Assembly: GCF_011682175.1 (NCBI RefSeq)
Contig: NZ_WHJG01000007.1
Span: forward strand, 186,001 to 250,000
Direction of reading: 5' to 3'
Length of the DNA stretch: 64,000 bases
Source of the DNA: Massilia frigida
GTDB taxonomy: Bacteria; Pseudomonadota; Gammaproteobacteria; Burkholderiales; Burkholderiaceae_D
Shown: positions 1-64,000 of the stretch, piece after piece
How the letters are laid out: each line of letters begins with the position of its first letter
Numbering within the stretch: the first letter of the stretch is position 1
Notes under the pieces: model-generated
What the model saw: the letters and a program-made list of their open reading frames with translations, nothing else
The model's database searches: none
Told to the model about the DNA's origin: nothing
Translations under genes and position numbers: made by a program

Positions 1-2
1 TC

Positions 3-284
3 GAACTCCTCTTTGGGCTGCTCAGCCACATCGACAAAGGCAACGATGACGTACTGTTCTTTGCCAACGATGGCAGCTCGTTGGACGTCGGGGTCGATTG
101 GCGTGCCGCGCTACCAGCGTATTTCAGGTGCTTGGCCAAGGCCTCGTCGCCAGAGGAATTCGCGCCGACAGTGGAACGAGCGATTGCGGATTTTGTGATC
201 TGCGACCGCTCATGGTATGTCGAAGTCGCGCGCAACGTCGCCAACGATGCGCAACGTATTGCGCTGGACATGCTCGTGACCTGA
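3..284 (+). CDS. Hypothetical protein, 5'-truncated by window edge
   Basis: The frame is open from the first bases of the window to the TGA at 282-284, giving the last 93 residues of a protein whose start lies upstream. The visible part is acidic and soluble (it reads LFFANDGSSLDVGVDW, then a helical stretch rich in Ala and Glu) and has no membrane segment. I do not recognise the family. It is followed after 49 bases by another unrecognised gene on the same strand, so the two may be co-transcribed. Confidence 0.6.
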   Translation, partial: ELLFGLLSHIDKGNDDVLFFANDGSSLDVGVDWRAALPAYFRCLAKASSPEEFAPTVERAIADFVICDRSWYVEVARNVANDAQRIALDMLVT

Positions 285-333
285 CGTTCTCCTACCCCGT
301 CCAACTCTTCACAACAGCCCCTCCGAAAATCCC

Positions 334-729
334 ATGGCCGCAATGAATTTTTTGTTTCGAAAGCCCCGTTTCCCCATCGTCATCGACACCGGCAGCGGAC
401 TGATTGGCGCCAAGTCGTGGGCAGCGTGCGAAAAGCAGCTGGCAACCATCACTTTCGCAGACATGGCGCCACGCGACGTCATCGACGCGACCGTCGAAGC
501 GTTCTCCCTGTTTCCGGAGCATATGGTCTTCTCGCCCCTCACATTCAAGAAGCGCTGGACCAAGGCGGCGATCATTACGCTCTACAACAGCCAGAAGGGA
601 CCCGGCCGCCCAGCGTATCCGACCAACTCACTCGGCAACAAGAGCCTGGAGAAGGTGTTCGGGGACATCGTGGAGCTGCTCACCGCTCCAAGGAAAGTCG
701 ATGGCATCGTCGAGCATAAAATAAAGTAA
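334..729 (+). CDS. Hypothetical protein (131 aa)
   Basis: An ORF of 131 codons starting ATG at 334; a second in-frame ATG lies four codons downstream (343) and neither has a good ribosome-binding site. The product is basic, with FLFRKPRFPIVIDTGSGLIG near the N-terminus and a Lys-rich C-terminus, and shows no signal peptide or membrane helix. No family recognised. It sits between two other unrecognised genes on the same strand. It is accepted because its codon usage and GC pattern match the neighbouring genes and the spacing fits an operon. Confidence 0.55.
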   Translation: MAAMNFLFRKPRFPIVIDTGSGLIGAKSWAACEKQLATITFADMAPRDVIDATVEAFSLFPEHMVFSPLTFKKRWTKAAIITLYNSQKGPGRPAYPTNSLGNKSLEKVFGDIVELLTAPRKVDGIVEHKIK

Positions 730-793
730 ATCGTTTATATTCTATTCTCCCAAGACGAATATACAAGACAACTTCACAGGCAAGTTTCGACCA

Positions 794-2017
794 ATGGCTA
801 CAGCATACAAATTTCAGTTCTCCTCACGTTTCCGCCGCAACGCGTTCGGATGGAAATCAGACACCCCGATCCAACGCATCAAGGAAGCGCTCGCCGAAAT
901 CAAGGCGCTGGCCAGGAAGGAGCCTCTGCTGGCGGCCGAAGGCGCCGTGCTGTTCCTGGAGAAGCTGGCGCCGGCCATCGAACAGGTTGACAGCAGCTCG
1001 GGCCGCATCGGCTCGGCCGTCAATCGCGCCATCGAGACCCTGGTACCAATCATCGCCAAGGCGGACGTCAGCCGTGCGGCGCGCGGGAAATGGCTCGACC
1101 GGCTCTGGGAGGCGGTCCAGGAAGACGACATACCCTACCTTGAATACCTCGTGGAGTTCTGGGGCGAGCTGTGCGCGTCGCCGGAAATTGCATCCAGCTG
1201 GGCTGACCATCTGTCGCCGACGTTGACGGCAATGTGGGACCACTCTGCGCGCACGGGCGAGTTTGGCTACTTCAAGGGCACGCCAGCGTGCCTGGGCGCG
1301 CTGTTCGCGGCAGGCCGCCACGATGAACTGCTCGCCTTGATCGAGAAGTCCGAGTACCAGTACAAGTCGTGGCACAACAGAGTGTGGGGCGCCAAGGCCC
1401 TGGCTGCAGCTGGCAAGGGCGTGGAGGCCATCCGCTATGCCGAAGACGCGAAGGGACTGAACGCGCCGCTGACGGCCATTGCCGCGTTCTGCGAGGGTGT
1501 GTTGCTGGAGTCCGGGTTGGCGGATGAGGCATATGCGCGCTACGCGATCGACGCGACGTACGCAACAACCAATCTGGCCACCTTCAAGGCGATCGTCAAG
1601 AAATACCCGGGCAAGCCAAAGGAGACCGTCTTGCGTGACCTGATCGCGAGCCAGCCGGGCCAGGAGGGCAAATGGTTTGCCGCGGCCAAGGATGCCGGCT
1701 TCTTCGAGCTGGCCATTGAACTGGCGAACCGCAGCCCGTCAGACCCGCGCACGCTCATCCGCGCCGCCAGGGACTTCGCGGCCGAGCGGCCGCAGTTTGC
1801 GATGGCGGCAGGCATGACCGCGCTGCGCGGCATCGCCAATGGATGGGGCTATGACATCACGAGTATCGACGTCCTGGACGCGTACGCGGCCATGATGGCG
1901 GCGGCCGGCGCTGCGGGCGTCAATGAGAGCGTGGTCAAGGTGGATGTGCAGGCCTTGATTGCAGCAAGCCGGGGCGGTGAGTTCGTCGGGCAGGTGCTGA
2001 AACGCCAGTTAGCCTGA
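794..2017 (+). CDS. Hypothetical helical-repeat protein (407 aa)
   Basis: A 407-residue soluble, strongly alpha-helical, Ala-rich protein. Middle segments (around residues 190-260) alternate paired amphipathic helices of the kind seen in TPR-like solenoids (for example WGAKALAAAGKGVEAIRYAE), suggesting a scaffold or protein-binding role. No catalytic motif, signal peptide or transmembrane segment is visible. The preceding 64 bases are AT-rich (TTTATATTCTATTC at 736-749) and could hold its promoter. Function unknown; the repeat reading is inference from helix periodicity only. Confidence 0.75.
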   Translation: MATAYKFQFSSRFRRNAFGWKSDTPIQRIKEALAEIKALARKEPLLAAEGAVLFLEKLAPAIEQVDSSSGRIGSAVNRAIETLVPIIAKADVSRAARGKWLDRLWEAVQEDDIPYLEYLVEFWGELCASPEIASSWADHLSPTLTAMWDHSARTGEFGYFKGTPACLGALFAAGRHDELLALIEKSEYQYKSWHNRVWGAKALAAAGKGVEAIRYAEDAKGLNAPLTAIAAFCEGVLLESGLADEAYARYAIDATYATTNLATFKAIVKKYPGKPKETVLRDLIASQPGQEGKWFAAAKDAGFFELAIELANRSPSDPRTLIRAARDFAAERPQFAMAAGMTALRGIANGWGYDITSIDVLDAYAAMMAAAGAAGVNESVVKVDVQALIAASRGGEFVGQVLKRQLA

Positions 2018-2305
2018 AAAACGCACGGGTGCGCCATCAGCGCCATGCGACGACGGCGTTCGAGCGTTCAGGGGTCCCGGCTGACGACATTACCAAGATT
2101 GCGCCAGCATGCAGGCACGTGGACGGCATCAGCACGGCGGGCACGCGCAAACTGTTGCCCTGACGAGAGGGCGGCGCGCCTGACACGCCGTTCCAGGCCC
2201 CCGGGCGTTGGCGATCCGTTGTTATCGCACCAGTGGCGCTCGCCACACTTGGCCGCGCACGCGCCGGCATGGCACACTCATTGTTTCGCCAGACCAACCC
2301 AACCC

Positions 2306-3211
2306 ATGATGCGCACGATCACCAATCGCTTGCCGGGCGTTTTCCGCATGCTGGTGGCATCGCTGGCGCTCGCCTGCCCTGCCCGGGCCGCCACCGAGCT
2401 GACCTATCCGCTCTCCAGCGATGGCATCGACAGCCGCTACGACTACGACTGGGCGGTGCTGCGCGCGGCGATGGAAAAGACCGCGCCCGGCTTCGGCGCA
2501 TTCGGGCAGCGCCAGTCGCCGGTGGCGATGTCGCCGTCCCGCATCGTCCAGGAAATGTCGATGGCATCCGGCCGCATCAATGTGTTCGTGCGCGCCAGCT
2601 CGCCTGAACTGGAAAAACAATTCCTGCCGGTCCGGCTGCCGGTCGACCGCGGCCTGCTCGGCTACCGCCTGCTGCTGATCCGCCAGGACGAGCGGCCCCG
2701 TTTTGCACAAGTGAAAACGGTGGCCGACCTGCGCCCGCTGCGCGCCGGCCTGGGCCAGGGCTGGGCCGACATCCCGGTCTTGCAAAGCGCGGGCATCAGC
2801 GTGGTCGAGGGCAGCAACTACGCCGGCCTGTTCGCCATGCTGGAGGCCGGACGCTTCGATTTTTTCTCGCGCTCCGCCGACGAAGCCCTGCGCGAATTCG
2901 ATGAACGCCGCGATCAATACCGGCAGATCGCGATCGAACCGACACTGCTGCTGCACTATCCGCTGCCCCGCTATTTCTTTCTGCGGCGCGACGCGCAAGG
3001 CATGCTGCTGGCGCAGCGCATCGAGGCGGGCATGGAAATGATGATCCGCGACGGCACGCTCAACACCCTGTTCCAGCAATACAAAGGCGACATCATCGCC
3101 CGCGCGGCAATGAAGCAGCGGCGCGTCATCAGGCTGCCCAATCCGCGCCTGACGCCGGAAACGCCGCTGTCGCGCACCGAACTCTGGTTCAATCCCCTGA
3201 CCGGAAAATAA
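2306..3211 (+). CDS. Periplasmic solute-binding protein, SBP_bac_3-like
   Basis: The product is 301 residues when read from the ATG at 2306, chosen because it places an n-h-c signal peptide (hydrophobic MLVASLALACPARAA) at the N-terminus; the frame stays open upstream but that stretch is non-coding in character. After the signal the protein has the layout of extracellular solute-binding proteins of the polar amino acid/family 3 type used by some bacteria as stand-alone sensors: DLRPLRAGLGQGWADIPVL in the middle and a C-terminal GTLNTLFQQYKGD helix. No permease or ATPase gene is adjacent, so it may not serve a dedicated ABC importer. The substrate cannot be predicted. Confidence 0.75.
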   Translation: MMRTITNRLPGVFRMLVASLALACPARAATELTYPLSSDGIDSRYDYDWAVLRAAMEKTAPGFGAFGQRQSPVAMSPSRIVQEMSMASGRINVFVRASSPELEKQFLPVRLPVDRGLLGYRLLLIRQDERPRFAQVKTVADLRPLRAGLGQGWADIPVLQSAGISVVEGSNYAGLFAMLEAGRFDFFSRSADEALREFDERRDQYRQIAIEPTLLLHYPLPRYFFLRRDAQGMLLAQRIEAGMEMMIRDGTLNTLFQQYKGDIIARAAMKQRRVIRLPNPRLTPETPLSRTELWFNPLTGK

Positions 3212-3324
3212 GCGCAGCGCCGGCAAGCGGGCCTCCCGGTCGAACCCGATGTCGAGGCCCCTCCCGCCGCGATCATCCCTTGGCCCGCCACGGACCGGCG
3301 CCCTTCAGGACAAGGGGGCGCAGA

Positions 3325-4131
3325 TCAATGCGCGAGCGGACCGCGCAGGCGCGGCGCGACGGTGCCGGTTTGCGAGGCGCCGAACAGGGCGACCCGGGCC
3401 GCCTCGTAGCGTTCGATCAAATCCGCTTCCGCCACCGACGGCATGGTCAGGCTCTCGCCCTGGTCGAGCGCGAACAGGGCGGCGTCGACCATGGCATCGG
3501 CCTGCATGACGGTCTCCGGCGCCAGCGCCGACAAGGGAACGCCGGACGGGTCCCACAGCTCGGTGGCGGTGGCCGCCGGCAGCACTGCCTGGACCTTGAC
3601 GCCGGTGCCGGCCAGCTCTTGCTCCAGGCCGCGAGTGAATGCCACCACGAATGCCTTGGTCCCGCTGTAGACCGAACTGATGGCCAGCGAGTGCAGCCCC
3701 AGCACGGACGCGATGTTGATGATCGTTCCCTCATTGCGCAGCTTGAAACCGGGCAGGGCCGCGTGCGTCAGCCGGGCCAGCGCCGTGATGTTCAGCGCGA
3801 CCTGGGAGGACAGATCGGCAACGCTGCTGCCTTCAATCGGCGTCAGCCGTGCAACGCCGGCGTTATTGACCAGCACGCTGATCGCCGGGTTGGTGGCGAG
3901 CAAGTGGGCAACGCTCTCCTGCCCCGCTTCGGTGCCCAGGTCGGCGCTCAGCGGCTCGACCTGCACGCCATGCGCGGCCGCAATCGTGGCCGCCAGCGCA
4001 CGCAGGCGATCCGCGCGGCGGGCCACCAGGACCAGGTCATAGCCGCGTTGTGCCAGGCGGTCGGCGTAGATGGCGCCGATGCCCGACGAAGCGCCGGTCA
4101 CCACTGCGATTTTTCGGGAAGTGCTTGACAT
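3325..4131 (-). CDS. SDR family NAD(P)-dependent oxidoreductase
   Basis: Classical short-chain dehydrogenase/reductase of 268 residues. The N-terminus has the Rossmann glycine motif TGASSGIG (about residues 12-19) followed by the NNAG motif (VLVNNAGVA) and the catalytic YxxxK pair in SSVYSGTKAF with the upstream Ser in INIASVLG. The start at 4131 is set by AAAGGA six bases upstream; a longer in-frame extension of 35 codons runs through the promoter region and is not credible. The substrate is not predictable. Its upstream region carries an 18-bp near-palindrome (4181-4198) that looks like a repressor site. Confidence 0.9.
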   Translation of the reverse strand: MSSTSRKIAVVTGASSGIGAIYADRLAQRGYDLVLVARRADRLRALAATIAAAHGVQVEPLSADLGTEAGQESVAHLLATNPAISVLVNNAGVARLTPIEGSSVADLSSQVALNITALARLTHAALPGFKLRNEGTIINIASVLGLHSLAISSVYSGTKAFVVAFTRGLEQELAGTGVKVQAVLPAATATELWDPSGVPLSALAPETVMQADAMVDAALFALDQGESLTMPSVAEADLIERYEAARVALFGASQTGTVAPRLRGPLAH

Positions 4132-4180
4132 GGTATTTCCTTTTTGTTGAGCGTGGCGGGATGCGACGCCAGGGCACAAA

Positions 4181-4198
4181 ATATGACGATCATCATAT
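4181..4198. promoter_or_regulatory. Palindromic operator, copy 1, upstream of SDR gene
   Basis: ATATGACGATCATCATAT is an 18-bp near-perfect inverted repeat (ATATGAYGATCRTCATAT). It lies 50-67 bases upstream of the SDR start codon in the 417-bp divergent gap between the SDR and GH39 genes. Size and symmetry resemble operators of TetR-family repressors (family knowledge), but no such regulator gene is adjacent. Apart from this and the second copy I see nothing else defined in the gap 4132-4548. Confidence 0.5.
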
Positions 4199-4311
4199 TT
4201 ATATTCAAAAAAACTGCCGAACAAACTCATCGGCAATCGACGAAAACTGCTTTAGCGTGGCGAAGAAGAAGGCGCAGTGGCTAGGGGCCGTGCCTTTGTG
4301 CGATTTCGCCT

Positions 4312-4329
4312 GCATGATAATCATCATAT
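4312..4329. promoter_or_regulatory. Palindromic operator, copy 2
   Basis: GCATGATAATCATCATAT shares with copy 1 the arrangement ATGAY-N4-ATCAT at the same spacing and is followed by the AT-rich ATATCG. It is 131 bases from copy 1 and about 220 bases upstream of the GH39 start. Two spaced copies could allow one dimeric repressor to control both divergent genes. Confidence 0.45.
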
Positions 4330-4548
4330 ATCGTTTTCATTTCCGGTGCACGCCGTCAGCGGAAATGCGCGGCGCCGGGGTGCCGGCGCTGTGCCAATTG
4401 CCGGCGTCATGCGGTCCTGGCATCGATGCGTGGCGGCTGCCGCTGGCGGATTTCATAACGCGCAAACGCAGTTTTCACGATTGCGGCGCCAGCGTCCCTC
4501 TTCCAGAATGCAGGACACCTTGATCCTTGCTTGCGCGGAGAACGACAC

Positions 4549-6141
4549 ATGAGTCCAAAGAAGATCGGCATTGCCCTGCTGAGTGCCATGCTGGCCGTGC
4601 CGCTGGCAAGCCAGGCACAAACGCGCGTGATCGACATCGATACCAAGGCCATCGCGGGCCGTTTCGACCCGGCTTTCAATTTTTCCATCGGCGCCGGCCG
4701 CGCCAACGAAGGATTGCGCGCCGACTGGCAGCAGCAGCTGGCCCAGGTCAAGCGCGATGCGGGTTTCAAATATATCCGCATGCACGGCCTGCTCTCCGAC
4801 GACATGGCCGTGTACCGGGTCGACGCGCAAGGCAAGGAACAATACAACTTCCAGTACGTCGACGCGCTCTACGATTACCTGCTGAGCATCGGCGTCAAAC
4901 CCTTCGTCGAACTGGGCTTCATGCCGTCGCAGATGGTCAGCGGCGACAAAACCGTTTTCTGGTGGCGCGGCAACGTGACACCGCCTAAAGACTATGCCGC
5001 CTGGGAACGCCTGATCAGCGCCCTGACCGAACATTTCACCGAGCGCTACGGCGCGCGCGAAGTGGCCAGCTGGTACTTTGAAGTGTGGAACGAACCGAAC
5101 CTGGACGGCTTCTGGGCCGGTTCGCAGGACGACTACTTCAAGCTCTACAGCCATGCCGCGCGCGCGATCAAGCGTGTGGGCGCCAATTACAAGGTGGGCG
5201 GCCCCGCCACCGCCGGCGCCGCATGGATACCGGAAATGATCGCTTACTGCGCCAGCAATGCGGTCCCGCTCGATTTCGTCAGCACCCACACTTACGGCGT
5301 CAATCAAGGCTTCCTGGACGAATACGGCACCACTGGCACCGTGCTCAGCAAGGATGGCGATGCGGTCAGCGCCGACGTCCTCAGGAATCGCCAGCAAATC
5401 GCGGCATCGGCCATGCCGGGGCTGGAACTGCATTACACCGAATGGAGTTCGTCGTACACGCCGGCCGACCCCACGCACGACAGCTACCACCAGGCTACGT
5501 ACATCCTGCAAAAGCTCAAGCAGGTCGGCGGCGCGGCGCAATCGATGTCGTACTGGGTGTTCACCGATATTTTTGAAGAAGCCGGGCCACGCATGGAAGC
5601 CTTTCACGGCGGCTTTGGCCTGATGAATACCCAGGGAATCAAGAAGCCCGCCTATTTTGCCTACCAGTTCCTCAACCGGCTGGCCCCGGCCGCGCTGAAA
5701 AACAGCGACAGCCAATCGTTCGCCACCACCGACAAACAGGGCAAGGTCCAGCTGCTGCTGTGGGATTACACACACACGCTTCCGGAAGGCGTCAATAACC
5801 AGCAGTATTTCATCAAGGACCTGCCACCCAGGGACAAAGGCCAGGTCGCCGTCACCATGCGCGGACTGAAAGCCGGCAACTACCAGGTGACGCTCTCCAC
5901 GGTCGGCTACAAGCGCAACGATGCGTTTACCGCCTACATCGGCATGGGCTCGCCGAAACAGCTGGGGAAAAGCCAGGTCGCTGCCCTGGCATCGCTCGCC
6001 AGCGGCAAGCCGGACGAGCAAAGAACGGTGCGCGTGGGTGCCGATGGCCGCTTCAGCATGCAACTGCCTCTGCGCGAAAACGATGTGGTCCTGCTGGAGC
6101 TCAGTGCCGGCAAACCGGCCCCACGCCGGACTGTTCACTGA
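4549..6141 (+). CDS. Secreted glycoside hydrolase family 39 (beta-xylosidase-like)
   Basis: A 530-residue exported hydrolase. The ATG at 4549 has GGAG eight bases upstream and begins a signal peptide (MSPKKIGIALLSAMLAVPLA, cleavage after SQA). The TIM-barrel shows the clan-A hallmarks: the acid/base in WYFEVWNEPN (Glu182) and the nucleophile in LHYTEWSSSY (Glu298), spaced as in GH39 beta-xylosidases. The C-terminal about 130 residues look like the beta-sandwich accessory domain of that family. It probably releases xylose or related sugars from oligosaccharides in the periplasm or outside the cell. An exported alpha/beta hydrolase follows 208 bases downstream on the same strand. Confidence 0.88.
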   Translation: MSPKKIGIALLSAMLAVPLASQAQTRVIDIDTKAIAGRFDPAFNFSIGAGRANEGLRADWQQQLAQVKRDAGFKYIRMHGLLSDDMAVYRVDAQGKEQYNFQYVDALYDYLLSIGVKPFVELGFMPSQMVSGDKTVFWWRGNVTPPKDYAAWERLISALTEHFTERYGAREVASWYFEVWNEPNLDGFWAGSQDDYFKLYSHAARAIKRVGANYKVGGPATAGAAWIPEMIAYCASNAVPLDFVSTHTYGVNQGFLDEYGTTGTVLSKDGDAVSADVLRNRQQIAASAMPGLELHYTEWSSSYTPADPTHDSYHQATYILQKLKQVGGAAQSMSYWVFTDIFEEAGPRMEAFHGGFGLMNTQGIKKPAYFAYQFLNRLAPAALKNSDSQSFATTDKQGKVQLLLWDYTHTLPEGVNNQQYFIKDLPPRDKGQVAVTMRGLKAGNYQVTLSTVGYKRNDAFTAYIGMGSPKQLGKSQVAALASLASGKPDEQRTVRVGADGRFSMQLPLRENDVVLLELSAGKPAPRRTVH

Positions 6142-6349
6142 AACGCCTGCCCATCCCGCCCGCGTCGCACTAAAACCCTTGCCAGGCCTTCAAAGTTTTT
6201 CTATATTGCAAAGGTTGCTGCGCCGCAGGACACGGGTGGGTTCACCATCCGCAGTCCATGCAGCGCTCCCGAGCGCGTACGCTGTTCCCCGCCGCGCACC
6301 TTTCCGCCATGCATGTCGACGCCGCCGTGGCGTCACCAAAGGACTCACC

Positions 6350-7300
6350 ATGAATTCCCTCCGTTTACCCGCGCTGATGCTGGCCCTGGCGGCTGCTTTT
6401 GGCGTCCAGCTGCACGCCGCTGCGCAGTCCCAGCCCGTCCGTCCGGCCAAATCCGCCGAGAGCGGCGACCTTGCCGACGCGCGCAAGGGATTCCGGACCA
6501 CGCTGGTGCGCAAAATGCCCGCGCAGCCGCCCATCCCGGCGCCGCCGGCCGAGGTCTTCAAGCTGGTGAGCTACGATGCCGCGCCCGGCAAACTCGGCGC
6601 GTATCTGACGCCCGACCCGCGCGACGGCAAAAAGCATCCGGCCATCATCTGGATCACCGGCGGCGACTCCAACAGCATCGACGCGCTGTGGCAACCAGGG
6701 CCGGACAGCAACGACCAGACCGCGAGCGCCTATCGCAAGGCGGGCATCATCATGATGTTCCCGTCTCTGCGCGGCGGCAACGACAATCCCGGCGTGCGCG
6801 AAGGCTTCCTCGGTGAAGTCGACGATGTGCTGGCCGCCGCAAGCTACCTGGCCAGGCAAGCGTACGTCGATCCCGACCGGATTTACCTCGGTGGACACAG
6901 TACCGGCGGCACCCTGGCGCTGCTCACAGCCGAAATCTCGACGCGCTTTCGCGCCGTCTTTGCCTTTGGCCCGGTTGAAGACATCGATGGCTATGGCGGA
7001 CGCTTCACCGGCTTCAATCCGGCCAATCCGCGCGAAGCGGCGCTGCGCTCACCCGGGCGCTGGCTCGAATCGGTGCGCTCGCCGGTATTCGTGATCGAAG
7101 GCGCGGGAGGCAATATCGACTCGCTGCTGGCCATGCGCAGCGCCACGCGCAACCAGCATATCCGCTTCATTCCGGTACACGGCGCCAATCACTTCAACGT
7201 GCTGGCTCCGGCGAACAAGCAGATCGCGCAGAAAATTCTCCTCGACACCGGGCCGGCCACCAATATCACGCTATCCCCCGCGCAAATGGCGCCGCGCTAG
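6350..7300 (+). CDS. Exported alpha/beta hydrolase (prolyl oligopeptidase-like fold)
   Basis: A 316-residue protein starting at the ATG at 6350 with AAAGGA six bases upstream. A signal peptide (LPALMLALAAAFGVQLHAAA) is followed by an alpha/beta-hydrolase domain: the oxyanion strand HPAIIWITGGD, the nucleophile elbow GGHSTGG (about residues 182-188), and a late His in HGANHFNVL. This resembles S9-type esterases/peptidases of the DUF/dienelactone hydrolase kind; the substrate is unknown. The gap upstream (6142-6349) contains an AT-rich TTTTTCTATATTGC at about 6197-6210 that could be a promoter, so it may be transcribed apart from the GH39 gene. Confidence 0.85.
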   Translation: MNSLRLPALMLALAAAFGVQLHAAAQSQPVRPAKSAESGDLADARKGFRTTLVRKMPAQPPIPAPPAEVFKLVSYDAAPGKLGAYLTPDPRDGKKHPAIIWITGGDSNSIDALWQPGPDSNDQTASAYRKAGIIMMFPSLRGGNDNPGVREGFLGEVDDVLAAASYLARQAYVDPDRIYLGGHSTGGTLALLTAEISTRFRAVFAFGPVEDIDGYGGRFTGFNPANPREAALRSPGRWLESVRSPVFVIEGAGGNIDSLLAMRSATRNQHIRFIPVHGANHFNVLAPANKQIAQKILLDTGPATNITLSPAQMAPR

Positions 7301-7631
7301 GCAGCGCCACGCGGGCAACGCGGCCCTCATGAGCAGGCACCAGATCGGGCTGTTTGCCACATGCCACGACGTTGACCGCAGCTCCCGGCTGTTTAGCAAA
7401 CAGGTCGGCATGGCATTCAGTGCCGCCGGAGCCGGCTCATGCGTATGCTTGAGCGCGGCAAGCATGCTGATGAGCAGGAAAGTACGGTATGAATTGTCTG
7501 CGATGACATGATTTGCTAGAATCATCTTGTTTTTTTTATATTTAACATATATCGAGCAAGATCAAATCGCTTGCCGACCTGGAAAACGCCATCGCCATGC
7601 ATGCCAAAAAAACCCTGTTCGTTGCCCGGAA
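7301..7631. other. Gene-free stretch before the effector island
   Basis: No credible coding sequence: short frames here lack ribosome-binding sites. The right half is AT-rich (a run of nine T at about 7529-7538 and TTTAACATATATCGAG) and holds a promoter-like pair described separately. The left half is ordinary GC-rich sequence in which I see nothing. Confidence 0.5.
7494..7522 (+). promoter_or_regulatory. Putative sigma70 promoter of the ankyrin/EagR/Rhs island
   Basis: TTGTCT at 7494-7499 and TAGAAT at 7517-7522 are separated by exactly 17 bases. The predicted transcript start near 7530 would leave a leader of about 100 bases before the ankyrin gene at 7632. Motif matching by eye only. Confidence 0.45.
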
Positions 7632-8438
7632 ATGAATAAAGCTCTCCGTGCCGCCGTGCTGGCTGCCTGCGTGCCGGGTTTGCCACTGGCCTGGGCAGCG
7701 CCGTTGCCCAACCAGCCATCGGCGCTCCAGCGCTGTCCCGCCAGCGCCGACAGCGCCGACAAACGCCAGGCCGCCGACCGGCCGCCGGCCCGCGCGCCAC
7801 GCATCTTTGGCGCCCTCGGCAAGGAGCGCCACGCGGCGCTGAAAAAAATCCTGGATGCCGGTGACAATCCGAATTCCTGCCATGGCGGCATCACGCCGCT
7901 GATCGCGGCGGCGGCCAGCGGCGATGTGGACGCCCTCCACATGCTGCACCAGGCCGGCGCGGTGCTCGATGCGCCGCGTGGCGCCCAGGGTGGCAGCGCC
8001 CTGCACGCGGCGCTGGCCAGCAGCCGCTGGCCGGCCGCGAGCGCCCTGCTCGAACGCGGCGCCGATGCGCGCCAGCGCGACGACCATGGCAATACCGGCC
8101 TGCACCTGCTGGCCAACAGCGTCCACACGGCGGACACGCGCGCGCAAACCGCGCTGGCCGACATGATGCTCAAGGGCGGCGCCGCGATCGACCTGGCCGG
8201 GCCGCAAGCGAACACCCCGCTGATGCTGGCCATCGAAGCCGGCAACCATGACCTGACCGCTTTCCTGGTCGACCAGGGCGCCGACCCGGCCCTGCGCAAC
8301 GCGCGCGGCGAGAACGCGCTGGCCATCGCGCGGCGGCGCGCCCTGCCCGGCATTGTCGCCATGCTGGAGCGCTGCATCGGCCAGCGTCCGCCGCACTGCG
8401 CCGATAACGCCGCGCCGCCGCGCTACTCGACCAAGTAG
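7632..8438 (+). CDS. Exported ankyrin-repeat protein
   Basis: The product has 268 residues from the ATG at 7632, chosen because it begins a signal peptide (MNKALRAAVLAACVPGLPLA, then WAAP); longer in-frame starts lie in the promoter region. After a linker rich in Ala, Pro and Arg, four to five ankyrin units cover about residues 70-245 (NSCHGGITPLIAAAASGD, GSALHAALASSRW, HGNTGLHLLA, ANTPLMLAIEAGNHD, GENALAIARRRA). Ankyrin proteins bind other proteins; periplasmic ones are often found beside secreted toxins. It precedes the EagR/Rhs genes by 62 bases on the same strand, so a link to the effector is possible but unproven. Confidence 0.85.
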   Translation: MNKALRAAVLAACVPGLPLAWAAPLPNQPSALQRCPASADSADKRQAADRPPARAPRIFGALGKERHAALKKILDAGDNPNSCHGGITPLIAAAASGDVDALHMLHQAGAVLDAPRGAQGGSALHAALASSRWPAASALLERGADARQRDDHGNTGLHLLANSVHTADTRAQTALADMMLKGGAAIDLAGPQANTPLMLAIEAGNHDLTAFLVDQGADPALRNARGENALAIARRRALPGIVAMLERCIGQRPPHCADNAAPPRYSTK

Positions 8439-8500
8439 GGCCAGTCCCTGCCGACGCCCCCATTGCCAATCACTTTTTTCTCAGAAAACGGAACCAGCAC

Positions 8501-9004
8501 ATGAGCGACAACACCGCAGCAAACAGCACGGACCCGGCACCCCGGGTCGGCATCCACGAAGGCAGCATCGGCCTACCCCCAGGCTACCAGGACAACACCA
8601 CCAATATCTTCGTACCGGCCGACCTGCAAAACCAGCCCAACCTGAGCATCGCGCGCGACTGGCTGGCCGAAGGCGAAACCCTCGCCACCTATGTCGACCG
8701 CCAGCTTGGCCTGCTCAAGGCGCGCCTGGCCGGCCACAAGCTGCTCGAGCGCACGCAAGAGCGCCTTGGCGCGCACCAGCCGGACATGCTGGGCGAACGG
8801 ATCGACGCACAGTACAAGAACGGGCCCCAGACGATACGCCAGCGCCAGGCCGCTTTTTTGATCGGACCGAAACGCGCGCTGATCCTCACCGCCGCCACCG
8901 CGCGTCCGTTCGACGAGCGTTTTGATACCCTGTGGCGCAATTGGCTCGACAGTTTTGCACCGCCCGCCAGCACCAGCGGGGACCTTAGCTCAACCGACGC
9001 GTAA
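8501..9004 (+). CDS. EagR-type chaperone (DcrB/DUF1795-like) for the PAAR-Rhs effector
   Basis: A small 167-residue cytosolic protein directly upstream (20 bases) of a PAAR-Rhs gene with N-terminal membrane segments. This position, the size and the DcrB/DUF1795-like features (N-terminal [18 protein letters not shown], then helical [18 protein letters not shown], the strand QRQAAFLI, and the final [15 protein letters not shown] helix) match the effector-associated gene (Eag) chaperones, which shield the transmembrane regions of type VI Rhs effectors until loading onto VgrG (family knowledge). Assignment rests on context plus motif resemblance. Confidence 0.8.
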
Positions 9005-9024
9005 AAACCCAACGGAACGCCGCC

Positions 9025-12000
9025 ATGTTCGAAGCCGCCCGCATTACCGACCCCATTTCCCACACCAGCGCACTGGCCGGTTTTCTGGTCGGCGCGATCA
9101 TCGGCATCGCTCTCATCGCCGCCGTCGCCTTTGCCACCTTCACCTGCGGCTTCGGCGTGGCCCTGCTGGCGGGCCTGGCGGCCGGCGTCGGGGCGAGCGC
9201 CATCCTTTCGCTCAGCGAGAGCATCGGCAAGATGTTCTCGTCGCCGGCCGGGGTCATCGCCACCGGCTCGATGAACGTGTTCGCCAATAGCCTGGCGTCG
9301 GCCTACGCCACCGTCAGCACCGTCGCCTGCAGCATGCACCCGCCGGCGCCGGTGGTGGCCGACGGCTCCGGCAACGTCTTCATCAACAGCCTGCCGGCGG
9401 CGCGCAAGAGCGACACCATCGTCTGCGGCGCCAAGATCGACGGCGGCTCGGACAATGTGTTCATCGGCGGCGGCACCGTGCGTTACAAGGAAGTGGCCGA
9501 CGAAGTCCCGGCCTGGCTGCGCACCACGGTCGACTGGGCCTTCGCGCTGGCCGGCCTGGTGGGCGGCCTGGCGGGGCTGGTCAAGGCGGCCGGCGGGCTA
9601 TCGAAGGCGCTGCTGCCGTGCGCGGCCAAATTCATCGGCGGCTTCATCATCGGCGAAGCGGTGGGACGCTATGTCATCTCGCCGGTCGTCAGCCGCGTCA
9701 TGGGCGGCTTGTTCGGCAAACCGGTGGAGGTGGCCACCGGCCGCAAGATCCTGCTGGCGCAGGATGAAATCGACTTTGTCGTGCAAAGCCCCCTGCCCCT
9801 GGCCGGCGCGCGCTTTTACGCCAGCAACCTGACTTGGGAAGGCAGCTTGGGCCGGGGCTGGGTACTGCCCTGGGACCTGCGCCTGCAGCAGCGCGACGGC
9901 AAGATCTGGTACAGCGACGGCCAGGGCCGCGAAACCGGCTTCCCGCTGGTGCAGCCGGGGCACACGGCCTTCAGCGAATCCGAACAATGCTACCTGGCGT
10001 GCAGCGCCGACGGCCAGTACATCCTGTACACCCTCAACGAAACCTACTTCGACTTCGGCCACCTCGACCTGGCCAGCGACAACATCGCCTGGCTGCGCCG
10101 GGTCGAGGACCGCAGCGCCCAGTGGATCAGCTACCAGCGCGACGACGCCGGCCGGGTCGAAACGATCCGCTCCAGCGGCGGCCAGGAACTGCGCCTGCAC
10201 TACAGTGCCCTGCCGGCGCGCCTGACGATGGTCGAATGCACCGAGGGCGGCACGCCCGGACCGCTGGTGCGCTACGGCTACGACGGCGCCGGCCAGCTGC
10301 TCTCGGTCACCGATGCCAATGGCGACCTGTCGCGCCAGTTCACCTGGGCCGACGGCCTGATGACCAGCCACACCACGGCGCTCGGCCTGGTATCGAGCTA
10401 CACCTGGGCCGTCGTCGAAGGCCAGCCGCGGGTGGTGGCCTGCCGCTCCAGCGAAGGCGAACACACCGAATTCCGCTACGACGTGGCGGGACGCCAGAGC
10501 TGGGCCACCGACGAACTGGGACGCAGCGCGCACTGGGTCTACGACGAGAACTTCCAGATCGTCGCCTGCACCGATCTCGATGGCGGCAGCTACCGCATGC
10601 ACTACAACGCGGCCGGCCAGCCGCTCCTGATCGAGCTGCCGGGCGAGCGCACGATCGCCTTCGAATACGACCAGACCGGCCGCATTGTCGCCGAGACCGA
10701 CCCGCTCGGGCGCGTGACGCACACCGCCTACGACGGCAACAGCCTGCGCGTGAGCCAGCTGACCACGGCCGACGGCAAGCGCTGGAGCGCGCATTACGAT
10801 TACCTGGGCCGCCTGCTGTCGAGCACCGACCCGCTGGGCCGCGAAGCGCGCCAGGAATACCCGCCCGGCCTCAGTCCCTACCCGGTGCTGCGCATCGATG
10901 CGCGCGGCGGGCGCAAGTTCCTGGCCTGGAACCGGCGCGGCCTGCTCACCTCCTACACCGACTGCTCCGGCAAGACCACGCAGTACGCGTACGATGCCGA
11001 CGGCCTGCTGGCCGAAGCGATCGATCCGATGGGCCAGCGCACCCGCATCGAGCGCATGCGCAGCGGCGAACCGGTGCGGGTCACCCTGCCCGACGGCAGC
11101 GTCGAAGCGTTCGAGTACAACGCGGCCGGCCACCTGGTCGAGCGCCGCTATGGCGCCGAGCGCGTCAACCAATGGGTGCGCAATGCGCGCGGCCAGGTGC
11201 TGGAGGCGATCGACCCGGCGCAGCGCCGCCTGCGCTATCGCTACGATGTGAAGGGCCGCGTGGTGGCGATGGAAGCCGGCAGCGACGCCCATTACCGCTT
11301 CGAATACGACAGCGCCGACCGCCTCGCGCGCGAAATCCGGCCTGACGGCATGGAGCGCCTGCTGCGCTACGACGCGGCGGGCAGCCTGGTGGAGATCGAA
11401 AAGATCGGCGCGCCGCTGCCGGCGCAAGCCGAACGGCCGCGCCGCAGCACCCGCTTCGAGCGCGACAAGATGGGACGCCTGCTGGCGCGCCTGACCGCCA
11501 GCGCCACCACCCGCTATGCCTGGGACCAGCAAGACCGCCTGCTGGGCGGCGCGCGCGTGCCGACCGATGCCGGCGCCGCGCTCGGCGTGGTGGCCAGCAC
11601 GGTCAACTTCGACTATGACGACGCCGGCCGCCTGGTGGCCGAACACGGCGCCGAGGGCGCGGTCGGCTACGCATTCGACGAACTCGATAACCTGACCACG
11701 CTGAACCTGCCGCACGGGCAACGCATCGACACGCTCACGTACGGCGCCGGCCATGTGCACCAGATCCGCAGCGAGCAGCACGTCATCAGCGACTTCGAGC
11801 GCGACGACCTGCACCGCGAAGTGCAGCGCACCCAAGGCCGCCTGACCCAGCGCATGGGCTACGACGCGCTCGGACGGCGCGCCTGGCAGGCGAGCGGCCT
11901 GCATGCCGACAGCGTGGGCCAGGAACAGGGCCGCCTGTGGCGCAATTACCGCTACACCCCGGCCGGCGAACTGGCCGAACAGCGCGACAATCTGCGCGGC

Positions 12001-13317
12001 GGCATCGACTTCCAGTACGATCCGGCCGGCCAGCTGCAACGCGAAACGCGCAGCGCCGAGCAGCGCCAGGAACAATTCGCGTGGGACGCGGCCGGCAATC
12101 TGCTGGACGACATCGGCGCCAGGAGCCGCGGCCAGGTGGAGGGAAACCGCCTGCGCGTGTGGCAGGATATCCGCTTCGACTACGATGCCTGGGGCAATGT
12201 GGCGACCAAGCGCAAGGGCGCGCACCAGGTGCAGCGGTTCACCTTCGACGCCGAGGACCGCCTGATCAAGGTCAGCACCGAATCCTTGCGCGGGCTGGTG
12301 GAAATGCGCTTCGACTACGACCCGCTGGGCCGGCGCATCGCCAGCACCGAGACCCGCACCGACACGCGCGGCATCACGCAAGCGGAGCGCAAGCGCTTCG
12401 TCTGGCAAGGCTTGCGCATGGCGCAGGAAGTGCGCGAGCGTGGCGTGAGCAGCTATGTGTACAGCCCGGACGCGGCCTACACGCCGCTGGCGCGCATCGA
12501 TGCGGTGATCGGCGGGGCGATGGCGGCGGCGGCGATCGACAATGCCCGCCAAGGCACGCGCGTGTTCCACTTTCACACCGACCTGGTGGGCGCGCCGCTT
12601 GAAGTGACCGACGACGCCGGCGAGATTGCCTGGGCTGGCAAGTACAAGGCCTGGGGCAAGGTCGATGAAGGCGAGGACGCGGCCCTGGTGGCGCGCATCG
12701 ACCAGCCGCTGCGCTTTCCGGGACAGTACGAAGACCACGGAACAGGGCTGCACTACAACACGTTCCGGTATTATGATCCGGATGTGGGACGCTACATCAG
12801 CCAGGACCCGATCGGGCTCGATGGCGGCGCGAACTTGTATGCCTACGCGCCCAATCCGAGCGGGTGGATGGATCCGCTGGGGTGGATTCATGAGACGACG
12901 CCGGGGTACTTCGTGTACGAACTCTGGGCGCCGGGTGCCACCAAGCCATACTATGTCGGCATTACCGACGACCTGGCCCGGCGCAAGACAGAGCATCGCG
13001 AATCCGGCCGCATGCCGAAGGGGGCATCGATGAAGACGATTGCAGATGACGTTACGTATGGTAAAGCTCGTGGCATCGAACAAGCACACATAGAATTTAA
13101 AGAAACGAAGACCGGAACGGTGGGATCCGATCTGAAGAAGGCAACTACATACGACCAGCGAGGCAACAAAATTGCCTCATTCGATCACGATAATTTGACC
13201 CGCGACCGAACCCGCCAGGCATATTTTGAAAGCGAATTTAAAGCCGAGAAAGCGCGACTTGACGCCAGTGCCGATGGCAGTGGCAGCAAAGGTAGCAAAG
13301 GCGCGGGAGGCTGCTGA
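9025..13317 (+). CDS. PAAR-Rhs type VI effector with GIY-YIG nuclease-like C-terminal toxin
   Basis: 1430 residues. Order of parts: hydrophobic segment about 18-65; PAAR domain about 75-155 ([59 protein letters not shown]); second hydrophobic segment about 168-225; DUF6531-type entry ([19 protein letters not shown]) near 240; then a long array of YD/RHS repeats to about 1130; the Rhs core ending [19 protein letters not shown] (DPIGLDGG at 1261-1268) and MDPLGW at 1282-1287, the usual autoproteolysis and toxin boundary. The variable tip (1288-1430) reads as GIY-YIG nuclease-like: Tyr1298, YVG with Tyr1310, Arg1319/1320, His1324 and Glu1352 in GIEQAHIEF. The PAAR and helices would cap VgrG with help from EagR; the tip is the presumed DNA-cutting toxin. 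GC content falls sharply in the last 300 bases, a sign of toxin exchange. Confidence 0.92.
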
Positions 13318-13358
13318 GCGGCCAGTTGGAAAATGCATTTATCAATAAGGAGCGTGTA

Positions 13359-14060
13359 ATGGGATGGTGGAGTGCACCGGACAACCCGGAAGTAACCGTT
13401 GGCGATGCCGTACTGGACTCGGTCCGGCATTTTCTGCGCGATTTCAGCCGCGAATACCAGGAAGATTTGTCGCGAAAGCCGACCCTTCAGGAACTTGAAT
13501 ACGCCCTGAATCTGGCGTTCAAAGTCAACGTCGACAGCGACATCCTCGACGGCTTTGACGAACTGGAGATCAAACAGGTCGCGCTGAAAACTGCCAAACG
13601 ACCGAAAAAACATAAAGTGACGCCAGGCGATATTTTTGCATACCGGCTGGAGGACGGCCGTTTCGGGTTTGGCCGCGTCGTCAGCCTTGCATCCGTCGGC
13701 GCATTTGCTGAGATCTTTGACTATTTCTCCGATCAACCCGTATTTGACTACAGCAAGCTCGATAAATGGCTTGTGCCGCCGGTACCGATTGAAAGCTATG
13801 CGCTGCTGGAGACGCGCTCGATTGGCGATTGGCGCACCATTGGCCATACGCCAGATTTCGTGCCCGGGCCGAAGTTCAACTCGCTGCGTTATCGGTACGG
13901 TTCCACCCCGAACACGCTAATGGCGATCGATATTTATGGCAAAAAGGCGCCAATCAGCGCTGCTGAAGCCGAAGGCTTGCAGGAATACTCTTCCTATGAC
14001 GATTTCACCTTTAACGAATTCATCGTCAGTCATGTCCCGCCCCGCGCGAAGGAAAAATGA
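13359..14060 (+). CDS. Imm26-family immunity protein, copy 1
   Basis: A 233-residue protein. The ATG at 13359 has AAGGAG six bases upstream; an earlier in-frame start at 13326 has none. The N-terminal helical half (MGWWSAPDNPEVTVGDAVLD...) is followed by the Imm26-type strand cluster KVTPGDIFAYRLEDGRFGFGRVV at about residues 88-110, which is the signature I used. Placed 41 bases after the Rhs stop codon, in the standard effector-immunity order. Expected to neutralise the nuclease tip in the cytoplasm of the producer and its kin. Base composition is lower in GC than the Rhs core, like the toxin tip. Confidence 0.85.
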   Translation: MGWWSAPDNPEVTVGDAVLDSVRHFLRDFSREYQEDLSRKPTLQELEYALNLAFKVNVDSDILDGFDELEIKQVALKTAKRPKKHKVTPGDIFAYRLEDGRFGFGRVVSLASVGAFAEIFDYFSDQPVFDYSKLDKWLVPPVPIESYALLETRSIGDWRTIGHTPDFVPGPKFNSLRYRYGSTPNTLMAIDIYGKKAPISAAEAEGLQEYSSYDDFTFNEFIVSHVPPRAKEK

Positions 14061-14102
14061 GTCCATACGCCAAATGTGCAGCTTCTGAATAGGAAGAGAT
14101 TG

Positions 14103-14804
14103 ATGGGATGGTGGAGTGCGCCGGACAATCCGGAAGTAAGCGTAGGCGATGCCGTGCTGGATTCGGTACGGCATTTTCTGCGTAATTTCAGCAGCGAGTA
14201 CCAGGAAGACTTGTCGCGCAAACCGACGCTGCAGGAACTTGAATACGCCCTGAATCTGGCGTTCAAAGTCAACGTCGACAGTGCCATCCTCGACGGCGTC
14301 GACGAACTGGAAGTCAAGCAGGTTGCCCTGAAAACCGCCAAGCGGCCAACGAAGCACAAGGTGACGCCAGGCGATATTTTTGCGTACAAGCGGGAAGACG
14401 GCCGCTTCGGATTTGGCCGCGTGGTCGCCGCCGCCTCGGTCGGTGCGTTTGCCGAAATCTTCGATTATTTCGCCGAACAGCCGGTCTTCGATTACACCAA
14501 GATCGATACCTGGCTGGTGCCGCCGGTGCCCATCGAAAGCTACTCCCTGCTCGAAATGCGTTCGATTGGCGACTGGCGCATTATCGGCCACACGCCGGAC
14601 TTTGTGCTGGGTCCGAAATACAAGGCCTTGCGTTATGTCTATGGTTCCAACCCGAACACGCTGATGTGGAAGAATATGGAAGGCAAGTCGGCACCAATCA
14701 CCCCGGCCGAGGCGGAAGGACTGCCGCGCTACGTCGGCCTGGACGATTATCTGTTCGAGCAGCACCTCGCCAGCCACGTTCCACCGCGCAAACCAGCTAA
14801 ATAG
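14103..14804 (+). CDS. Imm26-family immunity protein, copy 2 (tandem paralogue)
   Basis: The same length (233 residues) as the preceding gene and, by eye, about three quarters identical to it; the first 90 residues are nearly unchanged while the last 45 differ strongly (TLMWKNMEGKSAPITPAEAEGLPRY against TLMAIDIYGKKAPISAAEAEGLQEY in the first copy, then a different tail). The start at 14103 (ATGGGATGGTGG) matches the start of copy 1 and follows AGGAAGAG. A hairpin without a T-run (TGTTCCG...CGGAACA, 14813-14836) lies just after the stop. Either a second immunity gene for a related toxin or an expanded resistance pair. Confidence 0.82.
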   Translation: MGWWSAPDNPEVSVGDAVLDSVRHFLRNFSSEYQEDLSRKPTLQELEYALNLAFKVNVDSAILDGVDELEVKQVALKTAKRPTKHKVTPGDIFAYKREDGRFGFGRVVAAASVGAFAEIFDYFAEQPVFDYTKIDTWLVPPVPIESYSLLEMRSIGDWRIIGHTPDFVLGPKYKALRYVYGSNPNTLMWKNMEGKSAPITPAEAEGLPRYVGLDDYLFEQHLASHVPPRKPAK

Positions 14805-14862
14805 CGTGCACATGTTCCGTCGCCTGCGGCGGAACAGATCAACGGAGGGCGGGTGGCAGCCA

Positions 14863-15307
14863 CTATCCCGCTCGACCGCAGAATTTGCCCCACTGGTTGC
14901 GCAGGCAGTGCCCGAACGCCTTCGCCACCGCCAACTTGCCCTGCACCGTTCTCAAGGTAACCGTGCAAACGAAAGGGGCGCCCCCCGCATTGCATGGGGA
15001 GCGCAGCGACGGGTAGGTCGGCATTGAACTGTATGTACACGCTCGCTTGCGCAAGCTCCGCCAACGCGATGCCCTTGTTGACCAGCGCGCGCTGCAAAAA
15101 CGCCGCGTCATTTTTAGCGACCTGGGAGGCGCCGCGAGTAGACGGTATGGCAACACCGTCGAGCAATAGCAACAGAAAGGCGTAGTCAGGCGCGCTCGCC
15201 TCCTTGTACAGCTCGCCGAGCGCCCGGTAGCCGCCCACATCGTTATTGCGGCCGACGAAAGACTGCGACACGCCTGCCGCCACATGCTTCAAGGTTCCAA
15301 GCTTCAT
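14863..15307 (-). pseudogene. Frameshifted small gene (about 147 aa), unknown function
   Basis: Two frames join into one protein if a single base is removed from the six-C run at 14981-14986 (six G on the coding strand). The first frame runs from the ATG at 15307 (AGGA six bases upstream) as MKLGTLKHVAAGVSQSFVG... to LPMQCGG; the second continues APFVCTVTLRTVQGKLAVAK...and ends at 14863. The interval of 445 bases is not a multiple of three, as expected. It is either a true indel mutation or a sequencing error in a homopolymer. I do not recognise the family; no signal peptide or membrane segment is evident. Confidence 0.6.
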
Positions 15308-15579
15308 CATGCATCCTAGGTGGAAGGGGCCATACAGGCAGCACAGCGCATGCCACCCGGACTGCCATCCCCGGCGTTCGTTTTCCGGTTTATTCATATT
15401 AATATTCGGACACCTCATATTGCCGATCGACATCACTGGCGCGAATAACGCATATAGCCGTGAATTTGGCATTATTGACGTCAGTGATATGAGGCATCAT
15501 AAATCGAAATTTTCTTTATAGCTGAGACTCTCTTATACTGCACTGCAACAACGCAATTTAATCCCCAGGAGAGTTCCAA

Positions 15580-15846
15580 ATGAGCAGCGCCACCTACACC
15601 CAACCGACGAACCAAGGCTTCCGCCATTACCTGACCGACGTCAGCAATGCGGCGCGTGCCTTTGCCGCAGCGCTGTTCGCAGCGCAAGAGCGCCAGTTCA
15701 TCACGCAGGAAGTAGCGCTCAAGCCAACCCAGAACGACCGTGCGCGCATGCGCAGCCACCGCAAGCTGATCGTCCTGGCGAATGCCTACCAGCATATGCA
15801 TCCTAGCCTGGCGGCCGAACTGCGCAACCTGGCAGCGCGGGGTTGA
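15580..15846 (+). CDS. Small hypothetical protein (88 aa)
   Basis: An 88-residue basic, helical protein (MSSATYTQPTNQGFRHYLTD...). The start has CAGGAGAG about eight bases upstream, a strong site. The preceding AT-rich stretch holds promoter-like elements (TTGACG at 15475-15480 with CATAAA 17 bases later, and TATACT at 15534-15539). It is followed two bases after its stop by a 37-codon membrane-peptide frame, suggesting a two-gene cassette. Family not recognised. The larger gap 15308-15579 otherwise holds only AT-rich sequence with a perfect ATATTAATAT palindrome at 15396-15405. Confidence 0.7.
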   Translation: MSSATYTQPTNQGFRHYLTDVSNAARAFAAALFAAQERQFITQEVALKPTQNDRARMRSHRKLIVLANAYQHMHPSLAAELRNLAARG

Positions 15847-15848
15847 TC

Positions 15849-15962
15849 ATGGAAGTGATCGAATATCTCCCGGGCGCCCTGGCCGCCATCGCGTTTGTCG
15901 TGCGCGTCGCCATCTTCTTCCGCGACGGCCCTGAGCCGGAGCAGGAACAGCAAGACGCATAA
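15849..15962 (+). CDS. Tiny membrane peptide (37 aa)
   Basis: An ATG at 15849, two bases after the preceding stop codon, opens 37 codons ending at the TAA 15960-15962. The peptide starts MEVIEYLPGALAAIAFVVR, forms one hydrophobic helix of about 18 residues, and ends in an acidic Gln/Glu-rich tail (PEPEQEQQDA). Tight coupling and a helix-plus-acidic-tail layout argue for a real product, but there is no independent ribosome-binding site beyond a G-rich run. Function unknown. Confidence 0.45.
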   Translation: MEVIEYLPGALAAIAFVVRVAIFFRDGPEPEQEQQDA

Positions 15963-16051
15963 GTTCCCCCGGCCGCGCTCGCGGCCGGATGCATTTCCCG
16001 CGCTGCCACCGCCGCGGCGCACAAAACGCTTCCCTCCGGACAACTCATATA

Positions 16052-16093
16052 AAAATATTTTATCTTGTGATATATTATCCAGATACATATTGA
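16052..16093 (+). promoter_or_regulatory. AT-rich promoter/operator region of the BigR-like operon
   Basis: Within a strikingly AT-rich 60-base block there are two palindromes, AAAATATTTT (16052-16061) and GATATATTATC (16069-16079), and a promoter-like pair TTGTGA (16065-16070) and TATTGA (16088-16093) with 17 bases between. BigR-family repressors bind AT-rich dyads overlapping their own promoters (family knowledge), so this is the likely autoregulatory site of the gene at 16110. Confidence 0.5.
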
Positions 16094-16109
16094 GTGACGT
16101 TTCCAAGCC

Positions 16110-16463
16110 ATGCCCAAGCCGGACAATCCGTTTGACCTTGCACGCTTCACCGAAGGCGCGGACAAAGCCTGCGCCCTGCTGAAAGTGCTGGTCAACCGCG
16201 ACCGCCTGCTGTTGCTGTGCCAGCTGTCTCACCATGAGCGCAACGTGGGCGAGCTGGAACAACTGACCGGCATTCGCCAGCCGACACTGTCGCAGCAGCT
16301 CACCGTGTTGCGCAACGAGCAACTGGTCAGCACCCGGCGCGCCGGCAAGCAGATTTTTTACTCGCTGAGCAGCGCGCAGGCGACGGCCGTCATGGACGTG
16401 TTGTATCAGCAATTCTGTTCACCCACCCCGGAGCAACACGACGATGCCATCACTCCACGCTGA
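16110..16463 (+). CDS. ArsR/SmtB-family repressor, BigR/SqrR-like persulfide sensor
   Basis: A 117-residue winged-helix protein: ALLKVLVNRDRLLLLCQL, recognition helix region GIRQPTLSQQLTVLRNEQLV and wing RRAGKQIFYSL. Cys37 and Cys103 are 66 residues apart, the same separation as the two redox cysteines of BigR (42 and 108), which sense hydrogen sulfide/persulfide by disulfide or polysulfide bonding. There is also a Cys21. It is followed by, and overlaps by 20 bases, a split YeeE/YedE transporter, the usual companion of BigR-type regulators. Expected to repress this operon until sulfide stress. Confidence 0.88.
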   Translation: MPKPDNPFDLARFTEGADKACALLKVLVNRDRLLLLCQLSHHERNVGELEQLTGIRQPTLSQQLTVLRNEQLVSTRRAGKQIFYSLSSAQATAVMDVLYQQFCSPTPEQHDDAITPR

Positions 16464-16878
16464 CCTGATCCGCGCGCTGGCGGGGGGCGCCCTGATCGGC
16501 CTCGCCGCCGCCATGTTCCTGTTGCTAAATGGCCGCATCGCCGGCATCAGCGGCATCCTCGGCGGGCTGCTGCGCCCGGTGCGTAGCGAACTTGGCTGGC
16601 GCATCGCCTTCCTGCTCGGGCTGGTCCTCTCCCCGCTGGTGTTCGCGCTGTTCGCTCCCCTGCCCCTGGTGCATGTCGGGGCCGGCAAGGCGAGCCTGAT
16701 CGTGGGCGGCCTGCTGGTCGGACTGGGCACCCGCTACGGTGCTGGCTGCACCAGCGGGCACGGTGTGTGCGGCATCGCGCGCCTGTCGCCCCGCTCGCTG
16801 GCCGCGACCGCCGTCTTCATGCTGGCCGGCTTCGTAACCGTGTTCGTGCTGCGCCATCTGTCCGGATCGGGCGCCTGA
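16444..16878 (+). CDS. YeeE/YedE (DUF395) transporter, N-terminal half protein
   Basis: 144 residues with four hydrophobic helices and the family signature GCTSGHGVCG (Cys pair at about residues 101 and 108), the motif that handles thiosulfate/sulfur in YeeE. Its start overlaps the regulator gene by 20 bases and its TGA overlaps the ATG of the next gene by one base, so the three are translated together. In many bacteria this transporter is encoded as two adjacent half-proteins, as here. Likely moves thiosulfate or another reduced-sulfur species across the inner membrane. Confidence 0.88.
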   Translation: MPSLHADLIRALAGGALIGLAAAMFLLLNGRIAGISGILGGLLRPVRSELGWRIAFLLGLVLSPLVFALFAPLPLVHVGAGKASLIVGGLLVGLGTRYGAGCTSGHGVCGIARLSPRSLAATAVFMLAGFVTVFVLRHLSGSGA

Positions 16879-17312
16879 TGAAATACGCCAGCACAGCCTT
16901 CATCAGCGGCCTGGTGTTCGGCCTTGGCCTGATCCTGTCAGGCATGACCGATCCTGCCAAGGTGATCGGTTTCCTGGACCTGGCCGGCGACTTCAATCCC
17001 GCCCTGGCGTTGGTGATGGCCGGCGCCATTCCGGTGGCGGCCATCGCCTTCCGCATCGCGGCCCGGCGCTCAACCACACTGCTGGACGGAGCGCTGCACC
17101 TGCCCGACGCGCGCAAGATCGACCGGCGCCTGCTGATCGGCGCGCTGACCTTCGGCGCCGGCTGGGGCGTGGCCGGCTACTGCCCCGGTCCCGCGCTGGC
17201 GTCGCTCATGACGGGCGGCGGCGATGCCTTGCTGTTCGTGGCGGCGATGGTGGGCGGGATGCTGCTCTTTGAATTGATCGAATCGGTCCGCAAGGCGCGC
17301 CGCGCCCCGTAA
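16878..17312 (+). CDS. YeeE/YedE (DUF395) transporter, C-terminal half protein
   Basis: The second half protein, also 144 residues, starting at the ATG overlapping the preceding stop (16878). It has about four membrane helices (FISGLVFGLGLILSGM, PALALVMAGAIPVAAIAF, LLIGALTFGAGWGVAGY, ALLFVAAMVGGMLLFELI) and the paired signature GYCPGPAL (Cys about residue 101). The two halves presumably assemble into one pore with pseudo-twofold symmetry. Regulated with its partner by the BigR-like repressor. Confidence 0.88.
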   Translation: MKYASTAFISGLVFGLGLILSGMTDPAKVIGFLDLAGDFNPALALVMAGAIPVAAIAFRIAARRSTTLLDGALHLPDARKIDRRLLIGALTFGAGWGVAGYCPGPALASLMTGGGDALLFVAAMVGGMLLFELIESVRKARRAP

Positions 17313-17459
17313 TCACGAGCACGCGTTGCGCCTCCGGCACGCTCGTGCACACGGAAAACGCGCGACCGACAAGCCGCCCACACCCCGCCGCGCCTGCGCT
17401 AGAATGCGATCCTGCAACTTCTCGCATTTCCTTTCATTTCCTCTCGAACTGTATTTACC

Positions 17460-19811
17460 ATGCGCCTATTTATCCTTCCCCTCCTGGCCGCGATGTGGGC
17501 GATCCCCGCCGTCGCCGCCACGCCCATCAGCCTCGACCAGGCGATGGCCCACCCCGACTGGATCGGCACGCCGGCGGAAACCGCCTGGTGGAGCTGGGAC
17601 GGCAAGCAGGTGTTTTACAAACAGAAGCGCACCGGTTCCCAACTGCGCGACATCTACCAGGGCGCGCCCGGAAAACCACGCCTGGTGGGCGACGCCGAAC
17701 TGGCCAACCTGGACAGCGACAAGGTCATCTACAACCGCGCGCGCACCCGCTCGATCATGCTGCGCAACGGCGACCTGTTCGAACGCGACCTCAAAAGCGG
17801 CGCGCTGACCCAGATCACGCGCGGCAGCAGCGGCCTGGCCGCGCCCCAATACGCCGCCGATGGCCTCAGCGTGCAGTTCCGCGTGGGCCACGAATGGCTC
17901 GGCTGGAACCGCGCCGACCGCCTGATCTCACCGCTGGCCGCGGCGCGCGCCACCAAGGACCCGGACGCCGCGCCGGATGCCGACAACCTGCGCGACCTGC
18001 AACTGCGCCTGATCTCCACGCTCAAGCGCCAGAAGGACGACCGCGACGCGGGGCGCGAGCGCGTCGAACAGGAACGCCGCGCCGATCCCACGCGCGCACC
18101 GGCGCCGATCTACCTGGGTGATAAAGTCGTCATCGACGGCAGCGCGCTGTCGCCGGATGGCCGCTGGCTGCTGCTGGTGACCGCGCCAAAGGCCACCGAC
18201 AAGGGCCGCATCGGCAAGCTGCCGCGCTACGTGACCGAATCGGGCTACGAAGAATTCGACGACCAGCGTCCGCGCGTGGGCCGCAACGCACCGGTGTCGC
18301 ACACGCTCAAGCTGGTCAACCTGGCCACGCGCGAGATGCGCGAGCTGTCCTTCGACAACCTGCCCGGCATCGGCGTCGATCCGCTGGCCGACCTGCGCAA
18401 GGCGCAAAAACTGCCTGAGCTGAAAGGCAACCGCGTGGTACGCGTGGACGACGACGGCGCCGCCGTCGAATGGAACCGCAACGGTACCGGCCTGGCGGTG
18501 ATGCTGCGCGCCGCCGACAACAAGGACCGCTGGATCGCCACCGTCGACCTGGCCGGCGCCACGCTCAAGCCGGTCCACCGCGTCACCGACAACGCCTGGG
18601 TCAACTCGGGCAACAACGAATTCGGCTGGCTGCCCGATAACAGCACGCTGTGGTACCTGTCCGAAGAAAGCGGCTACGCGCACCTGTACACCCGCGCCAG
18701 CGACGGCAAGACGCGCGCGCTCACGCAGGGCAAGTGGGAAGCGACCCGCATCCAGTGGTCGGCCGATGGCAGCACGGCTTTCATGATGTGCAACCCGAAG
18801 AACCCGGGTACGTATGAAGTGTGCTCGGTCTCGGCCGTTGATGCCAAGCTGCGCGAAGTGACGGCGCTCGAAGGCGTGGAGCAGTTTGCGCTCTCGCCGG
18901 ATGAACGCAAGCTGCTGGTGCACTATTCGTCGAGCTACATGCCGGCGCAGCTGGCGACCGTCGCTGCCAGTGGCGGCGCACCGGTCAAGCTGACCGATAC
19001 GCGCTCGCCTGATTTCAGGGCACGCAGCTGGATCGAGCCGCAGTACGTTGCCGTGCCGTCGACCAAAGGCGCGGGCCAGATCTGGGGCAAGCTGTATCGC
19101 CCGGCGAATCTGGAACCGGGCAAGAAGTATCCAATCGTGATGTTCGTGCACGGCGCGGGCTACCTGCAAAATGTGAGCAAGCGCTATCCGGTGTACTTCC
19201 GCGAGCAGATGTTCCACAACCTGCTGGTCGAAAAGGGCTACATCGTGCTCGATCTGGACTACCGCGCATCCAGAGGCTACGGGAGCGCCTGGCGCACCGC
19301 GATCTATCGCCAGATGGGCTATCCGGAGCTGGAGGATTACGTCGATGGCGTCAACTGGATGGCGGCGAACCACCAGGGCGACCTGAAAAACGTGGGCGTG
19401 TATGGCGGCAGTTATGGCGGCTTCATGACCTTCATGGCGCTGATGCGCGAACCGGAGATGTTCAAGTCGGGCGCGGCGCTGCGGCCTGTAACCGACTGGA
19501 CGACTTATAACCACGAGTACACCGCGAACATCTTGAATACGCCGGATCTCGATCCGGAGGCGTACCGCAAGTCGTCGCCGATCGAATACGCCGACAAGCT
19601 GCGCGGGAACCTGCTGATCTCGCATGGGATGGTGGACGATAACGTGTTCTATCAGGATTCGGTGCGCATCGCGCAGCGCCTGATCGAGCTGAAAAAGGAT
19701 CACTGGGAACTGGCCAGCTATCCGCTGGAACGCCACGCGTTCGTGCAGCCGGAGAGCTGGTACGACCAGTATCGCCGGATTTACCAGCTGTTTGAGCGGA
19801 CGTTGAAGTAA
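17460..19811 (+). CDS. Exported S9-family peptidase (dipeptidyl peptidase IV-like)
   Basis: 783 residues with a signal peptide (LFILPLLAAMWAIPAVAA), a beta-propeller N-terminal domain (about 35-510, repeated SPDGRW/WSADGS-type blades) and a C-terminal alpha/beta hydrolase. The catalytic triad is visible: Ser651 in YGGSYGGFM, Asp726 or 727 in HGMVDDNVFY, and His759 in ERHAF. The order and length match prolyl oligopeptidase/DPP-like enzymes, which cleave proline-containing peptides in the periplasm. No operon partner; a palindromic repeat follows the stop. Confidence 0.9.
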   Translation: MRLFILPLLAAMWAIPAVAATPISLDQAMAHPDWIGTPAETAWWSWDGKQVFYKQKRTGSQLRDIYQGAPGKPRLVGDAELANLDSDKVIYNRARTRSIMLRNGDLFERDLKSGALTQITRGSSGLAAPQYAADGLSVQFRVGHEWLGWNRADRLISPLAAARATKDPDAAPDADNLRDLQLRLISTLKRQKDDRDAGRERVEQERRADPTRAPAPIYLGDKVVIDGSALSPDGRWLLLVTAPKATDKGRIGKLPRYVTESGYEEFDDQRPRVGRNAPVSHTLKLVNLATREMRELSFDNLPGIGVDPLADLRKAQKLPELKGNRVVRVDDDGAAVEWNRNGTGLAVMLRAADNKDRWIATVDLAGATLKPVHRVTDNAWVNSGNNEFGWLPDNSTLWYLSEESGYAHLYTRASDGKTRALTQGKWEATRIQWSADGSTAFMMCNPKNPGTYEVCSVSAVDAKLREVTALEGVEQFALSPDERKLLVHYSSSYMPAQLATVAASGGAPVKLTDTRSPDFRARSWIEPQYVAVPSTKGAGQIWGKLYRPANLEPGKKYPIVMFVHGAGYLQNVSKRYPVYFREQMFHNLLVEKGYIVLDLDYRASRGYGSAWRTAIYRQMGYPELEDYVDGVNWMAANHQGDLKNVGVYGGSYGGFMTFMALMREPEMFKSGAALRPVTDWTTYNHEYTANILNTPDLDPEAYRKSSPIEYADKLRGNLLISHGMVDDNVFYQDSVRIAQRLIELKKDHWELASYPLERHAFVQPESWYDQYRRIYQLFERTLK

Positions 19812-19823
19812 CGCGAGGATACC

Positions 19824-19886
19824 GCCGTTCCCGCTAGTTCCGTCGTTCCCGCTAGCTCCATCGTTCCCGCGCAGGCGGGAACGACG
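19824..19886. repeat. Palindromic (REP-like) repeat, degenerate triple
   Basis: A full hairpin TCGTTCCCGC/GCGGGAACGA at 19861-19884 is preceded by two degenerate half units (CCGTTCCCGCTAG and CGTCGTTCCCGCTAG). It lies between convergent genes and could act as a bidirectional terminator or mRNA stabiliser. Confidence 0.75.
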
Positions 19887-19903
19887 TTATGGACGGCGAT
19901 GGC

Positions 19904-21139
19904 CTAATCCGACACCGCAAGAAAATCCAGCAACGTCAACGCCACCACCTTGGTGGCCTTGCGCAAATCCTCCAGCGCCAGGCGTTCATCGGCCTTCTTC
20001 GCATTCGACTCCGGCACCGTGCGCGGCCCCGCGCCATACAGCACGGCCGGAATCCCATGCTCCCCATACAAACGCGCATCGGCATACAACGGCGTACCCT
20101 GCGCCGGAATTTCCTCGCCGATCACCTGCTTGCCATTTTTCTGCAGGCTCGCCACCAGTTTGTCCGACCCCGGCAACGGCCGCAGCGCATGCGACAGCAG
20201 CAAGCGCCTGATCTCGACCCGGATGCCCGGCTCGCCGCGCACGGCATCTTCGATCAGCGCCCTCACCTGCGCCTCCACCGCGACCGGATCTTCTTCCGGA
20301 ATCATGCGGCGGTCCATCTTCATCACGACCTTCCCCGGCACCACGTTGGTATTGGTGCCGCCATCGATACGGCCCACCAGCATGGTCGGCGAATCGATAC
20401 CCGCCACCTTCGACTTGATTTTCTTAAGTTCCGGCAGCTGCCCGTAAATCGCATTCAGGATGCGCGTTGCAGCCTGCAGCGCATCGTGCCCGGTCTCCGG
20501 CATGGCGCCATGCCCCGACTTGCCATGGACCGTAATTTCCAGCTGCAGGCAGGCGTTATGCGCCGTGACGATGTTATAGCTGAAGCCCGCCGCGATGACG
20601 AAATCGGGCTTGGTCAGCTTTTGTTCGAGCAGCCAGCCCGGCCCCAGCAAACCGCCGAATTCCTCGTCGTAGGTGAAATGCAGTTCAAGGCCGCCCTTGA
20701 GCGGCACGCCCAGCGCTTCCAGTGCGCGCACGGCAAAAATATACGTCGAAAAATCGCACTTCGACACCGCCGCCGCGCGCCCGTAAATAAAGCCATCTTC
20801 GACCACGCCGCCATACGGCGGATGCACCCAGCCTTCGCCCGGCGGCACCACGTCGCCATGCGCATTGAGCGCGATGGTCGGCCCGCCCGCCGCATACGGC
20901 CGGCGCACGATCAGGTTGGTGATGCTCGCCATGCCGTAGTCGCGCACCGCCTGCGCCGGCACCGCATGCTTCTCGGCGCTCCAGCCGAATGCGTCCACCA
21001 TGCTGGCCACGGCGTCCGCGTGCGGCGCATTGTTCCCCGGCGGCGTGTCGGTCGGGATGCGGATCACTTGCTGCAAAAACGCCACCTGTTCGTCGAAATG
21101 GGCGTCGATCCAGTCGATCAGTTTTTCTTGTGCTTGCAT
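19904..21139 (-). CDS. M20-family metallopeptidase/deacylase (ArgE/DapE-like)
   Basis: The product has 411 residues from the ATG at 21139 (AGGA six bases upstream; the ATG two codons earlier has no spacing). Zinc-site motifs of the family are clear: LNAHGDVVPP (His and Asp), TYDEEFGG (catalytic Glu-Glu), and a late EHGIPAVLYG loop in place of the usual His ligand region. The dimerisation domain is in the middle. The gene lies 17 bases downstream of puuD on the same strand, which ties it to urate breakdown; a role on an amidohydrolase step is possible, but general peptidase or acylase activity cannot be excluded. Confidence 0.85.
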   Translation of the reverse strand: MQAQEKLIDWIDAHFDEQVAFLQQVIRIPTDTPPGNNAPHADAVASMVDAFGWSAEKHAVPAQAVRDYGMASITNLIVRRPYAAGGPTIALNAHGDVVPPGEGWVHPPYGGVVEDGFIYGRAAAVSKCDFSTYIFAVRALEALGVPLKGGLELHFTYDEEFGGLLGPGWLLEQKLTKPDFVIAAGFSYNIVTAHNACLQLEITVHGKSGHGAMPETGHDALQAATRILNAIYGQLPELKKIKSKVAGIDSPTMLVGRIDGGTNTNVVPGKVVMKMDRRMIPEEDPVAVEAQVRALIEDAVRGEPGIRVEIRRLLLSHALRPLPGSDKLVASLQKNGKQVIGEEIPAQGTPLYADARLYGEHGIPAVLYGAGPRTVPESNAKKADERLALEDLRKATKVVALTLLDFLAVSD

Positions 21140-21156
21140 TGTCATTCCTGTTCTTC

Positions 21157-22374
21157 CTATTTAGCGCCGGCTTCGAACCACGCGGCGACCTGCGCGCGCT
21201 CGGCATCGGTCATGTTGGTCAGGTTCGCGATCGGCATGGCCTTGAGCTGCACCGACTGCTGGTAAATTTTCGCTGCGTTCTGATGAATCAGTCCCGCGTT
21301 GTGCAGCATGATGCCGGCCGGTGCGCTGGCAAACCCGGGCTGGGTCGGATGCTCGGCGTGGCAGGTCGCGCAGCGCTGCGTGATGATGGCCTGCACCTGC
21401 GCGAACTGCGCCGCCGGATCGGCGCCGGCAACGGAAGCCGCTGGCGCATTGGGCGCGATCGCAATGGCCACCGCCGCCAGCAGCGCCACGCCGGCCGCCG
21501 GATACTTCCATTCCACGCGGCCCTTGTGGCGCAGGTTGAAGAAGTGGCGGATCAACACGCCCGCCGCCATGATCCCGGCCAGCACCGCCCACGCATGCTC
21601 GTGGCGGTACGTCATGGCGTAGTGATTGCTGATCATGATGAACAGGACCGGCAAGGTGAAGTAGTTGTTATGCACGCTGCGCTGCTTGGCCTTGAGGCCG
21701 TGAATCGGGTCCGGCTTCTGGCCCGCCATCATCGCGGCCACCATCTTGCGCTGCCCCGGAATGATCAGCATCAGCACATTGGCCACCATCATGGTGCCGA
21801 TCATGGCGCCCACGTGGATGTAGGCCGCGCGCCCGCTCAGGTATTTGTTCAGCACATACGCGCTGGCGACCAGGAACAGGAACATCACGATCCCGAACGG
21901 CAGGTCGCGCTGGCCTAGCGGGGAGCGGCACAGCAGGTCGTACACCGTCCAGCCGACAACCAGGCTACCGATGCCGATGCCGATCGCCTGCCACGAACTG
22001 AGGTCCGCCACGGCCTTATCGACCATCATCGCCTGCGCATTGAAGTAGTAGACGATGGTGAGCAGCGCGATGCCGGACAGCCAGGTGGAATAGGCTTCCC
22101 ACTTAAACCAGTGCAGTTCCTTCGGCAGTTCCGCCGGCGCAACCAGGTATTTCTGCGGGTTGTAGAAGCCGCCGCCATGCACCGCCCACAATTCGCCCGA
22201 CACGCCCTTCTTGGCCAGGTCGGAACCCGGCGCCGGGGGGCGGATGGTGTTGTCCAGCCAGACAAAGTAAAACGAGGCGCCGATCCAGGCGATACCGGTG
22301 ATCACGTGCAGCCAGCGCACAATGAGGTTGAGCCATTCGAGGCCGTAGGGGATCAGGTATCCGAACACTTCCAT
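21157..22374 (-). CDS. puuD: Membrane-bound urate oxidase/hydroxylase with cytochrome c tail
   Basis: 405 residues: about eight transmembrane helices (starting MEVFGYLIPYGLEWLNLIVRW) with the Trp/His-rich patterns of PuuD, then a periplasmic C-terminal cytochrome c domain with the haem motif CATCH at residues 335-339. PuuD oxidises urate to 5-hydroxyisourate and passes electrons to the respiratory chain rather than to oxygen directly (family knowledge). The start at 22374 has AAGGA six bases upstream; the open frame continues far upstream but antisense to the divergent LysR gene. Divergent from that regulator, which probably controls it. Confidence 0.93.
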   Translation of the reverse strand: MEVFGYLIPYGLEWLNLIVRWLHVITGIAWIGASFYFVWLDNTIRPPAPGSDLAKKGVSGELWAVHGGGFYNPQKYLVAPAELPKELHWFKWEAYSTWLSGIALLTIVYYFNAQAMMVDKAVADLSSWQAIGIGIGSLVVGWTVYDLLCRSPLGQRDLPFGIVMFLFLVASAYVLNKYLSGRAAYIHVGAMIGTMMVANVLMLIIPGQRKMVAAMMAGQKPDPIHGLKAKQRSVHNNYFTLPVLFIMISNHYAMTYRHEHAWAVLAGIMAAGVLIRHFFNLRHKGRVEWKYPAAGVALLAAVAIAIAPNAPAASVAGADPAAQFAQVQAIITQRCATCHAEHPTQPGFASAPAGIMLHNAGLIHQNAAKIYQQSVQLKAMPIANLTNMTDAERAQVAAWFEAGAK

Positions 22375-22466
22375 GGGGGTTCCTTGTTGCGTGGGCTGCG
22401 GCGATAGTAGCGCGATTTTACCCACGATAAACTGATTCAAGTGCCACAACATGAAATATGGCGTAT

Positions 22467-22483
22467 ATTCGACATACTCGAAT
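22467..22483. promoter_or_regulatory. LysR-type box between puuD and its regulator
   Basis: ATTCGACATACTCGAAT is an interrupted inverted repeat (ATTCGA-N5-TCGAAT) containing T-N11-A, the LysR-box pattern. It sits 15 bases upstream of the LysR start codon and 93 bases upstream of puuD. The flanks are AT-rich. Confidence 0.55.
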
Positions 22484-22497
22484 TCATATACATACCG

Positions 22498-23436
22498 ATG
22501 TCCAGCCTTCCCCAACATCTCGACCTGCACCTGATCCGCATTTTGTACCTGCTGCTGGTCGAAAAAAACGTCTCGCGCGTGGCGCTCAAGCTTAATCAGC
22601 CGCAGCCCTCGATTTCGGCATCGCTGCGCAAACTGCGCGAACTGACCGGCGACCCGCTGCTGGTGCGCGGCGCGCGCGGCATGGTGCCGACCCAGCATGG
22701 CGAAAGCCTGCTCAAGCCGGCCAAGCGCATCCTCGACGAAACCGAGAGCCTGTTCGTCAAGAAGTCGCCCTTCGTGCCGCAAGAAGAAGCGCGCACCTTC
22801 CACATCGCCGCGCCGGATTACCTCGACAGCCAGTTTTTGCCGAACGTGGTGGCGGCGCTGCGGCGCGGTTCGCCCAACAGCCGCGTGGTGATCCACAGCC
22901 TGGGCGGCGGCGTCGATTACATCCGCATGCTGTCGGACGGCGACATGGATCTCGTCATCGCCAACTGGGACGAGCCACCGGCGCACCTGCACATCTCCAA
23001 GCTGTTCGAAGACCCGATCATCTGCACCATGCGCGCCGACAGCCCGTACGCCAAACGCACCGCCAGCGATGCGATGACGATCGAGGATTACCTGTCCCTG
23101 CCCCACGTGGCGCCATCGCAGATGCTGCCCGGTTACCACGGCGTGATCGACTCCTTCCTCGAACGCCAGGGCATGCAGCGCACGGTGGCGGTGGAATCGG
23201 CCTATTTCGGCCTGATTCCGTATATGCTGACGCAGACCGACCTGGTACTGACCACCGGCCGCCAGTTCATGCGTTTTTACGAAAAGACGCTGCCGCTCAA
23301 GAGCTTCACAGTGCCGGTAAAATTCCCGCCGATGCGGTTTTACCAGCTGTGGCACGAACGTGTGCACCAGGCGCCCGAGCACAAATGGCTGCGCGACCAG
23401 GTCAGCGCGGCGGCCAAGGCGCTGGTACAGAAGTAG
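22498..23436 (+). CDS. LysR-family transcriptional regulator of purine catabolism (predicted)
   Basis: 312 residues from the ATG at 22498; an upstream in-frame start would run through the operator. The N-terminal winged helix shows LLVEKNVSRVALKLNQPQPSISASLRKLREL with GDPLLVRGARGMVPTQHG, and the effector domain follows from about residue 90. Divergent from puuD and followed 82 bases later by the UraD-AllC fusion gene on its own strand, so it likely senses urate or a downstream intermediate and controls both. Target assignment is from context. Confidence 0.85.
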   Translation: MSSLPQHLDLHLIRILYLLLVEKNVSRVALKLNQPQPSISASLRKLRELTGDPLLVRGARGMVPTQHGESLLKPAKRILDETESLFVKKSPFVPQEEARTFHIAAPDYLDSQFLPNVVAALRRGSPNSRVVIHSLGGGVDYIRMLSDGDMDLVIANWDEPPAHLHISKLFEDPIICTMRADSPYAKRTASDAMTIEDYLSLPHVAPSQMLPGYHGVIDSFLERQGMQRTVAVESAYFGLIPYMLTQTDLVLTTGRQFMRFYEKTLPLKSFTVPVKFPPMRFYQLWHERVHQAPEHKWLRDQVSAAAKALVQK

Positions 23437-23518
23437 CGATAGCGGTTATCAGCTGGCTCGTATAGTCGCAAAGCGGCCAGCGCTTATGATCGATCATCAA
23501 AGATGGAATACCCATAAC

Positions 23519-25264
23519 ATGACTACATTGACGGATTTGAACAGCTGCGACGCGGCGGCCTTTGTCGGCACCCTGCACGGCATTTACGAACACTCGCCGT
23601 GGATTCCGGAACGCGCATTGTCGGGGCGCCCTTTCGCCACCGTTGCGGCGCTCAAGTACGCGCTGCAAACGGCGGTGACCAAAGCCAGCGTGGACGAACA
23701 GCTTGGCCTGATCCGCGCCCACCCCGAACTGGCCGGCAAAGCCGCCATCGCGGGTGAACTGACGCAGGAGTCGACCAATGAGCAGGCCAAGTCCGGCCTG
23801 AACCTGTGCAGCGCGGAAGAATACGCGACCCTGCACAAGCTCAATGCCGACTACAACGCCCGCTTCGGCTTTCCGTTCATCCTCGCGGTCAAGGGCCCGG
23901 ACGGCAACGGCCTGACGCGCCGTGCCATCATCGACACCTTCACGCGGCGCCTGAAAAACCAGCGCCCCGACGAGATGGCCGAATGCCTGCGCCAGATTCA
24001 CCGCATCGCCGAATTGCGCATCAACGACCTGCTCACGCTGACGCCCGTATTCGGTCCCACCGTGATGCAATGGGCCGAGACCATCGGCGCATGGAGCGAA
24101 GCGGACGATGGCCTCACGTGCTCGTACATGACCGGCGTGCACCAGCGCACCGCGGCGCAACTGGCCGAATGGATGCGCGACGCCGGCATGGAAACCTATA
24201 TCGACGCCGTGGGCAATGTGGTTGGGCGCTATCTGTCGGCTGACCCCGATGCGAAGACGCTGATGACCGGTTCGCACTACGACACCGTGCGCGATGGCGG
24301 CAAGTACGACGGGCGCCTCGGCATCCTGCTGCCGATTGCGGTGGTACGCCACCTGCACGAGCGCGGCGAACGCCTGCCCTATCATCTCGAAGTGGTCGGC
24401 TTCGCCGAGGAAGAAGGCGTGCGCTTTCGCAGTACCTTCCTGGGCAGTAACGCGGTGATCGGGCAGTTCGACATGGCGCTGCTGGAGCAGGTCGATGCCG
24501 ACGGCGTCACCATGTTGCAGGCACTGACGGCGGCTGGCCACCATCCCGCCGCGATCGCCTCGGTCGCGCGCAATCCGGCCGATCTGCTGGGTTTTGTGGA
24601 AGTGCATATCGAACAGGGGCCGGTGCTGCTGGAGCGCGGACTGGCGGTGGGCGTGGTGACGGCGATTGCCGGCAGCTCGCGCTACCTGGTCGACCTGACC
24701 GGACTGGCCAGCCATGCGGGCACCACGCCCATGAACATGCGCAAGGATGCGGCGGCTGCTGCGGCGGAGATCGTGCTGCTGGTGGAGCGGCGTTGCAGCG
24801 GCGCCGGGTCGCTGGTGGGTACGGTGGGACAGTTGCAGGTGCCGAATGGATCGGTGAATGTGATTCCCGGTCATTGCAAGCTGTCGCTGGACATCCGCGC
24901 TGCGGACGACGCTGTGCGCCACGCGGCCGTCAAGGAGATATTGGACGGCATCGAGGCGATCTGCGGGCGCCGGCATGTGGAAGTGGAGATTGAACAGATC
25001 GTGTCGGCACCAGCCGCGCCATGCGCGCCAGCGCTGATGGACCAGTTAGGCGACGCAATCGAACGCGCCGGCCTGCCGCGTTATGACCTCGCATCCGGCG
25101 CAGGGCATGATGCGATGGCGATGGCGAAGATGACCGATGTGGCGATGTTGTTTACCCGGTGCGGCAACGGCGGAATCAGCCATAACCGGCTGGAGACGAT
25201 GACGGGCGATGATGCGGAACTGGCGGCACAGGTGCTGCTCGATTTTTTGAAGAACCTGCTATAG
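23519..25264 (+). CDS. UraD-AllC fusion: OHCU decarboxylase / allantoate amidohydrolase
   Basis: 581 residues with two catalytic parts. Residues 1 to about 168 form an OHCU decarboxylase (UraD), with the catalytic His68 in AHPELAGKAA and ESTNEQAKSGL downstream; this makes S-allantoin from the urate-oxidation product. From about residue 172 follows a Zn/Mn amidohydrolase of the AllC/M20 type: GSHYDT (His253, Asp255), GKYDGRLG, FAEEEGVRF, HIEQGPVLLE (His363), ASHAGTTPMNMRKD and SGAGHDAMA. It would convert allantoate to ureidoglycine. The ATG at 23519 was chosen because upstream codons overlap the LysR gene tail. No allantoinase gene is in view. Confidence 0.92.
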   Translation: MTTLTDLNSCDAAAFVGTLHGIYEHSPWIPERALSGRPFATVAALKYALQTAVTKASVDEQLGLIRAHPELAGKAAIAGELTQESTNEQAKSGLNLCSAEEYATLHKLNADYNARFGFPFILAVKGPDGNGLTRRAIIDTFTRRLKNQRPDEMAECLRQIHRIAELRINDLLTLTPVFGPTVMQWAETIGAWSEADDGLTCSYMTGVHQRTAAQLAEWMRDAGMETYIDAVGNVVGRYLSADPDAKTLMTGSHYDTVRDGGKYDGRLGILLPIAVVRHLHERGERLPYHLEVVGFAEEEGVRFRSTFLGSNAVIGQFDMALLEQVDADGVTMLQALTAAGHHPAAIASVARNPADLLGFVEVHIEQGPVLLERGLAVGVVTAIAGSSRYLVDLTGLASHAGTTPMNMRKDAAAAAAEIVLLVERRCSGAGSLVGTVGQLQVPNGSVNVIPGHCKLSLDIRAADDAVRHAAVKEILDGIEAICGRRHVEVEIEQIVSAPAAPCAPALMDQLGDAIERAGLPRYDLASGAGHDAMAMAKMTDVAMLFTRCGNGGISHNRLETMTGDDAELAAQVLLDFLKNLL

Positions 25265-25286
25265 CATCCTTCCCGCGCAGCCTTGC

Positions 25287-25417
25287 ATCGTCGTTCCCGC
25301 GCAGGCGGGAACCCAAGTTTGCTCGTTTAGTCGGCGACTGCGCGACGGACTTGGGTTGCCGTGGGGGCGCCTAGCCCTGCGCGGGAAGTCGGTTCTGCCA
25401 GTGGCAGAAACGACGAT
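25287..25417. repeat. Composite palindromic element (131 bp)
   Basis: Outer inverted repeat ATCGTCGTT (25287-25295) and AACGACGAT (25409-25417). Inside: hairpin GTTCCCGCGCAGGCGGGAAC (25293-25312), then CCCAAGT (25312-25318) pairing with ACTTGGG (25349-25355), then GCGCCTAGCCCTGCGCGGG and a second hairpin TTCTGCCAGTGGCAGAA. It fills the gap between two convergent genes and its end touches the stop codon of the alcohol dehydrogenase gene. Confidence 0.8.
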
Positions 25418-26577
25418 TAGGGCGTCAGCACCACCTTCCGGCACTCATCCTCTTTTTTATCGAACATCTTGTACCCCTCCGCTGCCTGCGACAGGTTCAG
25501 GCGATGCGAGATAATCGCATTCGGATGCAGCTTGCCTTCCTCGATGAACTTGAGCAGCTCCGGCATATGCTTCTGCACGTGCGTCTGCCCGGCCTTGATC
25601 CCGATCCCCTTCTCGAAGATATCGCCAAACAGGAAGCCGTGAATGAATCCGGCATACAAACCAGGCACGCTGACAGTCCCACCGCGCCGCACGGCGGCGA
25701 TACACTGGCGCAGCGCCTTGCCGCTGCTGCCTTCGAGCTTCAGGCTGGTCATGACGGTTTCCACCGCACTGCCCTTGGCCTCGAAGCCGACCGCCTCCAC
25801 CACGCCATCGACTCCGCGCGCATCGGTGTGATCGAGGATGAACTCCGCAGCGTCGCAATCGTCGAAATTGACCGGAATGACGTCATACGTCTTGCGCGCG
25901 AATTCAAGCCGGAACGCGTGATGGTCGACCATGAAAATCTTCTCGATCCCCAGCATGCGCGCACTGGCCGCCGCCATCTGCCCCACCGGCCCCGCACCAA
26001 AAATCGCCAGGCTGCCGCCCTTTCCGACACCCGTGTTGAGCACCGCCTGGTAACCGGTCGGCAGAATGTCGCTCAAGAAAAGCACTTGCTCGTCGGCCAA
26101 GGTCAGGGGAATCTTGATCGGGCCGACATTCGCCTTCGGGACCCGCACGTATTCGGCTTGCCCGCCCGGCACGCCACCATACAAATGACTGAACCCGAAC
26201 AGCGCCGCGCCGGAGCGCAGGCTTTTCTTGTTCATGATCGAGCCACGATCGGGATTGGTCGTCTCGCATGCGGAGTACAGATCCATGTTGCAGAAAAAGC
26301 AGCTGCCGCACGCGATCACGAACGGCACGACCACGCGGTCGCCCTTCTGCAGCTTGGTAACATTGGGGCCCGTCTCGACGACTTCGCCCATGAATTCATG
26401 GCCCAGGATATCGCCGCTTTTCATCGCCGGGATCTTCCCGCGATACATGTGCAGGTCCGATCCGCAGATCGCGGTGGCAGTCACTTTCAGGATGATGTCG
26501 TCCAGATCCTGCAAAATCGGATCGGGAACGTTATCAACCTTGACGTCGTTGCTCCCGTGATAGGTTAAAGCGCGCAT
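25417..26577 (-). CDS. Zinc-dependent medium-chain alcohol dehydrogenase
   Basis: 386 residues of the zinc MDR family. Catalytic zinc ligands are in [12 protein letters not shown] and GHEFMGEV; the four-cysteine structural zinc loop is [16 protein letters not shown]; the NAD-binding motif is [13 protein letters not shown]. Length and the [21 protein letters not shown] segment resemble formaldehyde/alcohol dehydrogenase-like enzymes rather than sorbitol types. Last gene of a minus-strand run that degrades pyrimidines; it has its own 111-base upstream gap with an AT-rich stretch, so it may be a separate unit. Substrate unknown. Confidence 0.88.
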
Positions 26578-26688
26578 GAACTGTCCTCCTCATGGAAAAG
26601 GACAGCGTAACAAGCAAAATCCTAAGTACAAATCAGCACAGTCCGTACGTGATGGTAGGAGTACGCCGACGCGATTTCTTAAGTGAAA

Positions 26689-27930
26689 TTATGAGGACAC
26701 GATTTTCGCGCGTTCCAGCATAGCGTGCAGCAACACATTGCAACCGGCTTCAAGGTGGTCGGACTTGGCATCCTCGATTTCGTTGTGGCTGATGCCATCC
26801 TTGCAGGGCACGAAAATCATCCCGGCGGGCGCCAGGCGGGCGGCGTAGATGGCGTCGTGGCCGGCGCCGGACACCACATCCATCGTGGAGTATCCGAGTT
26901 TCGCAGTCGCTTCGCGCACCGCGCCCACGCAGTCCGGATGGAACGGACAAGGCGGATAGTACGACACGCGCTCGATCGAAATGGCCAGCCCGGAGTCGCT
27001 GCGGGTCTTGTCGATAAAGGCCAGCATCTCTTCATGCATGGTATTGAGCAGTTCATCGTTCACGTTGCGCAGGTCGATGCTGAATTTGACCTCGCCGGGA
27101 ATGACGTTGCGGCTGTTGGGGAATACCTGCACCATGCCGACCGTGCCACGGCCATACGGCGGATAGCGGTTCGCGATCTTCACCACCTCCTGCATGATGT
27201 AGGTGGAGACCTGCATCGCATCCTTGCGCAAGCCCATGGGCGTAGGGCCGGCGTGCGCCTCCATGCCGGTGACCACGCAGTCGTACCACGACAGGCCCAT
27301 CACCGCCGGCACCACGCCGATTACCTTGTCGGCGTCTTCCAGCACCGGGCCTTGTTCGATATGCGTTTCGAAGTAAGCGCCGATGGGGTGCTGGCCCGGG
27401 ACCTGCTCGCCCATGTAGCCGATGCGCGCCAGTTCGTCCTTGACGCTTTTGCCTTCGGTGTCCTTGGCCGCGTAGGCCGTCTCCAGGCTGAAGGCGCCGC
27501 AAAAGACGCCGGAGCCCATCATCACGGGCACGAAGCGCGAGCCTTCCTCGTTGGTCCAGAAGGCCACTTCGACCGGCGCTTCGGTAGCGATGCCCTGGTC
27601 ATTGAGGGTACGCACGACTTCCAGGCCGGCCAGCACGCCATAGTTGCCATCGAACTTGCCGCCGGTCGGCTGCGTGTCGATATGGCTGCCGGTCATGATC
27701 GGCGGCAGTGATGGATTGCGGCCTTCGCGGCGCATGAAGACATTGCCGATCTGGTCGATCGTGATCGACATGCCGGCTTCCTTCGCCCAGCCGACGACAA
27801 GGTCGCGGCCTTGCTTGTCGAGGTCCGTGAGAGCGAGGCGTTTGACGCCGCCTTTTGGCGTGGCGCCGATTTTGGCCAGTTCCATCAGCGACGCCCACAG
27901 GCGCTCGCCGTTAATGCGCAGATCGTTCAT
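26689..27930 (-). CDS. Zn-dependent amidohydrolase, hydantoinase/carbamoylase family (beta-ureidopropionase role)
   Basis: 413 residues; start at 27930 with GGAG six bases upstream. Metal and catalytic motifs: TGSHIDTQPTGGKFDGNYG, WTNEEGSRF, ETHIEQGPVLE, MEAHAGPTPMGLRKDAM and SGAGHDAIYAA, which define the carbamoylase branch of M20. In this context (dihydropyrimidinase immediately downstream in the sequence, upstream in the operon) it would hydrolyse N-carbamoyl-beta-alanine and N-carbamoyl-beta-aminoisobutyrate to the beta-amino acid, CO2 and ammonia, the third step of reductive pyrimidine breakdown. Distinct from the allantoate hydrolase at 23519-25264. Confidence 0.88.
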   Translation of the reverse strand: MNDLRINGERLWASLMELAKIGATPKGGVKRLALTDLDKQGRDLVVGWAKEAGMSITIDQIGNVFMRREGRNPSLPPIMTGSHIDTQPTGGKFDGNYGVLAGLEVVRTLNDQGIATEAPVEVAFWTNEEGSRFVPVMMGSGVFCGAFSLETAYAAKDTEGKSVKDELARIGYMGEQVPGQHPIGAYFETHIEQGPVLEDADKVIGVVPAVMGLSWYDCVVTGMEAHAGPTPMGLRKDAMQVSTYIMQEVVKIANRYPPYGRGTVGMVQVFPNSRNVIPGEVKFSIDLRNVNDELLNTMHEEMLAFIDKTRSDSGLAISIERVSYYPPCPFHPDCVGAVREATAKLGYSTMDVVSGAGHDAIYAARLAPAGMIFVPCKDGISHNEIEDAKSDHLEAGCNVLLHAMLERAKIVSS

Positions 27931-27950
27931 TGATCACTCCAAAATTCCAT

Positions 27951-27974
27951 CGTCGTTCCCGCGAAGGCGGGAAC
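27951..27974. repeat. REP-like hairpin
   Basis: CGTC followed by GTTCCCGCGAAGGCGGGAAC (27955-27974), then a truncated CCCAGGTT arm, between the dihydropyrimidinase stop and the amidohydrolase start. Within the transcript it could tune expression of the downstream gene. Confidence 0.75.
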
Positions 27975-28013
27975 CCAGGTTTTCGTGCCAGCCACCGAGA
28001 CAATCGGCGTTAT

Positions 28014-30918
<2,905 letters not shown>

Positions 30919-30954
30919 AGTGGTGTTCTCCTATTGATGACACGGGACGCTAGC

Positions 30955-30986
30955 ACCGTCGTTCCCGCGCAGGCGGGAACGACGGT
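30955..30986. repeat. Perfect REP-like hairpin at the preA stop codon
   Basis: A 14-base perfect stem, ACCGTCGTTCCCGC (30955-30968) with its complement at 30973-30986, and a four-base loop GCAG. Its last base belongs to the preA stop codon. It can act as a transcription attenuator or an mRNA 3' stabiliser between preA and the permease gene. Confidence 0.8.
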
Positions 30987-32263
30987 TAGCTGATGACTTC
31001 GGCCCTTGGATTGCGCGGATCCTGGGTCCAGTTCATATACGCCTTCCCAGTCGGTTGCGGCACCATCGTAATACACGCCTCCACCGGACAGGTAATCTCG
31101 CACAGATTACACCCAACGCACTCGGACTTGATCACTTCGTACGTGCGCACACCCGCCGCGTCGATCAGCTGCGCGATCGACTGGTGCGAGGTATCCTCGC
31201 ACGCCACGTAGCACTTGCCACACTTGATGCACTTGTCCTGATCGATCTGCGCGATCACCTGGTAGTTCATGTCCAGGTATTTCCAGTCCGTCGTATTCGG
31301 CACTGCCTTGCCCGAAAACTCGGCGATGGTCTTGTACCCCTTCTCGTCCATCCAGCGCGACAGGCCGTCCTTCATCTCCTCCACGATCCGGAACCCGTGC
31401 AGCATCGCCGCCGTGCACACCTGCACCGAGCCTGCGCCCAGCGCGATGAATTCGGCCGCGTCGCGCCAGTTTCCGATGCCGCCGATGCCCGAAATCGGCA
31501 ATCCGTGCGTCTCGGGATCGCGCGCGATCTCGGCCACCATGTTCAGCGCAATCGGCTTGACCGCCGCGCCGCAGTAGCCGCCGTGCGTACTGGCGTTGCC
31601 CACGATCGGCAGCGCCACCATGCGGTCCAGGTCCAGGTGCGTGATCGAATTGATCGTATTAATCAGCGATACCGCATCGGCCCCACCCGCCTTGGCCGCA
31701 CGCGCCGGCTTGCGCACGTCGGTGATATTCGGCGTGAGCTTGACGATCACCGGCAGCTTCGAGTGCTTCTTGCACCAGCGCGTCACCATCTCCACATACT
31801 CCGGAACCTGCCCCACCGCCGCCCCCATGCCGCGCTCCGGCATGCCGTGCGGGCAGCCGAAATTGAGCTCGATGCCATCCGCGCCGGTCGCTTCGACCTT
31901 GGGCAGAATCTCGGCCCACAGCGCTTCCTCGCACGGCAGCATCAGCGACACGATCATCGCGCGGTCCGGCCAGTCCTTCTTCACCTGCGTGATCTCGCGC
32001 AGGTTGATCTCCAGCGAGCGGTCGGTAATGAGTTCGATGTTATTGAAGCCGATCACCTCGCGGTTCTTGCCGTACAAGGCGGAGTAGCGCGACGACACGT
32101 TCACCGCAGCCGGGTCTTCGCCGAGCGTCTTCCAGACCACCCCGCCCCAACCGGCCTCGAAGGCGCGCACCACGTTGTAAGCCTTGTCGGTCGGTGGCGC
32201 CGAGGCCAGCCAGAACGGATTGGGGGACTTGATGCCGCAAAATTCGATGCTCAGGTCAGCCAT
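30986..32263 (-). CDS. preA: NAD-dependent dihydropyrimidine dehydrogenase subunit PreA
   Basis: 425 residues; ATG at 32263 with GGAGG six bases upstream, rejecting an upstream in-frame start inside preT. FMN-binding TIM barrel (FGCPHGMPERGMGAAVGQ, NTINSITHLDLDRM, SGIGGIGNWRDAAEF) and a C-terminal ferredoxin-like domain with two 4Fe-4S motifs: CIKCGKCYVACED and CVGCNLCEITCPVEAC. With PreT it reduces uracil and thymine to the dihydro forms. Overlaps preT by 8 bases, so translation is coupled. Confidence 0.95.
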   Translation of the reverse strand: MADLSIEFCGIKSPNPFWLASAPPTDKAYNVVRAFEAGWGGVVWKTLGEDPAAVNVSSRYSALYGKNREVIGFNNIELITDRSLEINLREITQVKKDWPDRAMIVSLMLPCEEALWAEILPKVEATGADGIELNFGCPHGMPERGMGAAVGQVPEYVEMVTRWCKKHSKLPVIVKLTPNITDVRKPARAAKAGGADAVSLINTINSITHLDLDRMVALPIVGNASTHGGYCGAAVKPIALNMVAEIARDPETHGLPISGIGGIGNWRDAAEFIALGAGSVQVCTAAMLHGFRIVEEMKDGLSRWMDEKGYKTIAEFSGKAVPNTTDWKYLDMNYQVIAQIDQDKCIKCGKCYVACEDTSHQSIAQLIDAAGVRTYEVIKSECVGCNLCEITCPVEACITMVPQPTGKAYMNWTQDPRNPRAEVIS

Positions 32264-33629
32264 GGGAAGCCTCCACCTTGAATTGGATGTCATTGTGAAT
32301 GGCCATCGCCGCCAGCTTGCCATGCTGGACCGCCTGAACCGTCAAATCCTGCCCGGGCGCGATGCAATCGCCGCCCGCATAAATGCCCGTCAGGGCCGTG
32401 CGGAACTGCGCATCGACGTGAATCTTGTCGCCTTCGCGCGTAATCTGCTGCGCCATCTCGTCCGACAAACCCACCGGGTCGATGCTCTGGCCGATGGCCT
32501 TGAACACGGCTTCGGCGGAGATCTCGATGAAGGCGCCAGTGCCGACCAGGCGGCCATCGTCGAGGCGCGTCTCTTCAAAGCGCATTCCGCGCACGCGGCC
32601 CACCTCGTCGAGCAGCACTTCCAGCGGCGCCGCCCAGGTGCGGATGCGCACCATATTGGCCTTGGCGATATCCTGTTCGTGGTGCGTGGCGGTCATCGAC
32701 TCGAAGCCGCGGCGGTACACCAGCGTCACGTCTTGCGCGCCAAGGCGCTTGAGCTGCACCGCCATGTCGATCGCCGTGTTGCCGGCGCCGATGACGATGG
32801 CGCGCGCGGGCACCGGCAGCGCCGCCAGGTCGCTCGCCTGGCGCAGGTCGGCGATGTAGTCGACCGCCGCCATCAGGCCAGGCGCGTTCTCACCCGTCAA
32901 ACCAAGCTGGCGGCTGGCGTTCAGGCCCAGGCCCAGGAACACGGCATCGTACTGGGCGTGCAGTTCGTGCAGTTGCAGGTTCACCCCCAGGGTGCGGCCG
33001 TGCTGGACTTCGATGCCGCCGATACCGAGCAAGAACTCGACCTCGCGCTGGGCGAAGTCGCCGGTCAGCTTGTACTTGGCGATGCCGTATTCATTCAGGC
33101 CGCCGGATTTTTCGCGCGCCTCGTAGATGACGACGTCGTTGCCCAGCATGGCGAGGCGGTGCGCACACGACAGCCCGGCGGGACCCGCGCCGACCACCGC
33201 GATCTTCTTTCCGGTGCGTTCGGCGCGCTGGAAGGGATAGGACTTGAAGGAGGCGTGATCGAGCGCGTGCCGCTGCAGCAAGCCGATTTTGACCGGCTGG
33301 CCTTCCTCGTCGTGATTGCGCACGCAGGCGTCTTCGCACAGGATCTCGGTGGGACACACGCGGGCGCAGCTGCCGCCCAGGATGTTCTGCTTGAGGATGC
33401 CCGCCGCCGCACCGTTGATGTTCTTGTCATGGATATTGCGGATAAAACTGGCCACGTCGATCTCGGATGGACAGATGCGGGTACACGGCGCGTCGTAGCA
33501 GTACAGACAACGCGCGCTTTCGATGGCGGCCTGGCGCTCGGTCAGCGCCGGCGCGAGATCGGTGAACTGTTCGGCCAGTGCGCTGCTGGAGCCGGCCGCA
33601 TGCGGCAGGTGTTTGAGAGATTCGATCAT
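32256..33629 (-). CDS. preT: NAD-dependent dihydropyrimidine dehydrogenase subunit PreT
   Basis: 457 residues from the ATG at 33629, with AGGGA six bases upstream; a GTG ten codons earlier is weaker. N-terminal iron-sulfur region with CLYCYDAPCTRICP and CARVCPTEILCEDAC, then an FAD motif (AVVGAGPAGLSCAHRLA) and an NAD(P)-binding motif (IVIGAGNTAIDMA). This flavoprotein transfers electrons from NADH to PreA. First of a minus-strand run preT-preA-permease-hydA-amidohydrolase. Confidence 0.95.
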   Translation of the reverse strand: MIESLKHLPHAAGSSSALAEQFTDLAPALTERQAAIESARCLYCYDAPCTRICPSEIDVASFIRNIHDKNINGAAAGILKQNILGGSCARVCPTEILCEDACVRNHDEEGQPVKIGLLQRHALDHASFKSYPFQRAERTGKKIAVVGAGPAGLSCAHRLAMLGNDVVIYEAREKSGGLNEYGIAKYKLTGDFAQREVEFLLGIGGIEVQHGRTLGVNLQLHELHAQYDAVFLGLGLNASRQLGLTGENAPGLMAAVDYIADLRQASDLAALPVPARAIVIGAGNTAIDMAVQLKRLGAQDVTLVYRRGFESMTATHHEQDIAKANMVRIRTWAAPLEVLLDEVGRVRGMRFEETRLDDGRLVGTGAFIEISAEAVFKAIGQSIDPVGLSDEMAQQITREGDKIHVDAQFRTALTGIYAGGDCIAPGQDLTVQAVQHGKLAAMAIHNDIQFKVEASHG

Positions 33630-33693
33630 TTTACATCCCTGTTTTTGTAATAAGTTCACCCACTTTGCGGAGGGTTCGACGCTAACCTCATAG

Positions 33694-33720
33694 CCGTCGC
33701 CCCCGCGCAGGCGGGAACGG
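33694..33720. repeat. Degenerate REP-like hairpin
   Basis: CCGTCGCCCCCGC followed by GCAG and GCGGGAACGG: the family hairpin with T-to-C changes in the left arm. It lies in the 132-base gap between mmsA and preT. Confidence 0.7.
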
Positions 33721-33761
33721 TTTATCGGCTAACCGTACGCATCACCCGCTTACAGGGGCGT

Positions 33762-35276
33762 CTACTTCATCTGTGGAAAAGCAAATTCCACGCCAGCACT
33801 CGCCGTGTTCGGCCAGCGCTGCATCACCGCCTTGTGCCGCGTATAAAAGCGCACGCCTTCCGGTCCATACGCATGATGGTCGCCGAACATGCTGCGCTTC
33901 CATCCACCGAAACTGTTGAACGCCATTGGCACTGGCAGCGGCACGTTCACCCCCACCATCCCCACCTGAATCTGGCGCACGAACTCGCGCGCCGTGCCGC
34001 CGTCGCGCGTGTAGATCGCCACGCCGTTGCCGTACTCGTTAGCGTTGATCAGGTTGACCGCCGTGGCCACGTCCGGCGCGCGCAGCACGCACAGCACCGG
34101 CCCGAAAATCTCTTCCTTATAGATCGACATATCGGGCGTCACGTGATCGAACAGCGTGCCGCCCACGAAAAAGCCGTTCTCGCGTTCCGCCACCTTGCAG
34201 TTGCGCCCATCGACCACCAGCGTCGCGCCCTGCTCCACGCCCTCGCCGATCAAACGCTCGATGCGCTCCTTGGCCGCCGCACTGACGACCGGCCCCATTT
34301 CGGCATCGGAGGCCATGCCATCGCGGATCTTGAGCGCGGCGGTACGTTTGCCCAATTCGCCAATCAGCTTGTCGCCGGCATCACCCACCGCCACCACAAC
34401 CGAAATGGCCATGCAGCGCTCGCCGGCCGAACCGAAAGCGGCGCCGATCAGGGCGTCGGTGGCCATGTCCATGTCGGCGTCGGGCATGACCACCATATGG
34501 TTCTTGGCCCCGCCCAGCGCCTGCACCCGCTTGCCGGCTGCGCTGCCGCGCGCGTAGATATATTCGGCGATCGGGGTCGAGCCGACGAAGCTGATCGCCT
34601 GCACATCGCGGTGATCGAGCAGCGCGTCGACCGTGACCTTGTCGCCCTGGACCACGTTGAACACGCCGTCCGGCAGGCCCGCTTCCTGGAGCAGCCGCGC
34701 ATGCAGCAGCGAGGCCGACGGATCGCGCTCGGACGGTTTGAGCACAAAGGTATTGCCGCAGGCGATCGCCACCGGGAACATCCACATCGGCACCATCACC
34801 GGGAAGTTAAACGGCGTGATGCCCGCCACCACGCCAAGCGCCTGGCGCATCGACCAGGCATCGATGCCGCGCGAAATCTGGTCGGTGAATTCGCCCTTGA
34901 GCAGTTGCGGAATACCGACCGCGAATTCCACCATCTCGATACCACGCGCCACTTCGCCCTGGGCGTCCGAGAACGTCTTGCCATGTTCGCGCGTGAGCAT
35001 GGCCGCGAATTCGTCGGTATGCGCCTGGCACAGTTGCAGGTACTTGAACAGGACCCGCGCGCGCGTCAGCGCCGGCGTGGCGGACCATGACGGAAACGCC
35101 GCAGCGGCCGCAGCGACGGCGGCGTCCACATCATCCGACGTGCCCAGCGCGACCCGCGCGCATGGCTCGCCCATGGCAGGGTTGAAGACATCGGCATAGC
35201 GGCCGCTCGCCGTATCGACCTTGCTGCCGTTGATGAAGTGGGCGATTGTGTCCAACTTTGTATCGAGATTGCTCAT
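33762..35276 (-). CDS. mmsA: CoA-acylating methylmalonate-semialdehyde dehydrogenase
   Basis: 504 residues of the ALDH fold with the MmsA-type features: [42 protein letters not shown] and catalytic Cys288 in [10 protein letters not shown], where the sequence GERCM is typical of the CoA-acylating subfamily. It converts malonate semialdehyde to acetyl-CoA and methylmalonate semialdehyde to propionyl-CoA. Encoded four bases after the omega-aminotransferase, which supplies these semialdehydes from beta-alanine and beta-aminoisobutyrate. Confidence 0.93.
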
Positions 35277-35280
35277 GGCG

Positions 35281-36597
35281 TCAGTCCAGGTTTTTGAGGA
35301 TGGTAGCGAGCTTGCCGAACAACTCGTCGATGTGCTTCTTTTCGAGTACCAGCGGTGGCGACAGGGCGATGATGTCGCCCGTCGTGCGAATCAGGACGCC
35401 ATCGGCAAACGCCTTCTTGAAGGCGCTGAACGCGCGCGCGCCAGGCTTGCCATCGATGGCGGCAAGCTCGATGCCGGCCACCAGCCCGATCGTGCGGATA
35501 TCGATCACGTGCGGCAGCCCCTTGAGCGAATGCACCGCGTCGGTCCAGTATTCCTGCACGGCCTTGGCGTTGTCGAGGATTTTCTGTTCCTCGAACACTT
35601 CCAGCGTGGCCAGGGCGGCGGCGCAGGCGAGCGGATGGCCCGAATAGGTGTAGCCGTGGAACAGCTCAATGCCGGCCGGGCCATCCATGAAGGCATCATG
35701 GATATGCTGTTTGGTGAAGACGGCGCCCATCGGCACCATGCCGTTGGTGAGGCCCTTGGCGCAAGTGACCATGTCCGGCTCGACGCCGAAATAATCGTAC
35801 GCGAACGGCGTGGTCAGGCGCCCGAAGCCGGTGATGACTTCATCGAAAATGAGCAGGATGCCGTGCTTGGTGCACAGTTCGCGCAGGCGCTTCAGATATC
35901 CTTTTGGCGGAATCAGCACGCCGGTGGACCCGGCCACCGGTTCGACGATGACGGCGGCGATGGTCGACGCATCATGCAGCGCGACGATGCGTTCCAGTTC
36001 ATCGGCCAGGTTGGCGCCGTGTTCGGGCTCGCCGCGCGAGTAGGCGTTCTTTTCCAGGTTGTGCGTGTGCGGCAAATGGTCGACACCCGGCAGCAGCGGC
36101 CCGAAGGTGCGCCGGTTGCCGCCGATGCCGCCGACCGAAATGCCGCCGAAACCGACACCGTGATAACCGCGTTCGCGCCCGATCAGGCGCGTGCGCCCCG
36201 CTTCGCCGCGCGCGCGGTGGTAAGCCAGCGCCATCTTCAGCGCCGTGTCCACCGCTTCCGAACCGGAGTTGGTATAGAACACGTGGCCGAAACGGCGCCC
36301 GGTGTAGTCCATCAGCTTTTCAGCGAGGTCGAACGCGGCCGGGTGGCCCATCTGGAAGGTGGGTGCGAAGTCGAGCTGGCCGACCATCTCACGCACGGCG
36401 GCGACGATCTTCGGCTGCGCATGCCCGCACGGCACGCACCACAGGCCGGCGGTGCCGTCGAGCACGCTATTGCCGTCGACATCCTTGTAGTACATCCCCT
36501 CGGCCGACACCAGCAGGCGCGGGTTGGCCTTGAAGTCGCGGTTATTCGTAAATGGCATCCAAAACGACGACATCGATTCTGGTCTGGACTCGTTCAT
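35281..36597 (-). CDS. Omega-aminotransferase (beta-alanine:pyruvate transaminase-like)
   Basis: 438 residues, class III fold-type I PLP enzyme. Start at 36597 with GGAG six bases upstream, in place of a TTG four codons earlier. PLP site: Asp252 in [11 protein letters not shown] and Lys281 in [13 protein letters not shown]; substrate-side motifs [16 protein letters not shown] and [13 protein letters not shown] match beta-alanine--pyruvate transaminases. With mmsA downstream it completes uracil and thymine catabolism to central metabolites. Divergent from a MocR-type regulator. Confidence 0.92.
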
Positions 36598-36769
36598 GCG
36601 ACTCTCCAAGAATTTTTACAAGCAAAAAAATTATTTACCAGTTGGCAAAATGATGATGCAATAATAGTCAGCAGATCAACTATGGCACATATACACAAAT
36701 CGCAAAACCCGCCAACCGTATCGGTGGCGCAAACAATACAGTTCGCGGCAATGCAACAAAGGAATGTGG
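36598..36769. promoter_or_regulatory. AT-rich divergent promoter region (aminotransferase / MocR regulator)
   Basis: The 172-base gap is far richer in A+T than its flanks, especially 36610-36690 (AAAAAAATTATTTACC, ATGATGATGCAATAATAG). It must hold the promoters for both divergent genes and is the expected target of the MocR protein. I see no clear sigma70 pair or unambiguous direct repeat, so no operator is assigned. Confidence 0.45.
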
Positions 36770-38236
36770 ATGGATGACAGCGACGTTTTGCATGAGGAAG
36801 TGCCTCCTGGCAATTGCGGAGATGGCTGGCCGGTGCTGGCGATCGAGCGCAGCAAGCGCGGCGGGCTGGTCGACCAGATCGTTGCGGCCATCACGCAGAT
36901 GGTAAACCGGCGCGAACTGCGCGTGGGGACCAAGATGCCCTCGGTTCGACGCTTCGCAAAGTGTAATGGGGTGAGCACCTTCACGGTGGTGGAGTCGTAC
37001 GACCGCCTGCTCACGCTCGGCCTGTTAAGTTCACGCCGCGGTTCGGGCTTTTTCGTCGCCCGCAGCGAGGCGGCCAGCGCGCCGCAGCAACTGGCGCTGC
37101 AAGCGACGCCCGCCGCCATCGACGCCCTCACCCCCGACCTGTATTCCGGCGTGTCGGACGCGCTGCCGGTCGGTGCGGGCTGGCTGCCGCCCGAATGGTA
37201 TGGCGACGACACGGTGCTCGACGCGGTGCGCCACGCGATGAAAATTCCGGCCAGCCGCCTGCGCGGCTACGGCCATCCGCTCGGCTTTCCCACGCTGCGC
37301 CAGCACATGGCCGCCACGCTCGCCGACGATCTGTTCGCGGCCAGCCCGGACCAGGTTTTGCTCACCCACGGCGCCACCCACGCCTTCGACCTGATCCTGC
37401 GCACCTTGACCAAGCCGGGCGACACGGTGTTTGTCGAAGACCCGGGCTACAGCAACCTGCTCTCGCTGATCCGCCATCACGGCTGCATCGCGGTCGGCAT
37501 TGCGCGCGGACCGGACGGACTCGATATGGAGGTCTTGACGGCGCAGGCGGCGGCGCTCCAGCCCAAGCTCATGTTCGTCAACACCGTGCTGCAAAATCCG
37601 CTCGGCACCTCGCTCACCCAGGCGCAGGCGCACCGGCTGCTGCTGGCCGCAGAGCAGTTCGACTTCTGGCTGGTGGAAGACGACATCTACCGCGAACTGG
37701 CCGCCGGCGGCGACGCCTCGCTGGCCGCCATGGACGGCTTGCGGCGCGTGATCCGGGTCGGCAGTTTTTCCAAGACCCTCTCGCCGGTGCTGCGGGTTGG
37801 CTCGATCTGCGCATCGAATTCGCTCATTCCCGAACTGCTGCGCGTGAAAATGCTGACCGGGCTGACCACCTCCGAGATCAACGAGCGCGCCGTGTACCAC
37901 GCCATCTCGGCGCGGCCCTACAAGCGCATGCTGGAACGCCTGACCGACCAATTGCAGTCGGGCCGCGAGCGCACCATCGAACGACTGCGCGAGGCGGGCA
38001 TGGAGCCGCTGGCCAAGCCGCGCGGCGGCATGTTCGTCAGCGCCGGCTGGCCGCAAGCGCCCACGCCGGAGTTCAACGGCAAGGTGATTGCCGACCGCGC
38101 GCTGCGCGCCGGCATCCTGCTCTCGCCGTACGAATTTTTCATGCTGCGCCCGTCCCCCAGCATCTGGTTCCGCTTCAACGTGGCGTATGCCGCCGATGCG
38201 CCCCAGCTGGTCCAGTTCCTGCAATCGCAATGCTGA
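36770..38236 (+). CDS. MocR/PdxR-family regulator (GntR wHTH fused to aminotransferase domain)
   Basis: 488 residues from the ATG at 36770 (AAAGGA spaced six bases; the ATG two codons upstream has the site abutting it). N-terminal GntR winged helix, about residues 20-95 (QIVAAITQMVNRRELRVGTKMPSVRRFAKCNGVSTFTVVESYDRL). C-terminal fold-type I aminotransferase domain with the PLP lysine, Lys335, in GSFSKTLSPVLRVG and NPLGTSLT. Such proteins use bound PLP, often as an aldimine with the effector amine, to switch on a divergent gene; here beta-alanine would be a logical effector. Ends overlapping the TetR-family gene region. Confidence 0.9.
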   Translation: MDDSDVLHEEVPPGNCGDGWPVLAIERSKRGGLVDQIVAAITQMVNRRELRVGTKMPSVRRFAKCNGVSTFTVVESYDRLLTLGLLSSRRGSGFFVARSEAASAPQQLALQATPAAIDALTPDLYSGVSDALPVGAGWLPPEWYGDDTVLDAVRHAMKIPASRLRGYGHPLGFPTLRQHMAATLADDLFAASPDQVLLTHGATHAFDLILRTLTKPGDTVFVEDPGYSNLLSLIRHHGCIAVGIARGPDGLDMEVLTAQAAALQPKLMFVNTVLQNPLGTSLTQAQAHRLLLAAEQFDFWLVEDDIYRELAAGGDASLAAMDGLRRVIRVGSFSKTLSPVLRVGSICASNSLIPELLRVKMLTGLTTSEINERAVYHAISARPYKRMLERLTDQLQSGRERTIERLREAGMEPLAKPRGGMFVSAGWPQAPTPEFNGKVIADRALRAGILLSPYEFFMLRPSPSIWFRFNVAYAADAPQLVQFLQSQC

Positions 38237-38244
38237 AAGTCACC

Positions 38245-38928
38245 ATGGCCGCCATCAAGACCGTCACCGCACCGCACAGCCCCGCCGTCAAGCGCCGCAT
38301 TCTCAATCGCGACAAGCTCGAAGCCGACATCACCGACGTTGCCGTGCGCGTGTTTGCCGAATGCGGCTACGAAGGCAGCTCGATCGCCACCATCGCCGAG
38401 CAGGCCGGCCTGTCGAAGCAGAACCTGATGTACTATTTTCCGACCAAGCAGGCGCTGTATGAACGCGTGCTCGATGGCGTGCTCGACGACTGGCTGGCGC
38501 GCATGGCCACCCTGGCCGACCCGGACCAGGAACCGCGCGACGTGCTGCGCGCCTACATCCAGGCCAAGCTGCGCTTTTCGCGCGAACAGCCGTGGGCCTC
38601 GCGCGTGTATGCGATGGAAGTGATCGGCGGCGCGCAGCTGTACGGGCAGCAGATCCAGAGCCGGGTGGTGCCGCTGCTGCGCAAGGATATCGAGGTGTTC
38701 GAACGCTGGATCGGCGACGGCCGCATCGGCCCGATCAACGCCACCCACCTGCTGTTCGCCATCTGGGCGATGACCCAGTCGTATGCCGATTTTTCGGCGC
38801 AGATGGCACTGGTGCTGAACCGCAAACAGCTCTCGCGCAAGGACTTCGACGATGCCGAGGCCATGATCACCCATATGGTGCTGTCGGCGGTGGCCATTGC
38901 GGACCCGCGTGCCGGCGTTCACGTATGA
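38245..38928 (+). CDS. rutR: TetR-family regulator, RutR-like
   Basis: 227 residues from the ATG at 38245; an ATG at 38230 overlaps the preceding stop and is an alternative. The N-terminal helix-turn-helix is FAECGYEGSSIATIAEQAGLSKQNLMYYFPTKQALYERVL, and the C-terminal domain closely follows RutR (SREQPWASRVYAMEVIGGA, HLLFAIWAMTQSYADFSAQ). RutR senses uracil/thymine and controls pyrimidine degradation and transport (family knowledge). Directly after the MocR gene, facing away from the pyrimidine operon, it probably co-controls that operon. Confidence 0.88.
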   Translation: MAAIKTVTAPHSPAVKRRILNRDKLEADITDVAVRVFAECGYEGSSIATIAEQAGLSKQNLMYYFPTKQALYERVLDGVLDDWLARMATLADPDQEPRDVLRAYIQAKLRFSREQPWASRVYAMEVIGGAQLYGQQIQSRVVPLLRKDIEVFERWIGDGRIGPINATHLLFAIWAMTQSYADFSAQMALVLNRKQLSRKDFDDAEAMITHMVLSAVAIADPRAGVHV

Positions 38929-38971
38929 TTGCTGCCCCGGACCAATCTCCTGAAAGCATAACGACACCACC

Positions 38972-39664
38972 ATGGATTCATATATTGAAGTAACCGGCCA
39001 GTCCTCGCTGGTCGAACAAGTGACCACGTACCGCGCCGACCTGTCGCTGTCGGTGCGCGCGGCGCAGGCCGACACCGCCATCAGCGAAGCCGGCGCGCTG
39101 CGCGACGATTGCATTCGCGTCCTCAAAAGCTCGGGCATAGCCCCCGACGAAATGAGCGAGGGCGGCAACGCCACCTGGCAACCGTGGTTCTGGAAGAAGA
39201 GCAAACCGGGGCAGGAACGCGCATTCAAGATTTTGATCGCATGTTCGGAAGCGAAGCGCCTGTACACCGCGCTCGACGCGCTGCAACCGATTTTCGAGCA
39301 TCAGCGCTACACCCTGAACGTGTCCATGCTCAAGCCGCAATTCGAAGCGTCCGACGCCGAGCGCGCGCAAGCCCACGCGGCGGCGCTTGCCGATGCGCGC
39401 GGCAAGGCGCAGCTCATCGCATCGGAATCCGGGGTCCGGCTGTCGTTCGTGTCGCAGGTCGAGGAGCTGGGCATGACGGTCGGTCGTTCCGGCACCTACG
39501 GCGATGAAGATTGGGGATACGCCACGCGCGGTGTCGGTGGCGGGCCGGATGGTGGCGACGAAGCTGCCTACGTCCAACTCGAAGGCGCGAAACGGATCAA
39601 CACAATACGCTATCGCGTGCGCTTCGGCATTGTTGCTGCCGAGACTGGCAAGCCCGCCAACTGA
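38972..39664 (+). CDS. SIMPL (DUF541)-domain protein
   Basis: A 230-residue protein without a clear signal peptide. The SIMPL-like core runs from the N-terminal IEVTGQSSLVEQVTTYRADLSLSVRA through SEAGALRDDCIRVLKSSGIAPDEM to the helix AHAAALADARGKAQLIASESGVRL, the pattern of this family (oligomeric cage-forming domain of unclear role). The C-terminus carries a Gly-rich loop (GYATRGVGGGPDGG). Follows the rutR-like gene by 43 bases on the same strand; no functional link is evident. Confidence 0.75.
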   Translation: MDSYIEVTGQSSLVEQVTTYRADLSLSVRAAQADTAISEAGALRDDCIRVLKSSGIAPDEMSEGGNATWQPWFWKKSKPGQERAFKILIACSEAKRLYTALDALQPIFEHQRYTLNVSMLKPQFEASDAERAQAHAAALADARGKAQLIASESGVRLSFVSQVEELGMTVGRSGTYGDEDWGYATRGVGGGPDGGDEAAYVQLEGAKRINTIRYRVRFGIVAAETGKPAN

Positions 39665-39794
39665 GGCGATCCCGTCAATCGCGCCGCCTTTGCGATGCCA
39701 CAGGGCGGCGTGGTAGCGCAGGTCTACCGTTACAAATGCAGACGACCAACCAGTCCCCTGGTTCCGACCGACGACCGCATTTGTGGAGGGCATC

Positions 39795-41996
39795 ATGCCC
39801 GGACCGTATATACACATCAGCGCCATGCGCGCGACCGCCCGTGCGCTCGGGCGCGGCAATTTCCGACCTGCCGCCAGCGCGCGCATCAACCCCGAATGGA
39901 CCGGCGCCGACACCGCCGAACTGGCGCGCATCATGCAGCGCCATCCCAACTTCGCCAGCCTTGGCGCCATCGGGCCGGACCTGTTTTTCTTCCTGCCCGA
40001 CTTTCGCAACCAGGGACCGTTTCCGCTATCGAGCGCCCTGATCCTGGTGCTGCGCACGCTTGAAACGCTGTATGACGCGCTCGATCCCTACATCGAAAAA
40101 TACGAACGTTATCTCGGGCCGATTACCGAAAACGCCGCCGAGGAACTGAGTCGGCTGACCGGCGGCCTGTCCGAGAGCGTGGGCAATATCGCGGGCGAAC
40201 TGTCCAGCATCCTGATCACCGCGCTGGAAGACTTTGCCGTGACCAGACGCGACTGGTTCGAGTATTTTTCGCTGGGCCTGAACAAGGGCTTCGACGAACA
40301 GGCCTTCCTCTGGTCGGACATGCTGCACTACCGCCGCACCGACCAGTTCGCGCGCGAACTGTGGAACCAGGCGGCCAGATTCGAGTCGAAGGACCAGCAA
40401 GACAAGGCGCGCGCCTACGCGCTCGGCTACATGACGCACGTCGGCACCGATGTCACCGGCCATGCGCTGGTCAACGCCATTTCGGGCGGGCCGTTCCGGC
40501 TGCACTGGCAGCGCCACCACCTGGTGGAAAACCACATGGACGCCTTCCGCTACCTGCGCGACGGCGCCGGGCCGGCGCGCGGCGGCCAGTACCCGCAGCT
40601 GACCGAATCGGCGCTCTACTTCGACATCGCCTTCCGCGAAAACGATGGCGCCGGCGTGACCCGCCCCGCCTACCCGGGCGGTAACACGCTGCGCGAGAAC
40701 TGGACCCGGCGCCGCCTGCTCGACGTCGATTCGGAGCTGGCCGACCCGATCGCCAAACTGCTGCACGAGACCATCACCGCGATCTACTACAAGGACGGCG
40801 CGCACCCGCGCATCCTGAGCGAGGATGACGGCAAGCCGGGCGAAGACCTGATCGCCTCCTGTTACCGCCTGCTGTTCTCCTTCCTCAAGATGACCACCGT
40901 CGACGGCTTCGCGCACGAACCGCCGCCACCGCCCGACGTGTTCCCCAACCTGCAGTTCCCCACCTTTAACGATCCGCAGGCCAGCGCGCCCGGCGCCGGG
41001 GGCAGCGACGGCAACTGGTGGGACGACCTGCTCGACTTCATCCTCTCGATCATCAAGGTGCTGCTGTATATCGTACAGGTGGCCGTGTACCTGGCGACCC
41101 TGCCGTGGGCGATCCTGGCCGACATCGTCACCTATCCGCTGCGCCTGGGCCTCTACTACGCGCTCGAACTGCCGCTGTTCCACTTGCTCAAATCGTTCCG
41201 CGCCGTGCTGGTCATGTCGGGCTACCTGCTGCCGATGGCCGACGAAATCACGGTCGGCCTGATCACGGTCGATATGCCCGATGCGCAGGCATTTGCCGGC
41301 GTGCTGAACGATGTAGGCAACGTGCTGCCTGACTTCGACACGCACGTACTCGACCTGGCGCCCTTCCAGGACAAGTCCTACCCGCGCCAGCATCCGCGCT
41401 CGGAGTATGAGCATCCGTGGCAGTATCCCAAGGAAGCGGGCATGGAGCTTGCTCACACCTTCGTCGGGCCGCACCCGCGCCGCGCCAACCCGGATGTGCT
41501 GTTCCAGAACGTGGGCGCCGACCCGCAGATCCGCGATGACCTCGAAAACGCGGCCACGCCGCAAGCGGCCGATGCGGTCGGCCCGGCCCTGCGCGCGAAT
41601 CGCCACCTGGGCGACGCGGTCGGCTTTTCGAGTTATCTGATCTGGCTCAATTCGCGCCAGAATCCGCAGCCGGGCGGCGGCCCCACCGTGCCGCTGGTCG
41701 ACTGGAATCTGGACGCGGACCGTGGCTACGGCTACCACACCTGGGACTTCGCGCGCAGCCTCGCCCCCGGCGGGGTCAAAGATCCCGAAGGCTTCGAGTT
41801 CCAGCCGCCGTGCACCTGGCCATCGCAGGCCGAACCAGCGACGCTGCACAACCCGTCGGTGCCCTTGAATATCTACTTTCTCGAAGCGGGCGTAAGCAAC
41901 CCCGGCTGCGGCGTGGATGTGGGCAGCGGCATCCTGGCGGCACTGGCGCGCGGCGCCGGCGGCAAAGACAGTGACGACGACAGGGGGGCATCATGA
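39795..41996 (+). CDS. Zinc-dependent phospholipase C-like protein (733 aa)
   Basis: Start at the ATG 39795 with GGAGGG five to six bases upstream. The first about 260 residues carry a set of potential metal ligands laid out like zinc phospholipase C/S1-P1 nucleases: His7 (GPYIHIS), Asp62 in IGPDLFFFLPD, His215/Asp219/His223 in THVGTDVTGH, and His237, His241, Glu245, His247 in HWQRHHLVENH. Residues about 415-475 form a long hydrophobic stretch (LLDFILSIIKVLLYIVQVAV, then further helices), unusual for the family, followed by a soluble Pro/His-rich tail. No signal peptide. The stop overlaps the start of the next gene (ATGA), so the two are translated together. A lipolytic, membrane-inserting protein is a reasonable guess. 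Confidence 0.65.
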   Translation: MPGPYIHISAMRATARALGRGNFRPAASARINPEWTGADTAELARIMQRHPNFASLGAIGPDLFFFLPDFRNQGPFPLSSALILVLRTLETLYDALDPYIEKYERYLGPITENAAEELSRLTGGLSESVGNIAGELSSILITALEDFAVTRRDWFEYFSLGLNKGFDEQAFLWSDMLHYRRTDQFARELWNQAARFESKDQQDKARAYALGYMTHVGTDVTGHALVNAISGGPFRLHWQRHHLVENHMDAFRYLRDGAGPARGGQYPQLTESALYFDIAFRENDGAGVTRPAYPGGNTLRENWTRRRLLDVDSELADPIAKLLHETITAIYYKDGAHPRILSEDDGKPGEDLIASCYRLLFSFLKMTTVDGFAHEPPPPPDVFPNLQFPTFNDPQASAPGAGGSDGNWWDDLLDFILSIIKVLLYIVQVAVYLATLPWAILADIVTYPLRLGLYYALELPLFHLLKSFRAVLVMSGYLLPMADEITVGLITVDMPDAQAFAGVLNDVGNVLPDFDTHVLDLAPFQDKSYPRQHPRSEYEHPWQYPKEAGMELAHTFVGPHPRRANPDVLFQNVGADPQIRDDLENAATPQAADAVGPALRANRHLGDAVGFSSYLIWLNSRQNPQPGGGPTVPLVDWNLDADRGYGYHTWDFARSLAPGGVKDPEGFEFQPPCTWPSQAEPATLHNPSVPLNIYFLEAGVSNPGCGVDVGSGILAALARGAGGKDSDDDRGAS

Positions 41997-43273
41997 AACC
42001 ATCCGACCAAGACCGCGCCTGCACCTGCCACGCGCAGGGCACGCCGCAAGTGCCCTGCCGGCAGTGCCGCTGCGGCCACGATCCGTGCCAGCCGCCGCAC
42101 GGGCCGGTGTGTCCGCCGCCGCGCTGCCCGTTCCCCGGCACGGTCGAACTGCCGCAAGCCGATCCGCCGCCCCCGGTCAAGACGGCGCCGCAGCGGCCCG
42201 AAACCGTCAACCGCCCGCCGCCAGGCAGTCCGGCCGAAATCCCGTGGTTCCACGGCCAGGTGCAGGGCATCCTCCAGAACGGTCCGACCTTCGGTCCGCG
42301 CAAGGATGAATTCCTGCCGTTCCTCCTGATCCGCGCCAACGGCGGCGACAACGGCGCGCGCCCGCTGAACGGCGTGTTATGGGAGTCGCCCGATATCTAC
42401 GTGGTGCCCAACCAGGACGCGGCCAGCGCGCCGGTGCAGCCGGCCACGGTGGGCGGCATCGCGCGCGCCAACGCGCCCAACACCTTGTATGCGCACGTCT
42501 GGAACCTGGGCAAAGCGCCGGCGCTGCGGGTGCGCGTGGAATTCTACTGGTTCGACCCCACGCTGGGCATCTCGCGCGCCGACGCCAACTTCATCGGCGC
42601 CACCTGGGTCGACCTTGGCAACCGCTTCAACAACCACACCGAATGGCGCGTCGTGAATGGCCCGGACGGCCGCTACCTGAGCCACGGCTGCCACGCCATC
42701 GTCAAGTGTCCGCAAAGCTGGGTGCCGGCCTTCGTCAACGGCGGCCACGAATGCCTGGTGGTGCGGGTGCACGAACCGATACTCGACGCCGTCGCGCCCG
42801 ACCAGTTCTCGGCCACGGCGGACCGCCATATCGGGCAGCGCAATATCGCCGTCACTCCATCATCCTCGCCGGCGGCGGTCGACCTGGCGCTGAACCTGGG
42901 CTATCTGGCCAACCCCGGGCCGGCGCGGATCGAAGCGACCCTCGACGCACCGGACACCATGGACTGGCTCAAGCTGTACACGGGCCTGGCCGATCCCGGC
43001 CTGGTCACCCCGGCCAATCCGGTGGCCTACGGTCTGCTGCCGGCCACGGTGGGCCAGGCGCGCAGGCAGCGCTTGAGCGATATTCCGTTCGATGCGCGCA
43101 GCAAGCTGCTGCTGCCGGCCGAGGATGTGCTGCGCGGATGCGAGCGGCAAGCCATCCCCTTCCACGCCAGCATTGCCGACATCAAGCGTGGCGAAGCGCA
43201 GGTACTGCGCGTGCGCCAGAGGATCGGAGGAGAAATCGTAGGCGGGTATACGGTCGTGTTGATCGGACGATGA
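41993..43273 (+). CDS. Hypothetical protein with Cys-rich N-terminus (426 aa), partner of PLC-like gene
   Basis: Overlaps the preceding gene by four bases (ATGA). The first about 50 residues contain eight or more cysteines (ACTCHAQGTPQVPCRQCRCG, DPCQPP, VCPPPRCPFP), a metal-binding or disulfide-rich pattern, then a Pro-rich linker to about 80. The rest (about 85-426) is beta-rich with segments such as YAHVWNLGKAPALRVRVEFYW and GNRFNNHTEWRVVNGPDG, reminiscent of immunoglobulin-like/CARDB-type beta-sandwiches. Function unknown. Tight coupling suggests it works with the phospholipase C-like protein. Confidence 0.65.
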   Translation: MKPSDQDRACTCHAQGTPQVPCRQCRCGHDPCQPPHGPVCPPPRCPFPGTVELPQADPPPPVKTAPQRPETVNRPPPGSPAEIPWFHGQVQGILQNGPTFGPRKDEFLPFLLIRANGGDNGARPLNGVLWESPDIYVVPNQDAASAPVQPATVGGIARANAPNTLYAHVWNLGKAPALRVRVEFYWFDPTLGISRADANFIGATWVDLGNRFNNHTEWRVVNGPDGRYLSHGCHAIVKCPQSWVPAFVNGGHECLVVRVHEPILDAVAPDQFSATADRHIGQRNIAVTPSSSPAAVDLALNLGYLANPGPARIEATLDAPDTMDWLKLYTGLADPGLVTPANPVAYGLLPATVGQARRQRLSDIPFDARSKLLLPAEDVLRGCERQAIPFHASIADIKRGEAQVLRVRQRIGGEIVGGYTVVLIGR

Positions 43274-43336
43274 CAGCGCGCCCTGCATCGCCAAGCGACG
43301 ATGGAGGGCGCGGCTACCGCTTGCGCGTGTGGCCGG

Positions 43337-43804
43337 TCAGCGGGTCGGCGGCACCGTGGGCTTCTTGTCGGTGCTTGAGGTGCCGGTGGCCGCGCCGGTG
43401 CTGTCCATGCCGCGCTTGCCGGACCTGCCGGTAACCGGCGGATTGCTGCTGCCGGTACTGCCGCTGGTGCCGGACGAGCCGCGCATTTCGGTGCCGCTGG
43501 TGGTGCCCGTCATGTCCGCATCACGCGCGGGATTGGTGTTGGCACTGGTGCTGCTGTTGGTCGTGTCGCGCGGATCGGTGATCACATCGCGCTCTTCCTG
43601 CGACTTGTCGCGGTTCTGGCGCGGTTTGATGCCGCTACGAGGCTGGCGGTCCGGATTGGCCGGCGTGGCGCGCTCGCGCGTGTTCGTGCCGGTCGCATTC
43701 GTGCCACTGTTCGCGCCAGCGGTGCCGGTGCCGCTCTGGCTTTGCGCCCATGCTGCGCCGCCGACCATGAGTGCAACAAGGGAAATCGCGAGTCTGGTTT
43801 TCAT
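43337..43804 (-). CDS. Exported low-complexity Ser/Thr/Gly-rich protein
   Basis: 155 residues from the ATG at 43804 (AGGAGA five to six bases upstream). A clear signal peptide (MKTRLAISLVALMVGGAAWA, cut before QSQS) is followed by a disordered tail of Ser, Thr, Gly, Asn and Asp (NSGTNATGTNTRERATPANP, STSANTNPARDADMTGTTSG). No folded domain visible. Probably periplasmic or envelope-associated; convergent with the hypothetical gene on its left. Confidence 0.75.
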   Translation of the reverse strand: MKTRLAISLVALMVGGAAWAQSQSGTGTAGANSGTNATGTNTRERATPANPDRQPRSGIKPRQNRDKSQEERDVITDPRDTTNSSTSANTNPARDADMTGTTSGTEMRGSSGTSGSTGSSNPPVTGRSGKRGMDSTGAATGTSSTDKKPTVPPTR

Positions 43805-44008
43805 GCCTGTCTCCTGAAGATGATAACGAACAGTTATTCTTACACCGCAAGCTATCCAGACAGGTAGGACCATGCCTTGGGTACGCGTGGGATCAGGTCG
43901 TGCTGTTTTTGTCGCCAGGAAAGAAGCGATGTCGAATGACGACAGCGGAATACCTGAAACGCAGCATTGGTGTATTCTTGCCAATTACCCATCCTGCCCG
44001 CTTGCCCC

Positions 44009-44563
44009 ATGCCAGAACTTGCTCCCGTCACACTACAGACCGAACGCCTGACGCTGCGTTTTCTGCACGCCAGCGATACCCAGGCGCTCTACACAATCCA
44101 CTCCGACCCGGCCGTGATGCGCTACTTCAGCGGCACCGCCTGGACCGATCCGGCGCAGGGCGACGCCGACATCGCGCGCGCGCTCGACGGCTACAGCAGC
44201 GGCAACGGCATGCAACTCGCTCTTGTCCTGCGCGACACGGGCAAGCTGATTGGCACCATCAAACCGCACGCCTTCCACGCGCAGAACCGCCGCTGCGAAA
44301 TCGGCTACGCCCTGGCCAGCGCTCACTGGGGCCAGGGCTACCTGAGCGAAGCGATGCGCGCCACCCTCGACTACCTGTTCAGGGAAATGAACATGAACCG
44401 CATCGAAGCCGATATCGACCCGCGCAATCTGGCGTCGGCCAAGCTGCTCGAGCGCATGGGTTTTCAAAAAGAGGGCTACATGCCGGAGCGCTGGATCGTC
44501 AACGGCGAAATCTGCGATACCGTCTTCTACGGCCTGCTTCGGCGCGGCTGGGAGAACAGCTGA
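44009..44563 (+). CDS. GNAT-family N-acetyltransferase (RimJ/RimL type)
   Basis: 184 residues from the ATG at 44009. Features of ribosomal-protein-type acetyltransferases: LQTERLTLRFLHASD near the N-terminus, EIGYALASAHWGQGYLSEA (acetyl-CoA pyrophosphate loop Q/R-x-x-G-x-G/A) and the late NLASAKLLERMGFQKEGYM. Substrate unknown. The TGA overlaps the ATG of the nitrilase-like gene by one base. Confidence 0.85.
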   Translation: MPELAPVTLQTERLTLRFLHASDTQALYTIHSDPAVMRYFSGTAWTDPAQGDADIARALDGYSSGNGMQLALVLRDTGKLIGTIKPHAFHAQNRRCEIGYALASAHWGQGYLSEAMRATLDYLFREMNMNRIEADIDPRNLASAKLLERMGFQKEGYMPERWIVNGEICDTVFYGLLRRGWENS

Positions 44564-45303
44564 TGGCCGGCCTGCGCTATGCGGCGGCGCAATCGGCGTC
44601 CATGCCGCTCGATATCGCGGCCAACGTGGTGCGCCATCTGGCCTTTATCGACGCCGCCGGCGAGGCTGGCGTGCAGTTGCTGGTATTCCCCGAACTGTCG
44701 CTGTGCGGCTATGAGCTGGCCGGCATGGCCGCCTGCGCGCTCAAGGCCGACGACGACCGGCTTGCGCCGCTGCGCGGGCGCGCACTCAAGGCCAGGATGA
44801 CCGTGGTGGTGGGCGCGCCGCTGGCCAACGCCGGCGCGCTGCCCGGCATTGGCGCCATCACCTTTCATGCGGACGGGCGCACGTCGGTCTACCGCAAGCA
44901 CTTCCTGCACGCCGGCGAGGAGCGGCACGTCACGGCCGGCAGCGCAATCAGCCAGCTGCACGATGTGCGCGGCGTGAAGGTCGCGCTGGCGATTTGCGCC
45001 GATACCGGCCAGCAGCAGCACGCGCACGCCGCCGCGGTGGCCGGGGCCGGGCTGTATGCGGCCGGCTCATTGATCTCGGCCGGCGGCTACGACAAGGACA
45101 GCGGACAGCTGGCCGGATACGCAAAGCTGTTCGGGATGGGGGTCCTGATGGCCAATCACGCGCACGCCTCGGGCGGGTACGAGAGCGCCGGCCGCAGCGC
45201 GATCTGGGCCTCCGGCGGCGCGTTGATCATTGCCGCGCCGGGACCTGGCGAGATGCTGGTCATTGCCGACGATGACGGCGGCAACGTCATCGACATGGCT
45301 TGA
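44563..45303 (+). CDS. Carbon-nitrogen hydrolase (nitrilase superfamily)
   Basis: 246 residues starting at the ATG overlapping the preceding stop. The Glu-Lys-Cys triad is visible: Glu in LLVFPELSLCGYE, Lys in VYRKHFLHAGEE, and Cys in VALAICADTG. The loop after the cysteine (ADTGQQQHAHAAA) differs from the canonical CYD-pattern of omega-amidases and NAD synthetase domains, so specificity is unclear; an amidase or N-carbamoyl amino acid hydrolase is possible. Coupled with a GNAT gene, not with the pyrimidine genes. Confidence 0.8.
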   Translation: MAGLRYAAAQSASMPLDIAANVVRHLAFIDAAGEAGVQLLVFPELSLCGYELAGMAACALKADDDRLAPLRGRALKARMTVVVGAPLANAGALPGIGAITFHADGRTSVYRKHFLHAGEERHVTAGSAISQLHDVRGVKVALAICADTGQQQHAHAAAVAGAGLYAAGSLISAGGYDKDSGQLAGYAKLFGMGVLMANHAHASGGYESAGRSAIWASGGALIIAAPGPGEMLVIADDDGGNVIDMA

Positions 45304-45460
45304 ATGTGCGTCTTTCGTTGGTGAAATAGCAATCGCCAGCCGTTTATCGCGTCTTCAAACCGGTCACTACCCCGTTTATGCACTTCATCGGACAGCGGTA
45401 GAGCATTCGCGCGCCACTTGTTACAGTCTCTCCATCGACAACCCTCCTCTGGAGAAGCAA

Positions 45461-45742
45461 ATGAACAACCCTGCCTTTACATCCTTTTTTGCCAGCCTCG
45501 AAGACCTCGGCCGCACCTTGGCCAAGGCAGCCCGCTACGCCGTCAGCGCGATCGCCACGATGTCCTGGCCCACCCTGCTGCTCAGCGCCGTCGGCCTGGC
45601 CCTGCTGCTCACTATCGTGCCGCTGGTACTGACCCTGTTCGTGCTGTTCATGGTCATCAAACTGGTGAACGGCTATGTCACCGAGCGCGCCACCCGCGGC
45701 CCCGCCACGCCCTTCACACCCGTGAAGCCAGAAGGCGAATAA
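45461..45742 (+). CDS. Small membrane protein (93 aa) ahead of a sensor kinase
   Basis: 93 residues; start at 45461 with GGAG six bases upstream. A central hydrophobic segment (WPTLLLSAVGLALLLTIVPL then VLTLFVLFMVIKLV) makes two membrane helices with a basic-to-acidic cytosolic tail. Four bases before the sensor kinase gene, so it may be an accessory membrane component of that two-component system. Family not recognised. Confidence 0.7.
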   Translation: MNNPAFTSFFASLEDLGRTLAKAARYAVSAIATMSWPTLLLSAVGLALLLTIVPLVLTLFVLFMVIKLVNGYVTERATRGPATPFTPVKPEGE

Positions 45743-45746
45743 CAGC

Positions 45747-46637
45747 GTGAATGCCAGCCAGTTGAACAAGGCGATGGATTTCCTGCGCGATTCCCTCGCG
45801 CAAGCCACGGTGTTATGGTGGAACTTCTTCGACTGGCTTGCCTTGGTGGAATGGCGGCAACTGTTCATCACCTGGTTCCTGGCCATGGCCTTCGGCCTGA
45901 TTTTGACCCTGCCCGAACCGGCGGTGTGGTACGTGATCCTGTCGTACGGCGTGAAAGTGCTCGCCGGCGGCAAGCGCAAGGCCGAGCTGATGGCCAAGGA
46001 AGCGACCGCGAAAGCGAGCGTCGCCGAACTCGAACGGCGCCTGCTCGAAGCGCAGATGGCGACCTTGCAGGCGCAGATCGAGCCGCATTTCCTGTTCAAT
46101 ACCCTGGCCCTGATCGGCCAGCTGATCGAAACCGATCCGCCGCAGGCCGCGCGCATCCACATGCACCTGATCGAATACCTGCGCTCCACCCTGCCGCAGA
46201 TGCGCGCCGCCGGCGGCGGCACGCTGGGGCGCCAGGTCCAGCTCTCGCGCGCCTACCTGGCCATCATGCAGGCGCGCATGAAGGAGAGGCTGACGGTCAG
46301 TTTCGACGTGCCCGCGCAGCTGGAGCACCTGCCTTTTCCGCCGATGATGCTGCAAACCCTGATCGAGAACGCCATCAAGCACGGCCTGGAACCGAAGATC
46401 GAGGGCGGCCGCATCGACGTTGGCGCGCGCCTGGTGGACGACGCCATGCATGTCGATGTGCGCGACAATGGTGTCGGCTTCAACATGCACGCGGGCGATG
46501 GCGTGGGCCTGGCGAATATCCGCGAGCGCCTGTTCCTGCTGTTCGGCGCGCGCGCCGAGCTGGTGATCGAAATGCCGCTTGAGGGCGGCGCCCTGGCATC
46601 GCTGCGCGTGCCCCATTCTTCCCAGGAGACCAACTGA
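45747..46637 (+). CDS. Sensor histidine kinase, LytS/YehU-type (His_kinase)
   Basis: 296 residues, GTG start. Two membrane helices (about 38-56 and 57-73) and then the His_kinase domain: phospho-acceptor His114 in QIEPHFLFNTLALIGQL, followed by the catalytic ATP-binding domain with LIENAIKHGLEPK (N box), DNGVGFNMH and GVGLANIRERL. Short N-terminus without a periplasmic sensor domain suggests intramembrane sensing or control by the small membrane protein upstream. Followed one base later by its LytTR response regulator. Confidence 0.9.
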   Translation: MNASQLNKAMDFLRDSLAQATVLWWNFFDWLALVEWRQLFITWFLAMAFGLILTLPEPAVWYVILSYGVKVLAGGKRKAELMAKEATAKASVAELERRLLEAQMATLQAQIEPHFLFNTLALIGQLIETDPPQAARIHMHLIEYLRSTLPQMRAAGGGTLGRQVQLSRAYLAIMQARMKERLTVSFDVPAQLEHLPFPPMMLQTLIENAIKHGLEPKIEGGRIDVGARLVDDAMHVDVRDNGVGFNMHAGDGVGLANIRERLFLLFGARAELVIEMPLEGGALASLRVPHSSQETN

Positions 46638-46638
46638 A

Positions 46639-47403
46639 ATGGCCACTGTCAGCGCCTTGATCGTCGACGATGAATCCCCCATGCGCGACCAGCTGCGCGC
46701 GCGCCTGGCCGAGGTGTGGCCGGACCTGGCGATCGTGGGCGAGGCCTCGAATGGCCTCGATGCGGTCGCCATGGCGGCGCAGCTCCAGCCCGACATCGTG
46801 TTCCTCGACATCCGCATGCCGGGCCAGGGCGGCATCGACGCCGCGCGGCAGCTCTACAACCAGTGCCACATCGTGTTCGTGACCGCCTACGACCAGTACG
46901 CGCTGGACGCCTTCGAGCAGGGCGCGATGGACTACCTGCTCAAGCCCGTGGTGGCCGAGCGCCTGCGCCTGACGTGCGAGCGGCTGCGCACGCGCCTGAC
47001 CAAAGCCCCGGAAAACATCGGCGAGCAGCTGCGCCAGCTGACCCATATCTTGCAGCAGGGCGAATCGAAAAAGCCCGCTTACCTGCGCTGGATCCAGGCG
47101 CAGGTCGGCAGCAACCTGCGCATGATCAGCACCCGCGAAGTGCTGTACTTCCAGTCCGACGAAAAGTACACCCTGGTGCAGACGGCGCAGGCCGAACTGC
47201 TGATCCGCAAGACGCTCAAGGAACTGGCCGACGAACTCGATCCGGACGAATTCTGGCGCATCCACCGTTCCACCCTGGTGCGGGTCGATGCCATCGCCGA
47301 GGTCACGCGCGACGACCGTGGCCGCCAGATGCTCAAGGTGCGCAATCATCCCGCGCTGCTGGAAGTGAGCCGCAATCACACGCATCTGTTCCAGCAAATG
47401 TAG
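46639..47403 (+). CDS. LytTR-type response regulator
   Basis: 254 residues: receiver domain (residues 1-120; acidic pocket Asp10-Asp11, phospho-acceptor Asp57 in IVFLDIRMPGQGG, Lys in DYLLKPV) and a C-terminal LytTR DNA-binding domain (about 155-254; ISTREVLYFQSDEKYTLVQT, EFWRIHRSTLVRVDAI, RNHTHLFQQM). Pairs with the upstream kinase. LytTR proteins bind promoter direct repeats; no target is visible here. Confidence 0.92.
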   Translation: MATVSALIVDDESPMRDQLRARLAEVWPDLAIVGEASNGLDAVAMAAQLQPDIVFLDIRMPGQGGIDAARQLYNQCHIVFVTAYDQYALDAFEQGAMDYLLKPVVAERLRLTCERLRTRLTKAPENIGEQLRQLTHILQQGESKKPAYLRWIQAQVGSNLRMISTREVLYFQSDEKYTLVQTAQAELLIRKTLKELADELDPDEFWRIHRSTLVRVDAIAEVTRDDRGRQMLKVRNHPALLEVSRNHTHLFQQM

Positions 47404-47484
47404 CGGCGGGGACGCGCACCCGGATATCAAATAATCCAGTACCATATACCCTGCTTTTCCGATCACCTAACCAGGAGAAGGAAC

Positions 47485-47916
47485 ATGTCAGTCACACCCA
47501 AGCAAACCCGCGCCAATGTCATCCCCTGCTTGCGCTACCGTAACGCGCCGGCCGCCATCGAATGGCTCTGCAGCACTTTCGGCTTCGAAAAACAACTGGT
47601 TGTTCCCGGCGACAATAACACCATCCTGCATGCGCAATTGGCATTCGGCAACGGCATGGTGATGCTCGGCTCGGCGTCGGCCGTCGATTCCGAGTACGGC
47701 AAACTGATGAAGCAGCCCGACGAAATCGGCGGCGCGCAAACCCAGACCATCTGCGTGGTCGTTGCCGACGCCGACGCCGTCTACGACCGTACCATCTCGG
47801 CACGCGCGCAGATCGTCATGGACATCAAGGATGAAGACTACGGCGGGCGCAGTTTTACCTGCCGCGACCTGGAAGGCCACGTCTGGACCTTCGGCACCTA
47901 CGACCCGTTCGAATAA
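47485..47916 (+). CDS. VOC-family (glyoxalase/bleomycin-resistance fold) protein
   Basis: 143 residues; start with AGGAGAAGGAAC directly upstream. The betaalphabetabetabeta fold is recognisable: VIPCLRYRNAPAAIEWLCSTFGFE at the start, ILHAQLAFGNGMVMLGSA in the middle and the closing strand SFTCRDLEGHVWTFGTYDPF. Similar to PhnB/EthD-type VOC proteins of unknown substrate. Followed by a second, unrelated VOC gene 22 bases later. Confidence 0.88.
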   Translation: MSVTPKQTRANVIPCLRYRNAPAAIEWLCSTFGFEKQLVVPGDNNTILHAQLAFGNGMVMLGSASAVDSEYGKLMKQPDEIGGAQTQTICVVVADADAVYDRTISARAQIVMDIKDEDYGGRSFTCRDLEGHVWTFGTYDPFE

Positions 47917-47938
47917 AACCGCCATCGAGGAGCACACC

Positions 47939-49559
<1,621 letters not shown>

Positions 49560-49964
49560 TTACTTCTTCAGGTCCCGGCCGCCGAACGCATTCGGAAGCT
49601 GGGCCGCCGCCGTCGTTTCGAGAATGTCGCCATTCAGGTTGGTCAACACGATGGGCAGGTCGTTACCGCCCAGTTCAAGGATGACTTGACGGCAGGCGCC
49701 GCACGGGGCGATCGGGCCGTCGGTCTGGCCGATAACGGCCAGCGCGGCGAAGTCGCCGGGTTTGTAGCCGTGGGCGAGCGCGCTGAAAAAGGCGGTGCGC
49801 TCGGCGCAGTTGCACAAGCCGTAGGAGGCGTTTTCGACGTTACAGCCACGGAAAATGCGGCCGTCCTTGCATTCGAGGGCGGCACCGACCTGGAAGTTCG
49901 AGTACGGGGTGTAGGCCAGCAGACGTGCCGCGGTGGCTTCGGTGATGAGCTTTTCGTATTTCAT
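49560..49964 (-). CDS. cdd: Cytidine deaminase
   Basis: 134 residues of the small tetrameric type; start with AAGGA six bases upstream. Motifs: TPYSNFQVGAALEC, CNCAERTAFFSAL (zinc Cys and catalytic Glu) and PCGACRQVILELG (two zinc cysteines). Converts cytidine and deoxycytidine to uridine and deoxyuridine, which DeoA and the pyrimidine reductive pathway then process. A composite palindromic element separates it from deoA. Confidence 0.95.
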   Translation of the reverse strand: MKYEKLITEATAARLLAYTPYSNFQVGAALECKDGRIFRGCNVENASYGLCNCAERTAFFSALAHGYKPGDFAALAVIGQTDGPIAPCGACRQVILELGGNDLPIVLTNLNGDILETTAAAQLPNAFGGRDLKK

Positions 49965-49996
49965 GGTGTTCCTTGTTAGTTCCCGCGCCACTTGCT

Positions 49997-50113
49997 CCGT
50001 CGCACCCGCGCAGGCGGGAACGCATGCGTCCCCCCCAAGTCAGCTCCGCAGCCGACGGCTGCGTTGAAGACTTGGGTTACCGCGAGGGCGCCTGGCCCTG
50101 CGCGCGGACGACG
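49997..50113. repeat. Composite palindromic element (117 bp)
   Basis: Begins CCGTCG with hairpin ACCCGCGCAGGCGGGA, then CCCAAGTC (50033-50040) pairing with GACTTGGG (50069-50076), then GCGCCTGGCCCTGCGCGCGG and ends GACGACG. Same family as 25287-25417. It occupies the gap between deoA and cdd. Confidence 0.75.
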
Positions 50114-50115
50114 CG

Positions 50116-51438
50116 TTATGGGCGGATCGTGCGGTAAATGATCGGATTCGCCGCCGGCTTGGTATCGCCAACCTTGTACGCAGCCTGCACCTCACGCACC
50201 GCCTGTTCGGCCGCAGCCTGCGTGCGCGCGTGGACCATCGCCAACGGCTGGCCGACCGCAATCGCGTCGCCCAGCTCCACCAGCCCGGTCAAACCAACGG
50301 CAAAGTCGATCGCGTCTTGCGGACGGCGACGTCCGCCACCCAGGCTGACCACCGCCAGGCCAAGGCCACGGCAATCGGTCGCGGTCGCAAAACCCGCCTG
50401 CAAGGCCGGTACCGGCACGATGATTGGCGCCTTTTCCAGATACGCGTCCGGACGCTCGACCAGATCGGCCGGGCCGCCCAGTGCCGCCACCATGCGCGAG
50501 AAGCGCTCGGCCGCTTCGCCGGAGTCCAGCCCCGCTTGCAGCTTGGCGCGCGCTTCGGTTTCGTTGGCGGCCAGTTTGCCCAGTACCAGCATCTCGGCGC
50601 ACAGCGCCATCGTCACTTCGTGCAGGCGCGCCGGACGCGAACGGCCGGTCAGGTAATCCATCGCCAGGCGCACTTCCAGCGCGTTGCCGGCCACCGGGCC
50701 AAGCGACTCGTTCATCTCGGTCAGCAGCGCCGACGTACGCGTGCCCGCGCCATTACCGACAGCGACAATGCTCTCGGCCAGTTCGACCGATTTGTCGTAA
50801 CTCGGCATGAAGGCGCCGGTGCCGACCTTCACATCCATCACCAGCGCGTCCAGCCCGGCCGACAGCTTCTTCGACAGGATCGAACCGGTGATCATGGCCA
50901 CCGATTCCACCGTCGCGGTGGTGTCGCGGATGCTGTAGAAACGCTTGTCCGACGGCGCCAGTTGCGCAGTCTGGCCGATGATGGCCACGCCCACGTCCTT
51001 GACCACGGTGCGGAACAATTCCGGATCGGGCACGGTGCAGTAGCCGGGAATCGAATCGAACTTGTCGAGCGTGCCGCCGGTGTGGCCCAGGCCACGGCCG
51101 GAGATCATCGGCACGAAGCCGCCGCAGGCTGCAATCATCGGTCCGAGCATCAGGGACACCACGTCGCCCACGCCGCCGGTGGAGTGCTTGTCGACCACCG
51201 GGCCTGGCAGGTTCAGCGAACGCCATTCCATGACCTGGCCGGAATCGCGCATGGCCAGGGTGAAGGCCACGCGTTCATCCATGTTCATGTCGTTGAAAAA
51301 GACGGCCATCGCGAGTGCCGCGATCTGGCCTTCGGTGACGCTGCCGTCGGTAATGCCGCGCACGAAGAACTGGATCTCTTCAGCCGAGAGAGCGCCGCCA
51401 TCGCGTTTTTTGCGGATGATTTCCTGATTTAAGAACAT
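50116..51438 (-). CDS. deoA: Thymidine phosphorylase
   Basis: 440 residues; ATG at 51438. Family motifs: [21 protein letters not shown], the signature [19 protein letters not shown] and [19 protein letters not shown], with phosphate-binding [10 protein letters not shown] and the C-terminal alpha/beta hammerhead region. Splits thymidine and deoxyuridine into the base and deoxyribose-1-phosphate, feeding DeoB/DeoC on one side and PreTA on the other. An extended in-frame start inside the upstream palindromic element was rejected. Confidence 0.95.
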
Positions 51439-51466
51439 GTGCTGCCTTATAAATGATTTACTTATA

Positions 51467-51592
51467 CCGTCGTTCCTGCCATTGGCAGAAACGACTTCCC
51501 GCGAAGGCGGGAACCCAAGTTCGTCGATCAGCCCGTGCAGCGCAGAAAACTTGGATTGCCGTGGGGACGCCTTAGCCCTGCGCGGCAACGAC
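51467..51592. repeat. Composite palindromic element (126 bp)
   Basis: Reverse module order to the 25-kb element: ACCGTCGTTCCTGCC ATTGGCAGAAACGAC first, then hairpin TTCCCGCGAAGGCGGGAA, CCCAAGTT pairing with AACTTGG, then GCCTTAGCCCTGCGCGG. Between the ALDH gene and deoA. Confidence 0.75.
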
Positions 51593-51602
51593 CAGGGGGT
51601 TA

Positions 51603-53981
51603 TTAAACGCCGTACGGAATCCAGACATTCTTGACCTGGCTCGCGTGCGCCAGCACTGCGCGTCCGCCGGCCTGTTTGGTGTCGTACCAGTCGCGCCCTT
51701 TGCCGCCGCCCACCCAGGTGCGCTTGAGCGATTCGGCTGACAGGCGTTCGACTTCGGCGCAGCCCTCGGCCGAACCGTCGTGGCGCCACACGGCGTCCAC
51801 GTCCGAGTGCGATGCCAGCGTCTTGGCCAGTTCGTCGGCGCTGCCGGTGATGATGTTCAGCGCGCCGCCTGGCAGGTCCGATGTGTCGAGCACCTGATAC
51901 AGATCGGTTGCCGCCAGCGGATACGCTTCCGACGGCACCGCGATCACGCGGTTACCCAGCGCCAGCGCAGGCGCCACCAGCGAGATGAAGCCCAGCAGCG
52001 GCGACTCGTTCGGGCAGATGATGCCGATCACGCCAACCGGCTCGTTCAGCGCCACGGTGATGCCGTGCATCGGCGGCTGGTGCGCCAGGCCGTCGTACTT
52101 GTCGGCCCATGCGGCGTAGTAGAACAGGCGTTCGATCGAAGCCTGCACTTCTTTTTCAGGGTTCTTGGCACCGGTCATGGCAGCCAGGCGCGCCGCGAAT
52201 TCGTCGGCACGGATCGCCAGGTTCTCGGCGATGTAGTACAAGACTTGTGCGCGGTTGTGCGAGGTCGCCTTGGCCCAGCCGGACGCCTTGTGCGCCGCTT
52301 CCACGGCATTGCGGATGTCCTTGCGGCCGCCTTCGCCGACGTCGCCGATGAAGGCGCCATTGGCGCCGGTGATCGCGCGGGTGTAGGCGCCGTCAGGGCG
52401 GGCCTGCTTGCCGCCGATGTACATCTTGGCGGTGCGGTCGATGGCGAATGGACCCGGCGCCTCGGCCGGCTTGGCCTTGCCCTTCGCTTCCACCAGCGGT
52501 ACTGCCGGACGCGCATCTTCCGACAGCGCCGTCATGTACTCATACATGCCTTCCTTGCCGCCTTCGCGGCCGAAGCCGGACTCGCGGTAGCCGCCGAAGC
52601 CGCACGCGGCATCGAACTGGTTGGCGGTGTTAATCCACACCACGCCGGCCTTGATCTGCGGCGCCACGTCGAGCGCGAGGCTGATCGACTCGGACCACAC
52701 GCAGGCAGCCAGGCCATACACGGTGTTATTGGCCAGCTGCACCGCTTCGACCGGGGTGCGGAAGCTCATCGCCACCAGCACCGGTCCGAAGATTTCGGTC
52801 TGGGCAATGCCGGCCGAGGTGGATGCGCCAGTAATCAGCGTTGGCGGGAACCACGAGCCGGTGGCTGGCAGCTCGCACACCGGCTGGTAAATGGTGCAGC
52901 CTTCGGCGCGGGCCGCTTCGACCAGACCTTCGATGCGCTGGCGCTGGATCGGATCGACCAGCGCACCAATATCCACCGACTTTTCGATCGGCGAACCGAG
53001 ACGCAGGTTGTCCATGCGCGCGCGCAGCTTGGCGAGGAAGCGCTCTTCGATCGATTCCTGCACCAGCAGGCGCGAACCGGCGCAGCAGACCTGCCCCTGG
53101 TTGAACCAGATCGAGTCGACCAGACCTTCGACGGCGGCATCCAGGTCGGCATCTTCAAACACGATGAACGGCGACTTGCCGCCCAATTCGAGCGAGAGCT
53201 TCTTGCCACTGCCGGCAGTGGCCTTGCGGATGATGCGGCCAACTTCGGTGGAACCGGTGAAGGCCACCTTGTCGATGCCCGCATGGTTGACGATGGCTTC
53301 GCCCACGCGGCCATCGCCGGTAACGATGTTGACCACGCCGGCCGGCACGCCAGCCTGCTGGCAAATTTCGGCGAACAGCAGCGCGGACAGCGAGGTGAAT
53401 TCGGCAGGCTTGAAGACGACCGTGTTACCGGCGGCCAGCGCTGGCGCGATTTTCCAGGCCAGCATCAGCAGCGGGAAATTCCAGGGAACGATTTGCCCCA
53501 CCACGCCCACGGCGCGGTAGTCGGCAAATTCTTCCGATTGCAACTGCGCCCAGCCGGCGTGATGGTAGAAGTGACGCGCGGCCAGCGGCAGGTCGGCGTC
53601 GCGCGTTTCGCGAATCGTCTTGCCGTTGTCGAGCGTTTCGATGACCGCGAACAGGCGCGCATGCTTTTGCAGCAGCCGGGCCAGCGCGTACATCACGCGC
53701 GCGCGGCCATGGCCGCCCAGGGCCACCCAGCCCGGCTGGGCGCGGCGCGCCGCTTCCACTGCGCGGTCCACATCGGCGGCACTGGCCTGGGTCACTTGCG
53801 CCAGTTCCTTGCCATCGGCCGGATTGGTCGTGGCGAAGGTGTCGGCGGCATCGCTCCAGGCGTTATCGATGAACAGGCCAAACCGGCGCTCATGCTGGTC
53901 CAGCCATGCTTGCGCTTCTTTGGTGCTCTCGGGTGCAGGGCCGTAGTCCATAGTTTGAAGAATCTCGTTGATTGTTGGCAT
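51603..53981 (-). CDS. Two-domain aldehyde dehydrogenase, ALDH16-like
   Basis: 792 residues, two ALDH domains in tandem. The N-terminal one (about 25-480) is intact: [53 protein letters not shown] (general-base Glu) and catalytic Cys299 in [12 protein letters not shown]. The C-terminal one (about 525-792) keeps the fold ([23 protein letters not shown]) but the cysteine loop is [17 protein letters not shown], so it looks non-catalytic, as in ALDH16. Between deoC and deoA in the operon, it would oxidise acetaldehyde released by DeoC. Confidence 0.9.
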
Positions 53982-53997
53982 GACGAATCCGTTGGTT

Positions 53998-54954
53998 TTA
54001 TGGTTGCGCGTGGCGATGGTTGGCCGAGTAGTTCCCGGTGACGTAGTGTTCGAGCTGGCGCTCGATGTCGGTCAGCAGGCTCGATGCACCGATGCGGAAC
54101 AGATGCGGCTCCAGCCACTCGCGTCCCAATTCCTCTTTCATCAGGGTCAGGTACTGCAGCGCGCTCTTGGCAGTCGCTACGCCGCCGGCCGGCTTGAAGC
54201 CGACCTGGAAGCCGTACTGCTCATGGTATTCGCGGATGGTGCGCACCATCGTCAGGGCCACGGGAATGGTGGCGTTGACGCCTTCCTTGCCGGTCGAGGT
54301 CTTGATGAAGTCGGAACCGGCCATCATGCACACCCACGAGGCCTTGGCCACGTTTTCCAGCGTGAGCAGGTCGCCGGTGGCGAGAATGGCTTTGACGTGC
54401 GCATCGCCGCAGGCTTTGCGGTAGGCGACCATTTCATCGTACAGCGCCTGCCAGTTACCCATCAGGACGTGCTGGCGGGTGATGACGATATCGATTTCGG
54501 TGGCGCCGGCGGCGACCGACAGTTCGATCTCGCGCACCTTGGTTTCCATGCTGGCCAGGCCCGCCGGGAACGCGGTCGATACCGCGGCAATCGGCAAGCG
54601 GCCCTGCAAAACCTTGGCCGCTGGCGTAATCATCTCGTGGTACACGCATACCGCGCCAGTGGTCAGGTTGGACACGCCCAGCGCTTCCATCAGGTCGGTG
54701 CGCAGCGGGCGCATGGCCTTCATGCACAGGCGCTCGACGCGGCCCGGCGTGTCGTCGCCGCCGAGGGTGGTCAGGTCGATGCATTGCAGGGCCTTGATCA
54801 GCCACGCGGCCTGGTATTCTTTTTTGACGGTGCGGCGATTGGCCAGGCTGGCGGCGCGGCGGTCAGACGCGTTGCGGTTCACTTTGATCTGGTTGACCCA
54901 GCCGAGGTCGAGGCCAACCGCCTCGTTGCGTTTGAATGCGGGAGTGAGAGTCAT
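53998..54954 (-). CDS. deoC: Deoxyribose-phosphate aldolase
   Basis: 318 residues from the ATG at 54954. Class I aldolase barrel with the Schiff-base lysine in FIKTSTGKEG, the helper lysine in VGFKPAGGVAT and the LDLTTLGGDDTPG-type N-terminal strand. It splits deoxyribose-5-phosphate into acetaldehyde and glyceraldehyde-3-phosphate. Its start overlaps the deoB stop by four bases. Confidence 0.95.
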   Translation of the reverse strand: MTLTPAFKRNEAVGLDLGWVNQIKVNRNASDRRAASLANRRTVKKEYQAAWLIKALQCIDLTTLGGDDTPGRVERLCMKAMRPLRTDLMEALGVSNLTTGAVCVYHEMITPAAKVLQGRLPIAAVSTAFPAGLASMETKVREIELSVAAGATEIDIVITRQHVLMGNWQALYDEMVAYRKACGDAHVKAILATGDLLTLENVAKASWVCMMAGSDFIKTSTGKEGVNATIPVALTMVRTIREYHEQYGFQVGFKPAGGVATAKSALQYLTLMKEELGREWLEPHLFRIGASSLLTDIERQLEHYVTGNYSANHRHAQP

Positions 54955-56144
54955 AGCAGAGCGGTTCCGTTGGAAAGTGGTTTGACGCCGAGGTGCTTGG
55001 CCAAGGTGGCGCCGATGTCGGAGAACGTGTTCGAGACCGGCAGCGCGCACGGGGCGACGCCCGGTCCGAAGAAGATCATCGGGATGTGCTCGCGCGTGTG
55101 GTCGGAACCCGGCCAGCTTGGATCGCAGCCATGGTCGGCGGTGATGACGACCAGGTCGCCCTCTTTCAGCTTGGCCATGAATTCCGGCAGGCGCGCGTCC
55201 ATTTCGTGCAGCGCGTTCGAGTAGCCGGCGACGTCGCGGCGGTGCCCGAAAGCCTGGTCGAAGTCGACGAAGTTGACGAACGTGAGCGACTTGTCGCCGG
55301 CTTCGTCGGTCACCTTGAGCAGCGCGTCGAACAGCGCCATGTTGTCCACGCCCTTGACCACGCGCGAGACGCCCTGGGTCGCGAAGATGTCGCTGATTTT
55401 ACCCAGGCCGATGACTTCCCCGCCTTCGTTTTTGACGTGGTCGAGCAAGGTTGGTGCCGGGGGTGGCACGGCGTAATCGTGGCGGTTGCTGGTGCGGCGG
55501 TAGTTGCCGTTCTCGCCCAGGAACGGACGCGCGATCACGCGCCCGATGTTGTACGGCTTGACCAGTTCAAACGCGGCTTCGCACACGGCGTACAGGCGTT
55601 CGAGGCCGAAGTGCTCTTCGTGCGCGGCGATCTGCATCACCGAGTCGCCCGAGGTGTAGACGATGATTTTGCCGGTGGCGATGTGTTCGTCGCCATGCTT
55701 GTTGATGATGTCGGTGCCGGACGCGTGGCAGTTGCCGAGGTAGCCAACCACGCCGGTCAGTTCCTGCAGCTTGTCGGTCAGTTCGGCCGGGAAGGAGGGC
55801 ACAGTGCGCGGGAAGTAGCCCCAGTCGAATTCGACCGGCACGCCGGCGATTTCCCAGTGTCCGCTTTGGGTGTCCTTGCCGGTGGAGCGCTCGCGCGCCG
55901 CGCCGTAGGCGCCGGTGAAACCGTCGCGCTGGTTGAAGCCCTGGGCCCATTCGCCGCTGGCCAGGTGGGCGGCGGCGGCGAGGCCGAGGCGTTCAAGGTT
56001 GGGCAGCTGCATCGGCTTGCCCTGTTCGGCAGCCCAGCTGGCGATGTGGCCGAAGGTGTTGGCGCCGACGTCGCCGAATTTGTCGGCGTCCGGGGTGGCG
56101 CCGAGGCCGAAGGAATCAAGCAGGAGGATAAATGCGCGTGACAT
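54951..56144 (-). CDS. deoB: Phosphopentomutase
   Basis: 397 residues of the alkaline-phosphatase-like superfamily; ATG at 56144. Metal-site motifs: ILLLDSFGLGATPDADKFGD, STGKDTQSGHWE (phosphorylated Thr), FVNFVDFDQAFGHRRD and VVITADHGCDPSWPGSDHTREH. Interconverts (deoxy)ribose-1-phosphate and -5-phosphate, linking the phosphorylases to DeoC. Overlaps deoC by four bases. Confidence 0.95.
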   Translation of the reverse strand: MSRAFILLLDSFGLGATPDADKFGDVGANTFGHIASWAAEQGKPMQLPNLERLGLAAAAHLASGEWAQGFNQRDGFTGAYGAARERSTGKDTQSGHWEIAGVPVEFDWGYFPRTVPSFPAELTDKLQELTGVVGYLGNCHASGTDIINKHGDEHIATGKIIVYTSGDSVMQIAAHEEHFGLERLYAVCEAAFELVKPYNIGRVIARPFLGENGNYRRTSNRHDYAVPPPAPTLLDHVKNEGGEVIGLGKISDIFATQGVSRVVKGVDNMALFDALLKVTDEAGDKSLTFVNFVDFDQAFGHRRDVAGYSNALHEMDARLPEFMAKLKEGDLVVITADHGCDPSWPGSDHTREHIPMIFFGPGVAPCALPVSNTFSDIGATLAKHLGVKPLSNGTALL

Positions 56145-56187
56145 GGGATCGCTCGCTTTACAAAGGTTCAGATACGGTGAAAAGACC

Positions 56188-56280
56188 ACCGTCGCCCCCG
56201 CTCAAGCGGGGGTCCAAGTTGGTTCCACAGCCCGAGACTGTGCGGAGAACTTGGGCCCCCGCCTGCGCGGGGGCGACGGT
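56188..56280. repeat. Composite palindromic element (93 bp)
   Basis: Perfect outer inverted repeat of 14 bases, ACCGTCGCCCCCGC (56188-56201) and GCGGGGGCGACGGT (56267-56280). Inside: hairpin CCCCCGCTCAAGCGGGGG and CCAAGTT pairing with AACTTGGG. Between the phosphorylase and deoB genes, so it is probably transcribed in the operon mRNA. Confidence 0.85.
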
Positions 56281-56333
56281 TTTGAGGTTAGCGGGTTTGC
56301 GTTAGAAGCATTGGCACAGCGTCGGTCTCTATA

Positions 56334-57176
56334 TCAGGCAGCGGTGCGCGGTTGTGCGGCGACGCGCTCCAGGAATGCCGGAATCAGCGCCACCAGATCC
56401 TTGGCGCCGATCGCCGCGTACTTCAGGGTCTGCTCGTGCGACAGCGGGAACGGCGACATGCCTTCCGCCAGGTTGGTAATCACCGACACGCCAACCACTT
56501 TCAAACCGCAGTGACGCGCCGACACCACTTCCGGCACCACCGACATACCCACCACGTCGGCGCCCAGCTTGGCCATCATGCGGATTTCGGCGGCGGTCTC
56601 GAAGTTCGGGCCCGGATAGGCAATGAACACACCCTCATGCAGCGTGATGCCCTTGGCGGCGGCGGTTTCCTTGACCACGTTGCGGATATCGCTGTCGTAC
56701 GCATTGGCCATGCTGAAAAAGCGCGGGCCGAAACGGTCGTCATTCGGGCCAACCATCGGCGTGCCAGGCAGCCAGTTGATATGGTCGGTCAGGGCCACCA
56801 GGCTGCCCGCATCGACTTCGGTGCGCAGCGAACCGGCGGCATTGGTCACGAACAGCATCTCGCAACCGAGCAGCTTCATGGTGCGCACGGCGCTGGTCAT
56901 CACGCCCATGCCGTAACCTTCGTAGAAGTGGCCGCGGCCCTTCATGCACACCACATTCACGCCCGCCAGCGTACCCAGTACCAGCTCACCGGCGTGACCG
57001 TGCACGGTGCTGATCGGGAAACCTGGCAGCTCGTCGAAGCCGATCGAGACCGCATCGGTCATCTGCTCGGCCAGCACGCCGAGGCCCGAACCAAGAATCA
57101 TCGCCACGCGCGGCTCGAAACCAGGTTTGCGGGCGCGGATGATATCGGCGGCTTCGAAAGGGGTATTGTTCGACAT
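56334..57176 (-). CDS. Purine nucleoside phosphorylase (trimeric class)
   Basis: 280 residues; AAGGA six bases before the ATG. Class II NP phosphorylase motifs: MILGSGLGVLAEQM, FPISTVHGHAGELVLG, VVCMKGRGHFYEGYGM, FVTNAAGSLRTEVDAGSLV and GPNFETAAEIRMM. Cleaves inosine/guanosine-type nucleosides (possibly also xanthosine) to base and ribose-1-phosphate; the purine base can enter the urate route, the sugar goes to DeoB. First gene of the operon running to the deaminase-like gene. A TATAAT hexamer is present 82 bases upstream (57263-57258, minus). Confidence 0.93.
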   Translation of the reverse strand: MSNNTPFEAADIIRARKPGFEPRVAMILGSGLGVLAEQMTDAVSIGFDELPGFPISTVHGHAGELVLGTLAGVNVVCMKGRGHFYEGYGMGVMTSAVRTMKLLGCEMLFVTNAAGSLRTEVDAGSLVALTDHINWLPGTPMVGPNDDRFGPRFFSMANAYDSDIRNVVKETAAAKGITLHEGVFIAYPGPNFETAAEIRMMAKLGADVVGMSVVPEVVSARHCGLKVVGVSVITNLAEGMSPFPLSHEQTLKYAAIGAKDLVALIPAFLERVAAQPRTAA

Positions 57177-57403
57177 GAGGATTCCTTATCTGTTCGGGGA
57201 GGGCGCTGCCACGCGGTGCGGAGGATGCAGGGGGCGTGGAGAATGGGTTCGCTAACTATTATAACTATGCATGATCAGGGATATGTATGGCAAATACCAT
57301 TTTTCTTCCTCATTTATACGTGCAACATATAAATACGCGCTAGAATCGGTTGGACGTCCGTCGCCGATCAGGCACACTGCAGAGAGCGGGACACAATCAT
57401 TGA

Positions 57404-57432
57404 TTGACAGCATTAAGACATTTGTCTACTAT
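57404..57432 (+). promoter_or_regulatory. Sigma70 promoter of psuK-psuG
   Basis: TTGACA at 57404-57409 and TACTAT at 57427-57432 with exactly 17 bases between, giving a start site near 57440 and a very short leader before psuK. The 276-base divergent gap is AT-rich throughout (TTTATACGTGCAACATATAAATACGCG at about 57314-57340), with room for a second site for the divergent phosphorylase operon. Confidence 0.6.
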
Positions 57433-57452
57433 CGAAAACAATTGTTTAATGA

Positions 57453-58607
57453 ATGCTTATTGTGACCGAACTCTCCAAAAAAGACCAGTTGTACGAACTG
57501 ATCCGCGCTAATCCCTTCATCTCGCAGCAAGACCTGGCGTCGGTACTGGGCTTGTCGCGTTCGGCGGTGGCTGGCTATATCGCGGGCCTGATCCGCGACC
57601 GGCGCCTGCTCGGGCGCGCCTATGTGCTGCCCGATAACCGGCCGATCGTCTGCCTCGGCGCGGCCAACCTCGATCGCAAGCTGCGCTCCCTCGCCACGCT
57701 CAAGATGGGCACCTCCAATCCGGCGCGCCAGGACGAATCATTCGGCGGCGTGGCCCGCAATATCGCCGAAAACCTGGCGCGCCTGTCGGCGCCGGTGGCA
57801 CTGATCACGGCCATCGGCGACGATTCGTCCGGCAAGACGCTGCTGGCACATGCCGAGGCGGTTGGCATCGACACCCGCGCCACCCTGCACCTGACGGGCG
57901 TATGCAGCGGCACCTACACCGCGGTACTCGACGACCATGGCGAAATGATCCTCGCGCTGGCCGACATGGCCCTGTACGACGCCCTCACGCCGGCATTTCT
58001 GGCAACGCGCCAGCCGCAGCGCGCGGCCGGCGCCCTGACCGTGGCCGACCTGAACCTGCCGCGCGCCACCCTGCGCACCCTGCTCGACGACGCCGCGCGC
58101 GACGCGGTGCCGCTGGTGCTGGTGGCGGTATCGCAGCCCAAGATGGCCAACCTGCCGGACGACCTGCGCGGCCTGCGCCTGCTCATTTTGAACCAGGGCG
58201 AGCTCGAAACGCGCATCGGCACGCCGCTCAAGACCGACGCCGACTTCCTGGCGGCCTGCCGCAGCTTGCAGGCGCAGGGCGCGCGGGACGTCATCGTCAC
58301 GCGCGGCGCCACTGGCGTGATTTATACCACCAGCGACGGCATCGAGCACCTGGACGCGCCGCCGGCAAAGATCGTCGACGTCACCGGTGCGGGCGACGCC
58401 TTTGCCGCTGCGGTATGCTGGTCCCTGTTCCAGGGCAGCGACGACATGACGCTGGCCTGTCGCCGCGGTCTGCGGCTGTCCGCCATGACGCTGGCCAGCG
58501 AAGAAACCGTATGCCCTTCCCTGACGGCGGAAGTTCTCGCCGATATTCCACCTCCCGACGCCCTGCCCGGCGCCCAGCAGCCGTTCAACGCACTTTACCA
58601 GGACTGA
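57453..58607 (+). CDS. psuK: Pseudouridine kinase with N-terminal HTH
   Basis: 384 residues. The first about 60 form a MarR/ArsR-like winged helix (DQLYELIRANPFISQQDLASVLGLSRSAVAGYIAGLI), as in some PfkB kinases of this family; the rest is a PfkB kinase with GGVARNIAENLARL and DVTGAGDAFAAAVCWSL (catalytic Asp and anion hole). With psuG directly downstream the substrate is pseudouridine, phosphorylated before glycosidic cleavage. The HTH suggests it regulates its own operon. A GTG three codons downstream (57462) is an alternative start. Confidence 0.88.
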   Translation: MLIVTELSKKDQLYELIRANPFISQQDLASVLGLSRSAVAGYIAGLIRDRRLLGRAYVLPDNRPIVCLGAANLDRKLRSLATLKMGTSNPARQDESFGGVARNIAENLARLSAPVALITAIGDDSSGKTLLAHAEAVGIDTRATLHLTGVCSGTYTAVLDDHGEMILALADMALYDALTPAFLATRQPQRAAGALTVADLNLPRATLRTLLDDAARDAVPLVLVAVSQPKMANLPDDLRGLRLLILNQGELETRIGTPLKTDADFLAACRSLQAQGARDVIVTRGATGVIYTTSDGIEHLDAPPAKIVDVTGAGDAFAAAVCWSLFQGSDDMTLACRRGLRLSAMTLASEETVCPSLTAEVLADIPPPDALPGAQQPFNALYQD

Positions 58608-58609
58608 TC

Positions 58610-59539
58610 ATGCACCAATACCTCTTGTTCTCGCCCGAAGTCGCCGCCGCCCGTTCCGCCGGCAAGCCGATCGTCGCCCTGGAGTCGACCATCATTTCGC
58701 ACGGCATGCCGTACCCGCAAAACGTCACGATGGCGCAGGAAGTCGAGCACGTGATCCGCGCCGCCGGCGCCGTGCCGGCCACGATCGCCATCATCGAAGG
58801 CAAGATCTGCGTCGGCCTGGTGGCCGAGCAGCTCGAACTGCTGGCCAATTCGCCGGACGCGATGAAAGTATCGCGCCGCGACCTGCCGTACGTGCTCTCG
58901 CAAGGCCGCCTTGGCGCCACCACCGTGGCCGCAACCATGATCTGCGCGCAGATGGCCGGCATCCACGTGTTCGTCACCGGCGGCATCGGCGGCGTGCACC
59001 GCGGTGCCGAGACCAGCTTCGACATCTCGGCCGACCTGCAGGAACTGGCCCGCACCAATGTGGCGGTGGTGTGCGCCGGCGTCAAGTCGATCCTCGACAT
59101 CGGCCTCACGCTCGAATACCTCGAAACCCATGGCGTGCCGGTGATCAGCGTCGGCCAGCCGGCCTTCCCGGCCTTCTTCACGCGCGACAGCGGCTTCAAG
59201 GCCGACTTCCAGCTCGATTCGGCGCTGGAACAGGCAGCCTTCATCCAGACCAAATGGCAGCTCGGCCTCGATGGCGGCATCGTCGTCAGCAATCCGGTGC
59301 CGGAAGCGTTTGCGATGCAAAAGGATGAAATCGACAAGATCACCGAACAGGCATTGCAGGAAGCGCGCGACGGCGGCGTGACGGGCAAGCTGGTCACTCC
59401 GTTCCTGCTGGCCCGCATCAAGACGCTGACCGAAGGACGCAGCCTGATGACCAATATCGCGCTGGTCAAGCACAACGCGCAGGTAGGCGCCGAGCTGGCC
59501 GTGGCCATGCGCAACCTGCCAGGCTTGCAGCCGATCTAA
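58610..59539 (+). CDS. psuG: Pseudouridine-5'-phosphate glycosidase
   Basis: 309 residues; start two bases after the psuK stop with AGGA seven bases upstream. Signature segments IVALESTIISHGMPYPQN, VSRRDLPYVLSQGRLGATTVAATM, VFVTGGIGGVHRGAETSFDISADL and NPVPEAFAM match PsuG. It breaks the C-C bond of pseudouridine-5'-phosphate to uracil and ribose-5-phosphate, so uracil can enter the PreTA pathway. Confidence 0.94.
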   Translation: MHQYLLFSPEVAAARSAGKPIVALESTIISHGMPYPQNVTMAQEVEHVIRAAGAVPATIAIIEGKICVGLVAEQLELLANSPDAMKVSRRDLPYVLSQGRLGATTVAATMICAQMAGIHVFVTGGIGGVHRGAETSFDISADLQELARTNVAVVCAGVKSILDIGLTLEYLETHGVPVISVGQPAFPAFFTRDSGFKADFQLDSALEQAAFIQTKWQLGLDGGIVVSNPVPEAFAMQKDEIDKITEQALQEARDGGVTGKLVTPFLLARIKTLTEGRSLMTNIALVKHNAQVGAELAVAMRNLPGLQPI

Positions 59540-59557
59540 CTCCACCCACATACCCAC

Positions 59558-60457
59558 ATGTCCATCGACCTGAAACAGCTCAAGTACTTCCTTGCGGTGG
59601 CTGAAGAAAAGAGCTTCAGCCGCGCCGCCGAGCGGCTGCACATCTCGCAGCCGCCTTTGAGCCAGCAGATCATGAAACTCGAAAGCGAGTTGGGCGTGCG
59701 CCTGTTCGCGCGCACTACCCGCACCTTCGAGCTGACGGTGGCCGGCAAGGCACTGATGGGCGAGGCGTCGGACCTGCTGGCCAAGATGCGCATGACGATC
59801 GACACCATCCGCCAGATCGACCGCGGCGAGGTCGGGCGCCTGCGGGTCGGCATCGTCGGTTCGGCCATGTGGGGTCCGATTCCCAGCCTGCTCGAAGAAT
59901 TCCAGACCAAGTTCCCGCGCGTGACCTGGACCTTGCACGAGTCGGGGCCAAACGTGCAGTACGAGGCGCTGCGCGCCAAGCAGATCGATGTGGGTTTCTG
60001 GCGCGAGCCCAAGCTCGACGAAGATGAACTCAAACACGACAACCTGCGCCAGGAACTGTGCTTCCGCGAGAATGTGTGCGTGGCGGTCAACGAGCACCAT
60101 CCGCTGGCCACGCAGCCGTGGATCGAGCTGACCGACATTGCGGACCAGCCGATGCTCACGCTGGCGCTGGACAAGTCGGCCTTCCCGCGCTACCTGATCC
60201 AGTGCTGCATCAAGGCCGGTTTTCAGCCGACGATTTTCCAGGAAGCGTCGGAGCCGCAAACGCTGCTGGCGATGGTGGGCGCGGGCCTTGGTGTGGCGCT
60301 GATGCCGGAGACGACCAGCCGCATCGGCTGGCCGGGCGTGATCTTCTTGCCGATCAAGACCAACCCGCCGTCGGCCAATCTGTACATCACCTACACCACG
60401 CTCGACGATGCACCGGTGGTGCGGGCGTTCCTGAACATCCTCAATCCAACCGCCTAG
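59558..60457 (+). CDS. LysR-family transcriptional regulator
   Basis: 299 residues. Strong Lys[50 protein letters not shown], then an effector-binding domain ([16 protein letters not shown]). It lies 18 bases after psuG on the same strand with no ribosome-binding site of its own visible, and its last four bases overlap the pcp gene running towards it. Either the psu operon or the DUF969-DUF979-pcp operon could be its target. Confidence 0.87.
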
Positions 60458-61098
60458 GCGACTGCGCCACCCACCTCGCACACATCGTCGCGGGTGGACA
60501 ACGCCACTTCCAGCGCAATCGTCAACCCGCGCACCACCTCGGCCAGCGCCATGCTGGGCGCGCCCGGGTGGGCTGCGGCCTGCTGCGGCAGGTAGGGAAT
60601 GTGAATGAAGCCGGCGCGCACTTGCCGGCCTGCCGTCTGGTGCATCAAGCTGTAAAAGACGTGATTGCATACGAAAGTGCCGGCTGTCTGCGATACCGAC
60701 GCCGGCAAGCCGGACCCGCGCAAACCTGCCACGATGGCCTTGATCGGCAGGGTCGAAAAATACGCCGCCGGTCCGCCTGCGACCACCGGCTGGTCGACCA
60801 GCTGGCATTGGGCGTTGTCTGGAATTGGCGCATCGTCGATATTGATGGCGATGCGTTCGACCGACAGGTCCACCCTGCCCCCGGCCTGCCCCACCGCGAT
60901 CACCACCGAGGGGCGCAGCTCGTCGATCGCGGCGCGCAGCACCTCGCCGGCGGCCCCGAACACGCACGGCAACTGGCGCACTTCAATGCGGTAGCCCTCG
61001 CCCTCTTGGCCGGCCAGCGAGCGCACCGCCTCCCATGCGGGATTGATCGTCTCTTTGTTGAACGGCTCGAATCCGGTCAGCAGCACTGTCTTGTTCAT
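60454..61098 (-). CDS. pcp: Pyrrolidone-carboxylate (pyroglutamyl) peptidase I
   Basis: 214 residues, C15 family: [20 protein letters not shown] at the start, catalytic Glu in the [15 protein letters not shown] region, Cys in [18 protein letters not shown] and His in [13 protein letters not shown]. Removes N-terminal pyroglutamate from peptides. Its ATG overlaps the stop of the DUF979 gene by four bases, so the three genes form one operon. Confidence 0.95.
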
Positions 61099-62054
61099 TT
61101 CTTGCCCATCAAAAAATACAGCAGGAATATATTCGCCACCAGCAGCGGCAGCGCGGTCGGTATCTGCGCCTTGATGACCGCGTGCTTGTCGGGCAGTTCG
61201 AGCAGCACCACCGGCACCACGTTGAAATTGGCGGCCATGGGCGTCATCAGGGTGCCGCAGTAGGCGCTGAACATGCCGATAGCCGCCATCACCGCCGGGT
61301 TGGCGCCGTACTGGCCGATCAGGATAGGAATGCCGACGCCGCCCGCCATGACCGGAAAGGCAGCGAAGCCGTTGCCCATGATGATCGTGAACAGCGCCAT
61401 GCCGACGCAGAACACCACCACCGCCACGAAGCGCGAATCCATGTTGATGTACGAGGTGGTGATGTGTGCCACCGCCTTGCCCACGCCCGCTTCGGCGAAC
61501 AGCAGGCCCAGGACCGCCAGCATGTGCGGCAGCACCACCGCCCAGCCGACCGCGTCGACCAGGCGGCGCCACTCGCGCATTCCCTGCACCGGCGTGGCGC
61601 GCGTCAGCCAGCAGGCAGCGCCGATCGCCAGCACCGACGCACAACCGAGGCTGACCAGGGTCAGGTGCTTCGTTTCGAGCAGCAGCAAGCCGCCGATGTG
61701 GACATCCTTGAGCAGGGTCGAGCCGATCATGGTCACGACCGGGATGATCAGCGCGGGGATGAACAGCAGGTGGCCGAGGCGGCGCGCGCTCGACATCTTT
61801 TCCTCGGGCGTGCGCACGCCGTATTTGCCGAGCGTGACGCCGCCGCAGCCGGCGATCAGCGCCATCACGATCATGATCACGCCCACGTACGCCGGCGGCA
61901 GGCGCTCACCGATCAGGTAGACAGCGGCGTACAGGGCCCAGAACAAGGCGCTCGAATAGCGGCGCGGGTTGTCCTTGTCGCGCAGCGACATGACAGCCGA
62001 CGCGGCCAGCATGGCGCCCAGCGCCAGGTAAAAATAGTCGAGCAGGATGATCAT
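61095..62054 (-). CDS. DUF979 membrane protein
   Basis: 319 residues, about nine to ten hydrophobic helices ([77 protein letters not shown]). This is the DUF979 family, which almost always sits with DUF969; here it overlaps both the DUF969 stop and the pcp start by four bases. The co-operon with pcp argues for a transporter of pyroglutamyl peptides or 5-oxoproline. Function not known from biochemistry that I can cite. Confidence 0.85.
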
Positions 62055-62743
62055 TTGGCGGCTCCGTCGCGCGCAATCTCGGCGTCGAAGCGGTGCAGGC
62101 GCCACGCGTGGATGATAAAGGCGGTGATCGCCGTCGGGATGCCCCACAGCGCCATGTGCAGCGGGTTGACCAGGATGCCTTCGGCGGCGAGGATGGTCTG
62201 CATCAGGACGATGGCGCCAAAGGCGACGAAGACATCTTCGCCGAAAAACAGGCCGACGTTGTCGGTGGCGGCGGCCATGGCGCGGATGCGGTAGCGCAGC
62301 TTGTCGCTGATGGTGCCGTTGCGCGTTTCGGCGGCCGCTTCGGCCATTGGCGCGACCAGCGGGCGCACCATCGACGGGTGGCCGCCAAGGCTGGTCAGGC
62401 CGAAGGCGGCGGAGATTTCGCGCACGAACAGGTAGACGATCAGCAGGCGGCCGGTGGTGGCCGATTTGATTTTGGCGATCGTGGCCTGGGCATGCTCCTT
62501 GAGGCCGAAGCGTTCGAGCAAGCCGATGGCGGCCAGCGGCAGCAGCAGGATCATCGGAAGGTTGCGTGTTTTGATGAAGGCGGTGCCGAGCGAGGCGAGC
62601 AGAGTTTCGAGCGGCATCGACACGGCCAGGCCGGTGGCGCCGCAGGCCGCGACGACGACCAGCACGGGATGCACGCGCAGCACGAAGCCGACGATGATGA
62701 CGGCGACGCCGACGAGCGGCCACAGATTGACTGCAGATTGCAT
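62051..62743 (-). CDS. DUF969 membrane protein
   Basis: 230 residues with five to six hydrophobic helices (LWPLVGVAVIIVGFVLRV, VLVVVAACGATGLAVSM, LPMILLLPLAAIGLLERF, FVAFGAIVLMQTILAAEG). Start at 62743 with GGAG five bases upstream; a four-base overlap (ATGA) joins it to DUF979. First gene of the operon; the tandem repeat at 62762-62853 lies just upstream of it, within its promoter region. Confidence 0.85.
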   Translation of the reverse strand: MQSAVNLWPLVGVAVIIVGFVLRVHPVLVVVAACGATGLAVSMPLETLLASLGTAFIKTRNLPMILLLPLAAIGLLERFGLKEHAQATIAKIKSATTGRLLIVYLFVREISAAFGLTSLGGHPSMVRPLVAPMAEAAAETRNGTISDKLRYRIRAMAAATDNVGLFFGEDVFVAFGAIVLMQTILAAEGILVNPLHMALWGIPTAITAFIIHAWRLHRFDAEIARDGAAK

Positions 62744-62761
62744 GGATTCTCCGGATGACCC

Positions 62762-62853
62762 GTCGGTTCCGGCAGTGCCGGGAAGTCGGTTCCGGCAGTG
62801 CCGGGAAGTCGGTTCCGGCAGTGCCGGGAAGTCGGTTCCGGCAGTGCCGGGAA
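62762..62853. repeat. Tandem repeat, 4 x 23 bp
   Basis: Four identical back-to-back 23-bp units beginning GTCGGTTCCGGC and ending GTGCCGGGAA, at 62762-62784, 62785-62807, 62808-62830 and 62831-62853. Each unit holds an inverted repeat TTCCGGCAGTGCCGGGAA, related to the TTCTGCCAGTGGCAGAA module of the composite elements. No spacers, so not CRISPR. Confidence 0.9.
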
Positions 62854-62913
62854 CGACGACGATGGGGATAGCGGCCCGAATACGGGCCGTGGAATCTTAC
62901 CCGATGTCCGTCC

Positions 62914-62950
62914 AAAAAAGAAACCCCCGCACATCTTGCGATGTGCGGGG
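62914..62950 (-). terminator. Rho-independent terminator of the TonB-receptor gene
   Basis: A stem of 11 bases, CCCCGCACATC (62925-62935) and GATGTGCGGGG (62940-62950), with loop TTGC. On the minus strand it is followed by GTTTC and TTTTTT. It lies 41 bases downstream of the stop codon of the receptor gene that starts beyond the window. Confidence 0.85.
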
Positions 62951-62990
62951 CATGATCCATCATGCGATGGGCACGAAGTGCCCGCGCCAG

Positions 62991-64000
62991 TTAGAACGTC
63001 GCCTTGAGCTGCACGCCAAAGCTGCGCGGCTCGTTGACCATGCCGGTCAGGTTGTCGAAGTCGATCGCGCCGACCGACTGTACCTTGTCGGTGATGTTGC
63101 GCGCGAAGGCTGCCACTTCGTAGTTATCCCACTTGTAGCCCATGCGCAGGCCACCTTCGACCAGCGACTTGGCTTTGTATTCCTTGGCTTCGTACAGGAA
63201 CATATTGTAGGTGCTGCGATACGCCCAGTCGGTGTACGCAAAGAACTCGCCATCGGCCACCGGCACGCTGTAACGCAGCGTGAAATTACCCTGCCACTTA
63301 GGTGCGCGCGGCAGCGGGTTGCCGTTCAGCTTTTGCGTGTACGCGAAAGGACCCGCCACGCCGGTCGGCGTGCAACCGTTCACGCCCTTGGTATTCGGCT
63401 CGTTGCCGCAGGTCTGGACGAACAGCTTGGAATCCTTGATCTCGGTGTCGTTGTAGCTGCCACCCAGGGTCATGCGCAGTGCGTCCGACAGGTTGGCCTG
63501 GAAGTCCAGTTCCACGCCCTGGCCGGTCACGCGGTCGGCGTTGATCAACTGGTTCATGTTGATCTGGCCCGAACCGGCGGTCAGCTGCTTGTCCTTGACG
63601 CGGTACTGGAACACGCTGGCCGACAGGCGCGCGCGGCGATTGAACAGGTCCTGCTTGATACCGGCTTCGTACGACAGCGCCTTTTCAGCTTCGGCGAACG
63701 ACGGACGATCAGCCAGGCCATTCAGGCGACCCTGCATGCTTGGTGCGCGATAGCCGGTGGCCACGCGCGCAAACAGGTTCGAATCGGGGCTGAGCGCGTA
63801 GGTGCCGGACATATCCCAGCTGACGTTTTTCGACTCGTTGCTGATCCCGAAAGGACCGGCGGTGGTCAACTCGACGCGCTTGGCCGAGAAATTCTTCTTG
63901 TCGTTGGTGTAGCGCAGGCCGGCACGCAGCTTGAATTTGTCCGACACGGTGTAGTTCAGCGAACCGAAGGCCGCCCACGACTTGGTGTCCTGGTACTGGG
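62991..64000 (-). CDS. TonB-dependent receptor, C-terminal part (5' end outside window)
   Basis: The minus-strand frame is open from the right edge to the stop at 62991-62993, about 336 codons. It is the C-terminal part of an outer-membrane beta-barrel: alternating strands with aromatic girdles (LRAGLRYTNDKKNF, SNLFARVATGYRAPSMQG, YEAGIKQDLFNRRARLSASVFQYRV, NFTLRYSVPVADGEFFAYTDW) and a terminal Phe after VQLKATF, the usual barrel signal. The plug and TonB box lie off the window. Substrate unknown; siderophores, vitamins or glycans are typical. A terminator follows. Confidence 0.92.
   Translation of the reverse strand, partial: QYQDTKSWAAFGSLNYTVSDKFKLRAGLRYTNDKKNFSAKRVELTTAGPFGISNESKNVSWDMSGTYALSPDSNLFARVATGYRAPSMQGRLNGLADRPSFAEAEKALSYEAGIKQDLFNRRARLSASVFQYRVKDKQLTAGSGQINMNQLINADRVTGQGVELDFQANLSDALRMTLGGSYNDTEIKDSKLFVQTCGNEPNTKGVNGCTPTGVAGPFAYTQKLNGNPLPRAPKWQGNFTLRYSVPVADGEFFAYTDWAYRSTYNMFLYEAKEYKAKSLVEGGLRMGYKWDNYEVAAFARNITDKVQSVGAIDFDNLTGMVNEPRSFGVQLKATF

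Follow-up and report, generated by a model that had tools for sequence, protein, structure and literature searches.

A PAAR-Rhs type VI effector cassette of Massilia with a GIY-YIG-like tip and a set of Imm26 immunity genes

Most parts of the cassette considered here have described counterparts. A model for the loading and release of Rhs effectors has been drawn from RhsA (PMC8765631). The pairing of Tox-URI1 nucleases with Imm26 immunity proteins is already published (Zhang et al. 2012; PMC3482391), and the portion of that paper drawn on here has Imm26 under heterogeneous polyimmunity loci, while the prominent homogeneous loci given there do not include it. A PAAR-RhsA-GIY-YIG protein has been named in Salmonella and listed as a putative DNase (PMC11669294), and TepC, a DNase of a type VI secretion system (T6SS), is countered by an Imm26-domain protein (PMC10833071). 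In arrays of Vibrio, effectors and immunity proteins of one type are replaced by those of another (PMC5361080). No published Massilia Rhs effector was found in those parts of the literature that join Massilia, type VI secretion and Rhs.

The locus lies in a 64,000-nucleotide stretch of the genome of Massilia frigida, a soil-type bacterium; this whole stretch is referred to as the window. Five genes occupy positions 7632-14804, all on the + strand, in the order ankyrin, EagR, PAAR-Rhs with a GIY-YIG tip, Imm26 and Imm26 (Table 1). They are separated by 62, 20, 41 and 42 bases, and all five frames are open. A preliminary description of this DNA had given the order, the single strand and the short gaps, and each gene is found where it was placed. 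Our preferred reading, with a probability of roughly 0.8, is that the cassette encodes an antibacterial T6SS effector with its chaperone and a set of Imm26 proteins, which evolves by exchange of tips of the same family over immunity genes that are kept.

Table 1. Positions in the window of the cassette genes and of the parts of the PAAR-Rhs protein
Feature	Position	Strand	Remarks
Ankyrin-repeat protein	7632-8438	+	Ank_2 5.5e-16; sits where two related loci have vgrG
EagR chaperone (DcrB, PF08786, SciW-like)	8501-9004	+	1.3e-33, 116.3 bits (cut-off 27.2)
PAAR-Rhs gene	9025-13317	+	1430 residues; prePAAR_I, PAAR, DUF6531, RHS repeats, RHS
Class I prePAAR, membrane segment(s) and PAAR; spike-loading end	9025-9504	+	Rhs residues 1-160
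Rhs cage: DUF6531, RHS repeats, RHS-associated core	9505-12888	+	Residues 161-1288, DPLGW boundary at end
C-terminal toxin tip, predicted GIY-YIG (Tox-URI1-like) nuclease	12889-13317	+	142 residues
imm1, Imm26 adjoining the tip	13359-14060	+	PF15428 36.5 bits (cut-off 23.3)
imm2, Imm26 paralogue	14103-14804	+	PF15428 30.0 bits (cut-off 23.3); lineage in all four Massilia loci examined

The genome comprises 7.79 Mb in 255 contigs. Profile searches returned four matches to TssC and 17 to VgrG-type proteins (16 over the cut-off), which are counts of matches and not of complete T6SS clusters, together with four matches to DcrB, 18 to the Rhs core and nine to PAAR, two of which share one frame. The contig that carries the window (C233, 258 kb) has no TssC or VgrG profile match, and its sole PAAR match is that of the cassette Rhs. 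The cassette is therefore distant from every T6SS cluster detected and has to rely on a borrowed VgrG. The earlier remark that the window holds no VgrG or core T6SS gene is thus true of the whole contig, and the four TssC and 16 VgrG matches elsewhere exclude a genome devoid of a T6SS. Two promoter-like sites, both a short way upstream of the ankyrin gene, were found against 1.8 expected, which is no excess; terminator-like sites number 13 against 7.8 expected.

The chaperone assignment is borne out by the DcrB family match and by solved structures, SciW (PDB 6xrb, 2.4e-29) being the closest and EagT6 matching at 2.9e-07. By its family, the protein would serve as chaperone for the N-terminal membrane segments of the Rhs protein. 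The Rhs N-terminus matches prePAAR_I over residues 1-58 (3e-25, 88.7 bits) and PAAR over residues 73-138 (2.5e-11, 44.1 bits), and the Rhs1 peptide of PDB 6xrr matches residues 2-55. In the cage, DUF6531 (9.2e-18), the RHS repeats (1.3e-70) and RHS (3.8e-17) are all over the cut-off, and the best solved relative is 7q97 (E 5.2e-186). With prePAAR, PAAR and an Rhs cage in one protein adjoining eag, the gene belongs to the class I prePAAR group of PAAR-Rhs effectors, and its designation as PAAR-Rhs stands on families over their curated cut-offs. The ankyrin protein has an N-terminus that, judged by eye, resembles a signal peptide. Its gene is upstream of eag in all four Massilia loci (71% identity), and no ankyrin match was found in L112 or L113.

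The tip ends in a disordered tail with GGC at the very end; no publication on C-terminal cysteines of Rhs effectors was found by title. The Pfam GIY-YIG family is the top match of all five tips searched and stays under its cut-off in all five (17.6 bits against 22.6 for the tip of the window). The Tox-URI1 signature Y, YxG, R, [RK]xxE, N, with the letters placed by the analyst, fits columns that are invariant in 8/8 tips. The predicted structure of the tip resembles GIY-YIG nucleases and has the GIY-YIG (URI) fold. In addition, an Imm26-type frame lies directly downstream of the tip at nine of nine places in eight genomes or records. These are the window, M. rubra (G007), M. atriviolacea (G014), M. 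aquatica (G016), the genomes G1061 and G1089 from a different genus of this family, two places in Caballeronia (L045), which were reached with an Imm26 query, and one on a Bernardetia plasmid (L076), from the Bacteroidota; all but the Caballeronia places were found with a tip query. The proposal of a GIY-YIG-like tip is accordingly supported by residues, predicted structure and linkage to Imm26, while the Pfam profile taken alone does not reach its cut-off.

The pair of tip and Imm26 is rare, such an Imm26 being present in 4 of 60 relatives searched. Within the genus the tip occurs in 4/17 genomes, the own genome included. In wider samples, besides the own genome, at least eight of 391 genomes of the family matched, at least five of them strongly, and the order (at least 1/398) and class (at least 10/368, L058-L067) gave weak matches only, of 20-23 bits; all of these wider counts are lower bounds because scoring was limited in many genomes to 10 or 11 first-look candidates. 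The check for Imm26 neighbours covered the five strong family matches and four weak ones (L053, L073-L075), and of these four L073 alone has an Imm26-like neighbour, itself weak (13 bits). One Salmonella plasmid record also ends in a 39-residue tip match.

In M. rubra, M. aquatica and M. atriviolacea the ankyrin, eag, rhs, tip and Imm26 copies follow one another in the same order, and the ankyrin, eag and cage proteins are 71-90% identical to those of the window. The downstream flank is common to all four loci (76-88% DNA identity). Upstream, M. atriviolacea matches the window over ~2.7 kb ending close to its ankyrin gene, M. rubra has a 400-base match, located where the retrieved sequence ends, at a distance of ~6.2 kb from its ankyrin gene compared with 1.5 kb in the window, and the 6.4 kb before the ankyrin gene of M. 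aquatica show no match to window positions 1-7600. Judged from the downstream side, the cassettes thus occupy the same site, with rearrangement upstream. G1061 and G1089 carry an operon vgrG-eag-rhs-tip-Imm26 without an ankyrin gene, with one Imm26 copy in one case and two, the second broken, in the other. The Massilia cassette therefore looks like such an operon with the ankyrin gene in the place of vgrG, the change having presumably gone in that direction. The cassette had been called unusually complete; its five parts are present, but the fuller operon of these two relatives makes the phrase somewhat overstated.

Intact Imm26 copies number two in the window, six in M. rubra, five in M. aquatica and two plus a fragment in M. 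atriviolacea. With tandem paralogues of one immunity type whose number varies between close relatives, this is a homogeneous polyimmunity locus. When same-strand frames of at least 50 residues were searched by profile in the four Massilia loci, each locus gave a single tip, and no leftover tips lay between the Imm26 genes. In the window both genes behind the tip exceed the PF15428 cut-off, as the preliminary description had them, and imm1 lies directly behind the Tox-URI1-like tip; chaperone, PAAR and Imm26 matches are thus all over curated cut-offs, and the description is supported in nearly all points. A small correction concerns the first start, best placed at ATG 13359 after AAGGAG; the second is ATG 14103, and a purine-rich stretch resembling a ribosome-binding site precedes each.

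The imm1 and imm2 proteins are 79% identical. The Pfam match spans residues 89-165 and is preceded in imm1 by an extra N-terminal segment of ~85 residues, which among 54/54 hits is always accompanied by Imm26 and is missing from the Imm26 proteins of Caballeronia and Bernardetia. The structural model (pLDDT 85.4) has an N-terminal hairpin with two helices, followed by a weak linker, and its core is rich in beta structure; this predicted core differs from the 'mostly alpha' description of Imm26 by Zhang et al. (PMC3482391). In 50 aligned Imm26 proteins the mean frequency of the commonest residue is 0.67-0.87 in blocks as far as residue 170, compared with 0.39-0.59 for those of 171-230. The copies are most unlike each other in residues 171-233, as expected for differing specificities.

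The lineages of these copies cross species boundaries. In a tree of 23 Imm26 proteins (8/20 inner branches well supported), imm2 groups with copy 3 of M. rubra, copy 1 of M. aquatica and copy 2 of M. atriviolacea (support 100/100), imm1 with M. rubra copy 5 and protein P0001 (99/97), and M. rubra copy 4 with P0002 of Massilia sp. DJPM01 (100/99). The imm2 lineage stands at positions 2, 3, 1 and 2 of its arrays. Identity within genomes is not above that between genomes, and copies resemble those of other genomes rather than the ones beside them. Gene conversion within arrays was considered and rejected, the nearest copy being in the same genome for only 1, 2 and 1 of 15 copies (residues 1-84, 85-170 and 171-233). 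The contig taken as the Rhs contig of DJPM01 encodes three Imm26 proteins, one imm1-like (P0001, 4/233 residues different), one imm2-like (P0032) and one more. P0001 is intact and P0032 is out of frame after about residue 158.

If tips are exchanged over Imm26 lineages that are kept, the partner now at work is probably imm1, which lies beside the tip, and imm2 would be an older immunity that has been kept. It is possible instead, though we think it the less probable course, that protection from the present tip requires both proteins, or imm2 and not imm1, so that the array is no store of old immunities. The imm2 lineage is indeed found in all four Massilia loci with a cage-like divergence (synonymous ratio, as defined below, 0.55-0.60), and a T6SS nuclease of Pseudomonas, Tde5, is reported to have two unlike immunity proteins acting on it (PMC13392607). 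Dual immunity is harder to reconcile with two to six copies behind one tip, with the loss of frame in P0032 beside an intact P0001, and with copies that diverge most at 171-233, as different specificities would have it.

Divergence was compared between the window and the three sister species as the synonymous difference divided by the value expected at saturation from the codon use of each part. The tip is near saturation (0.88-0.92), whereas the thirds of the cage give 0.43-0.75. The Rhs N-terminus gives 0.46-0.55, eag 0.55-0.59, ankyrin 0.63-0.82 and the flanking genes 0.26-0.76; the table of ratios omits 17460-18959, which has no match in the three loci, and the gene 5131-6138, which has none in M. 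aquatica. For imm1 the ratio is 0.66 with its lineage partner in M. rubra; against the most similar copies of the other two species it is 0.88. Absolute dS depends on the method, another method giving higher values for cage and N-terminus and no tip value. GC3 is 0.59 in the tip and 0.86-0.91 in the cage thirds, the low tip value being as for imported DNA. The Rhs protein of DJPM01 (P0072) differs from that of the window at 11/1288 residues before the tip and at 22/124 in the tip (Fisher p 8e-17), leaving the cage 99% and the tip 82% identical. A nearly saturated tip on an unsaturated cage, together with the contrast in DJPM01, fits the exchange of tips of one family while the immunity genes stay in place. 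A simple joint swap of tip and immunity is opposed by imm1, which in DJPM01 is almost identical.

The main rival holds that the excess divergence of the tip reflects diversifying selection on an immunity-binding surface, with no exchange. The differences in DJPM01 have the look of this, 12/22 falling in two stretches of the tip (43-53 and 80-87) and none touching the seven signature residues. However, selection of this kind would not readily account for tip synonymous sites near saturation in three species comparisons beside a cage that is not, nor for a tip GC3 as in imported DNA. The synonymous result argues against this rival for the three species, with DJPM01 outside that argument, and overall we regard it as doubtful.

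In the preferred reading, and going by the families and the RhsA model (PMC8765631), the effector would work as follows. EagR would hold the membrane segment at the N-terminus of the Rhs protein, and prePAAR and PAAR would mount this protein on a VgrG whose gene lies in another part of the genome. The cage would carry the C-terminal tip, to be released in the target cell, where it would cut nucleic acid by means of its GIY-YIG active site; Imm26 proteins would bind the tip and shield the producer. Tips of the same GIY-YIG family would be exchanged under a conserved cage, with Imm26 copies of several old lineages kept behind. Judged from fold and relatives, the tip probably cuts DNA of rival bacteria. 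It is unlikely that it is a GIY-YIG-fold RNase or other phosphodiesterase: Imm26 is linked with RNase toxins in PMC11669294, but the same source has PAAR-RhsA-GIY-YIG as a putative DNase, the solved GIY-YIG relatives listed for the tip model are DNA nucleases, and the Imm26-protected TepC is a DNase (PMC10833071). That the cassette, which lacks the adjoining vgrG seen in G1061 and G1089, is a silent relic and no longer fired is very improbable given five open frames, a cage dN/dS of 0.24-0.41 (three comparisons), retention in four species and 58-67% identity of 8/12 genome VgrG loci compared (of 17 matches) to the VgrG of those two relatives.

More tentatively, the locus could be viewed as a recognition locus in which GIY-YIG alleles are swapped under a constant cage and Imm26 lineages older than the species are kept, lost and re-ordered, in the manner of trans-species polymorphism; the ~85-residue segment might then serve as a shared module, with residues 171-233 forming a recognition surface that changes. 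Since tip and immunity family are constant while their alleles differ, toxin-immunity specificity could be mapped within one fold, and a matrix for such tests is already at hand in several natural tips and the 15 intact Imm26 copies of the four species. The Imm26 set, with its unannotated N-terminal segment and predicted beta-rich core, also lends itself to testing against the 'mostly alpha' description. A fast-changing tip and immunity set make this a good site for studying arms-race evolution.

The cassette shares with RhsA/EagR1 of P. protegens (PMC8765631) and Rhs1/SciW (6xrr) a SciW-type EagR, prePAAR, PAAR, cage, tip and an immunity gene directly behind, and differs from both in an ankyrin gene for vgrG, a different tip and two or more immunity paralogues. 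With the Tox-URI1/Imm26 toxins of PMC3482391, where T6SS use is listed for Tox-URI1, it has the residue signature and the immunity family in common; unlike there, Massilia has a homogeneous array of 2-6 Imm26 copies behind a full Rhs. PAAR-RhsA-GIY-YIG of Salmonella SPI-6 (PMC11669294) has, by name, the same domain order, but unlike the Massilia cassette it is part of a T6SS cluster, where it belongs to a tssI-eagR-rhs module. TepC/TipC of Yersinia pseudotuberculosis (PMC10833071) is likewise a T6SS DNase with Imm26-domain protection, although TepC is a free effector of 81 residues with no recognised domain and is not an Rhs protein. The arrays of Vibrio cholerae (PMC5361080) and the Rhs1 locus of Serratia (PMC10539506) likewise show a replaced effector or tip with older immunity genes retained downstream; the immunity types described there are different, whereas the Massilia copies are all Imm26 and the compared tips all GIY-YIG. 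The cassette belongs to a known kind of weapon, and its same-site arrays, cross-species Imm26 lineages and contrast between tip and cage go beyond the earlier reading.

The genome of M. frigida carries another PAAR-Rhs gene (locus L051), the N-terminus of which is 71% identical to that of the window Rhs; the tips of the two differ. No match to eag was found within the fetched stretch of this locus, and this other protein perhaps uses the window's EagR in common with the window Rhs. After it lie two tandem genes of ~290–330 residues that look alike by eye. A Pfam search with these genes gave no match; they perhaps represent a second duplicated immunity pair.

Features located in the window and in fetched loci
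Feature	Location	Strand	Remarks
Ankyrin gene	window 7632-8438	+	
End of Rhs tip, with terminal GGC	window 13300-13317		
Reading frame	window 14747-15472	-	convergent with cassette, from downstream side
PAAR-Rhs locus of own genome	L051:3290-5096 (G000:C111)		
Weak tip-match frame, 193 residues, with adjoining weak Imm26-like frame	L073 (G1012), 963-2007	-	
Stretch past GIY-YIG Rhs and Imm26, Bernardetia plasmid NZ_CP147019.1	L076:5501-11346		annotation
C-terminal-cysteine tips	L078, L079, L085, L087, L088, L091, L095-L097, L103, L104, L107		

Thirty loci were fetched, and the four without a recognisable tip boundary were left out. A cysteine occurs among the last five residues of the Rhs tip in 12 of the remaining 26, or in 9 of 23 when tips judged alike by eye are merged. 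Cysteine makes up ~1% of residues, so the expected number of such tips is far below that observed. The cysteine-bearing endings are GGC, CRC, CKC and CFC; the window tip itself ends in GGC.

In L073 the frame that comes immediately after the weak tip match resembles Imm26, again weakly, and the two are possibly a free-standing Tox-URI1/Imm26 pair. On the Bernardetia plasmid, annotation beyond the GIY-YIG Rhs and Imm26 shows more genes with an AHH domain, together with one for Imm43 and part of an Rhs core; this may be a plasmid-borne reserve of exchangeable tips.

The stretch holding the convergent frame downstream of the cassette is conserved in part in M. atriviolacea. The ankyrin gene is present in all four Massilia cassettes examined. 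Because the start of its product resembles a signal peptide, as judged by eye, the protein might act in the periplasm. Ankyrin proteins are given as an immunity type, Imm-ank, in PMC3482391.
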